From: Nitrospira sp.
GTDB lineage: Bacteria; Nitrospirota; Nitrospiria; Nitrospirales; Nitrospiraceae
DNA: 64,000 nucleotides
Assembly: GCA_029194665.1 (NCBI GenBank)
Contig: JARFXO010000002.1
Location: forward strand, 186,001 to 250,000
Direction: 5' to 3'
In this document: one piece after another, positions 1 to 64,000 of the stretch
How positions within the stretch are numbered: position 1 is the first letter of the stretch
Layout of the letters: every line of letters starts with the position of its first letter
The notes under the pieces: model-generated
Databases searched by the model: none
Told to the model about the DNA's origin: nothing
What the model saw: the letters and a program-made list of their open reading frames with translations, nothing else
Translations under genes and position numbers: made by a program

Positions 1-244
1 CGATCTGCGAGGACAGGACCGCCTCCTTGCGGATGAAGCTGTAGAGCAACAGCGCGGCGTTGGGCAGATGCGCCGAGAGCGCATCCAGGCGACCCAATGC
101 CACCAACGCATCGTCGAAACGCCGACGCAGCGCAGGCGACCAGGCGATGGCCGGCTCGGGCGGCAACGGCGCCGGCACAAACGCCTTGAACCGCTCGTCG
201 GTCGTAGCGACCTCGACGTATGTTCCAGGTGGGCGTCTGTGCAT
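1..244 (-). CDS. Fic family protein, N-terminal part (runs off left edge)
   Basis: An open leftward frame starts with ATG at 244 and is still open at base 1, giving about 81 residues. The residues seen (RFKAFVPAPLPP, WSPALRRRFDDAL, LGRLDALSAHLP, SFIRKEAVLSSQI) match the Fic N-terminal helical domain that precedes the HPFxDGN catalytic core. That core would lie outside the window, so AMPylation activity cannot be judged. Fic proteins of this type are often found in type I restriction-modification loci, which fits the hsdM-hsdS genes just upstream on the same strand. A perfect inverted repeat sits 13 bases before the start codon. Confidence 0.8.
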   Translation of the reverse strand, partial: MHRRPPGTYVEVATTDERFKAFVPAPLPPEPAIAWSPALRRRFDDALVALGRLDALSAHLPNAALLLYSFIRKEAVLSSQI

Positions 245-256
245 GGCGACACACAA

Positions 257-285
257 CCTAAAATAAGGATGGGCGTTATTTTAGG
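257..285. promoter_or_regulatory. Palindromic operator-like site before the Fic gene
   Basis: A perfect 10-base inverted repeat, CCTAAAATAA (257-266) and TTATTTTAGG (276-285), is separated by nine bases and lies 13 bases upstream of the Fic start codon. Position and symmetry suggest the binding site of a dimeric regulator, possibly the Fic protein itself, since many relatives carry a C-terminal winged helix. No T-run follows, so a terminator is less likely. The operator role is inferred. Confidence 0.55.
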
Positions 286-371
286 ATGTGCTGAGAAGGT
301 AAATCAATGAGCGGGCTTGATTGAGGCTCGCCGGAGCATGGTAATGGTGAAGCGCGGGACGAAGGACATGG

Positions 372-1475
372 CTAGAGTTCTCCCCGGAAGGCGCGGAATT
401 GCAGCGCGCCGAAAAGCCGGTCGATCCCAGCTACCGACCGGTAATGATCTGCCTTCAATTGCTCTATAGCAGCAATACGTCGTGCGAACTCACGTTGCAG
501 AAGCAGTGGTGGAGCGGGCACTGGAATACGGTCCAGGTTACCCCGATTGAGTTTCGGTTGTGCCGTGCCGGACAGGAACGGCTTCAGATCGGTCCGTTCG
601 ATTACATGTTCCAAGAACCGCAAGTCCGCACGATCATTTTCCGCGATCACGTGGGCATGGTTGTTCACCCAATACTTCCCGCGCGCCATGAAGGCGACGG
701 GTGTCACGCGTGCGACGAGGTTTGCGCCATCCTCACCGATAAGGAGCCTTTCACCTTCAAAGATGAAGTCGTCCACCCAGTCAATAATTCCCGATGCGCC
801 GTAGTAGGCGAACATACCCTGCCTACCATCACGATCAGATGCTTTTACAGGGACGCGAAGTGAATCCTGATTCTCACCGAGCTGGCCGAAAGACACGGTT
901 GGCCATCCCTTCGGATTCGTGATCGGATCGCCGAACATGTCGAGGAAGATGGATTGGGTGAGGGTATCGAGCTTCGCGAGGGCAGCGCGGCGCTTGGCCC
1001 GCAATTCGTCCGCCTTGTCCAGGATCGCCGCAATCCGCCGCTGCTCGGGGAGGGACGGAAATGGAACTACAATTTGAGCCGCCCCCGCTTGAGTGAGCTT
1101 CCCTCGTGTTGTTCCCGTGACCCACGGAGTTACGTCATAGTTCTCAAGAACCCGGCAAAGGAATCGTAAATCCAGTTCCGCATGTGGCCGCAAAACGTGG
1201 GCGTGGTTGTTAACCCACGTTTTGCCGGATATCCCATAAGCAATTCCTCGCTCAGGATCTTCAAAATGCCCGCCATCTTCAGCAAGAAGAACGAGCGGTT
1301 CATCGAAAATGAATTCATCGATCGTCCCCTGCTGACCGTTGGCTCCGTAGTAGGGATATGGACCAGGACGCCGGTCTGACTCAGTGATGGGCCGGCGCAT
1401 GCTGTCCAGGAACTCCACAACGTCCCCGAGTCGCTTGGTCGGAAAAGTCCCTGCCACTGAACTGCGGGAGATCAT
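372..1475 (-). CDS. hsdS: Type I restriction-modification specificity subunit HsdS
   Basis: This 367-residue protein has the duplicated architecture of HsdS. The first target-recognition domain covers about residues 10-140, with YPYYGANG and WVNNHAHV. A conserved helical spacer follows (LPEQRRIAAILDKADELRAKR, about 141-185). The second domain covers about 190-335, with FAYYGASG and another WVNNHAHV, and a second helical segment ends the protein. The repeated YYGA and VNNHAHV motifs show that the two half-sites are recognised by related domains. The start overlaps the hsdM stop by four bases, so translation is probably coupled. HsdS sets the bipartite recognition sequence for the M2S methylase and for the R subunit, which is not visible here. 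Confidence 0.9.
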   Translation of the reverse strand: MISRSSVAGTFPTKRLGDVVEFLDSMRRPITESDRRPGPYPYYGANGQQGTIDEFIFDEPLVLLAEDGGHFEDPERGIAYGISGKTWVNNHAHVLRPHAELDLRFLCRVLENYDVTPWVTGTTRGKLTQAGAAQIVVPFPSLPEQRRIAAILDKADELRAKRRAALAKLDTLTQSIFLDMFGDPITNPKGWPTVSFGQLGENQDSLRVPVKASDRDGRQGMFAYYGASGIIDWVDDFIFEGERLLIGEDGANLVARVTPVAFMARGKYWVNNHAHVIAENDRADLRFLEHVIERTDLKPFLSGTAQPKLNRGNLDRIPVPAPPLLLQREFARRIAAIEQLKADHYRSVAGIDRLFGALQFRAFRGEL

Positions 1476-3026
1476 CCCAACATCCCTTCCAACTCCTTCA
1501 TCCCTCGCTGGATCTCCTCTTCCAGCTTCGCCAGCTCGGCGAGGATCTCCTTCGGCGGACGGTGTTCGACCGCCTCATGCACGACTTCCTTGTAGCGGTT
1601 CAATGAGAGGTCGTAGCCCTGGGCTGCAATGTCGGCCCTCGGCACGCAGAAACTCTGCGCGGTACGTGGGCGTTCTCGTTCAGACCCAGCGCGTTGGGTC
1701 CAGCGCGCGAGTACGTCCGGGAGGTTGTTCTTCGCATGTTCGTCTTCAGTGAACGGCGCGCGGGGCACTGGGCCGAGCTTGTCTTCGGGCAGGAGCGGCG
1801 TGCGCTTGTCGTCGAGGCTCCAGCCATCGGCCTCGACATCGTAGAACCAGACAAAGTCGGTACCACCTGAGTTTGTCTTGGTGAACACAAGAATCGCGGT
1901 CGAGACGCCTGCATAGGGCTTGAATACCCCGCCTGGCAGCTTGATCACTGCATCGAGCTTCTGCTCTTCCACCAGGATGCGTCGCAGTTCCTTGTGTGCC
2001 TTGCTTGAGCCGAAGAGCACGCCATCCGGCACGATCACCGCCGCGCGGCCGCATGGTTTCAGCAGCCGCAGGAAGAGCGCGAGAAAGAGCAGCTCGGTCT
2101 TCTTGGTCTTGACGATCTGGAGAAGATCTTTGGCGGTGTTCTCGTAATCGAGGCTTCCCGCGAAGGGCGGATTGGCGAGCACCAATGTGTACTTCTCCTC
2201 CTCGCCCACATGGTCCTGCGCGAGCGAGTCGCGGTAGCGGATGTCCGGGCTCTCCACGCCGTGCAGCAGCATATTCATGCTGCCGATGCGCAACATCGTG
2301 TTGTCGAAGTCGAAGCCGTGGAACATTCGGTGGTGGAAGTGCTCTCGCTGCTTCGCGTCGTGTAGTAGATTCGGATGCCGCTCGCGCAAGTATTCGCCCG
2401 CTGCTACTAGAAAGCCCGCCGTGCCGCAGGCCGGATCGCAGATCACGTCGGCCGGCGTCGGTGCAGTCAGCTCGACCATCAGCCGAATGATGTGACGCGG
2501 GGTGCGGAACTGCCCGTTCTGCCCGGCGGTGGCGATCTTGGCCAGCATGTACTCATAGACATCGCCCTTGGTGTCGCGCTCCTCCATCGGCACATGGTCG
2601 AGCATGTCCACCACCTTCGCCAATAGCGCGGGAGTCGGGATGGTGAACCGCGCGTCCTTCATGTGGTACGCGTAAGTCGAGTCGCCATTGCCGAGCTGAC
2701 GCGCAAGGTCGGCGCGGAGGAACGGGAACAGATGCTCGCCGACGACGGTAAACATCTCGGCTGGGGCGAAGTGTTTGAAGCGCGACCAGCGGTAGTCTTC
2801 GTATGGTCGGTGCTTCGCGTCCTTGCCCTTCGGGGAAGATCCGACGTTCCATCGGTTGCTTGAGGCGATTGGCCTTGTTTTCCTCAAGCTGATGCAGATC
2901 GTCGAGGCGGCGAATAAAAAGCAGATAGGTGATCTGCTCGATCACCTCCAACGGATTCGAGATCCCGCCGGACCAGAATGAGTCCCAAATGCGATCGATC
3001 TGATTCCTGATGTCACCGGTGATCAT
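1472..3026 (-). pseudogene. hsdM: Type I DNA methyltransferase subunit HsdM, interrupted by a frameshift
   Basis: Two overlapping frames together make a normal HsdM of about 518 residues. The first (from 3026) begins MITGDIRNQIDRIWDSFW and contains the helical bundle with ITYLLFIRRLDD; the second runs to 1472. The second holds the SAM motif DPACGTAGFL (about residue 196-206 of the joined protein) and the N6-adenine motif NPPF (about 285). The frames cross near 2825-2836, in a stretch of short C and G runs, where one base appears to be in excess. If real, the shift removes the N-terminal domain and should inactivate methylation. If it is an assembly indel, hsdM is intact. No weak codon use or further stops suggest long-term decay. 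Confidence 0.85.
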
Positions 3027-3260
3027 GCGGATTTCCTTTTAACTGGATCACTCGTACGCTCTCCTCTCTGGAATAAAAAATCAGCGGAGAGGCATACCGT
3101 CTTTTCATGAGAAAGGCAATGATTCTGAAGGTAACAATCGACCGGCCTGTACGAGGCCGCCTCAGATTTTTGGGGTTGTTTTTTCTCTGTGAGACGTACA
3201 AAATACCGCCGCGTTGCTCATGCTGGTCTAATCATCCACCCTCACCAAAGAGGCATAACC

Positions 3261-3677
3261 GTGAGTCTGCGAAATCTTTTCCGGCTTGTTGTGGCAATGG
3301 GTGTGTACGGCACCGTCGGTCAAGTCTGGGCGTACGACGCTGGTCCTAATCCCAGTAGCGGTGTGGACTCTTGTGTCGACGTCATCTTTTCTGCCTTCAC
3401 GCCTCCTCCCTTCTCCATGGATAAGAATAATGTTACGGTGGCCCCGAAATCGGAGTTCTCATTCCTTGCATCCAAGACCGCTCTTTTTCCAAGCATCACG
3501 GTGAAGATCAAGGAGGAAAAAGTCCCGGTCACGGTGACTACGATCAACAACGGCTTCCTGGTCAAAGGGAAACTGCCCCCCAGCATCAAAGGCAGCTACA
3601 TCCGACTCGACATTTTCGCCAAAGGACCCAACGACTGTGACAAGACCGATGGTTGGCTGTTGAAAGTGGGCAACTGA
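3261..3677 (+). CDS. Predicted exported protein of unknown function
   Basis: The 138-residue product starts at GTG 3261, seven bases after an AAAGAGG ribosome-binding site. An earlier ATG at 3189 is in frame but would put a basic extension before the signal peptide. Residues 1-25 form a signal sequence (hydrophobic core LVVAMGVYGTVG) with a probable cleavage site after VWA. The mature part has two cysteines (VDSCVDV, PNDCDK) that could form a disulfide, and an alternating beta pattern. No family was recognised. It stands alone between hsdM and the leftward small genes. Confidence 0.65.
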   Translation: MSLRNLFRLVVAMGVYGTVGQVWAYDAGPNPSSGVDSCVDVIFSAFTPPPFSMDKNNVTVAPKSEFSFLASKTALFPSITVKIKEEKVPVTVTTINNGFLVKGKLPPSIKGSYIRLDIFAKGPNDCDKTDGWLLKVGN

Positions 3678-3743
3678 CTGTGAGCGAGACGATCCGGGCA
3701 GGGGACTCCCTTGCCCTGGTCGTTGCCCCGGCTCGCGTCATCC

Positions 3744-3890
3744 TCAAGGCTCTTCTTCGATAGACTCAATCGCATCTCGTAGCGCCGCCACAAAGGCCTC
3801 CGGCTGAGCCAGAGCGTTTTCCGTCAACTGAAATTCACTGACGAGCACGCCGTCTTTATCGACCAACAGGAGACGATAGCCCGCTTTCAC
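3744..3890 (-). CDS. Small protein of unknown function
   Basis: A 48-residue leftward frame begins with GTG at 3890, preceded by a strong GGAGGAA motif four bases upstream. It encodes an acidic peptide (GYRLLLVDKDGVLVSEF, then an amphipathic helix rich in alanine, ending ESIEEEP). The ribosome-binding site and the clean stop support it, but it could also be the eroded 3' end of a longer gene. No function can be assigned. Confidence 0.4.
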   Translation of the reverse strand: MKAGYRLLLVDKDGVLVSEFQLTENALAQPEAFVAALRDAIESIEEEP

Positions 3891-3981
3891 AAGATTCCTC
3901 CGTTCCGGCCGGCAGCGACACGAGAGCCTCTCGGTCTCATTCGATTGAGAAGCCGCGCAAGCTGGTCAAAATGAACTCAGG

Positions 3982-4434
3982 TTAGAACGGAAACCGAATG
4001 CCCAGCTGGACTTCGTTTGGGACGAGGTGTTGTCCGAGCAAGTTTCGCACTTCGGCATTCGAGGAACCGGAAGAAGAGGAGGAAGCAGATGCCGCAGGAT
4101 GGAGCGTACGATCAAACTCCGTCGCATAGCCACCACCAAACCCTGCCCCGATGTAAGGCAAAAGCGTCCGCCCCCCGACTGAAATCGGTTTCGACAGAGT
4201 CGGAATATTCCGGAGCACGAATTCGTTCTGCTCCGGTACGATGGCGGGCGGCATCGGCCTCGCTGCTGCCTTCGATTGGGTAGGAGCCGCCGAGATCATC
4301 CTGCTGGGTGTTGCCGGCCCAATCACAGAACCTCCGTCTCTGATCGTACCGGCATGGGAGAGCGGCCCGCACAGACTCACGCTCATCGCGAGACAGATTC
4401 CCATGGACCATCTGATGATACGATTCTGAGGCAT
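3982..4434 (-). CDS. Predicted exported protein of unknown function
   Basis: The chosen ATG at 4434 gives a protein of about 150 residues with a signal peptide (MPQNRIIRWSMGICLAMSVS, cleavage probably after LSHA). An upstream in-frame ATG at 4491 would bury the signal sequence behind 19 charged residues. The mature part is rich in proline and serine, with a serine run (about residues 118-124). It ends QLGIRFPF, a terminal aromatic like those of outer-membrane beta-barrel proteins. LLPYIGAGFGGG also looks like a beta-strand turn. The function is unknown; an envelope location is inferred. Confidence 0.6.
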   Translation of the reverse strand: MPQNRIIRWSMGICLAMSVSLCGPLSHAGTIRDGGSVIGPATPSRMISAAPTQSKAAARPMPPAIVPEQNEFVLRNIPTLSKPISVGGRTLLPYIGAGFGGGYATEFDRTLHPAASASSSSSGSSNAEVRNLLGQHLVPNEVQLGIRFPF

Positions 4435-4641
4435 AAGGCTTTCACGATACCATCTATCCGGCCGCTCTTCAAGCGACTGCCACGGAGCCACGGCATCTGT
4501 TTAATGAGTCGACCGAGAGGTGACTCGGGGGCTCTACATCAGAAGATTCGGCTACAGACTTCATCTATTTTCTTGGTGGGTGGAGCTCGCCGCGATATGG
4601 TAGGCGCGACACACCGGCGAGACAGATCATCGAGATCCTCT

Positions 4642-6045
4642 ATGCGATCCTACGACATGGTGGTGGTCGGCAGTGGACCGGCCGGCCAGAAAGCGGCGGT
4701 CCAAGCAGCGAAACTGTCCAAGCGCGTGGCCATCATCGAGAAAGCACCACAGCTGGGCGGAACGTCCCTCAATACCGGGACTCTGCCCAGCAAAACCTTG
4801 AAGGACACGATCGAGTACATTCATGGATTGGGACGGCGAGGGTTGCACCACTTGGGCGCCGAACTCACCAAGCAGCTGACGCTCCCGGACCTGATGACAC
4901 GCAAGGATCAGGTCATCGAGACCGAAGTGGCCGTCATCACCGATCAGCTGCGGCGTAACGGCATTGAGATCATCCAGGGCACGGCCGGCTTTGTCGATCC
5001 CCATACCTTGAGCGTCCTGAGACCGGATGGGCAGGTTGATCATGTCCATGCCTCGACCATCGTCCTAGCCACAGGGTCACGCCCACGCCGCCCTGCGGAG
5101 ATCCCCTTCGACGACCTGATCGTGTGCGACTCCGACTCGTTTCTCCGCACGACCAAGAACCCGGCCAGCATCATCGTCCTCGGAGGGGGTGTCATCGGTA
5201 CGGAATATGCCTCGATGTTGGCCGCCTTCGGTATCAGAGTTACCCTCATCGACCGGCGGGCTCAGATGTTGCGGTTCTTGGACCAGGAAATCGCCCAGTC
5301 GCTTGACGCTCAGATGCAGCACAACGGTGTCACCATGCGGCTCGGGCAGGAACATCTGAGCATTACAGTCAATGGAACAGGACGTCCAGCAGTCCACCTC
5401 CTAGACGGCAAAACAGTTACAGCCGACATGGTGCTTCACACGATGGGACGGATCGGCAACATAGAGGCATTGAATCTCCCCGCTATCGGCATTGCCGTCG
5501 ATCAGCAGGGGCAGATCGCGGTCAACGCCCAGTACCAAACCGCCATTCCCCACATCTACGCGACAGGCGATGTCATCGGGTTTCCCGCGCTTGCGGCGAC
5601 AGCAATGGAACAAGGCCGTCTCGCCGCCTGTCACGCATTTCACGTCTCCGAGACGCACGACATCAAGGTGATTCCGTACGGCATCTACAGCATTCCCGAG
5701 GTCTCGATGGTGGGAAAAACCGAAGCGGAACTCGCCGCCGCCGACATTCCGCACGCCACCGGGAGGGCCTTTTTCCGAGAAATGGCGCGTGGCCACATCA
5801 GCGGCGACGTCCACGGTCTCTTAAAGGTGATCTTTCACCGTGCGACGCACGCGCTCCTGGGCGTCCATATCATCGGGCCAGGCGCGACCGAATTGATCCA
5901 TATCGGCCAATCGGTCCTGACCTACGGAGGAACGGTGGAGTACTTCATCCACAACGTCTTTAATTATCCCACGATGGCTGAATGCTACCGCACCGCGGCG
6001 CTCGACGGACTGAATCGACTGTCCCACCATTCCCAATCACGATGA
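4642..6045 (+). CDS. sthA: Si-specific NAD(P)+ transhydrogenase (SthA type)
   Basis: This 467-residue flavoprotein belongs to the pyridine-nucleotide disulfide oxidoreductase superfamily. It shows the FAD Rossmann motif GSGPAGQKAA (about residues 10-19), a second NAD(P)-binding motif GGGVIGTEYAS (about 180) and the FAD-site segment IYATGDVIG (about 303-311). A C-terminal dimerisation domain completes it. Where lipoamide dehydrogenases carry CxxxxC, this protein reads GTSLNTGTLPSK, with no cysteine pair. That is typical of soluble transhydrogenases, which exchange hydride between NADH and NADPH without a disulfide. The ATG at 4642 is chosen because the upstream part of the open frame has no homology. 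It is probably monocistronic. Confidence 0.88.
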   Translation: MRSYDMVVVGSGPAGQKAAVQAAKLSKRVAIIEKAPQLGGTSLNTGTLPSKTLKDTIEYIHGLGRRGLHHLGAELTKQLTLPDLMTRKDQVIETEVAVITDQLRRNGIEIIQGTAGFVDPHTLSVLRPDGQVDHVHASTIVLATGSRPRRPAEIPFDDLIVCDSDSFLRTTKNPASIIVLGGGVIGTEYASMLAAFGIRVTLIDRRAQMLRFLDQEIAQSLDAQMQHNGVTMRLGQEHLSITVNGTGRPAVHLLDGKTVTADMVLHTMGRIGNIEALNLPAIGIAVDQQGQIAVNAQYQTAIPHIYATGDVIGFPALAATAMEQGRLAACHAFHVSETHDIKVIPYGIYSIPEVSMVGKTEAELAAADIPHATGRAFFREMARGHISGDVHGLLKVIFHRATHALLGVHIIGPGATELIHIGQSVLTYGGTVEYFIHNVFNYPTMAECYRTAALDGLNRLSHHSQSR

Positions 6046-6153
6046 CTCCGCACACGACCACCTCACACGACATATCCCTTTACAAGCCAGCCTTGTGGAA
6101 ATGAAGGCATGTCTGGTTCCTAAATAAATTAAAGTCGTGTTCCTAAATACTTG

Positions 6154-6181
6154 TTGCATAAACTTTCTAACGGAATATAAT
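6154..6181 (+). promoter_or_regulatory. Sigma-70 type promoter upstream of the YbaK-type gene
   Basis: TTGCAT (6154-6159) and TATAAT (6176-6181) are separated by 16 bases, a good match to a vegetative promoter. It lies in an AT-rich island about 150 bases before the start at 6333, leaving a long leader. The rest of the intergenic stretch 6046-6332 shows nothing else recognisable. Confidence 0.55.
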
Positions 6182-6332
6182 GCACCCTGCACGGCCAGTC
6201 GTCATGATCTATGGGGGGTCGTAGTCATGAACATCATCCCGACTGTCGTCCTCTCGTCTCTCTGCAGTCTCCGATCTGTATCACCCACCAACGATCTCCG
6301 TCTGGAGGTTGTCCACCACAGGAGGTGCGACC

Positions 6333-6815
6333 ATGCCCATTCCACGGACGCTTAAGAGTCGTCTCGATCGTGAACATGTTCACTACGAGGTCTTGCCCCA
6401 CTCACAGACGTTCCAGGCTCTTGCCGTCGCCCAGACACTCCATCTACGAGAACAAGAGATCGCGAAGGTGGTGATCGTGAAAGTGAAGGAGCGATTTGTC
6501 ACGACGGTGCTGCCTGCAACGGAAAAAGTGGATGTTCAGCGCCTACGAAAGCTCTTCGGAACCCACCGCGTCCGGCTTGCGACCGAGGAAGAGATCGCGC
6601 AGCTCTTCCCAGACTGCGAATTGGGCGCCATGCCGCCGCTCGGCACACTCTATGGGCTTCCCGTGTATGTCGATCGCGCGCTCACCCATGACGAGGAAAT
6701 CGTTTTTGAAGGAGGTACTCACTCGGAGGCGATCCGTATGCGGTACTGGGATTTTGCCGCACTGGTGTTTCCCGTCGTGGCCGAATTCCACCGTCAGCCC
6801 GTAGCGACCTGTTGA
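6333..6815 (+). CDS. YbaK/EbsC-type aminoacyl-tRNA deacylase
   Basis: The product has 160 residues, the usual length for the family, and starts at ATG 6333, five bases after AGGAGGTG. The fold is recognisable from HVHYEVLPHSQTFQALAVAQ, the conserved lysine segment KVVIVKVKERFVTTVLPA and the glycine-rich active-site loop CELGAMPPLGTLYGLPVYVD. These proteins hydrolyse mischarged tRNAs such as Cys-tRNA(Pro) or Ala-tRNA(Pro) in the cytoplasm. Which substrate applies cannot be read from the sequence. The gene has its own promoter and no partner. Confidence 0.87.
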   Translation: MPIPRTLKSRLDREHVHYEVLPHSQTFQALAVAQTLHLREQEIAKVVIVKVKERFVTTVLPATEKVDVQRLRKLFGTHRVRLATEEEIAQLFPDCELGAMPPLGTLYGLPVYVDRALTHDEEIVFEGGTHSEAIRMRYWDFAALVFPVVAEFHRQPVATC

Positions 6816-7034
6816 CCTCGACAACTCGTTATTCGGTTCTTCATACAACCGCTTCATCCACTCTCAGCGCCGCCTCTTGTCACATCCAGCGTAGAGGATC
6901 GGTGCGACCCGTCGCTCTCACGCGCAATGTCCGTCCTGTCCGTCATCGAGCGAATGTCAGGTTTTCTTCACCCAAACCTGCTAGGATGTTCCTGTGCCTG
7001 TGGGAAAGTGCCACCCTGTTGTGAAAGGAAATCC

Positions 7035-8051
7035 ATGTTGAAAAGTTCACAGCTCATCGCCGTCTGTATCGTCGCATCGCTCATCGGCCTGCCGACCCTC
7101 TCGTTTGCTAAGGCGCGAGGATCGGGTGGAGGATTTTCGAGCGGGGCCCGTGGCGGAAATTCATCAATGGGTATCGGTAGCCGTGGATCCCGTACCTACC
7201 AAGACAACGGCGCCAAGCCGATTGAACAGTCCACCACCCCGAAACCGTCGACGACGCCACCACCGAATGCATCAGGCGCTCCACCAATGCAACCGACTCC
7301 AGCCACCCCGTCATCCTGGTGGCAACGCAATCCGCTGCTTGCCGGAATCGCCGGTGGTCTCGCCGGAACCTGGATCGGTCATATGCTCTTTGGCGCGACG
7401 GAGAGCAGTGCCAAGACCACGGACACGGAGTCGGGCGCAGCACCAGCTTCCAACAACTCTTTCGGCCTCATCCTCCTCCTGCTGGCTGTAGGAATGGGCG
7501 CAGTGTATTTCTTCAGAAAATCCAAGCAGACACATGCTCCGGTGTTCACGGGACTCTCGCGTAGTACCGCCGCGAGGGGAAGCCTGCTCGACATCTCGCC
7601 CAACAGCGCCACCGACGGGCCAACAGCCGATCATGCCTATACTGTGACTACCGAAGATAAGGCAGCCTTTCAGCAACTGCTGACCGACATTCAATCCGCT
7701 TGGAGCACCCAAGACGTGGCGGCCTTGAGACCATTTTTGACGCCGGAAATGCTGAGCTATTTCAGCACCGCCTTGGCCGAGGACAGCAGTCGAGGCGTTC
7801 AGAATCACGTGGAAGGAGTGGAGTTGCTCAAGGGAGATGTGCGCGAAGCCTGGTCCGAAGGCAACCAGGACTATGCAACCGTGGACTTACGCTGGAACGC
7901 CAGAGACTACACGGTCTCCACGACAATTCCACGCGGAGAGCCGGGCTATCTGATCGAAGGCAGTGAAGACACGCCGACAGAATCTTACGAAGTTTGGACT
8001 TTCATGCGCGTACGGAATGGACGCTGGCTCCTGTCGGCTATTCAGCAATAA
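7035..8051 (+). CDS. Tim44-like domain membrane protein
   Basis: The 338-residue product starts at ATG 7035 after GAAAGGAA. It has a signal sequence (residues 1-27, ending LSFAKA) and a low-complexity Gly/Ser/Pro/Thr region. Next come a short glycine-rich hydrophobic segment (LLAGIAGGLAGTWIGHMLFG), a true membrane helix (FGLILLLLAVGMGAVYFFRK) and a C-terminal Tim44-like domain (about residues 205-338, from AFQQLLTDIQSAWSTQD to GRWLLSAIQQ). This layout is common in proteobacterial and Nitrospira envelope proteins of unknown role. The Tim44-like domain probably binds lipid or protein at the inner membrane. Confidence 0.82.
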   Translation: MLKSSQLIAVCIVASLIGLPTLSFAKARGSGGGFSSGARGGNSSMGIGSRGSRTYQDNGAKPIEQSTTPKPSTTPPPNASGAPPMQPTPATPSSWWQRNPLLAGIAGGLAGTWIGHMLFGATESSAKTTDTESGAAPASNNSFGLILLLLAVGMGAVYFFRKSKQTHAPVFTGLSRSTAARGSLLDISPNSATDGPTADHAYTVTTEDKAAFQQLLTDIQSAWSTQDVAALRPFLTPEMLSYFSTALAEDSSRGVQNHVEGVELLKGDVREAWSEGNQDYATVDLRWNARDYTVSTTIPRGEPGYLIEGSEDTPTESYEVWTFMRVRNGRWLLSAIQQ

Positions 8052-8063
8052 TCTCCGAGGAAA

Positions 8064-8090
8064 GGCGGCTGACTCTGTGAGTCAGCCGCC
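8064..8090. terminator. Strong hairpin between convergent genes
   Basis: A perfect 11-base stem, GGCGGCTGACT (8064-8074) and AGTCAGCCGCC (8080-8090), closes a five-base loop. It lies right after the stop at 8051 and overlaps the last codons of the convergent gene ending at 8082. Such a GC-rich hairpin could terminate transcription from either side. No U-tract follows in either direction, so intrinsic termination is uncertain. Confidence 0.4.
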
Positions 8091-8303
8091 GAGCCGCTTC
8101 CAGAGACAGGGCGTGAGTACATAGGCGGCAGCTGAGACCAGCACGCCCACCACCACGCCCAATAGCCCTGCCACATAGAGTCCCGCGAATGGCGCCATAA
8201 ATACGATCAAGAGCATGAACAGGGCCAGCGACGGGCGGCGTTCATAAAACGCCCGACGGGCTTCGGCTGAAAATGAACTGGAGGAGCTAAAACGATCAGA
8301 CAT
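8082..8303 (-). CDS. Small two-helix membrane protein
   Basis: The chosen start at 8303 gives 73 residues; an upstream in-frame ATG at 8330 has its purine-rich motif too close to be used well. The N-terminus is serine-rich and polar (SDRFSSSSSFSAEARRAFYERR). Two adjacent hydrophobic segments follow (LALFMLLIVFMAPFAGLYVAG and LLGVVVGVLVSAAAYVLTP) and a basic tail ends it. No family was recognised. It is presumably an inner-membrane hairpin protein. Confidence 0.5.
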   Translation of the reverse strand: MSDRFSSSSSFSAEARRAFYERRPSLALFMLLIVFMAPFAGLYVAGLLGVVVGVLVSAAAYVLTPCLWKRLGG

Positions 8304-8379
8304 GCCGCGAGTATAGACGAAACCTACCATCTCCGTCTCAGCAATCTCGGGGAATGAACACTGCCAGCAGGACAGTGTG

Positions 8380-9138
8380 TCAGTGGAAGACCGGGCCCGA
8401 ATTCGTTCCTTTCATTAGTGCACAGCACTTCTTAAACTTCCTCCCGCTGCCGCAGGGACAGGGATCATTCCGCCCGATCTTTGTGTGAGCCGAGGGCTCT
8501 CGGTGGAGGTCACCAACTTCGAGCCGCGCTTGATAGATCGATCGTCCCAGATGAGCATACTCCCGCATCGCATCAGGAAAGATCTCCATCACCAATTGGG
8601 CCAACTGCTCCAGAGTTCCGTTCCCATTCGTTTCCTGATGGTACACCTCGGCAAGTTTCGGGGAGGAAAAGAACGTGAGCGTCATCAGCAACGCTCCAAG
8701 TTCCTCATCGAGTTCATCCGACGTGTACTCGTTCCACACCTCCTCAAGGTAGTCGTAGCCGATTGAAAACCCTTGTGCCCACTGACTCAACGGCGCATCG
8801 GCACTCAAGTTGTCCATCGCCCACGGTCTTATTTCGCACCCAGCCGGGAGCGAGACACCCCCAACGGTTCGTTCACGAATACAATCGTTGTAGAGCGCCA
8901 TCATCGCCTGGAGCACCTGCTCCGCTTCATATTGCGTCTCATAACCGGCATCCTGATCGTTGAAGACGAGCGGAATCCATTCTGAGGGTGGAATCAACTC
9001 CGGCCCATTCGCCAAGCCGAACAAGAAGCCGGCCAGCTGAGGATAGGTCAAGGTGTCTTTGGGACGCGGTGGTGAAGAGAGGAAGCGCATTAAGAGTCTC
9101 GCCTCGACCTCTGTGAATGGTGGAACCGTACTCGTCAT
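8380..9138 (-). CDS. UPF0149/YecA family protein with C-terminal SEC-C zinc motif
   Basis: The 252-residue protein combines a helical UPF0149 domain (about residues 8-200, with [25 protein letters not shown] and [12 protein letters not shown]) with a C-terminal SEC-C motif, [16 protein letters not shown] (about 226-241). The CxC...CC pattern of SEC-C binds zinc in SecA and many unrelated proteins. In E. coli, YecA is implicated in ribosome- or SecA-related interactions, but a firm function is lacking. The start at 9138 is the natural first ATG. It is not obviously in an operon. Confidence 0.87.
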
Positions 9139-9317
9139 GACGGAGTCAGTCTGTCAGCTGTTGGTAGTGCATTTCAATCTCTTTGAGAGTGAACGACAGC
9201 AACCACGACTTGCCCACGAGGGCCGATCTCTCCCCATCGAAGCTGCAGATGGAGCGTTTCTGGTCATTTCGTCAAGCGACCCTGCACGGGAGGTCGGAAG
9301 GCCTCCCGGATGCAGTT

Positions 9318-11048
9318 CTACTCTGCCACGTCGAAGCGTAAGCCACTCGAACCTTCGCCGCGACCGACCGTCTTGCGTCTGCCGATCCATAACAGAGGGC
9401 TGCCGTCAAACCAGCGTGCGTATTGGAAAGAGCGGGTGACGCGTGCGCCTTCGCGCGGGATTTCTTCTTCGAAGATGTCGAGCGGGCCCGCGCTGGGTTT
9501 CAGGATTTGGCTCAGCGCCGGTTGAGGTTTGAGCGTGCCGTCCTGGCGCAGCGTGGCGCCACGGCGGAAGCGGATGGACTTTTGGTCCGGTTGAATCTGA
9601 GCGGGGAGTTGAATCTGAACAGGGATGAGGGGAATCCAGTAGCCGGGGACTGCTGTCGACAAGCGCCACTTCAAAGCGCCGTCGTTGGACGGAGCGGGCG
9701 TTGCTGGTTGATCGCGGCGTTGTCGAGCGAGGTCATCCTCACGACGATTCAGCGGGCGGCCGGAGACGCCTTCCGCGATGCGCTCCACGCCCCAGGCCAG
9801 ATTCGCCATTTCATCGCGCAGGAGCAGCACTTCGTCAAGCGGTTTGCTTTCCATGGTGCGTTTGAGTGTCGGCGCCAAGAAGAGATTCGTGGAGGTGTCC
9901 ACGTTGCCGCTGTTGTTGAACATGCGCCAGTGCCTCGAAGCGGGATGGGCGGATTGATTGATCGACGGCACGAGCGTGCGCACACCGAATGTGTCCGTGA
10001 TGACCAGTGAGTTGATCTCGCAGATTGAGCCGACGGGAACATCCACCGGAATCACGAACCAGTCGTTGCCGTAGGTGATGGCGAAGTCGACCAGCAGCAT
10101 GCGCGCTAAGTCGTCGGGCTCGGCCTCCACGGCGCCAAAATCGACCGATGCATCTTCGAACTCCCACCAGCGTGAGGCGGGCATTCCGCGATACGTCACC
10201 GGCGCCGGAATCGTGGTTCGGATGATGGGCAACGGATTCACGCCCGGTTTGCGGTCTGCTTCCGCCCCGAGCGTTTCGCCCATCTTCACGTCGAAATCGT
10301 ACCAGTCGAGATCGCCTTCGTAGTATTTCGATGTCAAGACTCGCTGCGAACTGGTTGGAGCTTCCACGGAAAAGGCGTATTCCATGCGTTGCGACGACCA
10401 GGCTTCGGCTTGACCCGATGGCTCGCTGAACAAGGCCTCGTACCAGCGCAGGAACGCATTTTTCGGCGCGGCGAACGCTTGAGCATCCACGGGATCGATC
10501 GTCGGGGCGGTCGGGAGTGGAGCCTTTTTGAGCTCGGCATACAGCTTGACGCCGTCCGGAACACGGTCCGACATCACCTCCAGAAATCGCAGCGCCTCGG
10601 CATCAGCATCCGCCGCGGCTGCCGCGCTGCGAGTCGGCAAGGCGAATGTCGTCAGGAAACCTTGATGATATTTCGTGCCGAATGGCGCGCGCGCCAGCAG
10701 GCGCAGGAACTGTTGCCCAGCTTCGGCACAAACCCGCAGCCGCGCGAGCGTGCCGGGCTTCGGATGCACGGTCTCCTGCTCGACCAGGGTCTCCAACGCG
10801 ACCTGTTTCGGATTGAACTTTGCCGGGCTCGCCGCGCTGCCCTGCGGCACGTAACGCGTGAGCTCGGCGCACTCGGCACGCAACCGCGCGGAGACAGGTG
10901 TGCCATTGTCGTCTCCCTGCAACTCTCCGAGTTGCCACTGACGAGCCAACAGCCAAAGCGGATCATGAATCCGAGCCTTCAACGTTTCGCTCTGCGAAGC
11001 ACCGCGGACGTTGGGTTCTAACCGAGACCATGTGGTGATGGATGGCAT
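9318..11048 (-). CDS. Fifth gene of the giant-protein operon, unknown function
   Basis: The 576-residue product is taken to begin at ATG 11048 (MPSITTWSRLEPN), ten bases after GAGAGGG and only four bases past the previous stop. The N-terminal block HDPLWLLARQWQLGELQGDD (about residues 28-47) is rich in aromatic residues and looks like a conserved signature. The rest alternates beta-rich segments with helices. There is no signal peptide, membrane segment or recognised catalytic motif. Close coupling with the upstream genes implies a shared complex or pathway. The last residues (SFQYARWFDGSPLLWIGRRKTVG, partly) are aromatic and basic. I cannot assign a function. Confidence 0.75.
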   Translation of the reverse strand: MPSITTWSRLEPNVRGASQSETLKARIHDPLWLLARQWQLGELQGDDNGTPVSARLRAECAELTRYVPQGSAASPAKFNPKQVALETLVEQETVHPKPGTLARLRVCAEAGQQFLRLLARAPFGTKYHQGFLTTFALPTRSAAAAADADAEALRFLEVMSDRVPDGVKLYAELKKAPLPTAPTIDPVDAQAFAAPKNAFLRWYEALFSEPSGQAEAWSSQRMEYAFSVEAPTSSQRVLTSKYYEGDLDWYDFDVKMGETLGAEADRKPGVNPLPIIRTTIPAPVTYRGMPASRWWEFEDASVDFGAVEAEPDDLARMLLVDFAITYGNDWFVIPVDVPVGSICEINSLVITDTFGVRTLVPSINQSAHPASRHWRMFNNSGNVDTSTNLFLAPTLKRTMESKPLDEVLLLRDEMANLAWGVERIAEGVSGRPLNRREDDLARQRRDQPATPAPSNDGALKWRLSTAVPGYWIPLIPVQIQLPAQIQPDQKSIRFRRGATLRQDGTLKPQPALSQILKPSAGPLDIFEEEIPREGARVTRSFQYARWFDGSPLLWIGRRKTVGRGEGSSGLRFDVAE

Positions 11049-11052
11049 GATG

Positions 11053-14000
11053 CTAGTCCCTCTCAAAAAAGTCCGTCGAGACGGTATGGCCTTCCGCATT
11101 GAAGGCGAAATACGCGGCGGGGAGATAGTGACTGGTCTCGTCGAGTAGGTCAGGAGTCACCGCACGCATGTGGACCAAATTGACGGTCTCGCGCAGCACT
11201 TTTTCAAGCCACGGGATCGTCCAGAACGCTTGCTCCATCGGATTGGGATGAGCGGCCACCAAAATCGCCTGTGGCGCAACAGAATCAGGCTGGTTGTACT
11301 GGAACACGACGCCGGTGGTTTCATTGGAGTTGGGCACCACCTCGACCCATTCGTCGATCAGCAGGCCGGCGATGGTAGGCTGCGTGAAATCGATGGCTTC
11401 GGGCATGTGCACGACCAACGAGAGCCGTCCCGGCGGAATCGGCGTGTCGGACGCTGCAGGCAGGCCGACCCAGCGATCGCCATCGCGTTGTGGAAGCTGC
11501 GCCACCTGCAGTGTGAGTGCGTCGCCGTTGTTGAGGGCTTCAGCATATTGCAGCGCGTCGTCGAGTCGTGCGACGCCCTCACGGACTCGTGCTATGCGCT
11601 GATGGAACGTCACGACCGTGAACGGGTCGCCGTCTTGAAGCGCGGTGCTCGCGCCCAACGCCCGTTGGATTTCGAGCAAATTCGGCGGGCGGAATCGCGA
11701 CAATACCACGAAGTTATTACCGAAGAGATGTTTCAGCCGCTCCGCCGGATCCGTCGCGGCATCGGCTTTCGCCAGGCGCTCCGTGGCTTCGCGGTCGATG
11801 GATCGCGCTTGGAAAACGAGCGTCTTCAAATCCGCTTCAGTTTGGCCGACCGCCGACAGGGGGATGGCTCCCGGGATACCGAATAGGGCAATCGTGTGCA
11901 TCGCAGATCGCAGCGGCGCCAGCGTGGTCGGCGTAACACCGGCCAGCGCCGTTTTCAACTTGGTCTCCAGCTGACGGAGCGATGCCACCGCACGGTCTGC
12001 CCGTGCCTTCAAGTTTGCCGAATCGAGAATGGTCGGTGAGTCAACGACTGCGGCGGCATTGATGTCGCCCGCACGAAGTGCGCGCCCCCCGCTCAACAGA
12101 TTGCGCGCCGTCCGCACCACTTCGGTGAATTCCGACCAACTGAGATCCGTCATGGGCCATGAGGGATCCCGCACAGGATTGAGCCGCAGCGTTTGTGTCG
12201 CAGCGAGGGACACCTTTCGCCGCGCTGCAAAAAGAAACCGCTGCTCAAGCTCCGAAAGCGGCGAGTCTTCGCTCGCTTCCTGTGCGTGAATCACGTCGAT
12301 CGGCGCGAGCTTCAAGTCCTTCAGTCGAAACTCTTGTGTATCGACCACCACGCCCGTCGTGCTATTCACGCGTTCAACCACGCAACGGACCTTCATGGGA
12401 TTGCCCAACAGCTTTGCCGCCCACGCGTTGAGGAACGGCTCGGCCAATGATCGCGGGGTCGGCGTCCAGTCTGCGATGGCCGCCGGAGTGCCCGGAAACA
12501 ACGCCACCACACGATGCGTGAAGGCGGAACCGGTCCGCGGCGTGCGGATCACCTCCAGTTCCGGCGGCGGGGCTTCGCCGCGCTCCAAGGCGTCGAGCGT
12601 GGCGGCGGCGCGGCTGGGATTTCCGCGCACGACGTGATAGGCGCTCTCGGCCAGTAACGCATCGCTCAACGCATCGACGCTGTCGGCTAACGCATCGAGC
12701 TCCACGTTCACAATGGGCGGCACGGGGAACCCCGCCCGATTACCCACGACCTGGAGAACACGTGGCCGTGCATTCGGCTCGTTGATCTGGCGCAGGAGGT
12801 TCAGTCCGTCCACCACATGGTTGGCCGGGACGCTCTCCACCGCCTGCCCGTTCTCGTCGACGCGCGTGGCGTTCAGCGGCGCTTGTTCGCGAAACGCCGC
12901 GATGAAGGGATCGAGCCCACGCTCATGCAGGCCGCGCTCGAAGCGATAGCCCAAGAGCGCGCCGAGCGGCTGTCCGGACCGCACGCCATCGAGCAGGTGT
13001 TGTGCCCTACGAGCGCGCTCGGAAGAAAGATCAATGGCGAGTGGATCGGCTTCCGGATCGGGAGTCCGGCCGAACCGCGTAAGATGGCCGCTGCGCAGCA
13101 CCGCCACGGTGGCTGCATGATCGAGCGACGGCGCGTGAACGAAACCGGGATCGTGACGGAATCCAAAGATTGGTCCGGGTTCGTTGGGTGGCGCCGTCAC
13201 CTCGGTCCGTGGCGGTCCTGGCTGCAGGTTCTCGACCCAGCCATAGCCTCCCAGATACACACCCGCCGGATCCCTCTGCCGCATATTCTTGAGGCGTTTC
13301 GTCGCGAACGACGTCACCCAGGCGTCCAGGCGATGCGACGTGAGATCGAGTGTGCCGCGCATCAACATCGACAACTTGTGGGTCTTCAACCCCTTCAAGG
13401 CTTCGAGACTCTTGCGGAAATCCTGCACGTTTCTGTCGGCAGGCTGAGTGAACGGCTGTCCAGTGTGCAGTGCTGCGGCAATAATGCGGTCGAGCGGCGT
13501 TTCCATCGGGAGTTGCGAGAAGCGGACATGCTCCGGCTCGGCCCGTAGATGCGGTTCACGACCGAGCAGGCGCGCTGCGGCATTCGCGTATTCGACCATC
13601 ATCGAATGCCGCAGCAGCAGATACAGTAGGCTGAATGGAACCGGAATAGACACATGTTGGAGTACGGCATCGAGATCCGGCGCCTTCAATAACTGATCGA
13701 TGTAGTTGAAGGTGAAGTCCGCAGCCGACGACGCCTGGATCAACGGCAGGTTCAGGGAGGAACGTGCAGGATCGCATACCGTCAGCGCCGCGCGCGGCGT
13801 GACGCCGCGAAGTCCGGCGATCAGCCTCAGCGCCGAGATCGCCTGCGAGCTTTGCGTTCGATTCCAGACGTCGGATGTCGGGGTCCGCAAGAACTCGAAT
13901 AGTTCTTGGGTGTAAAAGAGTCCGAAGATGTTCCGAATGGAGTAATCCGTGGACAACCCATCCATCGCAAAGACTTCGCTGAAGTCGATGTCGGGATCAC

Positions 14001-15318
14001 TGTGATTGCCCATGCGCGCCGCCGTCCGGCTTTCATCGCTCCAGTAGTTTTGGAGACGGCGCATCAATTCCACCACAGCAGCGTCCTTTGAGGCCGTTTT
14101 CCCATCCTCGGGCGTGGGCCCCCAGAACTCGAGTGCCGTGACGGGCAGGACGCCGTAGGGTTGCTTGCCGACGCGGATGGTGGGAAGCGGTCCACCGGCT
14201 CGCACATGATCGACAAAGTGTTGTCGCGCCCATTCCACGTTCACATCGATCAGGTCTTCAGAAAACAGGCCGGACGGATCGCCGTTGAAGAAGCCGAGCC
14301 CTATCATTTGTTCCAAGTAGTAGCCCCAGGTCGACGGCCAGAGTACGCGATTCATGTCGAGGGCTTCGCGTTGCTCGCGCGCATCCGCGTTGTCTGTGCG
14401 CGCCAGCAGCGCTATGGGAAGCCCGAGGGCCTTCGAGAGCTCCTCTCCATCCGATCCGTCTCCTGCCTGGAACCGAGGGGCGCCGAGAATCAGATGAAAG
14501 CTCTTGTCCTCTCCCGGATCGTCGGTACTGAAGCCGGATGCAACGTCTTCCGTGTTGTTCGTCGGCGTGCCTTGCGTGACGAGGCTCAAGCCGTCGGTGT
14601 ATTGATGTGCTTCGATCAACTCCTTCAGCCGAGCCGCTGACGCTGCGCTATCGAGCGATGTCTTCACACCAAAAACCAGGAGCAGATCGATTTTCGGAGC
14701 CGCCGTCGGCAGCTGCATGCGCAACCCCATGCCCAGGCGTTCGGCTTCGTCGAAGTCGACCATCCACTTCATGCCATCATCGATGGCCAGTGTGTCGTCG
14801 TTTTGAAGGACGGTGGCTTGAGGGTTCGGCCCCACAGGCAGAATATCCGGAATCAGTTGCCCGGCGACGGTCACTGCAGCTGTGCCCTGCACGAATGCGG
14901 TCGCGATCCACTGATCGGGAAGCACCGTGGTGCGTGGGGCGCGAGTCCAGGTTTCATTCTGCTGCTTGTCGGGACGTACCGGCGGCGACGGGAAGTTGGG
15001 CGGCTTCGTCGGCCGCTCCGTAGGATTGGTCGGCGTCAGTTGACGAACCACCCATGCCGCACGTTCCGCGCCGTAACGCTCCGCAAGTTGTCGCCACGCA
15101 TCCTTTCGCGCCTCGTCCGTGGCCGCGTTCCACAACAATCTATGGAAATGCTTGCCCCATTCGACTTCGTCTGCGGTGAGCTCCGGCTCGTGCGTGTCGA
15201 CATGAATCTTGTCTGGAAACACACGAATACGCAGCTCTTGCCCGAAGAAGCGGGTCTCCAATCGAACCGGAAACAGTACGAGCGGGCGGTCACCATGTAT
15301 CAACAACGGGTCCGGCAT
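11053..15318 (-). CDS. Fourth gene of the giant-protein operon: 1421-residue protein of unknown function
   Basis: It starts with ATG 15318, nine bases after the preceding stop, with an AAGGAT ribosome-binding site inside that gap. The N-terminus (GDRPLVLFPVRLETRFFG) looks like the first strand of a beta domain. About residue 380 there is a short conserved-looking segment, RVGKQPYGVLPV, and many mixed helix/strand stretches follow to residue 1421. I see no signal peptide, membrane helix, nucleotide-binding loop, protease triad or tandem repeat. Codon use and base composition match its neighbours. The length and soluble character suggest a structural or scaffold protein, but that is only inference. 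Confidence 0.78.
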   Translation of the reverse strand: MPDPLLIHGDRPLVLFPVRLETRFFGQELRIRVFPDKIHVDTHEPELTADEVEWGKHFHRLLWNAATDEARKDAWRQLAERYGAERAAWVVRQLTPTNPTERPTKPPNFPSPPVRPDKQQNETWTRAPRTTVLPDQWIATAFVQGTAAVTVAGQLIPDILPVGPNPQATVLQNDDTLAIDDGMKWMVDFDEAERLGMGLRMQLPTAAPKIDLLLVFGVKTSLDSAASAARLKELIEAHQYTDGLSLVTQGTPTNNTEDVASGFSTDDPGEDKSFHLILGAPRFQAGDGSDGEELSKALGLPIALLARTDNADAREQREALDMNRVLWPSTWGYYLEQMIGLGFFNGDPSGLFSEDLIDVNVEWARQHFVDHVRAGGPLPTIRVGKQPYGVLPVTALEFWGPTPEDGKTASKDAAVVELMRRLQNYWSDESRTAARMGNHSDPDIDFSEVFAMDGLSTDYSIRNIFGLFYTQELFEFLRTPTSDVWNRTQSSQAISALRLIAGLRGVTPRAALTVCDPARSSLNLPLIQASSAADFTFNYIDQLLKAPDLDAVLQHVSIPVPFSLLYLLLRHSMMVEYANAAARLLGREPHLRAEPEHVRFSQLPMETPLDRIIAAALHTGQPFTQPADRNVQDFRKSLEALKGLKTHKLSMLMRGTLDLTSHRLDAWVTSFATKRLKNMRQRDPAGVYLGGYGWVENLQPGPPRTEVTAPPNEPGPIFGFRHDPGFVHAPSLDHAATVAVLRSGHLTRFGRTPDPEADPLAIDLSSERARRAQHLLDGVRSGQPLGALLGYRFERGLHERGLDPFIAAFREQAPLNATRVDENGQAVESVPANHVVDGLNLLRQINEPNARPRVLQVVGNRAGFPVPPIVNVELDALADSVDALSDALLAESAYHVVRGNPSRAAATLDALERGEAPPPELEVIRTPRTGSAFTHRVVALFPGTPAAIADWTPTPRSLAEPFLNAWAAKLLGNPMKVRCVVERVNSTTGVVVDTQEFRLKDLKLAPIDVIHAQEASEDSPLSELEQRFLFAARRKVSLAATQTLRLNPVRDPSWPMTDLSWSEFTEVVRTARNLLSGGRALRAGDINAAAVVDSPTILDSANLKARADRAVASLRQLETKLKTALAGVTPTTLAPLRSAMHTIALFGIPGAIPLSAVGQTEADLKTLVFQARSIDREATERLAKADAATDPAERLKHLFGNNFVVLSRFRPPNLLEIQRALGASTALQDGDPFTVVTFHQRIARVREGVARLDDALQYAEALNNGDALTLQVAQLPQRDGDRWVGLPAASDTPIPPGRLSLVVHMPEAIDFTQPTIAGLLIDEWVEVVPNSNETTGVVFQYNQPDSVAPQAILVAAHPNPMEQAFWTIPWLEKVLRETVNLVHMRAVTPDLLDETSHYLPAAYFAFNAEGHTVSTDFFERD

Positions 15319-15327
15319 GGGTATCCT

Positions 15328-18156
15328 TCAGGGCAACATCTGTCGGGCAAGGATTGCGATGCGCACCGGTTTCTGCAGCGTGATGCGCGCCATGTGCGCG
15401 CCATTCGCTCCCCACTGAGCTCCGGACGGATCGGCCGAGGTGTCGGGAAGCGGCGGTGGCGGCTGATCGGGCTTCACGCCGACCTTCACATGAACCAGCT
15501 CCCGCAGTTCGGCCGCCGACTGTACCAGATGGCGCCAGGTCAGTTGATTCCAGTCCGTGACGCGTGGCGGCTGTGGAGCGATATCCTTCGGCATGTCGAG
15601 TCCGAAGTCCGGCTCGCCGGGCTGTTGCTGGATCACGAAGAACCACCCGGGATCTGGATCGGTACCTCGGGCCACACTGGCCTTCAGATCAAAGCCGAAG
15701 AACACCACATCGGGCGGCGCCGAGCCACGGAACAAGGGGTAATTCTCCTGCGTCGTGAGTTTGGGATTGGCGGCCGTACCCGTGGCCTTTGCGGCGTAGA
15801 TCACGGCGTTGGGATAGCGTCGAAAGAGCTCGCCACGCACTAACAACACCAACTGATCGGGGTTTCCCGAGGCAGAAGGATTGCGGCCCAGCGGACTGTT
15901 CCAGGTGTGAATGGGCTGCATGAATTCTTGCTGCGCCGAGCCACGACGATTCCAGAAGAAGCGGAAGTAACTGCCGCGCCGGTCCGTAGGGTACTCGCGC
16001 CAGAGCAGCTCGCGACCCATCTCGTGATTCAAGCCGATCATAAATGCTTCGATGAAGCGCGAATTCGGCTGCACCAACGTGACACTGTTGGGTGGGACAT
16101 GTTCGAGCCCCGGCAGGAGGAACTCCGGGGCGAGCTCCACGAGACGCTCGGACATCGGCGCCGGAAATTGCGGATGCGCCAGAATTTGCTCTTCGTCCGG
16201 AACGGCTGCATCTCTTAGCCCTCTCCTGGTCGATCCGGCCGACAGCTGCAACGGCCGAAGCCGTCCTTTCAGCGATCCCACGTCGGGAAGGCGGAAATCG
16301 ATTTTGCCGATGCCTCCGATTCGCACAAGCTTCGACAAATGCACGACGGCAGCTTGACGGAATTCCGCCATCAGGGTGGGCTCACGCAGCCCTCCGTCGT
16401 CGACGGCTCGAAAAAGATCGCCCTGCGGCCCACGGATCGTCAGCACCGGAGGCCGCACGGTGGAATTGAAGTTGGCAGGCACAAGTCTCGCCTGATCGAT
16501 TTGCGGGGTATTCGCAGCATCCGAGACGCTCTTGATTGTCGCCATACGGCCGACGAAAATTCGTGGTGGAACAGTAATCACGACACGGTTCACCGGCGGC
16601 AGCGCTTGTAGAAGTTTCACCATCGGACGCGCGAATGTTTGATTCTGGACAATCGCCGGTGTCAGCGCGCGCCGATTGATCGGTCCGCGGGGACGCGCCA
16701 CTCGCCTCAACGCGGCAGATTGGAATCCCGGTGCCTCCGATCCGCTCAACTGCCATGCCACCGTACGCTGAACGTTGGTGTCTCCCACCTTCACCGACAC
16801 CGCGACTTTCGCCAAGCTCGATCCTGTGACCTGCAGCAAGCCGTCATCTTCAATCGGCCTGACGTGGCGTACCCAGGTCGCCTGACGCGTAACAGTGGCC
16901 AACTGCTTTCGCCGCCGCTCTTCGTTTTTCTTCTCGATCGCATCCACCTGCTGCCAGGCCGAAGCCATGAGATGTTCCTGATCCTCGTGCACGATACGCG
17001 TGCCGAAGCTCGCGGCGATGCGATCCCGAGGATCCAGGTTAAGGTCGTTGATCCAATGCTGCGGCGTAACGCCCACTTCAACACGTTCCCTCGGCGGATA
17101 GGTCGAGCCGTAGATGGGTGGCGCGACGATGGGGTCCTGAGCCACCGGCTGGCTCAGTGCGTCGGCAGGAGCGTTCAAAATGTCCGCCAGTTTTCCTTGT
17201 AGCGTTTGTGATACCGGTTGCGGCTGGGCCGTGATCGGCTCCGGCGGCTTGAGGATGCCCTTCATCACAATCACGCCGCCGGAAGGAAGCCCGAATTCCG
17301 GCGAGGTAAGATCGAGCGATCGCGTACCTACGTTTTCAGGGAGCGGCTGTGGCTTGAGGTCGCGCACCAAGGATTCGAAATCGCCTTCCGGCCCGGTCGT
17401 GAATTCCCACGAATAAAATACGGGCAACTGGAACGGCGCCGTCGGCTGATCGAGACGCCACGCCGGCTCAAGCTTTTCGAGCTCTTGCCCTGCGACAGGA
17501 AGTCCGAGACCGGCCTTCCGTCCGACTTCAAACGCCGGCACCACACAGGCAATATAGGCCACATCCGGATCGAGACGCCGTGGACAGATGAACCGTGACA
17601 CGGTGCGCGCCGGAGCGGCTTCGATGGCATTTTTGAGAATGGGCACCGTATCGGTTGAGGAACCCACAACCTGCGCATGTGCCCAGGCCCACGATTCTTC
17701 GAGATCGGGCAGATCCTCCGCCACAGGGCTTGTGAACTCGAGTACCGACAGCGGCGATGTGTCGGTACGGCCGAATGTGACGCTTGGCTTCTTGCGCACC
17801 ACGACCAGACAGATCCAGGGCCGCAGCCGCTCCCCTGCACCGGCTTTTGCAGGAGTGAAGAGCCATGGGAAATCGGGCCGATCGAATTCAACCAGCGGGA
17901 AGAAATTGGACTCAAAGTTCGTGGTCTGATGGCGCGGCTGCACCCGAACGATCTGACGCGGATCGATCGCGGTGACATCGGCAGGACCGTAAAGACGAAC
18001 ATCACGAGCAGGCACATTGAAGTTGTTCAGCTGCACGCTCACCGGGAGCGAGACGTCGGCGCGTTGGGCGGAGCCGAGGGAATCCGGCGTCGTGATGCCG
18101 GAGGCAGCACCTTGCCGGACCCACGGTAAGAAGTGTCGTACTGCATTGTCGGCCAT
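15328..18156 (-). CDS. Third gene of the giant-protein operon: 942-residue protein of unknown function
   Basis: ATG 18156 is chosen because it follows GGAGCGG by six bases. A more distal in-frame ATG at 18195 would add 13 poorly supported residues. The product begins MADNAVRHFLPWVRQG and has a first block with VRLYGPADVTAIDP, FPLVEFDRPDFPWLFTP and RLRPWICLVVV (about residues 55-135). That pattern resembles a beta-rich assembly domain. A charged helix (AIEKKNEERRRKQ) lies near residue 400. The C-terminal quarter contains NPDQLVLLVRGELFRRYPNAVIYA. No signal peptide, membrane helix or enzyme motif is visible. It is probably cytoplasmic and acts with the flanking giant proteins. Confidence 0.77.
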   Translation of the reverse strand: MADNAVRHFLPWVRQGAASGITTPDSLGSAQRADVSLPVSVQLNNFNVPARDVRLYGPADVTAIDPRQIVRVQPRHQTTNFESNFFPLVEFDRPDFPWLFTPAKAGAGERLRPWICLVVVRKKPSVTFGRTDTSPLSVLEFTSPVAEDLPDLEESWAWAHAQVVGSSTDTVPILKNAIEAAPARTVSRFICPRRLDPDVAYIACVVPAFEVGRKAGLGLPVAGQELEKLEPAWRLDQPTAPFQLPVFYSWEFTTGPEGDFESLVRDLKPQPLPENVGTRSLDLTSPEFGLPSGGVIVMKGILKPPEPITAQPQPVSQTLQGKLADILNAPADALSQPVAQDPIVAPPIYGSTYPPRERVEVGVTPQHWINDLNLDPRDRIAASFGTRIVHEDQEHLMASAWQQVDAIEKKNEERRRKQLATVTRQATWVRHVRPIEDDGLLQVTGSSLAKVAVSVKVGDTNVQRTVAWQLSGSEAPGFQSAALRRVARPRGPINRRALTPAIVQNQTFARPMVKLLQALPPVNRVVITVPPRIFVGRMATIKSVSDAANTPQIDQARLVPANFNSTVRPPVLTIRGPQGDLFRAVDDGGLREPTLMAEFRQAAVVHLSKLVRIGGIGKIDFRLPDVGSLKGRLRPLQLSAGSTRRGLRDAAVPDEEQILAHPQFPAPMSERLVELAPEFLLPGLEHVPPNSVTLVQPNSRFIEAFMIGLNHEMGRELLWREYPTDRRGSYFRFFWNRRGSAQQEFMQPIHTWNSPLGRNPSASGNPDQLVLLVRGELFRRYPNAVIYAAKATGTAANPKLTTQENYPLFRGSAPPDVVFFGFDLKASVARGTDPDPGWFFVIQQQPGEPDFGLDMPKDIAPQPPRVTDWNQLTWRHLVQSAAELRELVHVKVGVKPDQPPPPLPDTSADPSGAQWGANGAHMARITLQKPVRIAILARQMLP

Positions 18157-18219
18157 AGAAACCGCTCCTTCCTGCCCCGCCCAGCCGCGTTGCATGCCTC
18201 TGGCGCGGATGTCACTCCG

Positions 18220-21200
18220 CTACCGCCTCGCGACGACTTGGAAATTCGCTGCGTCTTCTTTATTCAACGTCTTCAGAGCATCTTGAGCTTCGAGCCTTGT
18301 CGCGAACGTCGTCGTCCCTTCGAGGTTTGACAGATCGATCTTGGATTTCACCGTAAACGTCCTCGGTTCCACGAGCGACGAAATCGCCGCCGCGCGATAG
18401 CGGATCGCACCTAGACGAGCGGTGTCGCTCATCCCGACCGCGCTCCATTCCGAAAATCGCTTCGCCACATCGAACTGAACGGTCGTGGTTGTCCGTGGCT
18501 CTTCGGGCGGGCTCGGGATGACGATATCCTCAAAATCCACAGCAGCCTGCACCGGCGTTCCGCAATCCGCTGCATTGCTGCCGACGCTGACACCGGCGGG
18601 CAAAAGCTCAAATGACGGGCTCGACAGTTTCTGGTCTTCGGACAAGTCACGAAACTGCGCGGGTGCGAAATGATCGCGGACTAGATCGCCGGCCAGCGGC
18701 GTTCGTGTGGCGGCGCCCACCACGATCTGCTGGATACGGAATTCTTGCGTGCCGCCCACTGGACGCGTATTACCAAAGCGAGAAATCGACGTGTTGAGCG
18801 GCACCACACTTTGCTTCACCGTCAACGTGCTCAGCGGATGAATGCGGACCGCACCGGCCGGGCCCTCTCGCAAGCTCACGAGACGCTCGCTGGTCCCCGG
18901 CATCTCCGCGTTCCAGGCTGCGGCGTCGGCCAACGCGGTGCGCAGTAAGGCCCCCACGTCGACAGGTGCAGGAAGCGGCGGCTTTTCGCCGGACACCAGC
19001 GTGGCGTTGAACGACACGGTGAAATCGATCCACCAGATTTCGAATGTCGCCTTACCCTTGACGTTCAGCGGACGCGGGCCGGAGAGCTCACCCGCAAAGC
19101 TGACCTTGAACAGATTCGTCGAGCCGGCTTTCAACTGCAATGATGCGTGCAACGAGGCGATGAAATGGAACGGATCGAACTGAATCAGCACATCGTACCC
19201 GGCTTGACCCGAGATGCTGAACTTCGATTTCTTGGCGAACAGCTCGGCGCGCGCACCGAACTGCACCGTGTTCGACGTGATCGCGAAGTAGGACTCGCAA
19301 CGGATCTTCAAATTGTCCGAGTCTGCGAAGACGATCGCCGCGCGTTGCATGCGCTCCAAGCCCGGCGGTGGGACGAAAGCCGGATGCAATCCACCGACCG
19401 AGAGCGCAAAGAACGGCTGGTTGCCCCAGCTCAGACGCATGCGCATTTCGCCCGTGATGACGAAGCGATCGACAAGGCGGGAATCGAACAGCACCGCGTC
19501 CAGAAACGCGCGCTTTTGGTCGAAATCTACGCCGCCGAAGATGTTCATCCGCAGACGAACCAGATCCAGATCTTTCTTCGGCAGGACGGCCGATACCTGC
19601 CCCATGATGAGGAATCGCGTCCGTACGCCCAACTCGAGGATCAGCGCTAGATTGATGGTGATCAGCGGCGGTGTGCCCCAGGTGATCTGTGCCACGAGGC
19701 CGAACAAGTAGTGATCGCGCGCCACCGGGAAGAAGTTGCGAATCACGCTGAGGTACTGCGGCGCATTGCGGACCAGGTCCTTCGGCGCGAGCACGGCATT
19801 GAGCGTGTCGGCGCGCACGCCCGCCTGCACCGCATCTTCATTGACCGTACGATGAATGCCCAACAGGCCCCCGATGCCTGTGAGCATGAAGCCGAAGCCG
19901 ATGGGAATGGGTTTGAAGCCGTCCGCCGTGATGATCACGAGGAGCGAGAAGCCGCCTCCTGGTATGTTCGTGTTCAGCAGACCCAGAGCCGAGAGCGCCG
20001 CGAAGCCTTCAATCTCCAAGTGCAGAGCGCCGGCATATTGCGAGTGTTCGCGATCGAGATCCAAGAATCCTCCGCCGTGAATGACCTTGCCGTCTATGTC
20101 CAGGCCGATGGCCTTGGGCGGCTGAAATCCGAAATCCAAATCGAACAGGCCGAGGCTGGCGTCGGGCTTGACGAAATCGACGGTCAGCGCGAAGCCCATC
20201 TTGTCGAAGCTGGCCGTGACCGGGCCCAATTGCACGTCCGCGGCAAGAGTGGCGGCCAGAGTGAGTTTGGCGTTCCCGTCCTCCGATTGTGGCTTGAGGC
20301 CAAGCGACAGAAACTGTATCCGCGCAGGCCCGAACGTCTTGCCGACGGGCGTGATGCGATTGAGATCAGTGTCGTTGGCGGCGACGACTTCGCGAGCCCG
20401 GCGGGCTCTTGACGGTGCAACGAGACGCGGCAACGCGGACGGAGGCGGCGGATTGGTTTGGGTGATGACGTTGCCCTTGCCGCCCTCCAGAAAAAATCCC
20501 CGCTCCGTCGACCATCCCACCCCCAGGTTCAGCGGAATTTTCTTCTCCCCCGATAGAATCTGCGATAGAAATCCATTCCCGGATTTATCGAGATTCAGCA
20601 CCACCTCGCTCTCGCGCGAGAGCGCCCGCACGCCTGCAACGGCAGGAGACAATTCGAATTCTGCTTCAAACTTACCGAATTGCAGATGCGAGCCGTCTTC
20701 CTTGCCAAGCCGGTAAAGCGGTGTTTCGGCACCCCCGCCCTCGAAGCCGAACTTGATGCTCAGCTGTCCCGGTCCCCCGACGCTGGACTTGGTAAACTCC
20801 TCGAGATGAAAGAATAAGGCCCCGGCCGTCACCGACGGCGTGACCTTGAAGCGCCAATCTTTGTTGATTGGGACGTTGATGCTCGCGCCGAACTCGAAGG
20901 AGACCATCAATCCGGGACCGCCGTGAATCTTGGGTACGAACAGCAACGTGAGCGTGCCGTTCTTGTCGACGGCTTTCTTGGGGTCGGCTGGGTCGCGCTC
21001 CTTCCAATTGAAGCGGAGCGAGAGCGTGCGCTCGGACATCTTGTCGAGGAGCGGCGTGGCGGAACCGGGCGCTGGTTCCCAACCGTAGAGCGGCTCAATG
21101 GCCAACGTCGAAAGATCGCCGTCGTCCTCGCGCGACGTGGAGGACGTCAACCCCATGAACTCCAGAATGACGAGCGCCGCCGAAAGGGGAATGAACACAT

Positions 21201-21852
21201 TGTCGGAAAATGTGCGTGCTTGCTCTTCATCGTCGAGCAGCCAACCGTGCTCGCTAAAGATCGTGACAAAGCGGTTCCACACCACATGCGGAATCGTGGC
21301 GGTGAGCGGCTCTTCCAGAAAGCCAAGCGGTTGCGCGGACCAATAAATGATGGGGTAGTGCAGCCGCAGATAGTCCACCATCAAGATGTCGATCAAACGG
21401 TGAACCAGCTCCGGAATGCTATGAACGCCCTCGACATCCAGCGCTTTCACGAAGTTCGTCAGCGTGGTGAAGACTTCCTTGATATCGCCGAGCGCCTTCT
21501 TGAAATCGTCGAAGCTCGGGTCCTTGGCATCGCGATAGGCGCGGATATTGGCGAGATTCTTCTCCGGCAGCACCAGCTTCGCCGCCTTACTCGAAGACAG
21601 GCCCAGGACCTTGCCGAGATCCTGTGCGTGCGCCGTGGAGACCTCCGTTTCGACGCTGATCGTCTTGCGATACTCATTGATCCCCTTGATCTGGTGCTGC
21701 GGGAACGGCTGCCCCACGGGTATATTGGGCGGCAGCCCCAGATCGATGAGCACCTCGGCGCGGGCCGCATCGTCGTTCAAACGGTCGGCCAGCCACTCGT
21801 AGAATTCGCCAACCTTGCCGACGACAGTCTGCAGGAAATTCTCGGCGCTCAT
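18220..21852 (-). CDS. DUF6603-type giant protein (second gene of the operon)
   Basis: The 1210-residue product starts at 21852, overlapping the preceding stop by four bases (ATGA). An N-terminal helical part (1-200) is followed by a long beta-rich region. Around residues 590-1010 it carries the signature I associate with DUF6603 domains: IHGGGFLDLD, the glycine-rich IPIGFGFMLTGIGGLLG, ITWGTPPLITINLALILELG, SWGNQPFFALSVGGLHPAF and ITSNTVQFGARAELFA. The regular strand pattern looks like a large barrel or prism. Function is unknown for the family. No secretion signal is present. The C-terminal 200 residues include an FAPAQFRDLSEDQKLSSPSF segment typical of these proteins. Confidence 0.8.
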   Translation of the reverse strand: MSAENFLQTVVGKVGEFYEWLADRLNDDAARAEVLIDLGLPPNIPVGQPFPQHQIKGINEYRKTISVETEVSTAHAQDLGKVLGLSSSKAAKLVLPEKNLANIRAYRDAKDPSFDDFKKALGDIKEVFTTLTNFVKALDVEGVHSIPELVHRLIDILMVDYLRLHYPIIYWSAQPLGFLEEPLTATIPHVVWNRFVTIFSEHGWLLDDEEQARTFSDNVFIPLSAALVILEFMGLTSSTSREDDGDLSTLAIEPLYGWEPAPGSATPLLDKMSERTLSLRFNWKERDPADPKKAVDKNGTLTLLFVPKIHGGPGLMVSFEFGASINVPINKDWRFKVTPSVTAGALFFHLEEFTKSSVGGPGQLSIKFGFEGGGAETPLYRLGKEDGSHLQFGKFEAEFELSPAVAGVRALSRESEVVLNLDKSGNGFLSQILSGEKKIPLNLGVGWSTERGFFLEGGKGNVITQTNPPPPSALPRLVAPSRARRAREVVAANDTDLNRITPVGKTFGPARIQFLSLGLKPQSEDGNAKLTLAATLAADVQLGPVTASFDKMGFALTVDFVKPDASLGLFDLDFGFQPPKAIGLDIDGKVIHGGGFLDLDREHSQYAGALHLEIEGFAALSALGLLNTNIPGGGFSLLVIITADGFKPIPIGFGFMLTGIGGLLGIHRTVNEDAVQAGVRADTLNAVLAPKDLVRNAPQYLSVIRNFFPVARDHYLFGLVAQITWGTPPLITINLALILELGVRTRFLIMGQVSAVLPKKDLDLVRLRMNIFGGVDFDQKRAFLDAVLFDSRLVDRFVITGEMRMRLSWGNQPFFALSVGGLHPAFVPPPGLERMQRAAIVFADSDNLKIRCESYFAITSNTVQFGARAELFAKKSKFSISGQAGYDVLIQFDPFHFIASLHASLQLKAGSTNLFKVSFAGELSGPRPLNVKGKATFEIWWIDFTVSFNATLVSGEKPPLPAPVDVGALLRTALADAAAWNAEMPGTSERLVSLREGPAGAVRIHPLSTLTVKQSVVPLNTSISRFGNTRPVGGTQEFRIQQIVVGAATRTPLAGDLVRDHFAPAQFRDLSEDQKLSSPSFELLPAGVSVGSNAADCGTPVQAAVDFEDIVIPSPPEEPRTTTTVQFDVAKRFSEWSAVGMSDTARLGAIRYRAAAISSLVEPRTFTVKSKIDLSNLEGTTTFATRLEAQDALKTLNKEDAANFQVVARR

Positions 21853-24683
21853 GGTTGTCCTCGCAGCAGGGGCCGCTTCTCCAACGGATTACCCGTGAGT
21901 CTTGCCTTGTGCGTCGTGAACGGTTGGTGATCTTCTGACGCATTCGGCAATTCGTACGGAAAAACCGTGTGCAGTTCCTGAATCGCGTGCAGGACGTCTT
22001 GATTCTGAGCGTCCTTGAGGATCTTGAAATGGATCAGCCCCAGATTGCTGCCGATACAGAGCTGCCTGCCATTACGCATGACGTCGAAGCTTCGATGATG
22101 GCGCGCGACTAGACGGCGATAGGCATCGGCGAAATTGCTGCGGAAGTTGGGATTCGGAATCGGCGTGGCCACGATATCGATCCCCGCTGATGGAGGCTTC
22201 GCTGCCTCTGGGCGCTCTTTGTCCGGCTCATAGGGCTGACCGTTGAATTCCGGCCGTTCGTCGAGCAACACGTTGATCCGCCACGACCAATCAGGCGGCG
22301 TGGTCGGCTTCACGGCTGTTCCCTCCGGCCACCCGTAGGCAGGAAGCAACATAGGGGCTTCTTCCAGCCGCGCCCGCAATGCAGGAACCGCCTGCTTCGC
22401 CTTGTCATTGAGCACGTCGGCCTTCGCGTTCCAGCCTAGACGCTCGGCGTTGATGTGGGCGCGTATGAGCTGCTGCGCACGAGAGAGACGCAGATCGATA
22501 TCGCGCAAATACTCCGGCAAGACCTTCTTGAAGCCGCTGGACGTGAATTGCACGAAGCGGCAGGGATTGCCATCGGGATCGGTGTTCTTCCAGTAGCTCA
22601 TCGCTTGCGCCGAGCCGTAGTGCACGTCACCGGAAAGCAGGACGACTTTGCGGTAGGGTTCCAGCCGCTTGAGCAACGCCTCGGTCGCTTTCGGATCGAA
22701 TGCCCACGCTTCAATCGCATCGGGATTCGTGCCGGGCATGCCACGCAGATTTTCGTTGCCGTTGGCGATGATCTCCTTGACATCGAAGGCGCGATAGGCC
22801 AATGGCGCAATCAGCTCATCGAACATCGGCGGACCGAGCACCGGCAGCGGCGCAACGACAATCAGCACTTCTTTCCCTTCCGGCAACGGACCGGCTGGAA
22901 TCTGTTTCTCGATCGCGTCGAGAATGATGTTCGTGGGCGGCCCTCCGCGAGTGACCCAGTTCCGCTGTGTGCGGTTATCGAGAGCCAGCACGAGATGCCT
23001 CGTGCCCGGCACCGAAAAGTGCCAGGACAATTGATCCTCGAACTTCGTCACATCAACCGTACGCCGGTTCAAACCAAAGAGCTGCTCGATTTCGTCATTC
23101 GCAGTTTGCTGCATCGTCGCAGTTGAGGTGGTGGAGTACAGCTGCGACGCCAGTTCCAAGAGTCTCTTCGGCTTTCCTTGCAGGTACTTCTCGGGATCGT
23201 TGCCCCAGCCTTGAAACAGCGCGAACGCCAACATGCCGTTGCGGACACAGGCACGGCCTAAAGGATTGGTCATCACACGATCACGCCACATTGGATTTAA
23301 GTTCCAATCGTCGGTGACTTCGTGGTCGTCCCACATCATGTAGGTGGGAACGTTGGACATGGCACGCCGGATCTTGTGTTGATTCTTGAGGGCCTCTAGG
23401 CAATTGTCTCGGCCTCGATCAAGAGCGACTTTGTACAAACCCCCGAGATCGTCCTTGAGCTGCTGCATGAAGTCTTTGAACTTGGCGAGCTCCTCTGCTG
23501 TGAGCCCATCCGCAAACATATAGACCTTGGGAAATGTGCCGCGCACCGGCGATCCTTGCGCCGGCAGTTTGCCGGCCTGCAGCGTATCCGTATCGATCGG
23601 ATCTCGCACGACAGGATCGAACTCGTCCTTCTTCTTGATGGCCGATTTCAGCTCCTCGACAGTAAGTGTCTTGAATGCGAAGTCGATGAATCGGCGAAGC
23701 AACGCATCAGCGATCTTGGGCTTATTTTTGTCGTCACGACGGCGGAAGATCGGCAGCACGGTATCGGGAACCTTGACGTTGTAGCTGGTGCGAAACTCCG
23801 CGATGCTGTCGTCGAAGTCTTTGATCGCGGCGGGCCGCCACAGCTCGTTATTCCAGGCAAAGAGATACATCGCCGCCAGTTCACCGAAGGACAACAGATG
23901 GGAATGATTGTCGACCGTCGTCATTCGCGCTTCCGACAGCACGAGATTCTTGCGCATCCCCACGGGAAAGTTCTTCTCGTCCGCTGCGCTGAACTTGGCC
24001 GCTAGTCCGTTAGGCTCGTTGGTCGGCAAGAACTCCCGTTTGGCCAGTAGCTCTTGGCCAAGGGCGATCATCTGAGGGAGCACCCGCCGTTCCACATCGT
24101 CCGCATAAATTTGATCGCCGGCAAGGAGGAGTTGATGGATGCGTTGGTTCGGGTTCTGGAATTGCTCCTTGATCAGATCATCGAGCCAGGGAAGCGCGTC
24201 CGATAATCCCGCCACCTGTATGCGGCAGGAACCGTGAACGATCTTCAAGTCGCTAAGCTTGTCCGGCGGAAGGGCGAAGCTGGGCAGCTGATCTAGCGCA
24301 TAGCCCAAGGCGAGCCTGCGCCTCTCGACGGGTGTCGTGCTGAGCACATCGTCCTTGAGCAAGTTGAGCGACTTCAGGTCCTTCAGCGGACCGCCCGTCT
24401 TTTCGGTGAGCGAAATGTTGTAGGAATAGATCTGCCCGGGCTTGAGCACATCGGGGCCGGTGAGTTTCATCATCACGACGGCGATGTGCAGCTTATCGCC
24501 GATGGCGATGGTGTCTGCCCTATCAGCGTCCCGGCTGAACTTCGGCGTGTCGCCAGCCTTCGCAAGACCATCAAACAATGACAGCTGCACCGAGCACGCT
24601 TTGCTCAGTGCAACCCAAACAGAAACTAACCCAGGCTCAACCCTGCGAAGAATCGGACCGGACAGAATCAACGGCAGTTCCAC
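21849..24683 (-). CDS. PhoD-like metallophosphatase domain protein (first gene of the giant-protein operon)
   Basis: The product has about 944 residues. It shows the metal-binding motifs of the PhoD family: HGSCR (about residue 150), GDQIYADD (about 190-197), MMWDDHEVTDDWN (about 447-460) and LSGDVHYGSA (about 683-692). PhoD enzymes hydrolyse phosphodiesters or monoesters with Fe/Ca, normally after Tat export; here no twin-arginine signal is visible, so the protein is probably cytoplasmic. It is about twice the usual length, with long inserts and a C-terminal extension. The start is uncertain: GTG 24683 has GCGAGG at good spacing and precedes the conserved ELPLILSGPILRR. GTG 24716 is the alternative. 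Confidence 0.83.
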   Translation of the reverse strand: MELPLILSGPILRRVEPGLVSVWVALSKACSVQLSLFDGLAKAGDTPKFSRDADRADTIAIGDKLHIAVVMMKLTGPDVLKPGQIYSYNISLTEKTGGPLKDLKSLNLLKDDVLSTTPVERRRLALGYALDQLPSFALPPDKLSDLKIVHGSCRIQVAGLSDALPWLDDLIKEQFQNPNQRIHQLLLAGDQIYADDVERRVLPQMIALGQELLAKREFLPTNEPNGLAAKFSAADEKNFPVGMRKNLVLSEARMTTVDNHSHLLSFGELAAMYLFAWNNELWRPAAIKDFDDSIAEFRTSYNVKVPDTVLPIFRRRDDKNKPKIADALLRRFIDFAFKTLTVEELKSAIKKKDEFDPVVRDPIDTDTLQAGKLPAQGSPVRGTFPKVYMFADGLTAEELAKFKDFMQQLKDDLGGLYKVALDRGRDNCLEALKNQHKIRRAMSNVPTYMMWDDHEVTDDWNLNPMWRDRVMTNPLGRACVRNGMLAFALFQGWGNDPEKYLQGKPKRLLELASQLYSTTSTATMQQTANDEIEQLFGLNRRTVDVTKFEDQLSWHFSVPGTRHLVLALDNRTQRNWVTRGGPPTNIILDAIEKQIPAGPLPEGKEVLIVVAPLPVLGPPMFDELIAPLAYRAFDVKEIIANGNENLRGMPGTNPDAIEAWAFDPKATEALLKRLEPYRKVVLLSGDVHYGSAQAMSYWKNTDPDGNPCRFVQFTSSGFKKVLPEYLRDIDLRLSRAQQLIRAHINAERLGWNAKADVLNDKAKQAVPALRARLEEAPMLLPAYGWPEGTAVKPTTPPDWSWRINVLLDERPEFNGQPYEPDKERPEAAKPPSAGIDIVATPIPNPNFRSNFADAYRRLVARHHRSFDVMRNGRQLCIGSNLGLIHFKILKDAQNQDVLHAIQELHTVFPYELPNASEDHQPFTTHKARLTGNPLEKRPLLRGQP

Positions 24684-24716
24684 GGCGAACCTCGCGTGAA
24701 GTCCGATCAGCGCCAC

Positions 24717-25064
24717 CCCCTAGGCACCTTACTCTCGTGCGCCAGTGTGCGAGCGTATACACCAATCACTGCCCGCCATCAAGGCAAAAGATACGTCTCG
24801 CGGAATCATGGAGGGTCTAGAACAATTAGACGGCCTGTTCCACCAGGCGATCTTTGTCCCTTCCGGTGCCGCGCCTCCCTCGCAACCCACCCGCCCGCGT
24901 TGCTGGTTGTGCCAACGGCTGCCTTGTAGGCCAGAGCCCGCGGCGGCTGATGTGTCGCCGAAGCGAGGTTGATGTCATGCTGGATATCCGTACGGCCGGG
25001 CTGGTAAAAGAAAGATGGTGGTGATCCGGTGGTTGCTGACCTATCGTGAAAGGAATGTTGCCTG
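24717..25064. other. Divergent intergenic region upstream of the giant operon
   Basis: These 348 bases separate the leftward five-gene operon from the rightward secreted-protein gene and must hold both promoters. I see no convincing -35/-10 pair, palindrome or hairpin, and no open frame with a good ribosome-binding site. Confidence 0.4.
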
Positions 25065-25733
25065 ATGATCTCAACACTCAGGGGCACACAGCAGCTCAGT
25101 CGCCGCGCCTGCCTTGCGACGGCATTGCTGGTGACGATCGGCATCGTGGCTCTACCGGTACAGGCTGCAGACGGAAGCAAGACGAAGTTCACGCGCATCT
25201 CGACTCAGTACATTGCGGCGTTGGGCGATCCAGGTGCGACCTCCGGACACGGCGCGCAATTGTGGGGTCTGTGGCCACTGGACCCAGGTCCTCGAGGCGT
25301 GAAGCTGAACCGCTATCAATCACTAAAAACTTCCGATGGTGTCGCCCCGGCGCGCTGGAAATTCGACGAGACGGACTGGTGGCTGGAGGAACATGGCTTG
25401 ATCATGGAGCAACCGACCGTTCCACTCCCTCCCGGAAAATATCTGGTCACGGGCGCCCGCAAGGTGACAGCCGTGCTGACTATTCATCCCGCCGACAGCC
25501 ATGGCGACAGGCGCTGGGAGCTCGATCAAGGCGCGACGCTCTACGATGTGACCCACCTGGCCTGCCGTTCCGCGCGCTATACCGCGGCGACAGTGGGTGG
25601 TTCGTGCTCGCCTGCTCACGCGAAGCAGACGGCGTTTCCAGTTGCGCCAGGAGGAACGATGCCTCCGGTCGAGGGCTGCACGAAGCAGGACTATGCGGTA
25701 CTCATCGTGATCGGCGTGGGCGTGGAAAACTGA
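25065..25733 (+). CDS. Predicted exported protein of unknown function
   Basis: The 222-residue product has a signal peptide (ACLATALLVTIGIVALP, cleavage probably after VQA) and a mature domain that starts TKFTRISTQYIAALGDP. Other landmarks are WGLWPLDPGPRGV, LPPGKYLVTGARKVTAVLTIHP and a cysteine-containing C-terminal part (LACRSARY, GSCSPAHA, VEGCTKQDY). Homologous-looking proteins are scattered in many bacteria, without known function as far as I recall. The last 140 bases of the gene are repeated downstream at 26455-26623 as a remnant with stops. It is divergent from the giant operon. Confidence 0.7.
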   Translation: MISTLRGTQQLSRRACLATALLVTIGIVALPVQAADGSKTKFTRISTQYIAALGDPGATSGHGAQLWGLWPLDPGPRGVKLNRYQSLKTSDGVAPARWKFDETDWWLEEHGLIMEQPTVPLPPGKYLVTGARKVTAVLTIHPADSHGDRRWELDQGATLYDVTHLACRSARYTAATVGGSCSPAHAKQTAFPVAPGGTMPPVEGCTKQDYAVLIVIGVGVEN

Positions 25734-25762
25734 ACCGCGGTGACGCACCGACGACTTGCGCG
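25593..25762 (+). repeat. 3' end of the secreted-protein gene, intact copy of a direct repeat
   Basis: From GTGGGTGGTTCG at 25593 to just beyond the stop codon, this segment matches 26455-26623 at roughly 85-90 percent by eye, including about 28 bases after the stop. The two copies bracket the DUF6883/DUF4926 gene pair. Confidence 0.8.
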
Positions 25763-25816
25763 GCAGTCAATAAACGATTCCCCACCTCTTTTCATATTCC
25801 TCAAGATTGCGAAAGA

Positions 25817-26026
25817 TCACGCGGGCTGATAGTGCAACACTAGCAATTGGCTGGATTTCAGAGGGAGCATGGCGTAGGTCTTGCCATCGTTATCCACAAA
25901 CTCCACCTCAAACACACCCGGATCAAGTGATTCCACCACAGTCCCCACTTGCCCACGCAGTAAGCGGCGATCAGAGATATCTTCGGTCAGCGCTACCACA
26001 TCAAGCACGCGAATTTCATGGTTCAT
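25817..26026 (-). CDS. DUF4926 family small protein
   Basis: The 69-residue protein starts MNHEIRVLDVVALTED and contains RRLLRGQVGTVVESLDPGVFEVEFVD (partial), the signature of DUF4926, a small SH3-like beta barrel. It follows the DUF6883 gene by 15 bases. The two families are commonly adjacent, which suggests a two-gene module, possibly of toxin-antitoxin type, although I know of no proof of that. The pair is bracketed by the two copies of a gene 3' end. Confidence 0.82.
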   Translation of the reverse strand: MNHEIRVLDVVALTEDISDRRLLRGQVGTVVESLDPGVFEVEFVDNDGKTYAMLPLKSSQLLVLHYQPA

Positions 26027-26041
26027 GATGGATGCTCCCGG

Positions 26042-26374
26042 CTAAAGAACATAACACGAAGCGAATCGGGGATAATCTTCGCCATGACGAATGATCCATA
26101 AACTCCGCACGGTCGCTGGCCCACTCATTCCCTGTGCAGCAAAGTCTAACGCATACCGCTGTCCGTAGTCATCTGCGCCGAGAAAACTAGCATCTGTTTG
26201 GAGCGCGGCCTGCAAGAGCCTGCGTCGCACATCTTCTGCCTCGTCAACTGTCCACCTCAACGCGCGCTTAAAGACACGAGCCTTGTGTTGACCGCGAGGA
26301 TGGTCGGCATTCAGGCAGTAGTCGCGGAGCTTGCGTACATCCACGACTGCCCGATCAGCGTTTGGTAGTTTCAT
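26042..26374 (-). CDS. DUF6883 family small protein
   Basis: The product of about 110 residues begins MKLPNADRAVVDVRKLRDYCLN and contains HPRGQHKARVFKRALRW, characteristic of DUF6883. ATG 26374 is preferred over the ATG nine bases upstream because AAGGGA then lies at normal spacing. It is the first gene of a two-gene unit with the DUF4926 gene. Function is unknown, and the pairing and small size are like those of mobile two-component modules. Confidence 0.78.
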   Translation of the reverse strand: MKLPNADRAVVDVRKLRDYCLNADHPRGQHKARVFKRALRWTVDEAEDVRRRLLQAALQTDASFLGADDYGQRYALDFAAQGMSGPATVRSLWIIRHGEDYPRFASCYVL

Positions 26375-26454
26375 GCCAACCATCCCTTTTGCACTATCGC
26401 TAGCTTAAGGAACAGCACATACATCAACTGATCAAAACCTGTCCAGAGTTCTAG

Positions 26455-26623
26455 GTGGGTATTTCGTGCTCGCCGGCTAAGGCGAAGTAGACGGCATTTC
26501 CAGTTGCGCCAGGGGGAACGATGCCTCCGGTCGAGGGCTGCACGAAGCAAGACTATGCGGTGCTCATCGTGATCAGCGTGGGCGTGGAAGACTGAACCAC
26601 GGTGGCGCACCGACAGCTTGCGC
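26455..26623 (+). pseudogene. Duplicated 3' remnant of the secreted-protein gene
   Basis: This is a diverged copy of the end of the gene at 25065-25733. It reproduces the CTKQDYAVLIVI coding segment and the sequence after the stop, but has in-frame stops (TAA and TAG in the part matching the alanine-rich cysteine segment). There is no upstream coding part, so only about 140 coding bases were ever present here or survive. Together with the intact copy it flanks the DUF6883/DUF4926 pair. Confidence 0.75.
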
Positions 26624-26686
26624 GTCGACTTCAACAAGAACCTCCCGATTATCTTCTGCTCCTCCGTTTTGTTTCATTCGCTGGAA

Positions 26687-28012
26687 TTATGAAGAGGAGC
26701 CCGGTGAGGTTTTCCTCGCACTCGCATCCTGCGAGGGAAGTCCCGCGAAATATTCGAGGAGAGATCGGTGAATAAATATGTAGCCACCACCTACCTTCTT
26801 GAGGAGGATCAGCTTGGCGCAGTGGTCGAGGAACGGAATGAATCGGAAGGGTGTGGAGCTTGTCAGCCAGAGAACTAGTCGAAGTGAATAGTGTTTCACC
26901 ACAGTTGAACCGCCACGATTGAGCCCGACCGTCAGACCAAGTAGCATGCTGGGCCCTAACTCAAGGACCAATGATCCCCTTAGCACATAGTCCAACCCGT
27001 GGTCCATCATTCTAAATAGCCCAATTATCATTACACCGAGCAACACACAGAGTAGTAATACAACCAACCCGTTTCTCAGGGACAGCGTAACGCCTTGATT
27101 CGGAGAGTCTTTATCCGCCCTAATTTGATCGATCAGCCCGCGGCTTATCCCAACCACCAATCCTGTGAACAGCCCAAACCCCACCAGCACGTAAAGCAAT
27201 GCGTTGGATTTCGTGACCTTCCCAGATTCAGATCCCCATATCTGAGCCAACAAAAACGTGATGAGCACCATTGTTACTAATAAGCCAGTATTTCTCAAAA
27301 ACGCTCTCCAACTCCATGACATAGCTTCAACAAGATGAATTTCCTTTAGAGAACCAATTCCCAATCCCCCGATCGGTCCAATAAAGGACCCAACAGGTAT
27401 TAAACCTTTATCAAAGTTCACGAGCCCTCCAAGCATAACCATCAACATGATAACTAACAGACAACATACTACCCCATTTATTACAGGCAACTTTGTCCGA
27501 CAACCCACAAAAAAACTTATCCCACTGAACAGCCCAAGCCAAAGCCCTTCACTTAGCCCACTTCCAGTCACAACGACCAGCGAAATGATTAAACCAACAG
27601 TCAGTCCTGCAAGTAGCGCCGCTACAGCTTCGTACGCTAACCTTTGGCCCGTAGAGTCCAACCAATGAGGCTGGAGTTCCTCAACCATAAATACGGACTG
27701 TGACTGTTCTTTCATTTTCCGAGCCAACCATGAGAGCCAGCGAATGGTTTGGTCCTGAGGAAACGGACTTGTGATTGATTTCTTCCGTTGAAACATCCGT
27801 TCTACATAGAGTTGGAAGATTTGCTCTCGACGCACTTGTGGTGATTCGCCCTTGTGGCTCGCTAGAGCTTTTCCATCTACTCCCTCACAGGCTAGGCTCA
27901 TGATGCTGAGCATCAGTGGAGTCTGTGCTAGGTCCTGTAACACAGGATCGCTACTCATGGCCTGTTGGAGCCCCGCCAATTGTGGACCGCCAGATGTGAG
28001 AAAATTACTCAT
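26687..28012 (-). pseudogene. C-terminal membrane part of a broken TIR-NACHT protein
   Basis: This 441-residue frame begins at 28012, overlapping the stop of the NACHT frame by four bases. Its first 110 residues (DLAQTPLMLSIMSLA, REQIFQLYVERMFQRK, IRWLSWLARKM) are the helical region that normally follows a NACHT ATPase, so the frame continues an interrupted protein. About seven hydrophobic segments follow (for example LTVGLIISLVVV, VVCCLLVIMLMVMLGG, LLVTMVLITFLLAQI, LVVLLLCVLLGVMIIG). A soluble tail (GGGYIFIHRSLLEYFAGL) closes it, typical of the NACHT C-terminal domain. Intact relatives are single proteins, so the ATGA junction is read as a frameshift rather than as a gene start. Translational coupling is the alternative. 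Confidence 0.7.
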
Positions 28013-28638
28013 ATCTTCTCTTCCTGACCCAACGGCTGGATGCAGATGGCACCATTCAGTTTGAGCCTCTTGGTGAGCCGCCCATACTCCATCAATCGGC
28101 TACAGACGATCAGTCCAGATGGATTGCGAGTCTCAATGAATGTATTGATGGCCGCCACGCAATCTAGTTGGTTGGCAAGTTGAACTTCATCCAATCCATC
28201 CAACAACGGCACAAGATAGCCATTCGCCAGCCACGCCCTCGCGATCTTCACCGGAATGCGGTACTTGGCCGAGAGCTCAGCTGCGATCCACTCCTCAAGC
28301 GACTGATTCTTTTGCCAACTCGACAGATTCAATACGATGGGCACTCGTTCTTTTGGATCGTTCTTCGTTCTGCTGATCAGGACAGCCGCAAGTTCCAGCA
28401 GACTCGTCGTCTTCCCAGATCCTGGTTCTCCTAAGATGAGAAGAAGACCCGTTTCATCAAAGACGGTGTGGATATTGTGATCTTGCTGGAGCAACTCGCG
28501 GCAGCGATCCGGTAGGTCACCGACATATTTCCAGGGCGGCTGTTCCACCATCTCATCCATCTGGCGTTTGCCCAGCAAGATCAGCACTTCATGGTAGAGC
28601 GACTGCCTGAGTACTCCATCGACCCAGTATTCCTGCAC
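28009..28638 (-). pseudogene. NACHT ATPase segment of a broken TIR-NACHT protein
   Basis: The frame carries a P-loop, GEPGSGKT (about residues 70-77 from the first ATG), and a Walker B region LVPLLDGLDEV (about 142-152), which define a NACHT-type STAND ATPase. Coding continues upstream of the first ATG, to about 28687 in the same frame, where it would join the TIR segment. It ends in ATATGA, immediately overlapping the next frame. In bacterial NLR-like proteins this module oligomerises on sensing infection and activates the effector domain. Confidence 0.72.
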
Positions 28639-29204
28639 ACGATCTCGGAGAATCCCGAGTTGCTCGCGCTGCTTCTTGTCCGGGGGGCAGCGATGGGAGA
28701 ATACAGCTCCACTTTCGCATCGTCTTGACTTGGTGTCAGTAAAACACTGGTCGGGAACAATTTCTTTCGATAGTCAGATTTCTCTCCTGTGATTCCGCGT
28801 ATCAGCTTCTCATATGGGTCTGGGTCGGTCTTTCGGAAATCCACCCAGTCGAAGATTTGGAGCAAGTTAGGGAGGTCGGGTGTTTCCGTGGCCGACGACA
28901 AGATCACTGGAATGACGGGACAGGCTCGGGCGACGAATTGTTGAATGAATGCCCACATTTCATTTTGTTGCCAAGGGCCAATCCCACTCTTCCCGACAAA
29001 AACCGCAGCAGCCTTGATCGTACCGATCTGCCTATCCAGGACTTCTATCCATACTGTCCCAGGCAGGATTTCCCGTTCGTCCAACCACGGCTTAAGGCCT
29101 CTGCGGGACAACTCATCCGCAATCTGGCGGATCTCTGGCTTGTCCTCGCTGTTGTGGCAGAGGAAGACGTCGACGTGTTCGGCGTTGGAGTGAGATTCAT
29201 TCAT
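28581..29204 (-). pseudogene. TIR effector segment of a broken TIR-NACHT protein
   Basis: Residues 10-150 form a TIR domain: VDVFLCHNSEDKPEIRQIADELSRRG, the DEREILPG loop and the probable NADase glutamate in QQNEMWAF (residue 82). The frame then runs 40 residues out of register (from SPIAAP onward) before stopping. Inserting one base in the C6 run at 28682-28687 would restore reading into the NACHT frame. TIR domains of this kind degrade NAD+ or make signalling nucleotides in anti-phage defence. The start at 29204 is the only good ATG. Confidence 0.75.
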
Positions 29205-29402
29205 AGATAAACGGCTCTACGCAACGAAACAACAGGATCCTATGGCTCGACCTAACGATCAAGACTCTGGTCCTTCTGCGAAGAAAGCCAGGACATTCTA
29301 CGTAATCATGGTATCTAGATCTGCTTGGGAATGAGAAAAAGGTAGCAGGCAGATTACCCGATTGCCGTTGGTGCGAATGCTCTACCTTTAGGCAGTTGTT
29401 TG

Positions 29403-29521
29403 CTACAACACCTGCACGATGAAACACTTCACGTAGCGTGTCTTCGACATACTGGCGAGGATCGGATGGTCGGCACTCTGGCCTCGTTGGTCGATGAGTC
29501 GGATATCACGCTTGGCGTCGG
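29403..29521 (-). pseudogene. Remnant 1 of the rlmI 3' end
   Basis: Read leftward, this encodes DAKRDIRLIDQRGQSADH, then the PILASMSKTRYVKCFIVQ segment and a stop. That is closely similar to the last 40 residues of the intact RlmI-type methyltransferase ending at 40334. Nothing of the rest of the gene is present. It sits immediately downstream of the Phd-like antitoxin gene, with both read leftward. The stretch 29205-29402 holds nothing else recognisable. Confidence 0.75.
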
Positions 29522-29612
29522 GGGCCGCTGCACCTTGCTCATCAAGCTGGTAGATTCCTGCCACGCGCCGCTCGACAGGTCATGATGGGGTGGCGTCCGT
29601 CGGAGTGGAAGG

Positions 29613-29813
29613 TTAAGACTTCCTTTTTAATCCTAGCGTTGCGGCAACGAGATCCAGTGGTCGCCCCTGTCGATTTTTGGGATCTGCCTTGGCTCTGCGA
29701 AGATCACGAAGATCATGATAGTCTTCGACCTCCTCTTGCAGCCGAAGAAAATCCTTGTACGGTATGACGGCAAATTCTTTCTTGCCGTGTTTTTCGATAA
29801 TTTGCGCTTTCAT
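29613..29813 (-). CDS. Phd/YefM-like antitoxin
   Basis: The 66-residue product (MKAQIIEKHGKKEFAVIPYKDF) has the short beta-alpha N-terminus of Phd/YefM-type antitoxins and an acidic, helical middle (LQEEVEDYHDLRDLRRAK). It starts four bases after the stop of the RelE-like gene, so the toxin comes first in the pair. Such antitoxins bind the toxin through the disordered C-terminus and repress the operon. The toxin gene in front is frameshifted, so this antitoxin may now be an orphan. Confidence 0.65.
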   Translation of the reverse strand: MKAQIIEKHGKKEFAVIPYKDFLRLQEEVEDYHDLRDLRRAKADPKNRQGRPLDLVAATLGLKRKS

Positions 29814-29817
29814 ACGT

Positions 29818-30065
29818 CTACCGGTAGGCCTCCTTCCGATGGAGAATTCGATAAATAATGATTTTGTGCTCCACGATTTCAAACAAGACCCGCCACACGC
29901 CGATCCGCAGACGATACTCGCGCATCGCACTGGCCAGTTTTTTGATATCGCCCGTCAGTCCTTCCTCCAAGAGAAATAACGCGTCGACAATACGTTGGGC
30001 GTCGGCTTTTGGGAGCGACGCCAAATCTTCTCGGCTCGCTTGCGTATTTCAATTTCGTATCGCAT
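29818..30065 (-). pseudogene. RelE/ParE-type toxin gene with a frameshift
   Basis: Starting at ATG 30065 the sequence reads MRYEIEIRKRAEK. After a one-base loss near 30027-30030 (AAG where AAAG is expected) the correct continuation, DLASLPKADAQRIVDAL through EYRLRIGVWRVLFEI to HRKEAYR, lies in the next frame. Joined, it gives about 82 residues, normal for RelE/ParE ribonuclease or gyrase toxins. The lesion would abolish the toxin. The adjacent Phd-like gene downstream is intact. Confidence 0.7.
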
Positions 30066-30283
30066 CGTAGGTATTTGCATTCAGGCCATGCCGCGCGAGC
30101 GCGTGCATCGCTCTGTTTCAGGGATATGAGCAACCGTCCTATCACCGGAACCGACCCTTCCGAGGATAACAAAGTCTCACACGTCTTTCCATGTATTGCA
30201 CGTGCTTCGACACTTATGTGGCCCGGCACGCGTATTGACTTATGACCGTTGATGCGCGGGCTGCATCAGAGATGACCGTCGAT

Positions 30284-30400
30284 TACAACTCCTGCACAAT
30301 AAAACACTTCAAATACCGTGTCTCCGGCATGCTGGCGAGAATGGGATGGTCGGCGCTTTGGCCGCGCTGCTCGATGAGCCGAACGCCTCCGGAGATCGAC
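30284..30400 (-). pseudogene. Remnant 2 of the rlmI 3' end
   Basis: Leftward, this reads VRLIEQRGQSADH and PILASMPETRYLKCFIVQ followed by a stop, nearly identical to the end of the intact RlmI-type protein. Homology ends abruptly near 30400. It lies between the toxin pseudogene to its left and the AbrB/VapC pair to its right. The stretch 30066-30283 between it and the toxin holds nothing recognised. Confidence 0.78.
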
Positions 30401-30465
30401 GTAAACGGCTGTGAGAGTAGGTGACGAAGTTTCATGCTTTTCTAGTTTGGCGAAATAATTATAGA

Positions 30466-30494
30466 TTGTCCGCGTTTTCTATATTTGGTATGCT
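30466..30494 (+). promoter_or_regulatory. Promoter for the AbrB/VapC pair
   Basis: TTGTCC (30466-30471) and TATGCT (30489-30494) are spaced by 17 bases in an AT-rich stretch, 24 bases before the antitoxin start. This is a plausible vegetative promoter, probably repressed by the antitoxin-toxin complex. Confidence 0.5.
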
Positions 30495-30518
30495 TATTCA
30501 AAAATGGTGGAGGTTTCT

Positions 30519-30770
30519 ATGGCTGTCTCACAAATTTCATCGAAAGGGCAAATTTTGATTCCTCGGCAACTTCGACATAAACTCGGCTTCAGGGCGGGCG
30601 GAAAGGTCCAGTTGATCGAAGAAGGCGGCCGCTTAGTCATCACACCGGCGGCTGACGACCCTATCGCGGCAGCTACAGGCTTTCTCACGGGCAAGTTCTC
30701 CTTAACGGACGACCTCCGTCGCGAGCATCAAGAGGAGAAGCGTCGTGAGCAAAAAACTCGTTCTCGATAG
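30519..30770 (+). CDS. AbrB/MazE-type (VapB) antitoxin
   Basis: The 83-residue product starts at ATG 30519, seven bases after GGAGG. The N-terminal swapped-hairpin DNA-binding motif is clear: SQISSKGQILIPRQLRHKLGFRAGGKVQL, read in part. The basic C-terminal tail (EEKRREQKTR) should wrap the toxin. Its end overlaps the PIN toxin start by 26 bases, the usual layout of vapBC operons. It acts as antitoxin and autorepressor. Confidence 0.85.
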   Translation: MAVSQISSKGQILIPRQLRHKLGFRAGGKVQLIEEGGRLVITPAADDPIAAATGFLTGKFSLTDDLRREHQEEKRREQKTRSR

Positions 30771-31152
30771 CTTCGCGCTGGTCAGTCTGTTTCATAAGGA
30801 GCCGGGGTGGGAGAAAGTCCGAGCTGCGTTGTATGATCAGCAACGAGCAGGAACTAAGGCTTTGTTGAACTGGATCAATTGGGGCGAGTTCTTTTACATC
30901 GTCAAACGCAAGGTTGGGGCCGGTCAAGCCGTGGAAGCCCTCCATCTATTGGAACAGTTACCCATCGAACTGGTGCCGGTGGACCTTCCTTTGGTGCGAG
31001 AGGCAGCGGAAATCAAAAGTGCCTATGCGGTCTCTTATGCCGATGCCTTTTGCATCGCAACCGCCCATCGCCTGTCAGGAACCGTCTTAACAAGCGATCC
31101 TGAATTCCACGCGGTCGAGCATCTGATCACCGTCCGATGGCTGACCACCTAA
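30745..31152 (+). CDS. vapC: PIN-domain ribonuclease toxin (VapC type)
   Basis: The 135-residue protein begins with GTG 30745 inside the antitoxin gene. PIN-domain acidic residues are visible in KLVLDSFALV (first aspartate), NWGEFFYIV (glutamate), SYADAFCIATAH (aspartate) and LTSDPEFH (last aspartate), so the active site looks complete. VapC toxins cleave tRNA or rRNA and are neutralised by their AbrB-type partners. The pair sits between rlmI remnant 2 and cyanase copy 1, as a self-contained module. Confidence 0.87.
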   Translation: MSKKLVLDSFALVSLFHKEPGWEKVRAALYDQQRAGTKALLNWINWGEFFYIVKRKVGAGQAVEALHLLEQLPIELVPVDLPLVREAAEIKSAYAVSYADAFCIATAHRLSGTVLTSDPEFHAVEHLITVRWLTT

Positions 31153-31199
31153 CTGGGTAGCACGATCATAGCGCTGCCCGGCTGCGGACAAACCGCTCG

Positions 31200-31640
31200 T
31201 CAGAACGACTTATATTCAAGCCATTTGCCGTTCAGCGTGATTTTGCAGCGGGTTTCACCCTGGCTGCCGGTGACCTTTTCCATGTCCACCGTGAAATCGA
31301 TCGCGCTCATGATGCCGTCACCGAACATCTCGTTCGCCATCTCGCGCAAGGAATCGCCGTACACACCGACAATTTCGAGCAACCGGTACTTGAACGGGTC
31401 CGTCATGTTGGGCAGATCCGTGCGTACCGGAAAGCGGCTCAAGGCCTGGACAATCTCATTGTCCAAATCCAAAAGCTTGCCGACCTTCACCGCTTCGTCC
31501 GGGGTAAATCGGTGATTACCATTCAAGGCCACCGCCACAAACGCGGGGTTCTTGCCGAGGGCTTTCGCGACGTCGGCAATCGTGAGTTTCTTCTCGAGTC
31601 GAGCGGCCTTGACCTTGCTGCGTATCGCTTCTTTCTCCAT
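31200..31640 (-). CDS. cynS: Cyanate hydratase (cyanase), copy 1
   Basis: The 146-residue protein has the two cyanase parts: an N-terminal helix-turn-helix-like bundle (LTIADVAKALGKNPAFVAVALNG, partial) and the catalytic C-terminal domain. The catalytic residues correspond to Arg86 and Glu89 (KYRLLE) and Ser112 (GDGIMSAID). The decamer converts cyanate and bicarbonate to CO2 and carbamate, giving ammonia. Cyanase is known from nitrifiers, Nitrospira included. The gene is monocistronic here. A second copy at 37850-38286, inverted in neither case, has lost its C-terminal frame. The HTH-like start makes misannotation as a regulator easy. Confidence 0.9.
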   Translation of the reverse strand: MEKEAIRSKVKAARLEKKLTIADVAKALGKNPAFVAVALNGNHRFTPDEAVKVGKLLDLDNEIVQALSRFPVRTDLPNMTDPFKYRLLEIVGVYGDSLREMANEMFGDGIMSAIDFTVDMEKVTGSQGETRCKITLNGKWLEYKSF

Positions 31641-31711
31641 GTCGGCCTCCCATGAATAGGGGTTTCAGTCAACAATCAACCGGAGACCCTGTGGAAGTAA
31701 ATGGACCGCTG

Positions 31712-31761
31712 ACCTCTCATGCAGCCTCCGACGTAACTGGAAGGAGATGCGTTTGTGGCAC
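31712..31761. repeat. 50-base repeat, copy A (upstream of cyanase copy 1)
   Basis: The segment beginning ACCTCTCATGCAGCCT and ending near GTTTGTGGCAC recurs at 38359-38407 and 40279-40327 with a few substitutions. Copies A and B lie at equal distance upstream of the two cyanase genes, and copy C abuts the end of intact rlmI. The surrounding stretch 31641-31974 has no gene and nothing else recognisable. Confidence 0.65.
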
Positions 31762-31989
31762 AGAAAGTCCCAGTACCTCTTCTATTCCACTTCTTTCAGA
31801 AGAACCGTTCAGATGACGCCGTCTGGGGTGCGCGAGCGAGGTAAACCTGTCGGTTGCCCAGTACGGGCAGATACCGCTACTACAGTGTCTGCCCCTGCTC
31901 CGTTACGGCAAGCTGCCCTCTGTTGAGTCACTTAACGATCATGGCCATGATCGTCATCACCGTCGTGAGAGTTCTAGAGCGTTCCCTTT

Positions 31990-32496
31990 TTAGGTTGATG
32001 CATAGCCCGCATTCCTGAAGTAGTTGGCGCACTCGTTGGGCTGGAAGGTTTTGAGAAGCTGGCCGAGTTTCCTCCACAGGGGTTCGACCGTTCGTTCAGC
32101 GGCCTTCCGCAGAAGCGTCTTGATCTTGGCGAAGACCTGTTCGATCGGGTTGAGGTCGGGGGAGTATTGAGGGAGCAGGAGGCGGGTTGCCCCAGCCTTG
32201 CGGATGGCGGTGTGGACAGCCTTGTTCTTGTGGCTGGTGAGGTTGTCGAGGACGACCATGTCACCAGGCTTCAGGATCGGGACCAGACAATGCTCGACAT
32301 AAGCCAGGAAGCTATCACCATCGAGAGGGCCGTCGAGAACACACGGCGCGGTCAGGCCGTCTAGGCGCAGCGCCCCCACGAACGTCAGGGTTTTCCAGTG
32401 CCCATGCGGCACCTTGGCTCGCAGGCGCTCGCCGTTACGACAGCGGCCATGTGTGCGCACCATGTTCGTTTTGATCCAGGTCTCATCGATGAACAC
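31990..32496 (-). CDS. IS630 transposase, C-terminal DDE part (element 1)
   Basis: This frame has the catalytic triad region of IS630/Tc1 enzymes: FIDETWIKTN (first aspartate), MVVLDNLTSHKN (second) and PDLNPIEQVFAKIK (glutamate). It is out of frame with the N-terminal part and needs a shift at an A8 run at about 32593-32600 (read leftward) to make one protein of about 315 residues. Confidence 0.85.
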   Translation of the reverse strand: MFIDETWIKTNMVRTHGRCRNGERLRAKVPHGHWKTLTFVGALRLDGLTAPCVLDGPLDGDSFLAYVEHCLVPILKPGDMVVLDNLTSHKNKAVHTAIRKAGATRLLLPQYSPDLNPIEQVFAKIKTLLRKAAERTVEPLWRKLGQLLKTFQPNECANYFRNAGYAST

Positions 32497-32938
32497 CAGG
32501 CGCCGGGGATCGAGCTTCGCCTGCTGGTTCTTCCAGCGCGTGCGGCGCTGAGCGACATCCGGCCGATCCTGTTCGCTGGCGTGGACGGTTTTTTTTAAAG
32601 CGGATCCCTTCGCCGATATAAAAATACGACAGCATCCCCGTTGTCGCCTTCACACCACGCTCGTTGAAGAACCGCGTCGACAACGCCATCAGGGTGATGT
32701 CCGGTTCAACCTCCAGCACGTGTAACAGCCACTCCCGGTGCGGCTTCAGTTTCGATGGGCGGTGGCCGCCGGTGCCAATGATCCCCCGTGCCCCCGTTTG
32801 CAGGTAGCGGGCAACCCACCGGATCGCTGACGAGTCACTCACGCCAAAGCGTGCTGCTGCTTCCCGCCGCGACAGCTTCCCCTCAACCACCGCGTCAATC
32901 ACCCGTTCCCGCAAGTCCTGCGAATAGCCTTTCCCCAT
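32483..32938 (-). CDS. IS630 transposase, N-terminal DNA-binding part (element 1)
   Basis: It starts MGKGYSQDLRERVIDAVVEG and carries the helix-turn-helix LSRREAAARFGVSDSSAIRW (about residues 21-40). The true product diverges after IRFKK, where eight A residues precede the shift into the DDE frame; the remaining 40 residues of this frame are not transposase-like. Loss of one A, by transcriptional slippage or mutation, would fuse the two parts. Confidence 0.82.
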   Translation of the reverse strand: MGKGYSQDLRERVIDAVVEGKLSRREAAARFGVSDSSAIRWVARYLQTGARGIIGTGGHRPSKLKPHREWLLHVLEVEPDITLMALSTRFFNERGVKATTGMLSYFYIGEGIRFKKNRPRQRTGSAGCRSAPHALEEPAGEARSPAPGVHR

Positions 32939-33030
32939 CCATCCGGCCTCCTTCCCGGTCTCGACAGGGAATCACAACGGCGCGTGATAGGGAATCATTT
33001 TCTGATCCAGGCTATTCGAGGAATGCTCTA

Positions 33031-33279
33031 GCCTCTGTCATATCCCTTGTCGACAATGACGTATTGCGCGGGAAGCCCTGCCAATAACGGTGCGGTTTGC
33101 GTGCAGTCTGACGCCTGAACCAGCGTCAAGATGAAGCGGAGCGGATTGCCAAGCCCATCTACCGTGGCCTGGATTTTGGTGGTCAGTCCGCCCTTGCTAC
33201 GCCCGATGGCTTCCCGGTCGCGGACGTCTTGGGTTGCGTGCCCCCTTTTTCCGCGCCCCTGCCGCATGCTGATGCGCAC
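33031..33279 (-). pseudogene. IS5 transposase, truncated second frame
   Basis: In register with REAIGRSKGGLTTKI and LPAQYVIVDKGYDRG (second catalytic aspartate region), it is cut exactly at the IS630 end. It continues the first IS5 frame after a -1 shift at a AAAAAGGGGG run. Confidence 0.75.
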
Positions 33280-33577
33280 GCACGATGGCGGAGTCGATCA
33301 TGGCGTATTCGTTGTCGGCATCGGCAGCCAGCTGGGTCAACACCACTTCCCACACGCCACGCTCGCACCAGCGTGTAAAACGCGTATGCACCGCCTTCCA
33401 TGGACCAAACCGTTCCGGTAAATCTCGCCAGGGAATGCCCGTCCGGTACCGATCGAGCACGGCCTCCACGAACAACCGATTATCCTTCGCCGTCACGCCA
33501 ACAGTGTCTTCACGCCCCGGCAGCAATCCTTCAATCCGCTTCCACTGATCGTCCCGCAATCCATATCGTCGGACCAT
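33197..33577 (-). CDS. IS5 transposase, first frame (truncated element)
   Basis: The frame begins MVRRYGLRDDQWKRIEGLLPG, the N-terminal domain of IS5-family transposases, and reaches EYAMIDSAIVRAHQH, the first catalytic aspartate region. It leaves the transposase register at a A5G5 run, as does its relative at 37033. Alone it cannot make an active enzyme. Confidence 0.8.
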   Translation of the reverse strand: MVRRYGLRDDQWKRIEGLLPGREDTVGVTAKDNRLFVEAVLDRYRTGIPWRDLPERFGPWKAVHTRFTRWCERGVWEVVLTQLAADADNEYAMIDSAIVRAHQHAAGARKKGARNPRRPRPGSHRA

Positions 33578-33782
33578 TCAGAAGCCTCCCCATCGGCCTC
33601 TGAACAGTGAAGCACAAACTCAACCCCTTGTGAATCCTCAAAACTAAATTGAGGACACACTCTAGTGCATCCCTACCACTGTATCTAAAGAGACTCCAGG
33701 TAAACTGCCTGTTTCCCACTCCGCTATGTCGAGCAATTCCCGTCGCGGTGGGCCTCAGTCCGCGCGTCGGGCGGTGAAGTCC

Positions 33783-35681
33783 TCACGGGCGTGTTTGCAT
33801 GCTCACGTGATCCTTGAGCCGGGAGCTCATCCGATCGATCGGCGGACCTTCAAGGCACACACGTGCCCACATCTCAAGGTGCAAAAGTCTTAGCCGCAGC
33901 TGCTGGCTGCCCCGCTCCAGGAGGTGCCGAACCTCACGGTCGGTCAATTCGAAGAGGTCCGCTACGAAAGACCCTGCGAACAGCTCCGGGCGTATCTTCA
34001 TCCGATACTGCGCGTTGGTCGGGAAACCCATTTTCTTGCGATACGCCAGTTCTGGGGGCAGATAGCGCGCCGCAACTTCCCGCAGCACCCATTTGTCGCG
34101 CAGGAAGTAATGCCCTCGCGCCACTGCTGAAGGAGAGAACCTGACTTTGAGGTTGTAGGGCATGTTGACGGCGAGTCTCACCAAGCGGCTGTCCAAGAAG
34201 GGGAATCGCGATTCGATACTCGCCGCCATTCCCAGGCAATCGTTCCGATGCAAGAGCGTCCGCAGGTGGTAGCTTAAGTAATTAACCGTCACAAGGTCTT
34301 GGTCCGTCGGCTCCCGTCCGGTCTTGTCCCGCACCGCGCTCCTGAGTTCGGCTTTCTCCATGTCCCTCTCGAATCGATTGTGCAGTCCCTGTACGACCGT
34401 GGAATCGTCCTCGGAAACTACTGCTGGCATCGCTCGTCCGATCAGCCGTCTCGCCAAGCCTCTCGCCAGATGCCACGATACACGCGGTAGCTCCAACAGG
34501 GATCGCACTACGGCCGCGCGTAGGTTGAAGATCAGCCATGGATACCCGACATAGCACTCGTCCGCCCCTTCTCCAGACAGGATCGCTTTGACCCGGTGGT
34601 CGCGCACCAGCTTTGATACCATGAGAAAAGGTACCGAGTTGAGATGATAGGTGAAGGGATGACCGTAGTGCCGGATGACTTCCGGTATGCTGTCGATGCT
34701 GTCCTGGTCGACGACTGCAACCGTCTTCAGATCCAGCCTCAGATGCTTCGCAAGCTTTGCCGCCGCTTCGTACTCACTGTGTGGGCCGATCACGTTCGCG
34801 TGAAAGATGGCCAGGTGGTTATGAAACCGTGCGGCCATGGCCATGGTGAGCGAGGAGTCGACGCCACCGCTGCAGAGAGCGCCCACCGGCGCATCCGCGA
34901 CCAGCTGACCTCGCACACTCTCGAGGAGGACCTCCTCCACCGCGTCGACGACCTGCTTCGGCCTGAGGTGCCTGAGTCGTTCCACCTCGGCCTGATCCCA
35001 GAAGTCGCTCATGTGCCAGAAGCGGCGCCAATGGGCGTGGCCGTCGCTTGAGACACTCACTGTCGTTCCCGGCGGCACGATCCGGATGTTCTGGTAGAAC
35101 GTATGCCCCTGTGTGGGCCCACCGAAGCCTTGGATATAGGACGAGATGGTGAGCGCATCCGCCCGAAACGGCACCCACGGGCGCATCGCACCGATCTCCG
35201 ATGCGAAGACGAATTGGTCCTCCGTCGCGCAGACGTGCAGGGGTTTGATTCCGAAGCGGTCGCGAGCGAGGACGAGCGAGCGCTCCTCCTTGTCATAGAG
35301 AGCAAAGGCAAACATCCCCTCGAGCCTCGGTAGGGTTGCATCCACGCCCTGGTGGATGAGGCACTCGAGAAGGACCTCGGTGTCGCTTGTCGTCCTGAAC
35401 TGGACACCTCGAGCCTCCAACTCAGCGCGCAGTTCAAGATAGTTGTAGATCTCGCCATTATATGCGAGCACGTACCGAGCTGTACTATCCCAAAAGGGCT
35501 GATTGCTGCGTGGGTTGAGATCCAGGAGGGCGAGGCGGGTGTGAACGAGTCCAATCCCTTCGCCAGCGAAGATCGCCTGATGATCGGGGCCGCGATGGTG
35601 GAGCAAGCGCGCGGAGGCCTCCAGGCGTTCTTGGTCCGGCGTTTCAAGCGACCCGTGGTACAGCACTCCAAGGATTCCGCA
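33783..35681 (-). CDS. asnB: Asparagine synthase (glutamine-hydrolysing)
   Basis: The product has 632 residues, with the catalytic N-terminal cysteine at MCGILGV; ATG 35681 is chosen because Cys2 must be exposed as nucleophile, and GGAGAA lies upstream. The glutaminase domain shows YNGEIYN and RDRFGIKPL. The synthetase domain shows the PP-loop CSGGVDSS (about residue 270) and SGEGADECYVGYP (about 375). It transfers amide nitrogen from glutamine to aspartate, or to another carboxylate in biosynthetic paralogues. It is flanked by IS elements on both sides and stands alone, so it is likely cargo. Paralogues of this type often modify glycans or peptides, and I cannot tell which applies here. Confidence 0.87.
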   Translation of the reverse strand, partial: CGILGVLYHGSLETPDQERLEASARLLHHRGPDHQAIFAGEGIGLVHTRLALLDLNPRSNQPFWDSTARYVLAYNGEIYNYLELRAELEARGVQFRTTSDTEVLLECLIHQGVDATLPRLEGMFAFALYDKEERSLVLARDRFGIKPLHVCATEDQFVFASEIGAMRPWVPFRADALTISSYIQGFGGPTQGHTFYQNIRIVPPGTTVSVSSDGHAHWRRFWHMSDFWDQAEVERLRHLRPKQVVDAVEEVLLESVRGQLVADAPVGALCSGGVDSSLTMAMAARFHNHLAIFHANVIGPHSEYEAAAKLAKHLRLDLKTVAVVDQDSIDSIPEVIRHYGHPFTYHLNSVPFLMVSKLVRDHRVKAILSGEGADECYVGYPWLIFNLRAAVVRSLLELPRVSWHLARGLARRLIGRAMPAVVSEDDSTVVQGLHNRFERDMEKAELRSAVRDKTGREPTDQDLVTVNYLSYHLRTLLHRNDCLGMAASIESRFPFLDSRLVRLAVNMPYNLKVRFSPSAVARGHYFLRDKWVLREVAARYLPPELAYRKKMGFPTNAQYRMKIRPELFAGSFVADLFELTDREVRHLLERGSQQLRLRLLHLEMWARVCLEGPPIDRMSSRLKDHVSMQTRP

Positions 35682-35828
35682 CATCGAGATATTCTCCCGT
35701 ACAGTACGCTGCTCGCGGCTTCCAGTCGGCAACGCGCCCATGGACGACCCACGAAAGCGGATCGCGGTCGAGCTAGTGTCCCGCTGTGCTGCCGGCCGTG
35801 AACCGGCGCATCGCCAGCCCCAGGGTCA

Positions 35829-35862
35829 TATGCATAGGTGATTTAAATAATCTTTATGCATA
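35829..35862. repeat. Paired TATGCATA octamers upstream of asnB
   Basis: The self-palindromic octamer TATGCATA occurs at 35829-35836 and 35855-35862, about 150 bases before the asnB start in an AT-rich island unlike its GC-rich surroundings. It could be an operator or promoter region. The rest of 35682-35996 shows no gene. Confidence 0.4.
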
Positions 35863-36054
35863 ATTCAAACGACCTTCTTATATGGCTAGAGCAGTATCAC
35901 GGGACCGGCAAAGACGTCAAATTCTTCTGCTTGGCGAAAGACCCACTTTGTACCAAGCGGTCCGCTGAAGAGCGGTCCCGAGGTGCGCGGACCGGTTATA
36001 GCCAAGCCCTCAATTACTGATGGACATTGACGGTGGACTTTGCGATCATGGGGC

Positions 36055-36459
36055 ATGAGATGCTCATCAGATTTGCGCCAACGGGTCGTGGATTTTGTCC
36101 GGAGTGGTGGCAGCAAGGCCGAGGCGGCTCGGCGATTCAAGGTGGGCGAGGCCAGCGTCTACCGCTGGCTCAAGCCCGGCGGCCTAGCATACAAGCGTCC
36201 CGGCCCACAACGACCCCACAAACTGGATTGGGACGCCTTGCGTCGTCATGTGGAAGTCCATCCCGATCGGACACAAGCGGAGCGAGCACGGCATTTCCAG
36301 GTGTCCCGGCATTGCATCTGGAACGCACTCCACAAACTGGCGTTGACCCATAAAAAAAAGGATCGGGTACCAGGAGCGCGATCCGCAGCAACGGAAACAA
36401 TTCCTGCGCCTGCGCGAGCGGTTCTTTCGCCGTGGCAAACGACCCGTCCATATCGATGA
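36055..36459 (+). CDS. IS630 transposase, N-terminal part (element 2)
   Basis: From ATG 36055 (an ATG at 36040 is also in frame) it encodes CSSDLRQRVVDFVRSGGSKAEAARRFKVGEASVYRWLKP (in part), two helix-turn-helix units and a proline-rich linker. After LALTHKK, an A8 run at 36352-36359 precedes the correct next-frame continuation (GYQERDPQQRKQFL). The last 35 residues of this frame are therefore not real. Confidence 0.8.
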   Translation: MRCSSDLRQRVVDFVRSGGSKAEAARRFKVGEASVYRWLKPGGLAYKRPGPQRPHKLDWDALRRHVEVHPDRTQAERARHFQVSRHCIWNALHKLALTHKKKDRVPGARSAATETIPAPARAVLSPWQTTRPYR

Positions 36460-36517
36460 ATGCGGGTTTGCGTCGTCGACGGCGCGGCGGTATGGGTACG
36501 CACCGAAGGGTCACCGC

Positions 36518-36883
36518 GTGGACGGCCTGGTCTCCGGGCAGCGCCGGCCACGGACCTCGCTGATTGCGGCCCGTATGGATGGGCGATTCGAAGAACCACT
36601 GCTGTTTGAGGGGACGTGCGATACGGTGGTCTTCAACACCTGGCTCAAGACGAGGCTGTGCCCGCGTCTCAATGCCCAGCACCTCGTGATCATGGACAAC
36701 GCGGCCTTTCACACATCGTCGGAGACGGCGGCGCTCATCGAGGCCACCGGCGCCACGCTGCTGTTCCTGCCGCCGTACTCTCCCGACTTTAACCCGATCG
36801 AACAGGACTTCGCTGCCCTCAAGAAACGCAGGGAATACCATGAAACCGCTACCCTCGATCAGATCGTGAAGGCCTATTCATAA
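36518..36883 (+). CDS. IS630 transposase, C-terminal DDE part (element 2)
   Basis: The frame is open from the A8 run (about 36360), so the ATG at 36518 is internal. VHIDECGF (upstream of that ATG), LVIMDNAAFHTS and YSPDFNPIEQDFAALKK give the DDE residues. Needs a +1 or equivalent slip at the A8 tract to be made as a fusion. Confidence 0.82.
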   Translation: MDGLVSGQRRPRTSLIAARMDGRFEEPLLFEGTCDTVVFNTWLKTRLCPRLNAQHLVIMDNAAFHTSSETAALIEATGATLLFLPPYSPDFNPIEQDFAALKKRREYHETATLDQIVKAYS

Positions 36884-37032
36884 CTATGGGCTTAGCTATA
36901 ATTAGGCCGCCGGCCCCCGCGGGAGGGCGCGAAATAAAATTTGACTAGGGCGTGTCATCAATTAATTTTCTCGATTCACAGAGCCATCGTGTTGTGATTT
37001 ACTCCGTCCCAGACCAAAGGAGGGGTCTGCGG

Positions 37033-37407
37033 ATGGTGAGACGGTATGGATTGCGTGATGACCAATGGGAGAAGATCGAGCATCTGCTGCCTGGTCGTGA
37101 AGAGACGGTGGGCGTGACGGCGAAGGACAACCGGCTGTTTGTGGAAGCGGTGTTGTACCGGTATCGCGCGGGGATCCCGTGGCGGGATCTGCCGGAGCGG
37201 TTCGGAGATTTCCGAGTGATCCACACACGCCATACGCGCTGGAGTCGACGCGGCGTCTGGAAGCGGGTGTTTGAACGTCTTGCTGACGATCCTGACAACG
37301 AATACGCGATGATCGATTCCACCATCGTTCGTGCCCACCAGCACAGCGCTGGTGCAAAAGGGGGCACCACGCGCAGGAAGCCATCGGACGCAGCAAGGGT
37401 GGCCTGA
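37033..37407 (+). CDS. IS5 transposase, first frame
   Basis: It starts MVRRYGLRDDQWEKIEHLLPG at ATG 37033 and reaches AMIDSTIVRAHQHSAGAKG, with the first catalytic aspartate. The heptamer A AAA GGG at the end of the conserved part allows a -1 shift into the second frame, a usual feature of this IS group. Confidence 0.85.
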   Translation: MVRRYGLRDDQWEKIEHLLPGREETVGVTAKDNRLFVEAVLYRYRAGIPWRDLPERFGDFRVIHTRHTRWSRRGVWKRVFERLADDPDNEYAMIDSTIVRAHQHSAGAKGGTTRRKPSDAARVA

Positions 37408-37793
37408 CCACCAAAATCCACGCCACCTGTGATGCGTTGGGTAACCCAACGGGGTTTCATCTCACCCCAGGGCAGGCGCATGACCTGGAGGGCGCCGATG
37501 TCTTGCTACCCGGCATTGACGCGGATACCATCATTGCCGATAAGGCCTTTGATGCCGATGAACGGGTGATCCAGCCGCTGCAACGAGCGGGCAAGGTCGT
37601 GGTCATTCCCCCCAAAGCCAACAGAACCACCCCCCGCGAATACGATCAAGACCTCTACCGAGCCCGGCATCTGATTGAGAACTTCTTCGCCAGACTCAAG
37701 CAATTCCGCGCCATCGCCACCCGCTACGACAAACGCGCCGCCAATTTCCTCGGTGCCATCTATCTCGCTGCTTCAATGACATGGCTTAATTGA
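37375..37793 (+). CDS. IS5 transposase, second frame (made by -1 frameshift)
   Basis: Beginning after the A4G5 run, the frame reads EAIGRSKGGLTTKIHA, then DTIIADKAFDAD (second aspartate) and YRARHLIENFFARLKQFR (catalytic glutamate), ending at MTWLN. The combined transposase has about 250 residues. The boundaries of the fused product are inferred from the slippery heptamer. Confidence 0.8.
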
Positions 37794-37802
37794 TGACACG
37801 CC

Positions 37803-37846
37803 CTAGAACAGCTGCACGATGAAACACTTCAGATGCCGCGTCTCCC
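37803..37846 (-). pseudogene. Remnant 3 of the rlmI 3' end
   Basis: Leftward this encodes ETRHLKCFIVQLF and a stop, matching the last 13 residues of the RlmI-type protein. Homology ends at TCTCC (37846), directly followed by the end of cyanase copy 2. The left border is the IS5 terminal repeat. Confidence 0.7.
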
Positions 37847-37849
37847 TCA

Positions 37850-38286
37850 GAACGACTTATACCCAAGCCATTGCCGTTCAGCGTGATTTTGCAGCGGGTT
37901 TCACCCTGGCTGCCGGTGACCTTTTCCATGTCCACCGTGAAATCGATCGCGCTCATGATGCCGTCGCCGAACATCTCGTTGGCCACCTCACGCAAAGAAT
38001 CGCCGTATACGCCGACAATTTCGAGTAACCGGTACTTGAACGGGTCCGTCATGTTGGGCAGATCCGTACGTACCGGAAAGCCGCTCAAGGACTGAATGAC
38101 CTCGTTGTCCAAATCCAAAAGCTTGCCGACCTTCGCCGCTTCGTCCGGGGTAAATCGGTGATTACCATTCAAGGCCGCCGCCACGAACGTTGGGTTCTTG
38201 CCGAGGGCTTTCGCGACGTCCGCGATCATGAGTTTCTTCCCGAGCCGAGCGGCCTTGACCTTGCTGCGTATCGCTTCTTTTTCCAT
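37850..38286 (-). pseudogene. cynS: Cyanase, copy 2, with C-terminal frameshift
   Basis: The protein is over 90 percent identical by eye to copy 1 from MEKEAIRSKVKAARL to GETRCKITLNG, with the catalytic Arg, Glu and Ser retained (KYRLLE, GDGIMSAID). Where copy 1 has CCATTTGCC, this copy has CCATTGCC near 37867. The loss of one T replaces the terminal KWLEYKSF by an unrelated tail of about 34 residues that runs through rlmI remnant 3 into the IS5 element. The C-terminus packs at the decamer interface, so activity is doubtful. Upstream sequence is also shared with copy 1 to about 38390. Confidence 0.82.
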
Positions 38287-38358
38287 GCTGGCCTCCAATA
38301 GATAGGGGGGGCTCTATCAACAATCAACCGGGACCCTATGGAAAAGAGATGGACGCGA

Positions 38359-38407
38359 ACCTCTCATGCGGCCTCGGACATAACAGGAAGGAACTGTTCG
38401 CACCAAA
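38359..38407. repeat. 50-base repeat, copy B (upstream of cyanase copy 2)
   Basis: It matches copies at 31712-31761 and 40279-40327, from ACCTCTCATGCGGCCT to TTCGCACCAAA. It closes the duplicated cyanase block on its right side. Confidence 0.65.
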
Positions 38408-38472
38408 GGCGAGTTACCTCGCATGGCGGAGTTTCACCCCCGCCATCCCAGAATCCATACCGGTTGGTGGAC

Positions 38473-38808
38473 CTAACGATTCGAGGGTCGTCTGCCGGCC
38501 ATTTCCAGATGTAGGCCGGCCTGTCGGTCCTGTTCGCGCGCCGCGTCCTCGTAAAACTGCGTGAGCATTTGCGCACCGGCCACCCAGTCCGAATCATGTC
38601 CGAAGAGCTGTTCGTAGGTCAAGGCGCGATTGGCTTGTTCTGCTGCCTTTTTGCGGGAAATCACAGCCTGTCGAGAGTAATAGGAAGCGATTCTTAAATG
38701 GTCCTGATTTGAGTTGGGCGAGTCGGCATCAAGCTGCGCCGACAGGCCTCGTCCGCATCCGGTTGTGAACAGGAGGCTTGCGAATAAGAGGAACGTGGCG
38801 ATCTTCAT
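38473..38808 (-). CDS. Small predicted lipoprotein
   Basis: ATG 38808 opens a 111-residue protein with a lipoprotein signal (MKIATFLLFASLLFTTGC, lipobox cysteine at 18). The mature part is helical and charged (SYYSRQAVISRKKAAEQANRALTYEQL), with a conserved-looking GHDSDWVAGAQMLTQFYEDAA segment. Probably anchored in the outer membrane and facing the periplasm. No named family recognised. Confidence 0.65.
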   Translation of the reverse strand: MKIATFLLFASLLFTTGCGRGLSAQLDADSPNSNQDHLRIASYYSRQAVISRKKAAEQANRALTYEQLFGHDSDWVAGAQMLTQFYEDAAREQDRQAGLHLEMAGRRPSNR

Positions 38809-39003
38809 GCGATGGAGATCTTCCTTTACTGATATTATGCTACTGTGCGCTAGTCCGATCAACAAGGGTGCCGTTCATCCCATCCCACCACTTTTCCGAC
38901 GTATATTTCCAGGTTCCGTAGGCCCTCTAGCTCAGATGCCGCAGTCCAGCGTACAATAAATCTCAGACGAGCGGGAGGACCCTGCTGGACCGGAGGAACC
39001 ACC

Positions 39004-40155
39004 ATGAAACGGACTGTGGCCGCCCTGCTGTCGGTTCTGCTGGTGGGAGGGTGCGGCGTCCTCGTTCCATATATCTATGATGCCCAAACACTACGGGATC
39101 GGTTGGTCGTATCGATGTCGAAGGAACAAGTCCTGAAGCAGTTGGGCAAACCGAATCGTGTCGTCCAGAATGAGGGGCAGCAGACCATTTGGGAATATCG
39201 GTTCTATCCAGAGGGCGATTGGACTGCCTATGTGATCCATTGTCCGTTTTTCCCAAACTGCTACTTTCCGGGCGAAGCGGGGCATCCGTATTATGTCGTG
39301 TTGCAGGACAATCAATTGTGCCTCTGGGGAACGCCTGAGGTCGTCCGGCCCCTGCTGGGGCTGGTCTGTGGGCCTACTGTTCCGCTCGATGGACAAGAGC
39401 ATGTCCGTGGAGACCTTCGCATTTCGGTGATTCCGGTATTCATGCCTCCTCCCATCGTGCCCCTGCCGCAGCGTTTAGCCATCATGCCTGTCGACGGGTC
39501 GTCTGATGTCGAAATCAGCTCATGGCTCGATCTGACCTTGAATTTCCTGCGCACACGCCATCGAGACTTGGTGCTGGTGGAACGAGAGGATCTGCAGGCG
39601 GTGCTGGAGGAGATGGGCATCCAATACGGCGGCCATGTCGATGACGAAACGTCGATCCATATCGGGAGGCTTCTCGGCGCGGACAGTTTGCTGATCTATC
39701 GAATGATCCTACCGAAGGGTATGCCATTGTCGGCAGCGGTCGAACTCCGCCTCTTCCAGGTTGAAAGCGGAACCACTCTGTTCCGCCAAATGGTTTCGGG
39801 AAGCCAAACGCCGCCCGTACCGGTCGCAGCCAGGACCCAGCGTTCCGCCAAGCCTGACTCTCTCATCAATCGTCTCTTGCTCCAAGAAACCGCCACCTAT
39901 GGATTGGCTGCGCTCACGGCTGCCTTCGGCGATAATCCATTAGGACTGGTGCCGGACTACACTTGGTCGGGGCAGGGCATAAAAGTACTGGACGTCCTTC
40001 AAGGGGGACCGGGCTTCCGTGCCGGAATCAAGTCGGGTGATCAAATCGTGGAGTCCGACGATCGACCGGTCGGGAGCTGGTCGGATCCGGTCACACTCCC
40101 GGCGCAGTTGACCGTCAGGCATAACGGGGTCCCCATCGAGATGTCTGTCAGATGA
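39004..40155 (+). CDS. Multidomain lipoprotein: BamE-like, CsgG-like and PDZ parts
   Basis: The 383-residue protein has a lipoprotein signal (lipobox LLVGGC, Cys17). A BamE/SmpA-like domain follows (residues 25-70, MSKEQVLKQLGKPNRVVQNEG and WEYRFYP). Next is a CsgG/FlgO-like alpha-beta domain (about 155-270, LAIMPVDGSS, LDLTLNFLRTRHRDLVLVERED, IGRLLGADSLLIYR). The C-terminus is a PDZ domain (about 315-383, GIKVLDVLQGGPGFRAGIKSGDQIVE, in part). The combination suggests a periplasmic outer-membrane adaptor that binds partner C-termini. Domain assignments are from motifs by eye. Confidence 0.72.
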   Translation: MKRTVAALLSVLLVGGCGVLVPYIYDAQTLRDRLVVSMSKEQVLKQLGKPNRVVQNEGQQTIWEYRFYPEGDWTAYVIHCPFFPNCYFPGEAGHPYYVVLQDNQLCLWGTPEVVRPLLGLVCGPTVPLDGQEHVRGDLRISVIPVFMPPPIVPLPQRLAIMPVDGSSDVEISSWLDLTLNFLRTRHRDLVLVEREDLQAVLEEMGIQYGGHVDDETSIHIGRLLGADSLLIYRMILPKGMPLSAAVELRLFQVESGTTLFRQMVSGSQTPPVPVAARTQRSAKPDSLINRLLLQETATYGLAALTAAFGDNPLGLVPDYTWSGQGIKVLDVLQGGPGFRAGIKSGDQIVESDDRPVGSWSDPVTLPAQLTVRHNGVPIEMSVR

Positions 40156-40278
40156 CCGGTGAACCCGAGTGGTGTCAGGTGTCGAGCAGGAGAGGGGGAT
40201 AGATTCGTGAGGTTTCAATCGTTCAGCTTCAGAGAGGAAGGCGATCGTCATCCATATCGAGGGGTCCTATACAATGCC

Positions 40279-40327
40279 ACCTCTCATGCAGCCTTGGACG
40301 TACCTGAAAGGAGGTGTTCGCACCAAA
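40279..40327. repeat. 50-base repeat, copy C (at the 3' end of rlmI)
   Basis: From ACCTCTCATGCAGCCT to TTCGCACCAAA it matches copies A and B. It ends seven bases before the stop codon of rlmI, so the repeat and the rlmI end are adjacent here but separated by cyanase at the other loci. Confidence 0.65.
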
Positions 40328-40333
40328 AATCTG

Positions 40334-41509
40334 TTAAAACGCCTGCACGATGAAACACTTCAGATACCGAGTCTCCGGCATACTGGCTAAGATGGGATGG
40401 TCGGCGCTTTGGCCTCGTTGTTCGATCAAGCGGATGTCTCGCCTTGCATCACGGGCGGCGAGGCGAATGCCGGTCCAGAGATCCGCTTCGGATACTGGGT
40501 GAGAACAACTACATGTAACCAGAAACCCGTCCGGATTCAATAATTTTAACCCCAATAGATTGATGTCCTTGTATCCAGCTAGGGCGCCCGGCAAGGCCTG
40601 TTTGCTCCGTGCAAAGGCCGGGGGATCGAGGATGACGAGATCATAGCGTCGGCCGGCTTTCACCAGGTGGCGCATTTCCTCGAATGCATCGGCTTGGCGA
40701 TAAGTGCAACGAGTCTCTGCCCTATTCATCACCGCATGTTGTCGAGCAGTCGCCAGCGTGTCTTGGCTGATATCGAGACTCTCCACAGAGGCCGCTCCAG
40801 CAAGGGCGGCATGAATGCCGAACGCGCCGGTATGGCAAAATACTTCCAACACCTCGGCTCCTGCTGCCAACTTCGCTGCAACCAGCCGATTCTCCCGTTG
40901 GTCGCAAAACCAACCGGTCTTTTGCCCCCGTTCCACATCGACGAGAAACTTAGCATCCCCTTCCTGAATCTCGACTTGCGTCGGACCGCTGCCGCGAAGA
41001 AAGCCTCGCTCCAGCGGCAAGCCTTCGAGTGACCGACTCTTGGCATCATTCCGAAGATAGATGCCTGCGCCGTTCAATTCCTTCATCAGGACATCGGCCA
41101 ACAGCTCTTTTCTGGAGTCCATGCCAACGGACAGAGTCTGCATGACCAGCAACTGATCATACCGATCAACGATCAGCCCGGGCAGTCGATCCCCTTCTCC
41201 ATAAATCAAACGGTACGCATTGGACTGAGCGACGACGCGTTGCCGTAAGTGGATCGCCTGTTGAATTCTCTCCAGCCAGAACGTCTCGTCGATCGGTTCA
41301 TCCTGGAACGTCAGCAGGCGGACTCTGATTTTCGAAGCAGGGCTATAGAGGCCGCGACCATAGAATCGGCCGTCTGGGGTGAGGACATCGATCAGGCCGC
41401 CGGCTATTGGTTCACCGACCACTGGTCCCAGCTGGCCGGCATAGATCCAGAGATGCCGACTCTCTGACCCACGTGATGCGGTGAGACGAATCTGTGCAGT
41501 CTGCCTCAT
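40334..41509 (-). CDS. rlmI: RlmI-type class I SAM-dependent 23S rRNA methyltransferase
   Basis: The 391-residue protein starts at ATG 41509 (MRQTAQIRLTASRGSESRHLWIYAGQLG), giving the usual N-terminal PUA domain; ATGs at 41521 and 41557 are possible. A central RNA-binding part is followed by the Rossmann methylase domain, with EVLEVFCHTGAFGIHAALAGA (motif I) and YDLVILDPPAFARSKQALPGALAGYKDINLL (motif IV, in part). It fits cytosine-C5 methyltransferases of the RlmI/RlmK group, acting on 23S rRNA. Its last 40 codons recur as three remnants. It is divergent from the decarboxylase gene. Confidence 0.87.
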   Translation of the reverse strand: MRQTAQIRLTASRGSESRHLWIYAGQLGPVVGEPIAGGLIDVLTPDGRFYGRGLYSPASKIRVRLLTFQDEPIDETFWLERIQQAIHLRQRVVAQSNAYRLIYGEGDRLPGLIVDRYDQLLVMQTLSVGMDSRKELLADVLMKELNGAGIYLRNDAKSRSLEGLPLERGFLRGSGPTQVEIQEGDAKFLVDVERGQKTGWFCDQRENRLVAAKLAAGAEVLEVFCHTGAFGIHAALAGAASVESLDISQDTLATARQHAVMNRAETRCTYRQADAFEEMRHLVKAGRRYDLVILDPPAFARSKQALPGALAGYKDINLLGLKLLNPDGFLVTCSCSHPVSEADLWTGIRLAARDARRDIRLIEQRGQSADHPILASMPETRYLKCFIVQAF

Positions 41510-41675
41510 ACCTTTTCCCATGCCCTGTTGTACCCGACGAGACGAGTGATCGGTCAAGTGGTGGATGAAAGAAATCAGACACTGCCTGGTTGTTCTTGAC
41601 GAAGTGTCGTCAGTATGTTTTCCTGAAGCCAGAACATTGAGTCACGATCGAATGGACGCTATTGAGAGCACGCAC

Positions 41676-43337
41676 ATGAGCACCCACGCTACGATCGGAT
41701 CGGCTGTATTGGATCGTCTGCATCGCCTTGGCGTCCGTCATATCTTCGGTATTCCAGGTGACTATGTCTTGTCTCTCTACCAGCTGATCGAAGCCTCGCC
41801 GATCAAGCAGATCGGGACGACCAGGGAGGATTCCGCCGGCTTTGCAGCTGACGCCTATGCCAGGATTAACGGTATCGGGGCCCTGTGCGTGACCTATTGT
41901 GTGGGCGGATTGAATACCGTCAACGCGATTGCCTGCGCCTATGCGGAACGATCGCCGGTGGTCTTGCTCACCGGTTCTCCCGGGCTCTCGGAACGAACCC
42001 GCACACCGTATTTGCATCATATGGTTCGCGATTTCTCCACGCAACGAGAAGTCTTTGAACGGATGACGGTCGCCGCGGTGACGTTGGACGATCCGTTGAC
42101 CGCCGAGCGAGAGATGGATCAGGCCTTTGCCGCCCTGCTTCGCTACCGTCGTCCCATTTACATCGAAATTCCCAGAGACATGGTTCACTGCCCGCTGACA
42201 GGAGGCATGAAGCCGTTCCGCATTGAGGATACGCCGAGTGACCCGGCTGCCCTGGAAGAAGCGATCGGTGAAGTACGACTTATGCTGGCGTCGGCCAAGA
42301 AGCCCGCCATGCTCGTCGGTGCGGAAGTCGGACGGTTCGGGCTCCAGGACGATTTGGCTCGTTTGGTAGAACGGCTCAACATTCCCGTCGCCTCGACGTT
42401 GCTCGGCAAATCGATTATCCGCGAGGATCATCCGCTCTATGTCGGGGTCTACGGAGGGCTGATCGGCCGAGACGACGTGCAACGGTTCATCAACGATTCC
42501 GACTGTCTGTTGATTCTGGGGTCCATTCTGTCTGATGTTGAGGATCTTGATGTCACGTCGCCCTTACTCTCCGAGGGACGAACCATCCACGCCACCGCCG
42601 ACCGTGTCGCCATCAAGCATCATCGGTATGAATCCATCAAGTTCCAGGACTTCGTCCAGGGCCTGGTAAAATCTCCGCTTCCTTCCTTTTCCCATTTCCA
42701 ACGATCGCTCCCATCCCAAACCGGCGTAGCATCCTCACCCCCGAACTTGGACGCCCCGGTGACGCTGGAGGGACTCTTCCGGCATTTGGATACGATGCTG
42801 ACCGAAAAGACGGTCGTCATCGCGGACGTCGGCGAGTCACTCTTTGCAGCGGCTGACCTGCACGTGCGCCATCGATTCGAGTTTCTGTCGCCGGCCTACT
42901 ACACCTCGATGGGATTCGCCGTTCCCGCTGCCTTAGGAGCCTCCTTCGCCGACCCCAGCCTACGATCTATCGTCCTGGTAGGAGACGGCGCTTTTCAGAT
43001 GACCGGCACTGAGTTAGCGAGCTGCGTCCGCTACGGGCAGGCTCCGATTGTGATCCTTCTTAACAATCACGGCTATTCAACCGAACGGGAGATCTTGGAC
43101 GGTCCCTTTAACGATGTATATGAATGGCAATATGACAAGGTGTGCGATCTGATTGGGGGTGGACGGGGCTCGCGGGTAAGCACCCAGAGAGAGTTCGAAC
43201 AGAGCCTCGCCGCCGCCTTTGCGGACCAACATCAGCTGCATCTCCTCAATGTTCTCTTGAGCCCCAGCGATCGATCGCCCGGCATGGTGCGCTTGGCAAG
43301 ACGCTTGGGCAAGAAGCTTTCTACTGATAAACCATAG
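41676..43337 (+). CDS. Thiamine-diphosphate 2-oxoacid decarboxylase (indolepyruvate/pyruvate decarboxylase family)
   Basis: From ATG 41676 (41652 possible) the product has 553 residues with the three domains of ThDP decarboxylases. The cofactor-activating glutamate is in IGTTREDSAGFAADAYAR (about residue 50). The N-terminal HH motif is in TPYLHHMVRDFS (about 111). The C-terminal ThDP motif is GDGAFQMTGTE through NNHGYSTE (about 435-465). It converts 2-oxoacids to aldehydes. The HH pair favours a decarboxylase over acetolactate synthase. The substrate (pyruvate, indolepyruvate or phenylpyruvate) is unknown. It stands alone before the solute operon. Confidence 0.85.
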   Translation: MSTHATIGSAVLDRLHRLGVRHIFGIPGDYVLSLYQLIEASPIKQIGTTREDSAGFAADAYARINGIGALCVTYCVGGLNTVNAIACAYAERSPVVLLTGSPGLSERTRTPYLHHMVRDFSTQREVFERMTVAAVTLDDPLTAEREMDQAFAALLRYRRPIYIEIPRDMVHCPLTGGMKPFRIEDTPSDPAALEEAIGEVRLMLASAKKPAMLVGAEVGRFGLQDDLARLVERLNIPVASTLLGKSIIREDHPLYVGVYGGLIGRDDVQRFINDSDCLLILGSILSDVEDLDVTSPLLSEGRTIHATADRVAIKHHRYESIKFQDFVQGLVKSPLPSFSHFQRSLPSQTGVASSPPNLDAPVTLEGLFRHLDTMLTEKTVVIADVGESLFAAADLHVRHRFEFLSPAYYTSMGFAVPAALGASFADPSLRSIVLVGDGAFQMTGTELASCVRYGQAPIVILLNNHGYSTEREILDGPFNDVYEWQYDKVCDLIGGGRGSRVSTQREFEQSLAAAFADQHQLHLLNVLLSPSDRSPGMVRLARRLGKKLSTDKP

Positions 43338-43484
43338 GGACAACCCTCCACTCCTGCCTGCTTTCCCCTACAGCTCCATCAGATATTTCCATTAGCTTCC
43401 CCGCAACTGATGCGTGAAGCGATGAGAATCTAGGGTTTTTTCCACGAGGTCAGAATGGTATACTCCCTGCACCTTTTCCCCATA

Positions 43485-43512
43485 TTTGTATTTCACTTAG
43501 CCGGGGTATAAT
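43485..43512 (+). promoter_or_regulatory. Promoter of the compatible-solute operon
   Basis: TTTGTA (43485-43490) and TATAAT (43507-43512) are 16 bases apart, about 77 bases before the GTG start at 43589. The -10 matches consensus and the -35 is weaker. Confidence 0.45.
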
Positions 43513-43588
43513 CTACCCCTCCTCGTCTATCTGACTTTACGCGAGACCGGCTTTCAGTAATAATTAGGGATCCGTAAAAGAGGATACC

Positions 43589-44831
43589 GTGTCTGACTTT
43601 TATCAAAATGGAGTCGTGACGGTTCTCCACCGGCTCGGCCAGTCCAACATTGAGCAACTTGAGCAAGAGCTCGAACGATATGCGAGGACGACTCCGATCG
43701 CCTTGGTTCTCCCCTCCCTCTATTCGGAGCTGGAACGGCCGGCTCTCAAGCGAATCGTCGAAATCCTCGGCGAAGTTCGATATGTCAACGAAATCGTCAT
43801 CTCCTTGGATCAGGCCTCCGCGTTGGAATTCAGACTGGCCAAGCAATTTTTTTCTCAGCTACCCCAACGAGTCCGTGTAATCTGGAACGACGGCGCCCGA
43901 ATCCAGGCACTATTGAACACACTCGTCTCGCATGAAATCGACATCGGGCTCCAGGGCAAAGGACGAGGATGTTGGACGGCCTACGGCTATGTGCTGGCCC
44001 GAGGCCAGAGCCAGGTGATCGCCATTCATGACTGCGATATCGTGAGTTACGATCGTCAGTACCTCGCTCGCCTCTGTTATCCCGTCGCCAATCCGAACCT
44101 CGCCTACGAATTTTGCAAAGGATATTACAGCCGCGTGACGGACCGGATGCATGGACGGGTGACGCGTCTCTTCATCACTCCGCTGATCCGCAGCCTACAA
44201 CTGTTGGTCGGACCGCATCCCCTGCTCTCGTTTCTGGATAGTTTTCGGTACCCGCTGGCCGGTGAATTCGCGATGGTGCGGGATCTGGCCTGGATCAACC
44301 GTATTCCAGGCGACTGGGGATTGGAGGTCGGCATGCTGGCGGAGGTATACCGCAATTGTGCGCTCCGGCGGATCTGCCGCGGACATCGCCGATGCCTATG
44401 AGCATAAGCATCAAACGCTGTCGACCCACAATCCGGATGCAGGCTTGCTCAAGATGTGCATCGATATCACGAAGTCCTTGTTCCGAAACCTGGCAAGCGA
44501 AGGTCTGGTCCTCTCGGAAAGCATACTCAAAACATTGCGAGCCACCTATCTCCAAGCCGCGCAAGAAGCGATCAGCCGGTATGAAAATGACGCGGCGATC
44601 AACAGCTTGCAGTTTGATCGCCACGAGGAACGGCGCGCCGTCGAAGTCTTTCTACGCGGCATGACCTTGGCGACGGACAGTTTCCTCGGAGATCCGTTGG
44701 GAGTCCCGATGATCTCGAACTGGAGCCGCGTCGCCCACGCCGTACCCGATATTTTTCATCGCCTCATGGACGCCGTAGAACAAGACCATGCCTGGGACCC
44801 CACAGCGGAAACAAGGCAGCCCGTCTCATGA
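43589..44831 (+). pseudogene. Glucosyl-3-phosphoglycerate synthase-like glycosyltransferase, frameshifted
   Basis: GTG 43589 follows AGAGGA. The first frame (MSDFYQNGVVTVLHRLG to YRNCALRRIC) and the second (ADIADAYEHKHQTLS to TAETRQPVS) form one protein of about 414 residues, crossing near 44373-44380 where one base is missing. The Rossmann-like donor site (ALVLPSLYSELERP) and a DxD-type motif (IAIHDCDIVSYD, about residue 150) point to GT-A glycosyltransferases of the GpgS type, which join a sugar nucleotide to 3-phosphoglycerate. The HAD phosphatase at the operon end supports this. The second frame overlaps the next gene by ATGA. Confidence 0.65.
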
Positions 44832-46152
44832 ACACCGGCCTGATCCCACTCACTCCTGAAACCGAAGCGGTGCTGGAAGCGGTGCGCACTGCCGATATTC
44901 TGGTCGGCATTCCCAGCTTAATAATGCGGGCACCGTGGGACATGTCGTTCGGGCCGTCGGAGCCGGTCTGGCAAAATACTTTCACGGCCATCGTGCCGTC
45001 CTGGTGAATGCCGACGGCGGCTCCACTGACGATACCGCGGCTATCGTCGCCCATACCATGGTCGATCTGGAACCCCTCTTCATCAGCGATCGACAGAGCA
45101 CGCTGCACCGAATCATCACGCCCTATTACGGAATCCCCGGCAAGGGCAGCGCGTTTCGCACGATTTTCGAGGTCGCTCGACGGCTCAAAGTCACGGCCTG
45201 TGCCGTCGTCGACTCGGACGTCCGCAGCATCACACCCGAGTGGATGGAACTGCTCCTTCATCCGATCATCAAAGAAGGATACGACTATGTGGCTCCGTAT
45301 TACCGACGCCACAAATATGACGGCACCATCACCAACAGCATCGCCTATCCCCTTACCAGAGCCCTCTATGGACAGGAAGTCCGTCAGCCGATCGGCGGAG
45401 ACTTCGGATTCACCGGAGCACTGGCCCAACACTATCTCGAGAAACATGTCTGGGAGTCCGATGTCGCGCGCTTCGGGATCGACATCTGGATGACGACCGA
45501 AGCCATTACGAGCGGGGCCAAGGTGTGTCAGAGTTTTCTCGGGGCCAAGATTCATGATCCCAAGGATCCTGCCGCCGATCTCTCCTCCATGTTGCGACAG
45601 GTGGTGGGCGCCTTGTTCGCCTTGATGGAAGCCCATGCTCCCAGCTGGCTTCCCGTCACAGGTTCGCGAAAGATACCTCTCTTCGGCTTCCAGTATGAGG
45701 TGGGAGTTGAGCCGGTGAACGTCAATGTCGAACGGATGGTGGATTTGTTTCATCTCGGGCTTACGGACCTATACGATATTTGGGCACGCATTCTCTCCGA
45801 AGACGCACTGGACCACCTGTCCCGTCTTCGGGATGTCCCCATACGTGACTTCCGCATTCCTGATTCGCTCTGGGCCCAGGTTATTTATGATGCGGCCCTC
45901 GCGCATCATCGGAGCGTGCTCCCACAAGAACATCTCTTGAAGGCTCTGACCCCTCTCTATTTAGGGAAGACTGCGTCATTCGTGATGGATAGTCAGGGGT
46001 TGACAACGGCAGAGGCCGAACACCTGATTGAAGCGCTCTGCCGAACGTTCGAGAAACAGAAAGAATACCTTGTCGCACGTTGGCCTCAGTCTCAAGACGC
46101 GCGCGAAGTCATCGGCGCTGCCCACGTGAGGCCTGAAAGGAGCCAGCCATGA
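44828..46152 (+). pseudogene. GT2-type glycosyltransferase, frameshifted near the start
   Basis: ATG 44828 overlaps the previous stop. The first frame reads MNTGLIPLTPETEAVLEAV then ADILVGIPS. After loss of one T near 44919 the continuation (NNAGTVGHVVRAVGAGLAKYF) lies in the frame open to 46152. Joined length is about 441 residues. Motifs NADGGSTDDT and VVDSDVRSITPEW (DxD) define a GT-A family 2 enzyme. It probably acts with the GpgS-like enzyme, for instance by adding a second sugar or by replacing it. The long C-terminal helical part has no clear assignment. Stop overlaps the channel gene start by four bases. Confidence 0.7.
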
Positions 46153-46858
46153 CTTCAAGCTGGGAACAGACATTACTCGGACCGGTTGCGGCTCTCGGTG
46201 AACGCGTCCTCGCCATTCTTCCCAATGTGTTGGCCATGATGATTCTCTTGCTGGTCGGTCTGGGCGCCGCCTGGGGCATGGGGCATTTGATGGAACGATT
46301 GCTTCGCATCATCGGTTTGGATCGACTCTGCGATCGGATCGGTATCGCGGCAGCCCTGCTGAGAGGAGGCCTCAAAGCCGATCCGTCCTACATCATCGGT
46401 CGCATTACCTACTGGCTGATCGTGATCTTTGCCACCACGGCATCTCTGGGCGCGCTCGACGTTGCTCCGATCAATCAGGCGGCTCAGTCGCTCTTGTCAT
46501 ACATTCCTCATATAGTCACACAGCGGCCGTGATCGGGATCATCGGCTATCTCGTCTCGAATTTTGTGTCACAGGCCGTCCTGATCGCTGCCGTGAACGCG
46601 GGATTGCCTCCGGCCCGCTGGATCGCAGCCGGGACCCGATGGGGCATTCAACTCTTGACGGTGGCCATGGCGCTCGAACAGTTGGGGATTGCCCAGCACA
46701 TCGTCGTCGTTGGATTCGGCATCACCTGGGGAGGCCTCGTCCTCGCCGCTGCACTGGCGCTGGGATTGGGCGGTAAAGACCTCGCGAAGGACTTCCTGGA
46801 GCGACGTCTGGCCGGACATTCTCGGTCACAGATCAACGAAGACCTACGGCATCTCTAA
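46149..46858 (+). pseudogene. Small mechanosensitive-channel-like membrane protein, frameshifted
   Basis: Two frames, 46149-46532 and 46529-46858, together encode about 235 residues. Hydrophobic helices are LPNVLAMMILLLVGLGAAWGMG, YWLIVIFATTASLGAL and the GLGGKDLAKDFLERRL glycine-rich end, as in conserved TM-helix (MscS-related) proteins. The frames cross in CACAC near 46525, with two bases lost or one gained. Placed inside a compatible-solute operon, it could release solute on hypo-osmotic shock. That role is inferred from context only. Confidence 0.65.
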
Positions 46859-46862
46859 ACCC

Positions 46863-47738
46863 ATGGCACGCTATATCCTCTTCACGGATCTGGACGGCTC
46901 TCTGTTGGATAACGACACGTATTCCTTCGGCGAGGCAAGACCGGCCCTCGAGGCCCTTCGTTCAGAGAACATTCCGGTCATTCTCGTCTCCGGAAAGACT
47001 CGCGCGGAAATCGAGCCGCTTCGAGAGCGTCTTGATCACCACAATCCCTTCATCGTTGAAAACGGCGCGGCGGTGTTTGTGCCCCTCCATACCTTCGACT
47101 TCCCCCTGGAGCGGTCGCGGCGCCGCTCCAGTTATCAGATCATCGAACTCGGTACTCCCTATGCGCTCCTCCGGGATGTGCTCCGGCAAATCGAAGAAAC
47201 AGTGGGCACACGGCTTCGAGGGTTCGGCGACCTATCGGTTGACGAAGTCATGGAAAACACAGGGCTCTCCCGAGAAGATGCGCTGCGGGCTATGCTGAGG
47301 GAATTCGATGAGCCGTTTCTCGTGAACGGCCCTCCCAAGTTGATCGAGGAGGTCTGCCGCCAGATCGTGAGGCGCGATCTGAATTGGACAAGAGGCGGGC
47401 GGTTCTTTCACCTGACGGGAAACAACGACAAAGGTCGGGCCGCAGAAATTCTGCTCCGCTGCTACAAACGGCAGGGTCGACTGGCTAACCTGCCGGACGA
47501 CATAGAAACCATCGGGATCGGCGATAGCCTCAACGATCTCCCTCTCCTACTGACGGTCGACCATCCGGTGTTGGTGCAAAAACCAGACGGCTCGTACGAC
47601 CCCGACATCAACCTGCCGAACCTCATTCACGCACCCGGCATCGGCCCTGCCGGTTGGAATCGTGCCGTCTTGGAACTGCTGCGACAGACCTCGGAAGAAA
47701 CATCTCATGGCCGACCAGTCAACATCCGAGCCACATGA
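46863..47738 (+). CDS. HAD-family glucosyl/mannosyl-3-phosphoglycerate phosphatase
   Basis: ATG 46863 begins a 291-residue HAD-IIB enzyme, four bases after the channel stop. It shows FTDLDGSLLDNDTYS (nucleophile Asp and acid Asp), VSGKTRAEI (motif II) and GIGDSLNDLPLL (motif IV). The NPFIVENGAAVFVP segment and overall length match mannosyl-3-phosphoglycerate phosphatase and its relatives. It removes phosphate from the 3-phosphoglycerate conjugate made by the GpgS-like enzyme, giving a neutral-to-acidic compatible solute (glucosyl- or mannosylglycerate). It is the last gene of the operon and is unbroken. Substrate sugar cannot be told from sequence. Confidence 0.82.
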   Translation: MARYILFTDLDGSLLDNDTYSFGEARPALEALRSENIPVILVSGKTRAEIEPLRERLDHHNPFIVENGAAVFVPLHTFDFPLERSRRRSSYQIIELGTPYALLRDVLRQIEETVGTRLRGFGDLSVDEVMENTGLSREDALRAMLREFDEPFLVNGPPKLIEEVCRQIVRRDLNWTRGGRFFHLTGNNDKGRAAEILLRCYKRQGRLANLPDDIETIGIGDSLNDLPLLLTVDHPVLVQKPDGSYDPDINLPNLIHAPGIGPAGWNRAVLELLRQTSEETSHGRPVNIRAT

Positions 47739-47763
47739 TGCCCTCAGTTCGAACCCTGTTGCG

Positions 47764-48207
47764 TCAGTCTTCTGCCGGATTAATGATATGCAACCCCGCT
47801 GTCTTTGATGCCGCCAAGAGCTGGGAATCCGCGCTCACGACGGTCAATCGCAGCGGCTTCAGCTCCAATGCCAACGCCAGATGCATCACCTGAGGTGATC
47901 GAAGAGACGGATACTCCAAGACCAATTCTTTCGTGGCCAAGTAGGTTTCCATCCTCGGTGCGATAAACCGATAGAGTCCCTGCTTGGACTCGATTTCGAA
48001 CTTATAGAGCACCGAGTAGCAATCATCCCGCGTAATCTGTCCCTCGTGAGCGCGTGCGCACAGAACCGAATAGAAGTCCGTCACGGTCCATGTCGGGACG
48101 ATCGCAACCTTCCCACGCTTCACCATCAGTTTATTCACGATCCTGGTGCCTCGCTCCATGCTGTAGCGCTTAATGAGTGCGGTTGAGTCGAAATAATAAT
48201 ATGGCAT
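47764..48207 (-). CDS. PIN-domain toxin
   Basis: The 147-residue protein has PIN acidic residues at MPYYYFDSTALIKRY (first aspartate), TVTDFYSVLCA, and LTVVSADSQLLAA (last aspartate). It resembles VapC-type RNases and is placed four bases after a small basic-acidic protein, in the usual antitoxin-first order. It is convergent with the phosphatase gene, leaving 25 bases between. Activity looks intact. Confidence 0.78.
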   Translation of the reverse strand: MPYYYFDSTALIKRYSMERGTRIVNKLMVKRGKVAIVPTWTVTDFYSVLCARAHEGQITRDDCYSVLYKFEIESKQGLYRFIAPRMETYLATKELVLEYPSLRSPQVMHLALALELKPLRLTVVSADSQLLAASKTAGLHIINPAED

Positions 48208-48211
48208 CCCC

Positions 48212-48481
48212 TTACGCCCTCCCCTTCAGAATGATTTCCGCGAGCGGCCCTTGGAGCTTGGAGAGCCTATCTTGTAGTTCATCGAGCGGCGCCTCTTCGT
48301 ACCCTTCTTTTCGCAAGGTGTCGGCAAGATTACCTCTATTGAAGGACGCGGTGTCTTCCTTTAGTCGGTCATTCAATCGCCGCTTTGCCAGACGGCTTGA
48401 AATCTTTTGTCCTGGTTTGGTCAGCCCCCGTCCCCTGCTGCGTGGCGCTCGACTGACGGATAGTTCATCTGTCTTTTCCAC
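48212..48481 (-). CDS. Putative antitoxin of the PIN pair
   Basis: This 89-residue protein (MEKTDELSVSRAPRSRGRGLTKPGQ, helical and acidic C-terminus EAPLDELQDRLSKLQGPL) precedes the PIN gene by four bases. It does not look like an AbrB, Phd or ribbon-helix-helix antitoxin. The antitoxin role rests on position only. Confidence 0.55.
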   Translation of the reverse strand: MEKTDELSVSRAPRSRGRGLTKPGQKISSRLAKRRLNDRLKEDTASFNRGNLADTLRKEGYEEAPLDELQDRLSKLQGPLAEIILKGRA

Positions 48482-48512
48482 GATGGACGCCTCCTTCTGA
48501 AAGCACGTTCAG

Positions 48513-49652
48513 TTACCGTCTCACCCCTGATACTTCTCGCGGACAACTCGCCGCCCTCGTCGCCGTCTCGGGCAACACGCCCTCGCCGAACACATACGCG
48601 GCGATCGCCTTCGCGACATCCGACGACAACTCTTGCTGCATCACACGCAGCGTCTTCGCCGTTGCCTCGCGTTCTGTCAGATGTCCTTCCTTTCCACCCT
48701 GCGCCACCGTCCCAACGACGCGCCCCGTCCCCGGCTCCACCACCTCGAAATCGCTGCACCACCGAACGTACTTGAAATTTGGGTCGCGCACCTCAATAGG
48801 CAACAGACGGACAGTGCCTCGGACGATCAATTCCGGAGCACCAACCTCTTCACCTTCTGGCTTCGTGGTCACGGAAAGTCCTTCCCGAATCAGCCCTTCC
48901 GCCAGCGCACGTCCAACCGGTTCCTCATGATCTCCGGACACTTGTACCGCAATCACCAGATTCGTGGCAAGAAATTGCTCCAATTCATCGGATAATTCGT
49001 TTACCTGATAGCTGGATGGGGCGCCTTGCCCGCTGGGACGGATCACCCGCAAATCCCTGTTGTATGCCTCGCGCAGAACGAGATTTCTGGAGGCCCGCCG
49101 AAGCGCGCGAACCTTGGCAAGTTTGTCCGTCGGTTGCCGTGACTCGGCGACATCCGCATCGATCGCACGATCCAGCGCCGACACCTTCTCCAGCAACGCA
49201 GCCTCGGCTTGACCACGATTCATCACGCCCAAAGCGTAGTACGACCGGCTGTCCGAGTCGTACCAAACATCCGCAATCCTGACGTTTTCAAGCACTTTGT
49301 CGGTCGAGACTATCGTCACGCTGTCGATCATGAGTCGCCGCTCGGCGTTGGAGATGCCCCGATTCTCAACGACCAAATACGATTCCCGATCCTTCGCCTG
49401 CGCCGCAACTTCCGCCTTGAAGATGCGGGCCACGGCTGCATAGGCCTGATCTTCCGCATTGCTTCGCAGGTCTGCTTGGCCGACTCCGGTCAGGTATTGA
49501 TTCGGCGGATACTCCGAACCCCGACCATCGACCCACCCAGGCTTCCCTTTTCCCACGAACCAGCTACAGGCGGTCGATACGGACGCCATCAACCACAGAG
49601 ACAGGAAAACCGCAACTCCTTGTCCGAAAGAAGACTCGCCCGCGCGCATCAT
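48513..49652 (-). CDS. LPP20-domain lipoprotein (last gene of the lipoprotein operon)
   Basis: ATG 49652 overlaps the stop of the upstream gene by four bases. The 379-residue protein has a lipobox (ASVSTAC, Cys29) and an LPP20-like domain: PPNQYLTGVGQADLRSNAEDQAYAAVARIFKAEV (in part), SYYALGVMNRGQA. A C-terminal domain (about 240-370) contains VIAVQVSGD and LIVRGTVRLLPIEV, resembling a CsgG-type fold. It ends in a partly charged tail. It is probably anchored in the outer membrane with its operon partners. The precise role is unknown. Confidence 0.75.
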   Translation of the reverse strand: MMRAGESSFGQGVAVFLSLWLMASVSTACSWFVGKGKPGWVDGRGSEYPPNQYLTGVGQADLRSNAEDQAYAAVARIFKAEVAAQAKDRESYLVVENRGISNAERRLMIDSVTIVSTDKVLENVRIADVWYDSDSRSYYALGVMNRGQAEAALLEKVSALDRAIDADVAESRQPTDKLAKVRALRRASRNLVLREAYNRDLRVIRPSGQGAPSSYQVNELSDELEQFLATNLVIAVQVSGDHEEPVGRALAEGLIREGLSVTTKPEGEEVGAPELIVRGTVRLLPIEVRDPNFKYVRWCSDFEVVEPGTGRVVGTVAQGGKEGHLTEREATAKTLRVMQQELSSDVAKAIAAYVFGEGVLPETATRAASCPREVSGVRR

Positions 49653-51109
49653 TGCATCACACGCTGGATGATGAACAGCGTCTGGCCCGCAGTCAGCGCG
49701 ATCGTTTGTCCATCTTTCACCGCCGTCACCCCTTGTCCAGACGGTTGAATGGACACCTGACACAGACCTGGTCGTACCCACGCCCGAGCCATGTGAATCT
49801 CGTCAGGCAAGGTCTGCCAACTTCGTTTGTCGGCTTCTTCCGACGCCACAGCAATCCCCTTCGCCAGCACTTCGACAAGCAGTCCCACCCACGGACCGGC
49901 ATCTCTGCCGGCAGCATGCCGAGCTCCCCTGGTGATCCCCTCCGCCAGCGCGAATTTCGTCGCCGCGCGAGCGAGAGCTTTCGCAGTGATCGCCGGTAAA
50001 CGTTCCGAAAGACTCTTCTCTGCGAGGGCGGTTACATTCTGCACCGGCTCCGATCGTACGGTGACAGCATGGCCGAACGAATCGGTCAGCGTCATACTTT
50101 CAGACCCTACCCGCGTCTTTTGCGCAACTAGCCGCGGAAGCGCAACGCGAGCCACTTCTCCATTGAGTCCATACAGTATGCTGTCCGCTACGCGATCTCG
50201 TCGATAGGACGACTGGAAGACTGCTCGATTCAACAAGACTAACTGTGCGGCATCAAGACTAATAGGTAAGTCCAAGAACAGATCCTCTTTGCGCGGAGCC
50301 CGCCCATTATAGCTGATCATCACGACGTGAGCGAGCTGCTCTTGGGATGATCGAGACTGCCACTCAACATCGGGGAAAGCCTGTCGATACTCGGCAAATT
50401 CGGTTGTTAAGCCGAGCGCCTCCGCTGTGCGCAAGAGATCGGAGCGCAAGGAGAGAGGAACGGACACCTTCGACCACCCGCTCATCGAGCCATACGCTTC
50501 ATAGGCGTTGCGATAGGCAATAAAGGCGTTATTAAGATCACCGGCTGCCTCGTACAGGATACCGCTCACATACCGCGCAAATCCGTCATTCCGGTACCTA
50601 TCGGCCCCCTTTACTCTGTCGCTGAGCACATTCAAACGATGGTCGATACGCCGCGCCTCCACCAGTGCTTCTTGAAGTTGTCCCTGAGCCGCATAGTTCA
50701 AGGCCTTGATCACGTTGATCATGACGTGCTCGTAGGCATCGCCCTCATACGGCAAGACATTGTCGTTGGTGACAAAAGCGGCGGTCTCCGAACGGATGGT
50801 CCTGGTGTAGAGCCGCTCAACCTCCTCCTCCGCTCGTTCCAATGCCGCACTGCTTTGCTGGTATTGGCCTGCCAGCTGCAGCATCATTCCTCGATCCATT
50901 TCATACAGTAACCGTCCCTTTGCTCCATATTCGTTCTCGGTCTGCTCGACGATCGCCGCGGCCCGTTGCGGATCACCGGCAACGAGGCTTTGCTCAATGA
51001 GGAGGTAGCGATTAGCGGAAGGACTACACCCAGTCAGGAGCAGGAGCACGGCAAGAAACGGCAGCAAGGAGATCGGCCCGTGGGCAAAGCGTGGAAGGAT
51101 TTGGTTCAA
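49649..51109 (-). CDS. COG3014-type lipoprotein
   Basis: The 486-residue protein has lipobox LLLLTGC (Cys28). An N-terminal helical repeat region of TPR type (residues 35-215, YLLIEQSLVAGDPQRAAAIVEQ, LYEAAGDLNNAFIAYRNAYEAYG) is followed by a mixed domain with HVVMISYNGRAPRKEDL and VTALAEKSLSERLPAITAKALARA. It belongs to a conserved group of lipoproteins that sit beside LpoB- and LPP20-type genes, as here. Inner face of the outer membrane is the expected location. Function in the group is not known to me. Confidence 0.78.
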   Translation of the reverse strand: MNQILPRFAHGPISLLPFLAVLLLLTGCSPSANRYLLIEQSLVAGDPQRAAAIVEQTENEYGAKGRLLYEMDRGMMLQLAGQYQQSSAALERAEEEVERLYTRTIRSETAAFVTNDNVLPYEGDAYEHVMINVIKALNYAAQGQLQEALVEARRIDHRLNVLSDRVKGADRYRNDGFARYVSGILYEAAGDLNNAFIAYRNAYEAYGSMSGWSKVSVPLSLRSDLLRTAEALGLTTEFAEYRQAFPDVEWQSRSSQEQLAHVVMISYNGRAPRKEDLFLDLPISLDAAQLVLLNRAVFQSSYRRDRVADSILYGLNGEVARVALPRLVAQKTRVGSESMTLTDSFGHAVTVRSEPVQNVTALAEKSLSERLPAITAKALARAATKFALAEGITRGARHAAGRDAGPWVGLLVEVLAKGIAVASEEADKRSWQTLPDEIHMARAWVRPGLCQVSIQPSGQGVTAVKDGQTIALTAGQTLFIIQRVMQ

Positions 51110-51124
51110 CAGTATCCGCGGAAC

Positions 51125-51739
51125 CTAAAAGACGGTGCGTTTCCTTTCAACCACCTTCTTGATTTTCTTCTGCCCGTACCAGATTTTCGCATTGTTCTCC
51201 AGATCGATCATCTGGAGATCCACTTGGTAAAAGACCGCTTTGGTCCCATCGGCTTCGTCAAGAATGGTGGCGATCGTACCCTTCATCATGAAATCGGCGC
51301 CGGTCTCTTTTCCTGGGGCTTTCTGGGTTTCTTCGCGCGCGTAGATGGCTTGTTCTTTTCGTTCGGCACGAACCTCATCGCGCTCGCCTTTGCCGGCCAC
51401 GAACGTGACTTTCTGAGAATTGGTGAGTTCTCGCTCTAAATCTGTAATAAATGTCTGCACGTTGATATGTTCGTGACTGCTGTTCAGGACGGTTCCCACG
51501 ACGACGACAGGCTGACGTTGGTTCGCCCTTTCGAAATTCCCTAGCCACGGATATTGTAGCGCATCTCTGACCATCGCTTCGGCGACCATCCGAGAATCCG
51601 TGTCGTTCCACCGGCCGCTCAAATCAGTCACGACCCCGGTATCGACACGGGTCACCTTCGTTTCGTGTCCACATCCCGACAAAGCAAGGACGACACTCAC
51701 CGTGGCGACAAGCGAAGGAGGATGTTTCCGAATCACCAT
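51125..51739 (-). CDS. lpoB: LpoB-type penicillin-binding protein activator
   Basis: The 204-residue lipoprotein (Cys23 in LALSGC) has the LpoB/CsgG-like domain: TDLSGRWNDTDSRMVAEAMVRDAL, PVVVVGTVLNSSHEHIN, GADFMMKGTIATILDEADG. In enterobacteria LpoB stimulates PBP1b from the outer membrane. In other phyla this family is often linked with LPP20 and COG3014 lipoproteins, so a direct PBP role is uncertain. It lies between the COG3014 and LPP20 genes in one leftward unit. Confidence 0.8.
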   Translation of the reverse strand: MVIRKHPPSLVATVSVVLALSGCGHETKVTRVDTGVVTDLSGRWNDTDSRMVAEAMVRDALQYPWLGNFERANQRQPVVVVGTVLNSSHEHINVQTFITDLERELTNSQKVTFVAGKGERDEVRAERKEQAIYAREETQKAPGKETGADFMMKGTIATILDEADGTKAVFYQVDLQMIDLENNAKIWYGQKKIKKVVERKRTVF

Positions 51740-51779
51740 GAACCTCCGAGCAGGGGTGAACTCTCATTCACCGTGAGGG

Positions 51780-52346
51780 TTAGCGGACGCCTCGCTTTTC
51801 CTCTTCCTTCTCCAACCGTTCGAACAGACGGTCCGCATTCTTCCGTACGAAGTCCCGGACCTCTTTATTCAGCTCTTTGGCCTGTTCCAAGTTATTCTTC
51901 ATGTCCTCCAGACTCAACTTGGTCAACACGTAATAGGTGTCGGTCTTGGGATCCTTGTACTGATCAATTCTCCGAACTCCGCTCAGTGTCGTCATCGTGA
52001 GGGTCTTGATGGCTCGCTCGACATTCTGCTCTTCCGTATTCCGGGTAAAATCTCCAGCGGTCGTCGAGGCCGCATAGTCTCTCATCAGATACCCGGTGTA
52101 GGTATCGAACGTCTTGGCGATCTCGGCCCGTCCGCGATTCTCGGCCGTATCCCAAGCGAGCGGCGCATTCCGGACACCCACGACCGCCCCCACGCCATAG
52201 AAAGCTTTACTGTCCTTTTCATTAAAGGCTCCGGACCCCTTTTCAACCCATTTAGGAGGACCGCCACAAGCCGCAAGTCCCATCACGAGAAGGACGACAA
52301 GACCGGAGCCGACCAGCCTTGAATGCATCGTTTGTGACCAAATCAT
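51780..52346 (-). CDS. LPP20-type lipoprotein (first gene of the lipoprotein operon)
   Basis: ATG 52346 follows AAGGAGG by six bases. The product has 188 residues, lipobox GLAAC (Cys27) and an LPP20-like domain with FYGVGAVVGVRNAPLAWDTAENRGRAEIAK (in part) and DTYYVLTKLSLEDM. A charged C-terminal helix (FERLEKEEEKRGVR) ends it. It opens the four-gene unit that continues through LpoB, COG3014 and a second LPP20 protein. Confidence 0.8.
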   Translation of the reverse strand: MIWSQTMHSRLVGSGLVVLLVMGLAACGGPPKWVEKGSGAFNEKDSKAFYGVGAVVGVRNAPLAWDTAENRGRAEIAKTFDTYTGYLMRDYAASTTAGDFTRNTEEQNVERAIKTLTMTTLSGVRRIDQYKDPKTDTYYVLTKLSLEDMKNNLEQAKELNKEVRDFVRKNADRLFERLEKEEEKRGVR

Positions 52347-52492
52347 ACAATCCTCCTTGGGGTAACTACGCATATTTGCCGCACGCATAATATCAGGCTA
52401 AAAACCTTGAAATTATGCTAACATGCGTCATTTTTTCAGTCAACGCAACGCTCGTTTCGAGCGGGTATCGTCATAGACAAGGAGGAAGCTCT

Positions 52493-52663
52493 GTGGCGGA
52501 CATCCAGATTGAAGACGGAATGATCAGAATTCTGAACTTGGAGATCCAGGATCCCAAGGCTGCAGCGATACTCAGTGCATACCCCCAGGCACGTTGGGCG
52601 GAAATCACCCGCCGAGCGGTCAAGATCGGCCTTGGATACTTAAAAGGTGGCGAGACTAGTTAA
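52493..52663 (+). CDS. Small protein of unknown function
   Basis: GTG 52493 follows AAGGAGG by about nine bases. The 56-residue product (VADIQIEDGMIRILNLEIQDPKAA to AVKIGLGYLKGGETS) looks like a beta strand followed by a helix-turn-helix-like pair (YPQARWAEITRRAVKIGL). The strand-helix-helix order suggests a ribbon-helix-helix-type dimer, but no family was recognised. It is divergent from the lipoprotein operon. Confidence 0.55.
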   Translation: MADIQIEDGMIRILNLEIQDPKAAAILSAYPQARWAEITRRAVKIGLGYLKGGETS

Positions 52664-52735
52664 GGTATTGGAGTGCAATCGGTTTGGCTGATGATCGCTC
52701 GGGCGCGAGCAGCGCAACGGCTTGTTTGTAGCTTA

Positions 52736-53659
52736 TTATTGCCGTTCAGAAGGGGTTTGAAGATCGGCGCCAGGCGTAAATGCCGGCCTCCGTCCTTCAA
52801 CCAACGCCGTGTCTCCATCACCATCGATCCGTAGACTCGATGGGCGTTGTGTACCATTGGAAGCCCCCTCGACCTGTCGCACGAGATAGCCCCCCAACTC
52901 GGAAGCCATGAGCCAACCGTTTCCGTCCAGATCGGCATCACCGGACAGCCCGATCAATAGTGTTTCAACAAAGCGACTGCTCTTCTCGACACGAACGACA
53001 GCCTCTCCCTTACTTGCCGCGCTAATGACTTGCACCGCACGCCGATCGGTCTCCGATTCCGGGGCCATCCGTCCTTCCAATGACAGCTCCGGTGGCACAG
53101 TGATTTCCCATCCGAATACCGGCGCATCGAAAATCAGGAGCGTATGTTTGGAAGCCGTCCGCCTCGTAAATTCCTTTAGATGCTCCACCGTGATCGACTT
53201 CGTTGCGTGGTTGGGCTGTGCGTCAAATGGCACAAGGTACCCTCGCTCTTGCCCATCGGAGTCCTGCATAAACCCGGCGTGCCCCACGTAGAAGATGACG
53301 AGCCGGTCCATGCGGCCGACTTTTCTAGGCAACATGTCGTCCAAAAGCTGATGGAGGCGTCGCGAGCTAGCGTCCTTGTCGTAGAGCTCAATCACCTCAT
53401 CGAACCTCAACCGTCGAAACGCTTCGGCCACCTTCTTGGCATCGCTGATCGCTCCGGGGATGGGAGGAGCCAAGACATAGTTTTCGATCCCGATAATGAT
53501 CGCCCAGGATTTGTAGTACAGGCCCTCCGGCTTTCCCACTTGAGCCTCAGCAGTCGACGGAGCGACAACCGAAAACATGCCGATCATACGAGGGTCCAGT
53601 AAGAGTAGGATTAAAAGCACGAGCGACAGGTGTTTCCCAAACTGTCTTGCGCTGTTCAT
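52736..53659 (-). CDS. Caspase-fold protein lacking the catalytic cysteine
   Basis: The 307-residue exported protein (signal peptide cleaved near AEAQ, residue 40) has a peptidase C14 fold: WAIIIGIENY, ISDAKKVAEAFRRLRFDEVIELYD and FYVGHAG with the catalytic-position His127. The strand that should end in DACxSG reads TLLIFDAPVFG, so Pro180 replaces the nucleophilic cysteine. DADLDGNGWLMASEL (about 241-255) resembles an EF-hand-like calcium loop. It is therefore probably a pseudo-enzyme with a binding or regulatory role. Typical bacterial caspase-like proteins have the same domain order. Confidence 0.75.
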   Translation of the reverse strand: MNSARQFGKHLSLVLLILLLLDPRMIGMFSVVAPSTAEAQVGKPEGLYYKSWAIIIGIENYVLAPPIPGAISDAKKVAEAFRRLRFDEVIELYDKDASSRRLHQLLDDMLPRKVGRMDRLVIFYVGHAGFMQDSDGQERGYLVPFDAQPNHATKSITVEHLKEFTRRTASKHTLLIFDAPVFGWEITVPPELSLEGRMAPESETDRRAVQVISAASKGEAVVRVEKSSRFVETLLIGLSGDADLDGNGWLMASELGGYLVRQVEGASNGTQRPSSLRIDGDGDTALVEGRRPAFTPGADLQTPSERQ

Positions 53660-53840
53660 CGGGTCACCCTATCTTCGGCCTAGACAGGTGTCAACAACGG
53701 AATCGAGCTGAACGGCGGCGTCACAATAAAGATGGTCTCGAAGACGATCTCGCAGCAACTGTACGGTTGCAGGCATCCTCGACTTTCTCCATAATGACAG
53801 GTCCACGAGGGACTGCTTTGAAGAAGGAGAGGCAGCCGCT

Positions 53841-55730
53841 ATGAGCGAAAAGATTGAGACCCTGTTGAAGGAAAGTCGGACATACCAGCCGACCGCGAAG
53901 ACGATAGCCGCTGCCTATATCAAAGACTACGAGACCGAATACAAACAATCCATCGCAGACCCTGAAACATTTTGGAGCAATGCCGCCAAAGAGTTGGAGT
54001 GGTTCTCTCCTTGGGAGAAAGTCCTGGAGTGGAATTATCCATGGGCGAAATGGTTTGTCGGCGCACGCTGCAACATCGCCTACAACTGCCTGGACCGCCA
54101 CGTCAAGACCTGGCGCAAGAACAAAGTCGCCTTGATCTGGGTCGGCGAACAGGATCAGGAACGCATCTTCACCTATGCTGAACTGTACCGACAAGTAAAC
54201 CGCTGCGCCAACGCTCTCAAAAAGCTGGGCGTCCAAAAAGGCGATCGCGTCACCATCTATTTGCCGAAAATACCCGAACAAGTCATCGCCATGTTGGCTT
54301 GCGCCAGGATCGGCGTGATCCACAGCGTCATCTATTCAGGGTTCAGCGCTCCTGCCCTCTCCAGCCGTATCAACGATGCAGAAGCCAAAGTTGTGATCAC
54401 AGCTGACGTCGGGTTCGACCGCAGTAAATCTATCCCATTGAAACCAGTTGTGGACGAGGCCCTCAAAAGCTGCCCGACGATCGATCATGTAGTCGTCGTA
54501 CGCCGCCAGATCACAGGTCCTCCCCTTTCCGCTCCAAAGGAAATCGACTGGACGGAATGGATCGAGGGTGAACGACCGGTTTGCGAAGCAGAACAGTTGG
54601 ATGCTGAAGCACCGCTCTATATTCTCTATACGTCCGGAACGACCGGTCGGCCGAAGGGCGTCGTCCATGTCCACGGAGGGTACATGGTCGGCACCTATAC
54701 GACGACGAAGTATGTGTTCGATCTGAAGGATGATGACGTGTACTTCTGCGTCGCTGATCCGGGGTGGGTCACAGGCCACAGCTATATCGTCTACGGTCCT
54801 CTCCTCAATGGTGCAACGATTCTGACTGCAGAAGGAAAACCCGATTATCCGGATCCTGGACGATGGTGGAATCTCATCGAACGGTATGGGGTCTCAATTT
54901 TCTATACGACCCCGACCGCTATCCGGCTGCTCATGCGCTACGGCGAAGACTGGCCGAAGAAATTCGATCTCTCGGCGCTCCGTATTCTCGGGAGCGTCGG
55001 AGAGCCCATCAACCCGGAAGCCTGGCAATGGTTTCATCGGGTGACAGGTGAAGACAAACCTATTATGGACACCTGGTGGCAGACGGAAACAGGATCGATC
55101 TTGGTCACCCCACTTCCTACCGTGCCGCTCAAACCAGGCTCGGCCACGCGCCCGTTTCTCGGAATTGAAGCCGACGTTGTTGATCGCGAGGGGAACAGTC
55201 TCCCAGCAAACGCCGGTGGTTTTGCCGTCATCAAAACACCATGGCCGGCTATGATGCGCACCATTTACAAGGATCCCGAGCGGTATAAGGCCTACTGGTC
55301 CACCATCCCCAATTGCTACACAGCCGGGGACGTCTGCCATAAAGACTCAGACGGCTATTTCTGGTTCATGGGGCGAGCAGATGACGTGATCAAAGTCGCC
55401 GGCAACCGGCTCGGCACCGCTGAAGTCGAAAGCGCCTTGGTCAGCCATCCAGCCGTCGCGGAGGCTGCCGTGATCGGCAAACCCCATAAGACGGTCGGCG
55501 AATCCATCAAGGCCTTCATCATCCTGAAACAGGGAGAGCAGGAAAGTCCTGCGCTGATTCAGTCGATCAAGGATCAGGTCCTTAAAGAATTGGGCAAGAT
55601 CGGTGTCCCGGCTGAGATTGATATCGTCTCCTCTCTCCCCAAAACTCGGTCTGGAAAAATCATGCGGCGCGTCCTCAAAGCAAAAGAGCTAGGGCAAGAC
55701 CCAGGGGATATCTCGACGATCGAAGAGTAG
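53841..55730 (+). CDS. acs: Acetyl-CoA synthetase
   Basis: The 629-residue enzyme starts at ATG 53841 after GAGAGG. The AMP-binding P-loop [11 protein letters not shown] (about residue 260) and the WWQTETG motif (about 411) are clear. The [26 protein letters not shown] hinge (in part) and the C-terminal SGKIMRR (acetyl-regulated lysine, about 609) are also present. It activates acetate to acetyl-CoA with ATP. Length and motifs fit Acs rather than medium-chain synthetases. The gene is not in an obvious operon. Confidence 0.9.
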
Positions 55731-55783
55731 CGTACCGAGCAGTTCGGCTCGATATGGGTCTAATTGAGCAAAGGGAAAGACAT

Positions 55784-56326
55784 ATGGAGAAACCAACGGC
55801 TTTCGTTACGGCAATTTCGATTGGGATCATGACCCTGTCCTTACAGATAATCGATCCAGGACTCACCCCTGCAGCGGAACAGCAGCCAAAGGCCAAACCA
55901 CACTCCAAGACCGTCAAACCAAAAACCGTCAAGCCCAAGGCTGTCAAACCAAAGACCGTCAAACCCGAGATCGCCGCACCCGAGACGGTCCAACCCAAGA
56001 TCGCCACACCCAAGATCGAACCGAAGTTTCAAACAGCTGAAACTGCGGCGGAGGGCAACGCCTGTTTCGGCGTTGCTCCACAGATCGAAAGACTTGTTCC
56101 CGATGAAGGCCAACCCGGTGTGAAAGTCACGATCACAGGGGCCGAGTTCGGCTCACCAGACTGCTTGCGAGGCGTGTCCTTCGGACCGGGCCAGGCTTCC
56201 ACCTTTACAATGGAAAACGAATCCACCATCTCAGCAACAGTCCCAACCGATGGCCGTAAGGGCCTCGTCATGGTGACTGTCACAACGGCGTCCGGAGAAG
56301 ATTCCAAGCCATTCTTGGTCAAATAG
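55784..56326 (+). CDS. Exported IPT/TIG-domain protein with a Lys-Pro-rich linker
   Basis: ATG 55784 follows AAGGGAAAG. The 180-residue product has an N-terminal signal/anchor (AFVTAISIGIMTLSLQIID) and a low-complexity linker with about seven repeats of the type KPKTV (residues 32-78). A C-terminal IPT/TIG immunoglobulin-like domain follows (residues 95-180, IERLVPDEGQPGVKVTITGAEFG). The linker should extend the domain from the membrane, like a stalk. It follows acs by 53 bases. Confidence 0.75.
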   Translation: MEKPTAFVTAISIGIMTLSLQIIDPGLTPAAEQQPKAKPHSKTVKPKTVKPKAVKPKTVKPEIAAPETVQPKIATPKIEPKFQTAETAAEGNACFGVAPQIERLVPDEGQPGVKVTITGAEFGSPDCLRGVSFGPGQASTFTMENESTISATVPTDGRKGLVMVTVTTASGEDSKPFLVK

Positions 56327-56351
56327 GCGAACGGGTCTTCGGTTTCTCAGT

Positions 56352-56573
56352 ATGAAATGGACGAGAAAACCGGGTGAGCCAATTTATCAGAGGCGGCACA
56401 TGATCGCGCTCACCCTGGCGGTGGGCCTGCCGGTTGTTCTGTTGCAACTGTACAAGATCTACGTAGGCCCAGTGAGCTTCGAGGCACAGATGGGATTTGG
56501 GATTCTCGTTTCAATCCTGACCGGAATCATCCTCTACTACACCTACCGATCGTCCGCTCAGAATCAACAGTAA
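56352..56573 (+). CDS. Small two-helix membrane protein
   Basis: The 73-residue protein has two hydrophobic segments (MIALTLAVGLPVVLLQLYKIYVG and MGFGILVSILTGIILYYTY) joined by a short loop. It follows the IPT-domain gene closely, so both may be co-transcribed. No family known. Confidence 0.6.
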   Translation: MKWTRKPGEPIYQRRHMIALTLAVGLPVVLLQLYKIYVGPVSFEAQMGFGILVSILTGIILYYTYRSSAQNQQ

Positions 56574-56685
56574 CAGCTTCTCAATCGGCGGGTCCTGTCA
56601 CGGTGAACAGCCTGACCGATGGCTAACCTCATGTTGAGCGCCTCGCGAAGCGAGTGCGCTCCGACGATTAGTGAGGTGGGCGCGC

Positions 56686-57087
56686 TCAAGCCGACCCAAA
56701 CTGACGTATGACACGACTCAGCATTTCTTTATCAGCCTTTTCTATTTTCCTAAGAAGAGAAACGGCGGCCTGTTCCATTTCGGCCTTCCTGTCTAACTTC
56801 ACCTTCTCAATCGCTTCATAAACATTCTTCAACTCAACTAAAGCCTTCTTCGCTTTCTCTGAATCCAGGGAACCTTCACCAACCAGAGGAAGCAATACAT
56901 CCAATATCAGACCCAGCTGCCTTCCATACGAAGCCTTCTCAAATACTTCCTTTTCAATACTACCTACACCGGCCTCCGGCTTGATCGCCCCAAAGAACCA
57001 ACCTAGATCGGGCGAAATATCCTGAAGGACACTTCCGCTTAAGGGATAATGGACTTGAGGGGACCACATCCAATACCGAGGTAACAT
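56686..57087 (-). CDS. Hypothetical helical protein
   Basis: The 133-residue product starts at ATG 57087 five bases after GGAGGT. It begins MLPRYWMWSPQVHYPLSGSVLQDI and ends in long charged helices (LVELKNVYEAIEKVKLDRKAEMEQ). The stop codon lies inside GGGTCGGCTTGAGCG, a 15-mer also present in both attC sites at 59410-59479 and 61234-61305. A GTTGAAC core-like sequence lies upstream of the ribosome-binding site. Both hints suggest a cassette-derived gene. No function recognised. Confidence 0.6.
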   Translation of the reverse strand: MLPRYWMWSPQVHYPLSGSVLQDISPDLGWFFGAIKPEAGVGSIEKEVFEKASYGRQLGLILDVLLPLVGEGSLDSEKAKKALVELKNVYEAIEKVKLDRKAEMEQAAVSLLRKIEKADKEMLSRVIRQFGSA

Positions 57088-57405
57088 GTTGACCTCCGTT
57101 TCAGTTCAACCACCGACCTAAAGACACTTAACTATGTTTAGGCCGATCCGCATCAGCGCGGCACCGGCACGGTTAACCTGCACAACACGCGACAAACGTT
57201 TGCACTTCATACGCAATTTGTGTCGTTGTTCCAACAAGGGACAACCGTCTGACCATTCATCACTGATTCTTACGCGGATCGGCATATCATCCATCCCGTG
57301 AACGGATTCACATGCTGTCCAACGGACGGCGGGCACCTGCTGGCCCACGATGAAAAACAAATCACACAAATAGAGGTCAGAAGGCTCCACATTGTAATCC
57401 GTTCG
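57088..57405. other. Intergenic stretch, no supported gene
   Basis: These 318 bases lie between two leftward small genes. A leftward frame at 57118-57390 exists, but it lacks a ribosome-binding site and looks non-coding. No terminal repeat, attC or hairpin of note was seen. Confidence 0.4.
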
Positions 57406-57582
57406 TTATGCGGCGCTTTGGTCTTTCTGATCGGTCGCCTTGGCTGGATCAGTCAGTCGGTCGCGGTATTGCTCCTGCAACTTGGCGTAATAGGCGACCA
57501 AGCGCACCGGATCGTGGTCAAATCGAGCCGAGATGCGATGGCGCACCTCGCGAATCTCGTCGATTGGTTGATCGCTCTTCAT
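57406..57582 (-). CDS. Small antitoxin-like protein of a PIN system
   Basis: The 58-residue product (MKSDQPIDEIREVRHRISARFDHDPVRLVAYYAKLQEQYRDRL, in part) starts at ATG 57582, five bases after GGAGGT. The EVRHRISARFDHD segment matches small proteins that I associate with PIN-domain genes of the YVETTIPSF type. Here the PIN gene is reduced to its first codons, at 57583-57643, so the antitoxin is orphaned. The antitoxin role is inferred. Confidence 0.65.
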   Translation of the reverse strand: MKSDQPIDEIREVRHRISARFDHDPVRLVAYYAKLQEQYRDRLTDPAKATDQKDQSAA

Positions 57583-57643
57583 GGTTTACCTCCAAGCAGA
57601 AGCTGGGAATTGTCGTCTCGACGTACACGCGCAGCTTGCTCAT
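57583..57643 (-). pseudogene. 5' remnant of a PIN-domain toxin gene
   Basis: Leftward from ATG 57643 the sequence reads MSKLRVYVETTIPSF, the typical first strand of a PIN toxin with its aspartate replaced by glutamate position VETT. It then runs into the antitoxin gene start without the remaining 130 or so residues. The deletion joins the toxin start to the antitoxin start. Confidence 0.5.
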
Positions 57644-57675
57644 GGATGCAGCATACCGCGCTCAGGATGATGCCT

Positions 57676-57924
57676 TCAACGACGCAGACCTGCTGCCTCC
57701 GCGTTGGACAGATTGGCGTCAGGTGTCCCGACCACCAGGTGAAAGTGGTTCTCCATCAGGTAATAGGCGTGCAGCAGGAGCTGAAACAGGGCGACGACGC
57801 GATCGCGGCCCCCAAGGCATCGCTGTCGGTCTTCATCGCCCAAGAAGATGTCTTGTCGGGCGTTGCCTAGGGCAGTGACATGGTAGAGTGCACCACGAAA
57901 TGCGATGCGCAGTGGGCTGGTCAT
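57676..57924 (-). pseudogene. Truncated REP-associated tyrosine transposase (Y1 family)
   Basis: The 82-residue frame begins MTSPLRIAFRGALYHVTALGNARQDIF (in part) and has the HUH-type metal motif MENHFHLVVGTP. The expected catalytic tyrosine and the remaining C-terminal half are absent; the frame ends soon after DANLSNAEAAG. Probably an inactive fragment. Confidence 0.72.
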
Positions 57925-57993
57925 GGGGCATAGACCAGCCAAACTTCATGCATAAAACAAGATCTGACGCCGTATTGCTGCTCCATTCACAAT

Positions 57994-58350
57994 TCAGTTG
58001 CGATCCTGATCGAGGTCGAGGATTTCGATAACGGCCTCGTGAATCCGCTTCATGATTGTGGCTGAGAGTTTGGTCAAAGGGCCTTCGACCAAACGGCGAT
58101 TGTCGATCGCGCGTAGTTGATCGATGAGGAGATCGGAGGTGCGACGAAGACGCCCGGCTGCAGGGACACGAATACGTAAAGGTTCAGCACCCTCAACCAG
58201 CACGGTAGTCAACGGAATGATGAGTGTGGAAGGATGTTGTGCGTCAAGCAATGCTTGGGCCTGAATGATCAGAACCGGTCGTGTTTTGCCCGGCTCGGTG
58301 CCCCGTTTCGGATCGAGATCAGCCAGCCACACTTCTCCGCGATTAGGCAT
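57994..58350 (-). CDS. mazF: MazF/PemK-type toxin
   Basis: ATG 58350 is preferred for MPNRGEVWLADLDPKRGTEPGKTRPVLII, the characteristic start of MazF/PemK endoribonucleases. The 118-residue protein also shows TLIIPLTTVL and TSDLLIDQLRAID, which complete the barrel. It cleaves single-stranded mRNA when not bound by its antitoxin. The start overlaps the antitoxin stop by eight bases. Confidence 0.85.
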   Translation of the reverse strand: MPNRGEVWLADLDPKRGTEPGKTRPVLIIQAQALLDAQHPSTLIIPLTTVLVEGAEPLRIRVPAAGRLRRTSDLLIDQLRAIDNRRLVEGPLTKLSATIMKRIHEAVIEILDLDQDRN

Positions 58351-58582
58351 CGGGAGTCTGTTCGACCGCGGCAAACTCACGATTGACGCGCAGGCTTTCC
58401 TTGCGCACTTTCTTCGAAGCTTCGGCTAAACGTCGCGCCCGGAGTATTGCTTGCGTCTGTCGATTCATGCGCTCGATCGCTCGGCGGATATAGGCGGCTC
58501 TGGATAGATGGAGAGTCTCCGCGCAACGACGGCTGGCTTCCAAAACGTCTTCCGGTAATTTCAGCGAGATAGCTCCCACCAT
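58343..58582 (-). CDS. Ribbon-helix-helix antitoxin of the MazF-type toxin
   Basis: The 79-residue protein begins VGAISLKLPEDVLEASRRCAETLHLSRAAYIRRAIERM (in part), a ribbon-helix-helix DNA-binding fold, and has an acidic C-terminal tail. It precedes and overlaps the toxin gene. A palindromic GATATGCGTATATGC stretch about 25 bases upstream (58605-58620) may be its operator. Confidence 0.82.
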   Translation of the reverse strand: MVGAISLKLPEDVLEASRRCAETLHLSRAAYIRRAIERMNRQTQAILRARRLAEASKKVRKESLRVNREFAAVEQTPDA

Positions 58583-58870
58583 GCCCTCACTGAGTATCCT
58601 ATTGTGATATGCGTATATGCTATCTCAGCACAGCGTAACATGTAAATACAAACGCGAGAGTCGTAACACTCCTGGTTCGTATTCTAAACAAAACTCTCGG
58701 TACATTTTCTATTCCTCCAGCAGATGCTGTTGTGTTTGACCGAGCCGTCGAGAGGGAGTGCCGATGTATCACCCCATGCGCAGGGGACAAAGCGCCACAT
58801 CGAGAATCGCCCCAAGGTGCCGACGCAATGAAGAGAATAGGTATGCACGATTCAAGATCCGACCCCAGCT
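58583..58870. other. Intergenic stretch before the integron cassettes
   Basis: Apart from the AT-rich palindrome near 58601-58622 close to the antitoxin start, this 288-base stretch has no open frame with a ribosome-binding site and no attC core site that I can find. It appears to mark the left limit of the cassette array. Confidence 0.45.
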
Positions 58871-59245
58871 TCATCTTCCGAAATCGACCTTACCCTCCCA
58901 GTCTAGTGCGTAGATTGCAGCTTCAAACTTCTCCGAAGTCTTGAATCGGTAATCTCTCTTGCAGTAAGCACGACGACGGTCGCGCTGTTCAGGCAAGTTG
59001 TACTCCTTCTGGAGTTCTTCGAGAGAGATGGGTTCTCCCCGGCGCTCACGGAGCAACAAGCGGAGCAGTCGAAGTGCGCCATCTTCAGCCTCTCTTAGCC
59101 TCGTACGGCGCGTCGCACGCAAGGTTGTGTAGACCCACCAAGCGAAGCCTGCAACCAAGGTGAGGCCGGTGAGAAGATGGCCGATGTCCACCTCAGCCTT
59201 GAGGGGTATGCCAAGGATGCTTAGCGGATCGACCGGTTGTGTCAT
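58871..59245 (-). CDS. Cassette gene: small membrane-anchored protein
   Basis: ATG 59245 lies 19 bases after the attC core GTTGGGC (59270-59264). The 124-residue protein has one membrane helix (HLLTGLTLVAGFAWWVYTTL) followed by a basic segment (RATRRTRLREAED) and a cytoplasmic helical domain (LEELQKEYNLPEQRDRRRAYC). It is the third cassette from the integrase. No family recognised. Confidence 0.6.
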   Translation of the reverse strand: MTQPVDPLSILGIPLKAEVDIGHLLTGLTLVAGFAWWVYTTLRATRRTRLREAEDGALRLLRLLLRERRGEPISLEELQKEYNLPEQRDRRRAYCKRDYRFKTSEKFEAAIYALDWEGKVDFGR

Positions 59246-59263
59246 GGGGATCTCTCCCTCGCT

Positions 59264-59395
59264 GCCCAACGGCCCCGCGGCTCACCGGCAGGCGCGGAGC
59301 AACCGGAGGTTGTGCAGCGGCTGTCCGGTGCAGCCGCTGGTTCGGGACGCGCTTCGCGTCCCGAACCACGCGCGCCAGCCGCGGGGCCGTTCGGG
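59264..59395 (-). repeat. Long attC-like palindrome
   Basis: Outer arms GCCCAACGGCCCCGCGGCT (59264-59282) and the matching AGCCGCGGGGCCGTTCGGG (59377-59395) frame a 132-base imperfect palindrome ending in a GTTGGGC core (read leftward). Inside is a perfect 13-base hairpin with the loop CTT at 59339-59367. Together with the adjacent attC it forms a composite structure. Confidence 0.55.
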
Positions 59396-59409
59396 TGACG
59401 CGAAGCGTC

Positions 59410-59479
59410 GCCCGAACATAGAGCTAAGCCGACCGCTGGAGCGTAGCGGAAGCGGGTCGGCTTGAGCGTTTTGTTAGGC
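59410..59479 (-). repeat. attC recombination site
   Basis: A 70-base imperfect palindrome runs from a degenerate core (GCCCGAAC, 59410) through AGCTAAGCCGACC to GGGTCGGCTTGAGCG and a canonical core GTTAGGC (59473-59479). It shares AGCTAAGCCG and GGGTCGGCTTGAGCG with the attC at 61234. It lies downstream of the propeller gene, as an attC should. Confidence 0.78.
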
Positions 59480-59543
59480 AAAGCTCGTCAGTCCCCATTA
59501 CTACTCATTCGGCGGAACCGCTGGCACGTTCTACCTTACGGAT

Positions 59544-61193
59544 TCAGGGACAGCTTGTAACAATAGAATTCGCAAACGTTCCCAGTGGGTCCTCGTCTTC
59601 AAAGGCGGTAAACGTCAATTGCCCTCCCGAGACGCATCGCACGGCGTGTCGTGACGAGAATTTTCCATCCGAGCCCGCAGTCTCCGGGAATTGCAGCTGC
59701 TGCAATTGCGCGTCGGTTATGCGCAGGACCACGAGGCTGTTCGGCGTGAATCCCTCGCCCGCAATGGTGAAGAGCGAGTTCTGCCCCGCGCCTTCGCTGG
59801 ACACGCGGATCTGTCGAGACGGCGTGGTCGCACGGACTTCGTTCGATCTCGACGAGCCACCTGCGGCGTTCGTGGCGATAACGCTGATCGCGTAATCATA
59901 GCCGCTGCGTAGCCCGGTGAGATCGGCGCTGGTCGCGTCGCGTTCGACCTGCTTCGAATCATCGTGGTCATCCATGCCCGCGCGTGCGCCTTTGAAGCTG
60001 ATGCTGAAACCATCCTCATTGTCTGATCTGTCGTCCCATGACACCGAAATTCGCCGATCGGTGACGCTGGTAACGCGCAGATTCGTCGGCGCCACTGGTC
60101 GGGCAAGGCCGCCGGCGGTCGCGTAAACGCCGCCAGCACGATCAGCGATGAACAGGGAGACGCGTCCGGTGATCGTGTCCTCCTCATCGGCGGCGACAGG
60201 CGCACCGGGCAGGGAGCTTCCTTGTGAAGCGCTCGACCACTGAGCCCAGTCGCCCTCCGGCGTGCCGAGCGAGATAAAAACTTCACCGCTCGAATCGACG
60301 ATCGCCAGCGCATAGAGACCGCCGGTGCCGGGGAGCCTGACCATGCTCACGTGCGACCCGGAGACGGCCCGGTTTTCCGGCGCGTTCGACCAGGGGAGCC
60401 AGCCCGTTTCGGCGTTGCCGCTGGTCGTGCGGACCGAGCCGTCCGGATGCGACACCGCGAGAAGAAACCGGTCCATCCGCGTTCCGAAGGGAACGGCCGT
60501 GACAGGCGCGCCCGGAGCAATGCGAATGCCCGCGACTTCCGACCAGGGCACCCAACCGTCGACCGCGTTCCCGGACGTCGTGTAAACGCCCCCGCCCGGA
60601 TCAGTCAGGAACACGGCAAATTTCGTACGCGCTGATCCGCTTGCGGTCCCAATCCGGACGGCAGTAACAGGTTTGCCGGGAATCGTTCTTCCCTCCGAAA
60701 CGCTGGACCACTGACTCCACTCGTTGCGAACGCCCGAAGCGGTGTAGACGCCGCCGACAGGGTCTGCGAGAAAAAGCGAGACGCGGCCTTCCGGCGTGAC
60801 ATTCTCAACCGCCGTGATCGACGCGCCCGGAGTCGTCGAACCTTCGGATGCGGTCGACCACGGCGCCCATCCATCACGGGCGTTTCCGAATGTCGCATAG
60901 ACGCCTCCGCCGGGGTCGGCGAGCGCGACAACAAAACTTCCTGGGTTTCGCATCAGCTCGACGGCACCAACTCGTGCGCCTGGCAGCGTGCTGCCCTCAG
61001 AAACAGTAGACCAGGCGTTCCACCCCCCGCTCGGATTTCCCGATGTCGTGTAAACGCCGCCTCCAGGGTCTGCGAGAAACAGGGTGAAGCGGCCCGGCCG
61101 ACGTGCGCTGCTCACCACCGTCAAATTTCCGCCCGGCTCGCTAACGCCTTCAGAAACAGTAGACCATCTGTCCCAATTCAATCGATTCGCCAT
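59544..61193 (-). CDS. Cassette gene: beta-propeller lectin-like and fibronectin III protein
   Basis: ATG 61193 (MANRLNWDRWSTVSEG) follows AAGGAGG. The 549-residue product contains about seven repeats of 55-60 residues with the pattern W-S/T-x-VSEG-x-PG followed by SLFLADPGGGVYTTSGN (in part), up to about residue 370, as in lectin-like beta-propellers. A fibronectin type III domain follows (about 375-465, APTNLRVTSVTDRRISVSWDD, in part), then a C-terminal beta domain of IPT type. No signal peptide is evident. It has its attC 65 bases downstream. Sugar binding is inferred from the repeat pattern. Confidence 0.78.
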   Translation of the reverse strand: MANRLNWDRWSTVSEGVSEPGGNLTVVSSARRPGRFTLFLADPGGGVYTTSGNPSGGWNAWSTVSEGSTLPGARVGAVELMRNPGSFVVALADPGGGVYATFGNARDGWAPWSTASEGSTTPGASITAVENVTPEGRVSLFLADPVGGVYTASGVRNEWSQWSSVSEGRTIPGKPVTAVRIGTASGSARTKFAVFLTDPGGGVYTTSGNAVDGWVPWSEVAGIRIAPGAPVTAVPFGTRMDRFLLAVSHPDGSVRTTSGNAETGWLPWSNAPENRAVSGSHVSMVRLPGTGGLYALAIVDSSGEVFISLGTPEGDWAQWSSASQGSSLPGAPVAADEEDTITGRVSLFIADRAGGVYATAGGLARPVAPTNLRVTSVTDRRISVSWDDRSDNEDGFSISFKGARAGMDDHDDSKQVERDATSADLTGLRSGYDYAISVIATNAAGGSSRSNEVRATTPSRQIRVSSEGAGQNSLFTIAGEGFTPNSLVVLRITDAQLQQLQFPETAGSDGKFSSRHAVRCVSGGQLTFTAFEDEDPLGTFANSIVTSCP

Positions 61194-61233
61194 AGAAAAC
61201 CTCCTTTTCGAAAAAATGACAATTGGCATTGCT

Positions 61234-61305
61234 GCCTAACGTTTTAGCTAAGCCGCCCGCGCAGGCCGCAGGCCGTCGCGGGTCGGCTTGAGCGAAAGGT
61301 TAGAC
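61234..61305 (-). repeat. attC recombination site
   Basis: A 72-base imperfect palindrome lies between core sites GCCTAAC (61234-61240) and GTTAGAC (61299-61305). Internal arms are AGCTAAGCCG and CGGCTTGAGCG. It follows the TIR gene (stop at 61340) and precedes the propeller gene, in leftward cassette orientation. Confidence 0.82.
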
Positions 61306-61339
61306 CTTACGGTCGCCGAAATTAAGCAAACGTCGTGTG

Positions 61340-62113
61340 TCATGGGGCGGGCAAGTCCAGCAGTTCTTGGGAGCGGGCGAGCGCGGCTTCAACTCTAAGG
61401 AGTGCGTCGCGGACACAAGATATCTCGCTACTCCTTGCTGCAGCGCCGCCTCTATCCCACCACCTCCACGCGTCGCCACCGCATTGGCGGTCGGCGAGAT
61501 CGTACCCATACGCCGTGTGCCGAGCTTCCTTCTCAGCGATCGACTCTAGCCAGGAGAGCAAGGCCATGATGTCGCCATGGTAGTCTTCAGCATCGCGTTC
61601 GCGGATTGCTGCGATACGCCGCGCAAGAATCGTGAGAGTCCCGGGGAAAATGTGATCCGGAATGCGGTCGTAGGCGGCCTGAGAATGTGCTCTTCTCTGT
61701 TTGTCATCAGCTTTGGACTTGTCTACTCGAGCTCTGACGCTCGCCACTAGGCGCTGCCAGTCAGGCGCGTCAGATTTGCCGTTCCAGCTGCAGAGGTCGG
61801 CCGTGTCGATGGCGTTAAAAGGAACCGGCAAGTTACACCGCTCAAGGAATACGGGGTGTAGCACGTCGCGTTCCAGTCCCTTCATTGCTTCAGCCCGGAC
61901 GTAGACGGACTTGAGTGCCTCCTGCGTCCAACACACAAGAACACAGGCGGCTGACGTGACCTCACGTTCTATCTCGGCGTCGAAGCCTTCCCCGCTTCCC
62001 ACATCAAGCCTCGCGTCGAACCAGACATCTAACTCTTCGCCGCGTAGTAGCTGCGCAATGCGATCGACGCGGGCTCGTTCGGCACGCTTGTAGGAGATGA
62101 AGACATCTGCCAT
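61340..62113 (-). CDS. Cassette gene: TIR-domain protein
   Basis: The 257-residue protein opens with the TIR strand MADVFISYKRAERARVDR and the loop LDVWFDARLDVGSG. The catalytic-position glutamate is in SVYVRAEAMKG (residue 75), preceded by SAACVLVCWTQEAL. A helical C-terminal domain (about 130-257) follows and is not recognised. It is the first cassette next to the integrase. Stand-alone TIR proteins often deplete NAD+ or make cyclic ADP-ribose signals in anti-phage systems; the effector role here is inferred. Confidence 0.8.
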   Translation of the reverse strand: MADVFISYKRAERARVDRIAQLLRGEELDVWFDARLDVGSGEGFDAEIEREVTSAACVLVCWTQEALKSVYVRAEAMKGLERDVLHPVFLERCNLPVPFNAIDTADLCSWNGKSDAPDWQRLVASVRARVDKSKADDKQRRAHSQAAYDRIPDHIFPGTLTILARRIAAIRERDAEDYHGDIMALLSWLESIAEKEARHTAYGYDLADRQCGGDAWRWWDRGGAAARSSEISCVRDALLRVEAALARSQELLDLPAP

Positions 62114-62165
62114 GGTGAGGCTCCTTACAAAATCCGCAAGAGGCCGGAAGCGGATTCTCTGCGAG

Positions 62166-62320
62166 GTCTAACTATGAGTATATGGTTTCTTGATAAGATC
62201 CGACGCCAAGACGGTTTGCGGTATAGCACCCCAATGATAAACTGCCGAAAGTCTTGCCATGGGAGTGACTTATAGCATCTTCCCCTGACAGGAGGAGAAA
62301 TAGATGGTTTCTGTCTAACA
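62166..62320 (-). other. Candidate attI region between integrase and first cassette
   Basis: Read leftward, core-like GTTAGAC occurs at 62320-62314 and 62172-62166. Between them are AGAAACCAT-type near-repeats next to both cores. A hairpin (ATCCGC and GCGGAT arms) lies at about 62131-62157, after the second core. One of these cores should be the insertion point for new cassettes. Which core serves is not resolved. Confidence 0.45.
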
Positions 62321-62333
62321 CGCCGGCATCCTC

Positions 62334-63635
62334 TTACAGTTCGTCGACAGGACTCTTGACACCCCGGCCTCCGCGGTTCAAGATGTGGGTGTAGAGCATG
62401 GTCGTTTTGACGTCCTCATGCCCAAGGAGTTCCTGGACCGTTCGTATATCGTAGCCCCCTTCCAGCAGATGTGTCGCAAAGGAATGGCGAAACGTGTGAC
62501 AGGTGGCTCGCTTGGCCAAACCCGCTTGCCTGACCGCGGCTGTCACCGCTTTCTGCATGATGGACTCATGGACATGATGGCGTCCCTCCTCGCCGGTCTT
62601 GGCATTTTCCCAGCGGTTCTCTTGGGGAAACACCCACTGCCACCGCCAGTCTCGTGGCGCGTTGGGATACTTGCGGTCGAGGGCCTCCGGCAGCAGGACG
62701 CGGCCCCACCCGTCAGCCACATCCTGTTCGTGAACGGCCTTAACCCGTGTGAGGTGCTCCCGCAGCGGAGCCTTGAGCGACTCTGGAAGCATCGTGACCC
62801 GGTCCTTGGCTCCTTTTCCGTCTCGGACGAATATCTCCATGCGGGAAAAGTCGATGTCCTGCACCCGCAACCGAAGGCATTCCATCAGACGCACTCCCGC
62901 GCCGTACATCAACGAGGCCATCAGCCATTTGTCACCCGAAAGGTTGGAGAGGACGGATTTCACTTCATCGCGCGTCAGGACCACTGGCAATCGCTTGGGC
63001 CTGCGGGCGCGAATGACGTCGCCAAGGTCACCCATCTCGCGCCCAAGGACGTGCCGGTAAAGAAACAGGATCGCCGAAAGGGCCTGATTCTGCGTCGAAG
63101 CACTAACCTTCGCCTTGACGGCCAAGTGAGTCAGGAACGCGTTGATCTCCGGCTCGGCCATCTCGGCAGGAGGGCGTCCCTGATGAAAGTGCAGAAACCG
63201 GGCGACCCAATGACCATAGGCCTGTTCGGTCTTACGGGAATAGTGACGGGCCTTCAACGCTGTGCGCAGACCCGTATGCACGGGAACGAGCATGGCCGGA
63301 GAGGGCTCCCCATTATCGTGGGTTCTCACGGCCCCAAGCACCGGATCGACGTCGACGGGTTTCCCAGGAAAGAGACTCAGCAGTGTGCCGAGCGTCTCTT
63401 GCTCCTGGGGAACTGTCCAATGCCGTTCTCGAGCATGCCAGCGGCGGCCTGCCAGCGTCTTGATCTTTGCCACATGATCGGGGGAATACGGGAGCTGCAC
63501 GATCAGCTGTCCATCCTCACCCGGTCTGATCCGAATCGGAGCTGACGGCATGATCAATGCTTTATCCCTTCCCATATCCATGAGGAGCCGGAACAGGGGC
63601 GGCAAATTCTTGCGCCGAGCCAGTGGCTCTGTCAA
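62334..63635 (-). CDS. intI: Integron integrase IntI
   Basis: The 433-residue tyrosine recombinase has the catalytic residues Arg249 ([10 protein letters not shown]), His380 and Arg383 (CHTFRHSF), His406 (GHEDVKTTM) and Tyr415 (MLYTH). It carries the IntI-specific insertion [23 protein letters not shown] (about 315-337), absent from XerC/D. Compared with the usual 320-340 residues it has about 90 extra N-terminal residues ([28 protein letters not shown]), resembling a small DNA-binding domain. It is transcribed in the same direction as its cassettes, unlike most integrons. An internal start near 63548 is possible. Confidence 0.9.
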
Positions 63636-63783
63636 GTCTCAGCTAGCCGGACTCCTGAGAATTGATTCCATTTTTCGGCAGGGTTGATGACGCAGGAACC
63701 GGAGAGGTTTTAACTCAGGTGTGGGCGAAGCAGCGCTCCCTCAACTGGGCTGAGTGCCGAAGCTGAAGGCCGATCGCTACAAA

Positions 63784-63972
63784 TCAGATCAACCCACGTT
63801 TTTGGAGGTAGTCTTTGTCTATCACAATAGACGACTTAGGAAGCTGGTCACGCTCTTGAAGCAGCCGCTCGACGTACTTGCCGATGAGGTCTGATTCAAG
63901 GTTGACGGGATCATTCTCCCCCTTCAGGCCAAGCGTCGTGACCTTCGCCGTGTGTGGAATGATGGCGACGCT
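63784..63972 (-). pseudogene. ribE: 3' fragment of riboflavin synthase alpha (ribE)
   Basis: Leftward, the sequence reads IIPHTAKVTTLGLKGEN, VNLESDLIGKYVERLL and ends KRGLI before a stop, matching the end of riboflavin synthase. Just upstream in frame is a stop (TGA), and no earlier homology is seen before the window edge. So only about 60 codons are present here. It could be a duplicated 3' end. The stretch 63636-63783 between it and intI has no recognisable feature. Confidence 0.65.
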
Positions 63973-64000
63973 AAGTCACTACTCATGGCGGATCCTATTT

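Follow-up and report, generated by a model that had tools for sequence, protein, structure and literature searches.

A conserved four-gene cassette with an exchangeable upstream hydrolase gene in Nitrospira, distant bacteria and haloarchaea

The window analyzed in this study is a stretch of 64,000 nucleotides of the Nitrospira sp. contig JARFXO010000002.1. Five open reading frames, named A to E, all lie on the minus strand of the window between 9318 and 24716. The features of the locus are listed in Table 1. A preliminary description had reported five leftward genes with gaps of -4, 63, 9 and 4 bases. This layout was borne out, and the starts of C (18156, 942 aa) and E (11048, 576 aa) are backed by ribosome-site sequences. 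The length of 944 aa reported for A holds only when translation is counted from the next in-frame GTG; position 24716 itself is the GTG start of a frame of 955 codons, and 955 codons are retained in the orthologues of loci L021 and L023. The dN/dS value against two orthologous loci was 0.09-0.15 in each of A-E, which indicates purifying selection. The genes are therefore real and selected, and chance ORFs are excluded. The nearest relatives of the locus are found in Nitrospira MAGs. As first described, only A and B can be linked to families, A to PhoD and B to DUF6603, while C, D and E have no Pfam or NCBIfam match, and none of the five has a signal peptide or a clear membrane helix.

Table 1 Coordinates of the genes and motifs at the A-E locus, numbered within the window.
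Feature	Position	Strand	Basis
Gene A, PhoD-like metallophosphoesterase (Cys-ligand type), occupant of the hydrolase slot	21849..24716	-	Pfam PF09423, 2yeq profile match, motif conservation
A metal motif GDQIYADDV, residues 200-208	24093..24119	-	D201/D206 invariant, Y204 11/12
A metal motif DDHEVTDD, residues 463-470	23307..23330	-	11/12 conserved; aligns with 2yeq DDHEV
A metal motif GDVH, residues 696-699	22620..22631	-	D697/H699 10/12; aligns with 2yeq GDVH
Gene B, 1210-aa DUF6603 protein	18220..21852	-	PF20248; 4-base overlap with A
B DUF6603 domain, residues 503-1073	18634..20346	-	Pfam
Gene C, 942-aa orphan chassis protein	15328..18156	-	no Pfam/NCBIfam/PHROG match; family in 56 loci
Gene D, 1421-aa orphan chassis protein	11053..15318	-	no convincing family match; family in 56 loci
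Gene E, 576-aa orphan chassis protein (HDPLWLLARQWQLGELQG ... RRKTVGRGEGSSGLRFD)	9318..11048	-	no family match; family in 57 loci; conserved motifs

Protein A matched the PhoD profile PF09423 with an E-value of 2.9e-9 and 37 bits, above the Pfam cut-off of 27. Its sole PDB profile match was B. subtilis PhoD (2yeq), a weak match (E-value 0.029) over the metal motifs, in which residue equivalence is given for DDHEV and GDVH only. D201 was conserved in 12/12, C164, Y204 and DDHE in 11/12, and D697/H699 in 10/12. Similar to the PhoD family, which includes B. subtilis PhoD and S. chromofuscus phospholipase D, A has the PhoD motifs, and a Cys and a Tyr are conserved where the Fe3+ ligands are expected (PMC4223295). 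Different from this family, A lacks a Tat export signal, heads a conserved operon of giant proteins and is remote in sequence. It begins directly with the N-terminal domain, and no copy of A has a hydrophobic N-terminus.

Protein B is a clear member of DUF6603 (PF20248; 7.8e-130, 434 bits), with positions 1-501 of the 502 in the profile covered. The alignment reveals a helical N-terminal region and a large glycine-rich region with conserved motifs, and from its sequence the glycine-rich region is probably beta-rich. Matches of B in the PDB were mostly designed helical bundles on the N-terminal region and were rejected. The Pfam entry gives no function for DUF6603, whereas here the domain occurs together with C, D and E and with a hydrolase slot. 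Neither DUF6603 nor PF20248 is named in any of the open-access papers searched, a set without subscription papers or preprints.

The orphan proteins C, D and E also gave no significant match in PHROGs. Comparison of 31-40 relatives of each with Pfam yielded no more than extra domains on some copies and matches at the level of chance. Profile searches of the PDB returned nothing usable for C and D, and the match of E to 3kdq (E 0.0014) was dismissed as a chance alignment of low-complexity helices. By hhalign, no homology was found between C and D or between C and E, and the signal between D and E was weak (probability 18). AF2 models were built for E from 11 sequences (mean pLDDT 40.7, left uninterpreted) and for C from 14 sequences (mean pLDDT 55.4). 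With this low-confidence C model, Foldseek found no match at E <= 0.001 in the PDB or among viral structures. VIA-align placed a modest CopC-like beta-sandwich match on residues 66-254 of the same low-confidence model (best Z 7.9); antibody-like matches on residues 689-939 were set aside.

The related loci were collected through matches of C or E, and the presence of the remaining genes is thus a fair test of whether they belong together. B-C-D-E was collinear in 54/58 related loci, a set that includes some near-duplicates of the same species and, among the 54, two loci cut by contig ends within C. HMM matches were counted instead of gene calls, in which B or D were merged and C was missed in some high-GC loci. 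B was matched in 53 of the 58 loci, C in 56, D in 56 and E in 57; contig ends account for three of the absent Bs and for the sole absent E. True E orphans are limited to two loci, S. anthocyanicus L039 and G259. The hosts belong to Nitrospirota, Acidobacteriota, Actinomycetota, Alpha- and Betaproteobacteria (Pseudomonadota), Gemmatimonadota and Halobacteria, and one short Verrucomicrobiota contig carries C-D only. Fused D-E proteins are encoded in L025 (2168 aa) and G593 (2101 aa); Rhizobium and Halobellus have C, D or both in split form. Pairwise distances correlate between genes, with r = 0.87 for D-E and 0.70-0.89 for the others, values that still include shared species history. The spread is patchy: with seeds counted, the cassette was present in 11/99 Nitrospira-order genomes, 4/297 Acidobacteriota, 9/346 Actinomycetota and 35/251 genomes in the family of Amorphoplanes, and the 1/349 in Pseudomonadota was the seed itself. 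It was also present on 15 plasmid records. The single system proposed at first is upheld by this co-occurrence in order across distant phyla and archaea together with the D-E fusions; the genes were not found separately in most genomes, and the B-C-D-E order held. Between C and D, a coiled-coil-like gene of 269-270 aa was observed in one Nitrospira clade (L027, L120, L123 and L135), and one of 218 aa in Amorphoplanes L033.

The gene directly upstream of B varies between loci. This position, herein called the slot, was classified by Pfam, and the assignments were carried to other loci by phmmer or the A profile. PhoD-like proteins are the most frequent occupants (18 loci), followed by HKD phospholipase D (5, one a fragment), trypsin-like proteins (3), M64 peptidases (2), subtilases (2) and a single protein with peptidoglycan-binding and lytic transglycosylase domains; about 6 occupants have no family assignment. 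In many loci the slot gene either overlaps B or is separated from it by no more than about 100 bases. On the B+D+E tree, the 31 classified loci require at least 10 changes of slot class, where the minimum possible is 5, and copies from Nitrospira, Acidobacteriota and Actinomycetota intermingle. Both HKD motifs are present in the Nitrospira slot PLDs. One Nitrospira genome (G030) contains two cassettes, a PLD-type cassette with a lectin/fibre-like gene downstream and an orthologue of the PhoD-type cassette of the window. In Nocardia, a third subtilase is located directly downstream of E rather than in the slot. Of the five-gene unit first proposed, B-E is therefore constant, and the PhoD gene is just one occupant of an exchangeable slot; the view of the metallophosphatase as an enzyme module is strengthened by this exchange of hydrolases. 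These data leave very little doubt about a conserved cassette whose hydrolase is swapped between loci. S. chromofuscus phospholipase D is itself a PhoD family member of the Cys-ligand subfamily (PMC4223295), so PhoD and PLD, the commonest occupants of the slot, may share a substrate.

A second architecture, DUF6603'-C'-D', was found in Nitrospira relatives, Paenibacillus and Streptomyces plasmids (L140/L141, L138/L139, L137, L146 and L147). Homology links C' to the N-terminal part of C (hhalign probability 96.8). D' is another orphan giant family of 1050-1333 aa with no detectable relation to D or E, and in the type-II locus of G012 an HKD phospholipase D occupies the slot. Since DUF6603' and C' occur with another back end, the B-C front seems, from these comparisons, older or wider than D-E.

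No signal peptide was found in A-E at any locus, except for one ambiguous B start. Surface-type domains are added in a minority of loci: a lamin-tail domain (LTD) on a haloarchaeal E, Laminin_G_3 (laminin-G/ConA-like) and FG-GAP within some C copies, and a peptidoglycan-binding domain (PG_binding) on a Streptomyces A. A minus-strand gene 77 bases downstream of E (L126:509-1840) encodes GIGT-type repeats and a C-terminus like that of H-type lectins and gp53-like tail fibres; the minus-strand gene 45 bases downstream of E in another locus (L130:4960-6189) has no Pfam match. Cell-wall hydrolases are encoded near several loci. The cytoplasmic location suggested in the preliminary description is doubtful in view of these added lectin-like, lamin-tail, FG-GAP and peptidoglycan-binding domains and the wall-degrading enzymes of the slot, although Sec and Tat signals are absent. 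The surface-type domains and the nearby cell-wall hydrolases would favor action on a cell surface after non-classical release.

We tentatively favor a reading in which the hydrolase is presented or delivered to cell envelopes by the B-E chassis, probably in conflict. In this reading the four proteins B (DUF6603), C, D and E would serve as the conserved chassis, with one exchangeable hydrolase for envelope polymers or other cell material supplied by the gene directly upstream of B, the Cys-type PhoD phosphoesterase in the case of the window. The chassis would most likely form a large complex without Sec/Tat signals, which could be released by lysis or another route. Add-on binding domains of the lectin-like, lamin-tail, peptidoglycan-binding and fibre-like types would then bring the hydrolase to a cell surface, and the target would most plausibly be competing cells. 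The cassette, its fixed order and the exchangeable slot are observed; the physical complex, proposed in the preliminary description as a stoichiometric and perhaps particle-like assembly, the extracellular action and the antagonistic role are inferences. An antibacterial weapon usually needs an immunity gene; none was identified here, short of a systematic search.

The binding domains and the degradative nature of every slot enzyme also agree with nutrient scavenging facing the surface or periplasm, in which the chassis keeps a polymer-degrading hydrolase near the cell and phosphate, amino acids or sugars are harvested. PhoD enzymes are classic releasers of phosphate (PMC4223295), and the PhoD slot taken alone fits phosphate scavenging equally. 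However, signal peptides are absent, no recurring transporter family stood out beside the cassette, and one chassis would have to serve slot substrates as unlike as lipid, protein and peptidoglycan. Scavenging is thus considered an unlikely, though still serious, alternative.

Less likely again is an intracellular, self-directed conflict or abortive-infection module, in which the chassis senses a threat and then activates the hydrolase. Giant proteins without signals would suit such a module, TIR and NACHT genes adjoin the cassette copy of the window, and WD40 genes are adjacent in some loci. Defence systems commonly use protease and PLD effectors. Similarly, in modular effector-swapping conflict systems one position is taken by unrelated hydrolases, as in the cassette; in difference from those systems, the cassette core contains no identified NTPase or sensor, and PADLOC returned 0 families matched by A-E. 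The same PADLOC result and the lack of a recognizable NTPase in the core count against the intracellular module, and lectin, fibre-like, peptidoglycan-binding and lytic transglycosylase parts are ill-suited to the cell interior.

Extracellular contractile injection systems and toxin complexes resemble the cassette, by analogy only, in their conserved chassis with a variable enzymatic payload, their fibre/lectin-like parts in some loci and their signal-less proteins. They differ in that the cassette has no sheath match and C, D and E have no convincing relation in Pfam, PHROG or the PDB. Contractile sheath genes were detected in 19/24 cassette genomes, including the genome of the window, and the raw association between sheath and cassette in Nitrospira-order genomes gave p = 0.001. 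Such an association would fit a cassette that serves as cargo or accessory to a contractile injection system whose genes lie at another place in the genome. The association was rejected as a genome-size effect, being lost when the comparison is restricted to Nitrospira genomes of 4.0 Mb or more (5/7 vs 8/12, p = 1, a small sample). Five of the 24 cassette genomes (G041, G1289, G1468, G451 and G688) have no sheath match, no sheath lies inside a cassette, and the sheath genes that are present lie away from the cassettes. A role as such cargo is accordingly improbable. To a similarly low degree, a lipid-handling complex might be considered, with lipids bound or transferred by DUF6603 and processed by PhoD or PLD, given PhoD or PLD in 23/31 classified slots and the region of B that is probably beta-rich, but the slot is also filled by peptidases and a lytic transglycosylase.

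Beyond delivery of a hydrolase to envelopes by the B-E chassis, a wider claim may be made with more hesitation. The cassette could represent an undescribed, non-contractile and Sec-independent envelope-attack machine common to bacteria and archaea, with a four-protein chassis, an interchangeable hydrolase head and a second architecture in which the DUF6603-C front is joined to a different back end. The cassette is apparently undescribed so far, as judged from the same open-access papers. If the wider claim is true, the missing domain annotation of the core proteins has kept a weapon or surface machine of nitrifiers, soil actinomycetes and haloarchaea from notice. With its exchangeable slot, the cassette allows the hypothesis to be tested directly, and the slot gene offers a handle on the targets. 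Even without the weapon reading, DUF6603 and three large orphan families gain a genetic context and an annotation rule.

A phage module was also considered and rejected, with no significant PHROG match, no match in IMG/VR and no DUF6603 in 50,697 phage records. The lone phage-labelled match of E is an unverified human faecal record (L040, MT835531.1, 'Bacteriophage sp.'), which carries B-C-D-E together with bacterial-looking genes and is probably a mislabelled bacterial scaffold.

Several further genes were observed in the window and its genome. The genome contains a contractile-injection-like locus, L144 (G000:C1:478000-497999), with two adjacent sheath genes at C1:486-488 kb and with genes that look tube- and spike-like on visual inspection of their N-termini; contig C6 has another sheath match. 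In the window, a cyanase gene (37789-38298, minus strand) and an asparagine synthase-type gene (33786-35741, minus strand) lie near the cassette and show nothing unusual. The TIR (28584-29204) and NACHT (28012-28638) parts beside the cassette are spread over three frames within 26690-29204 of the minus strand, and their counterpart in the relative L021 is a single long ORF that spans 782 aa or more. From this comparison, the TIR-NACHT gene of the window looks frameshifted, as a pseudogene or through an assembly error.
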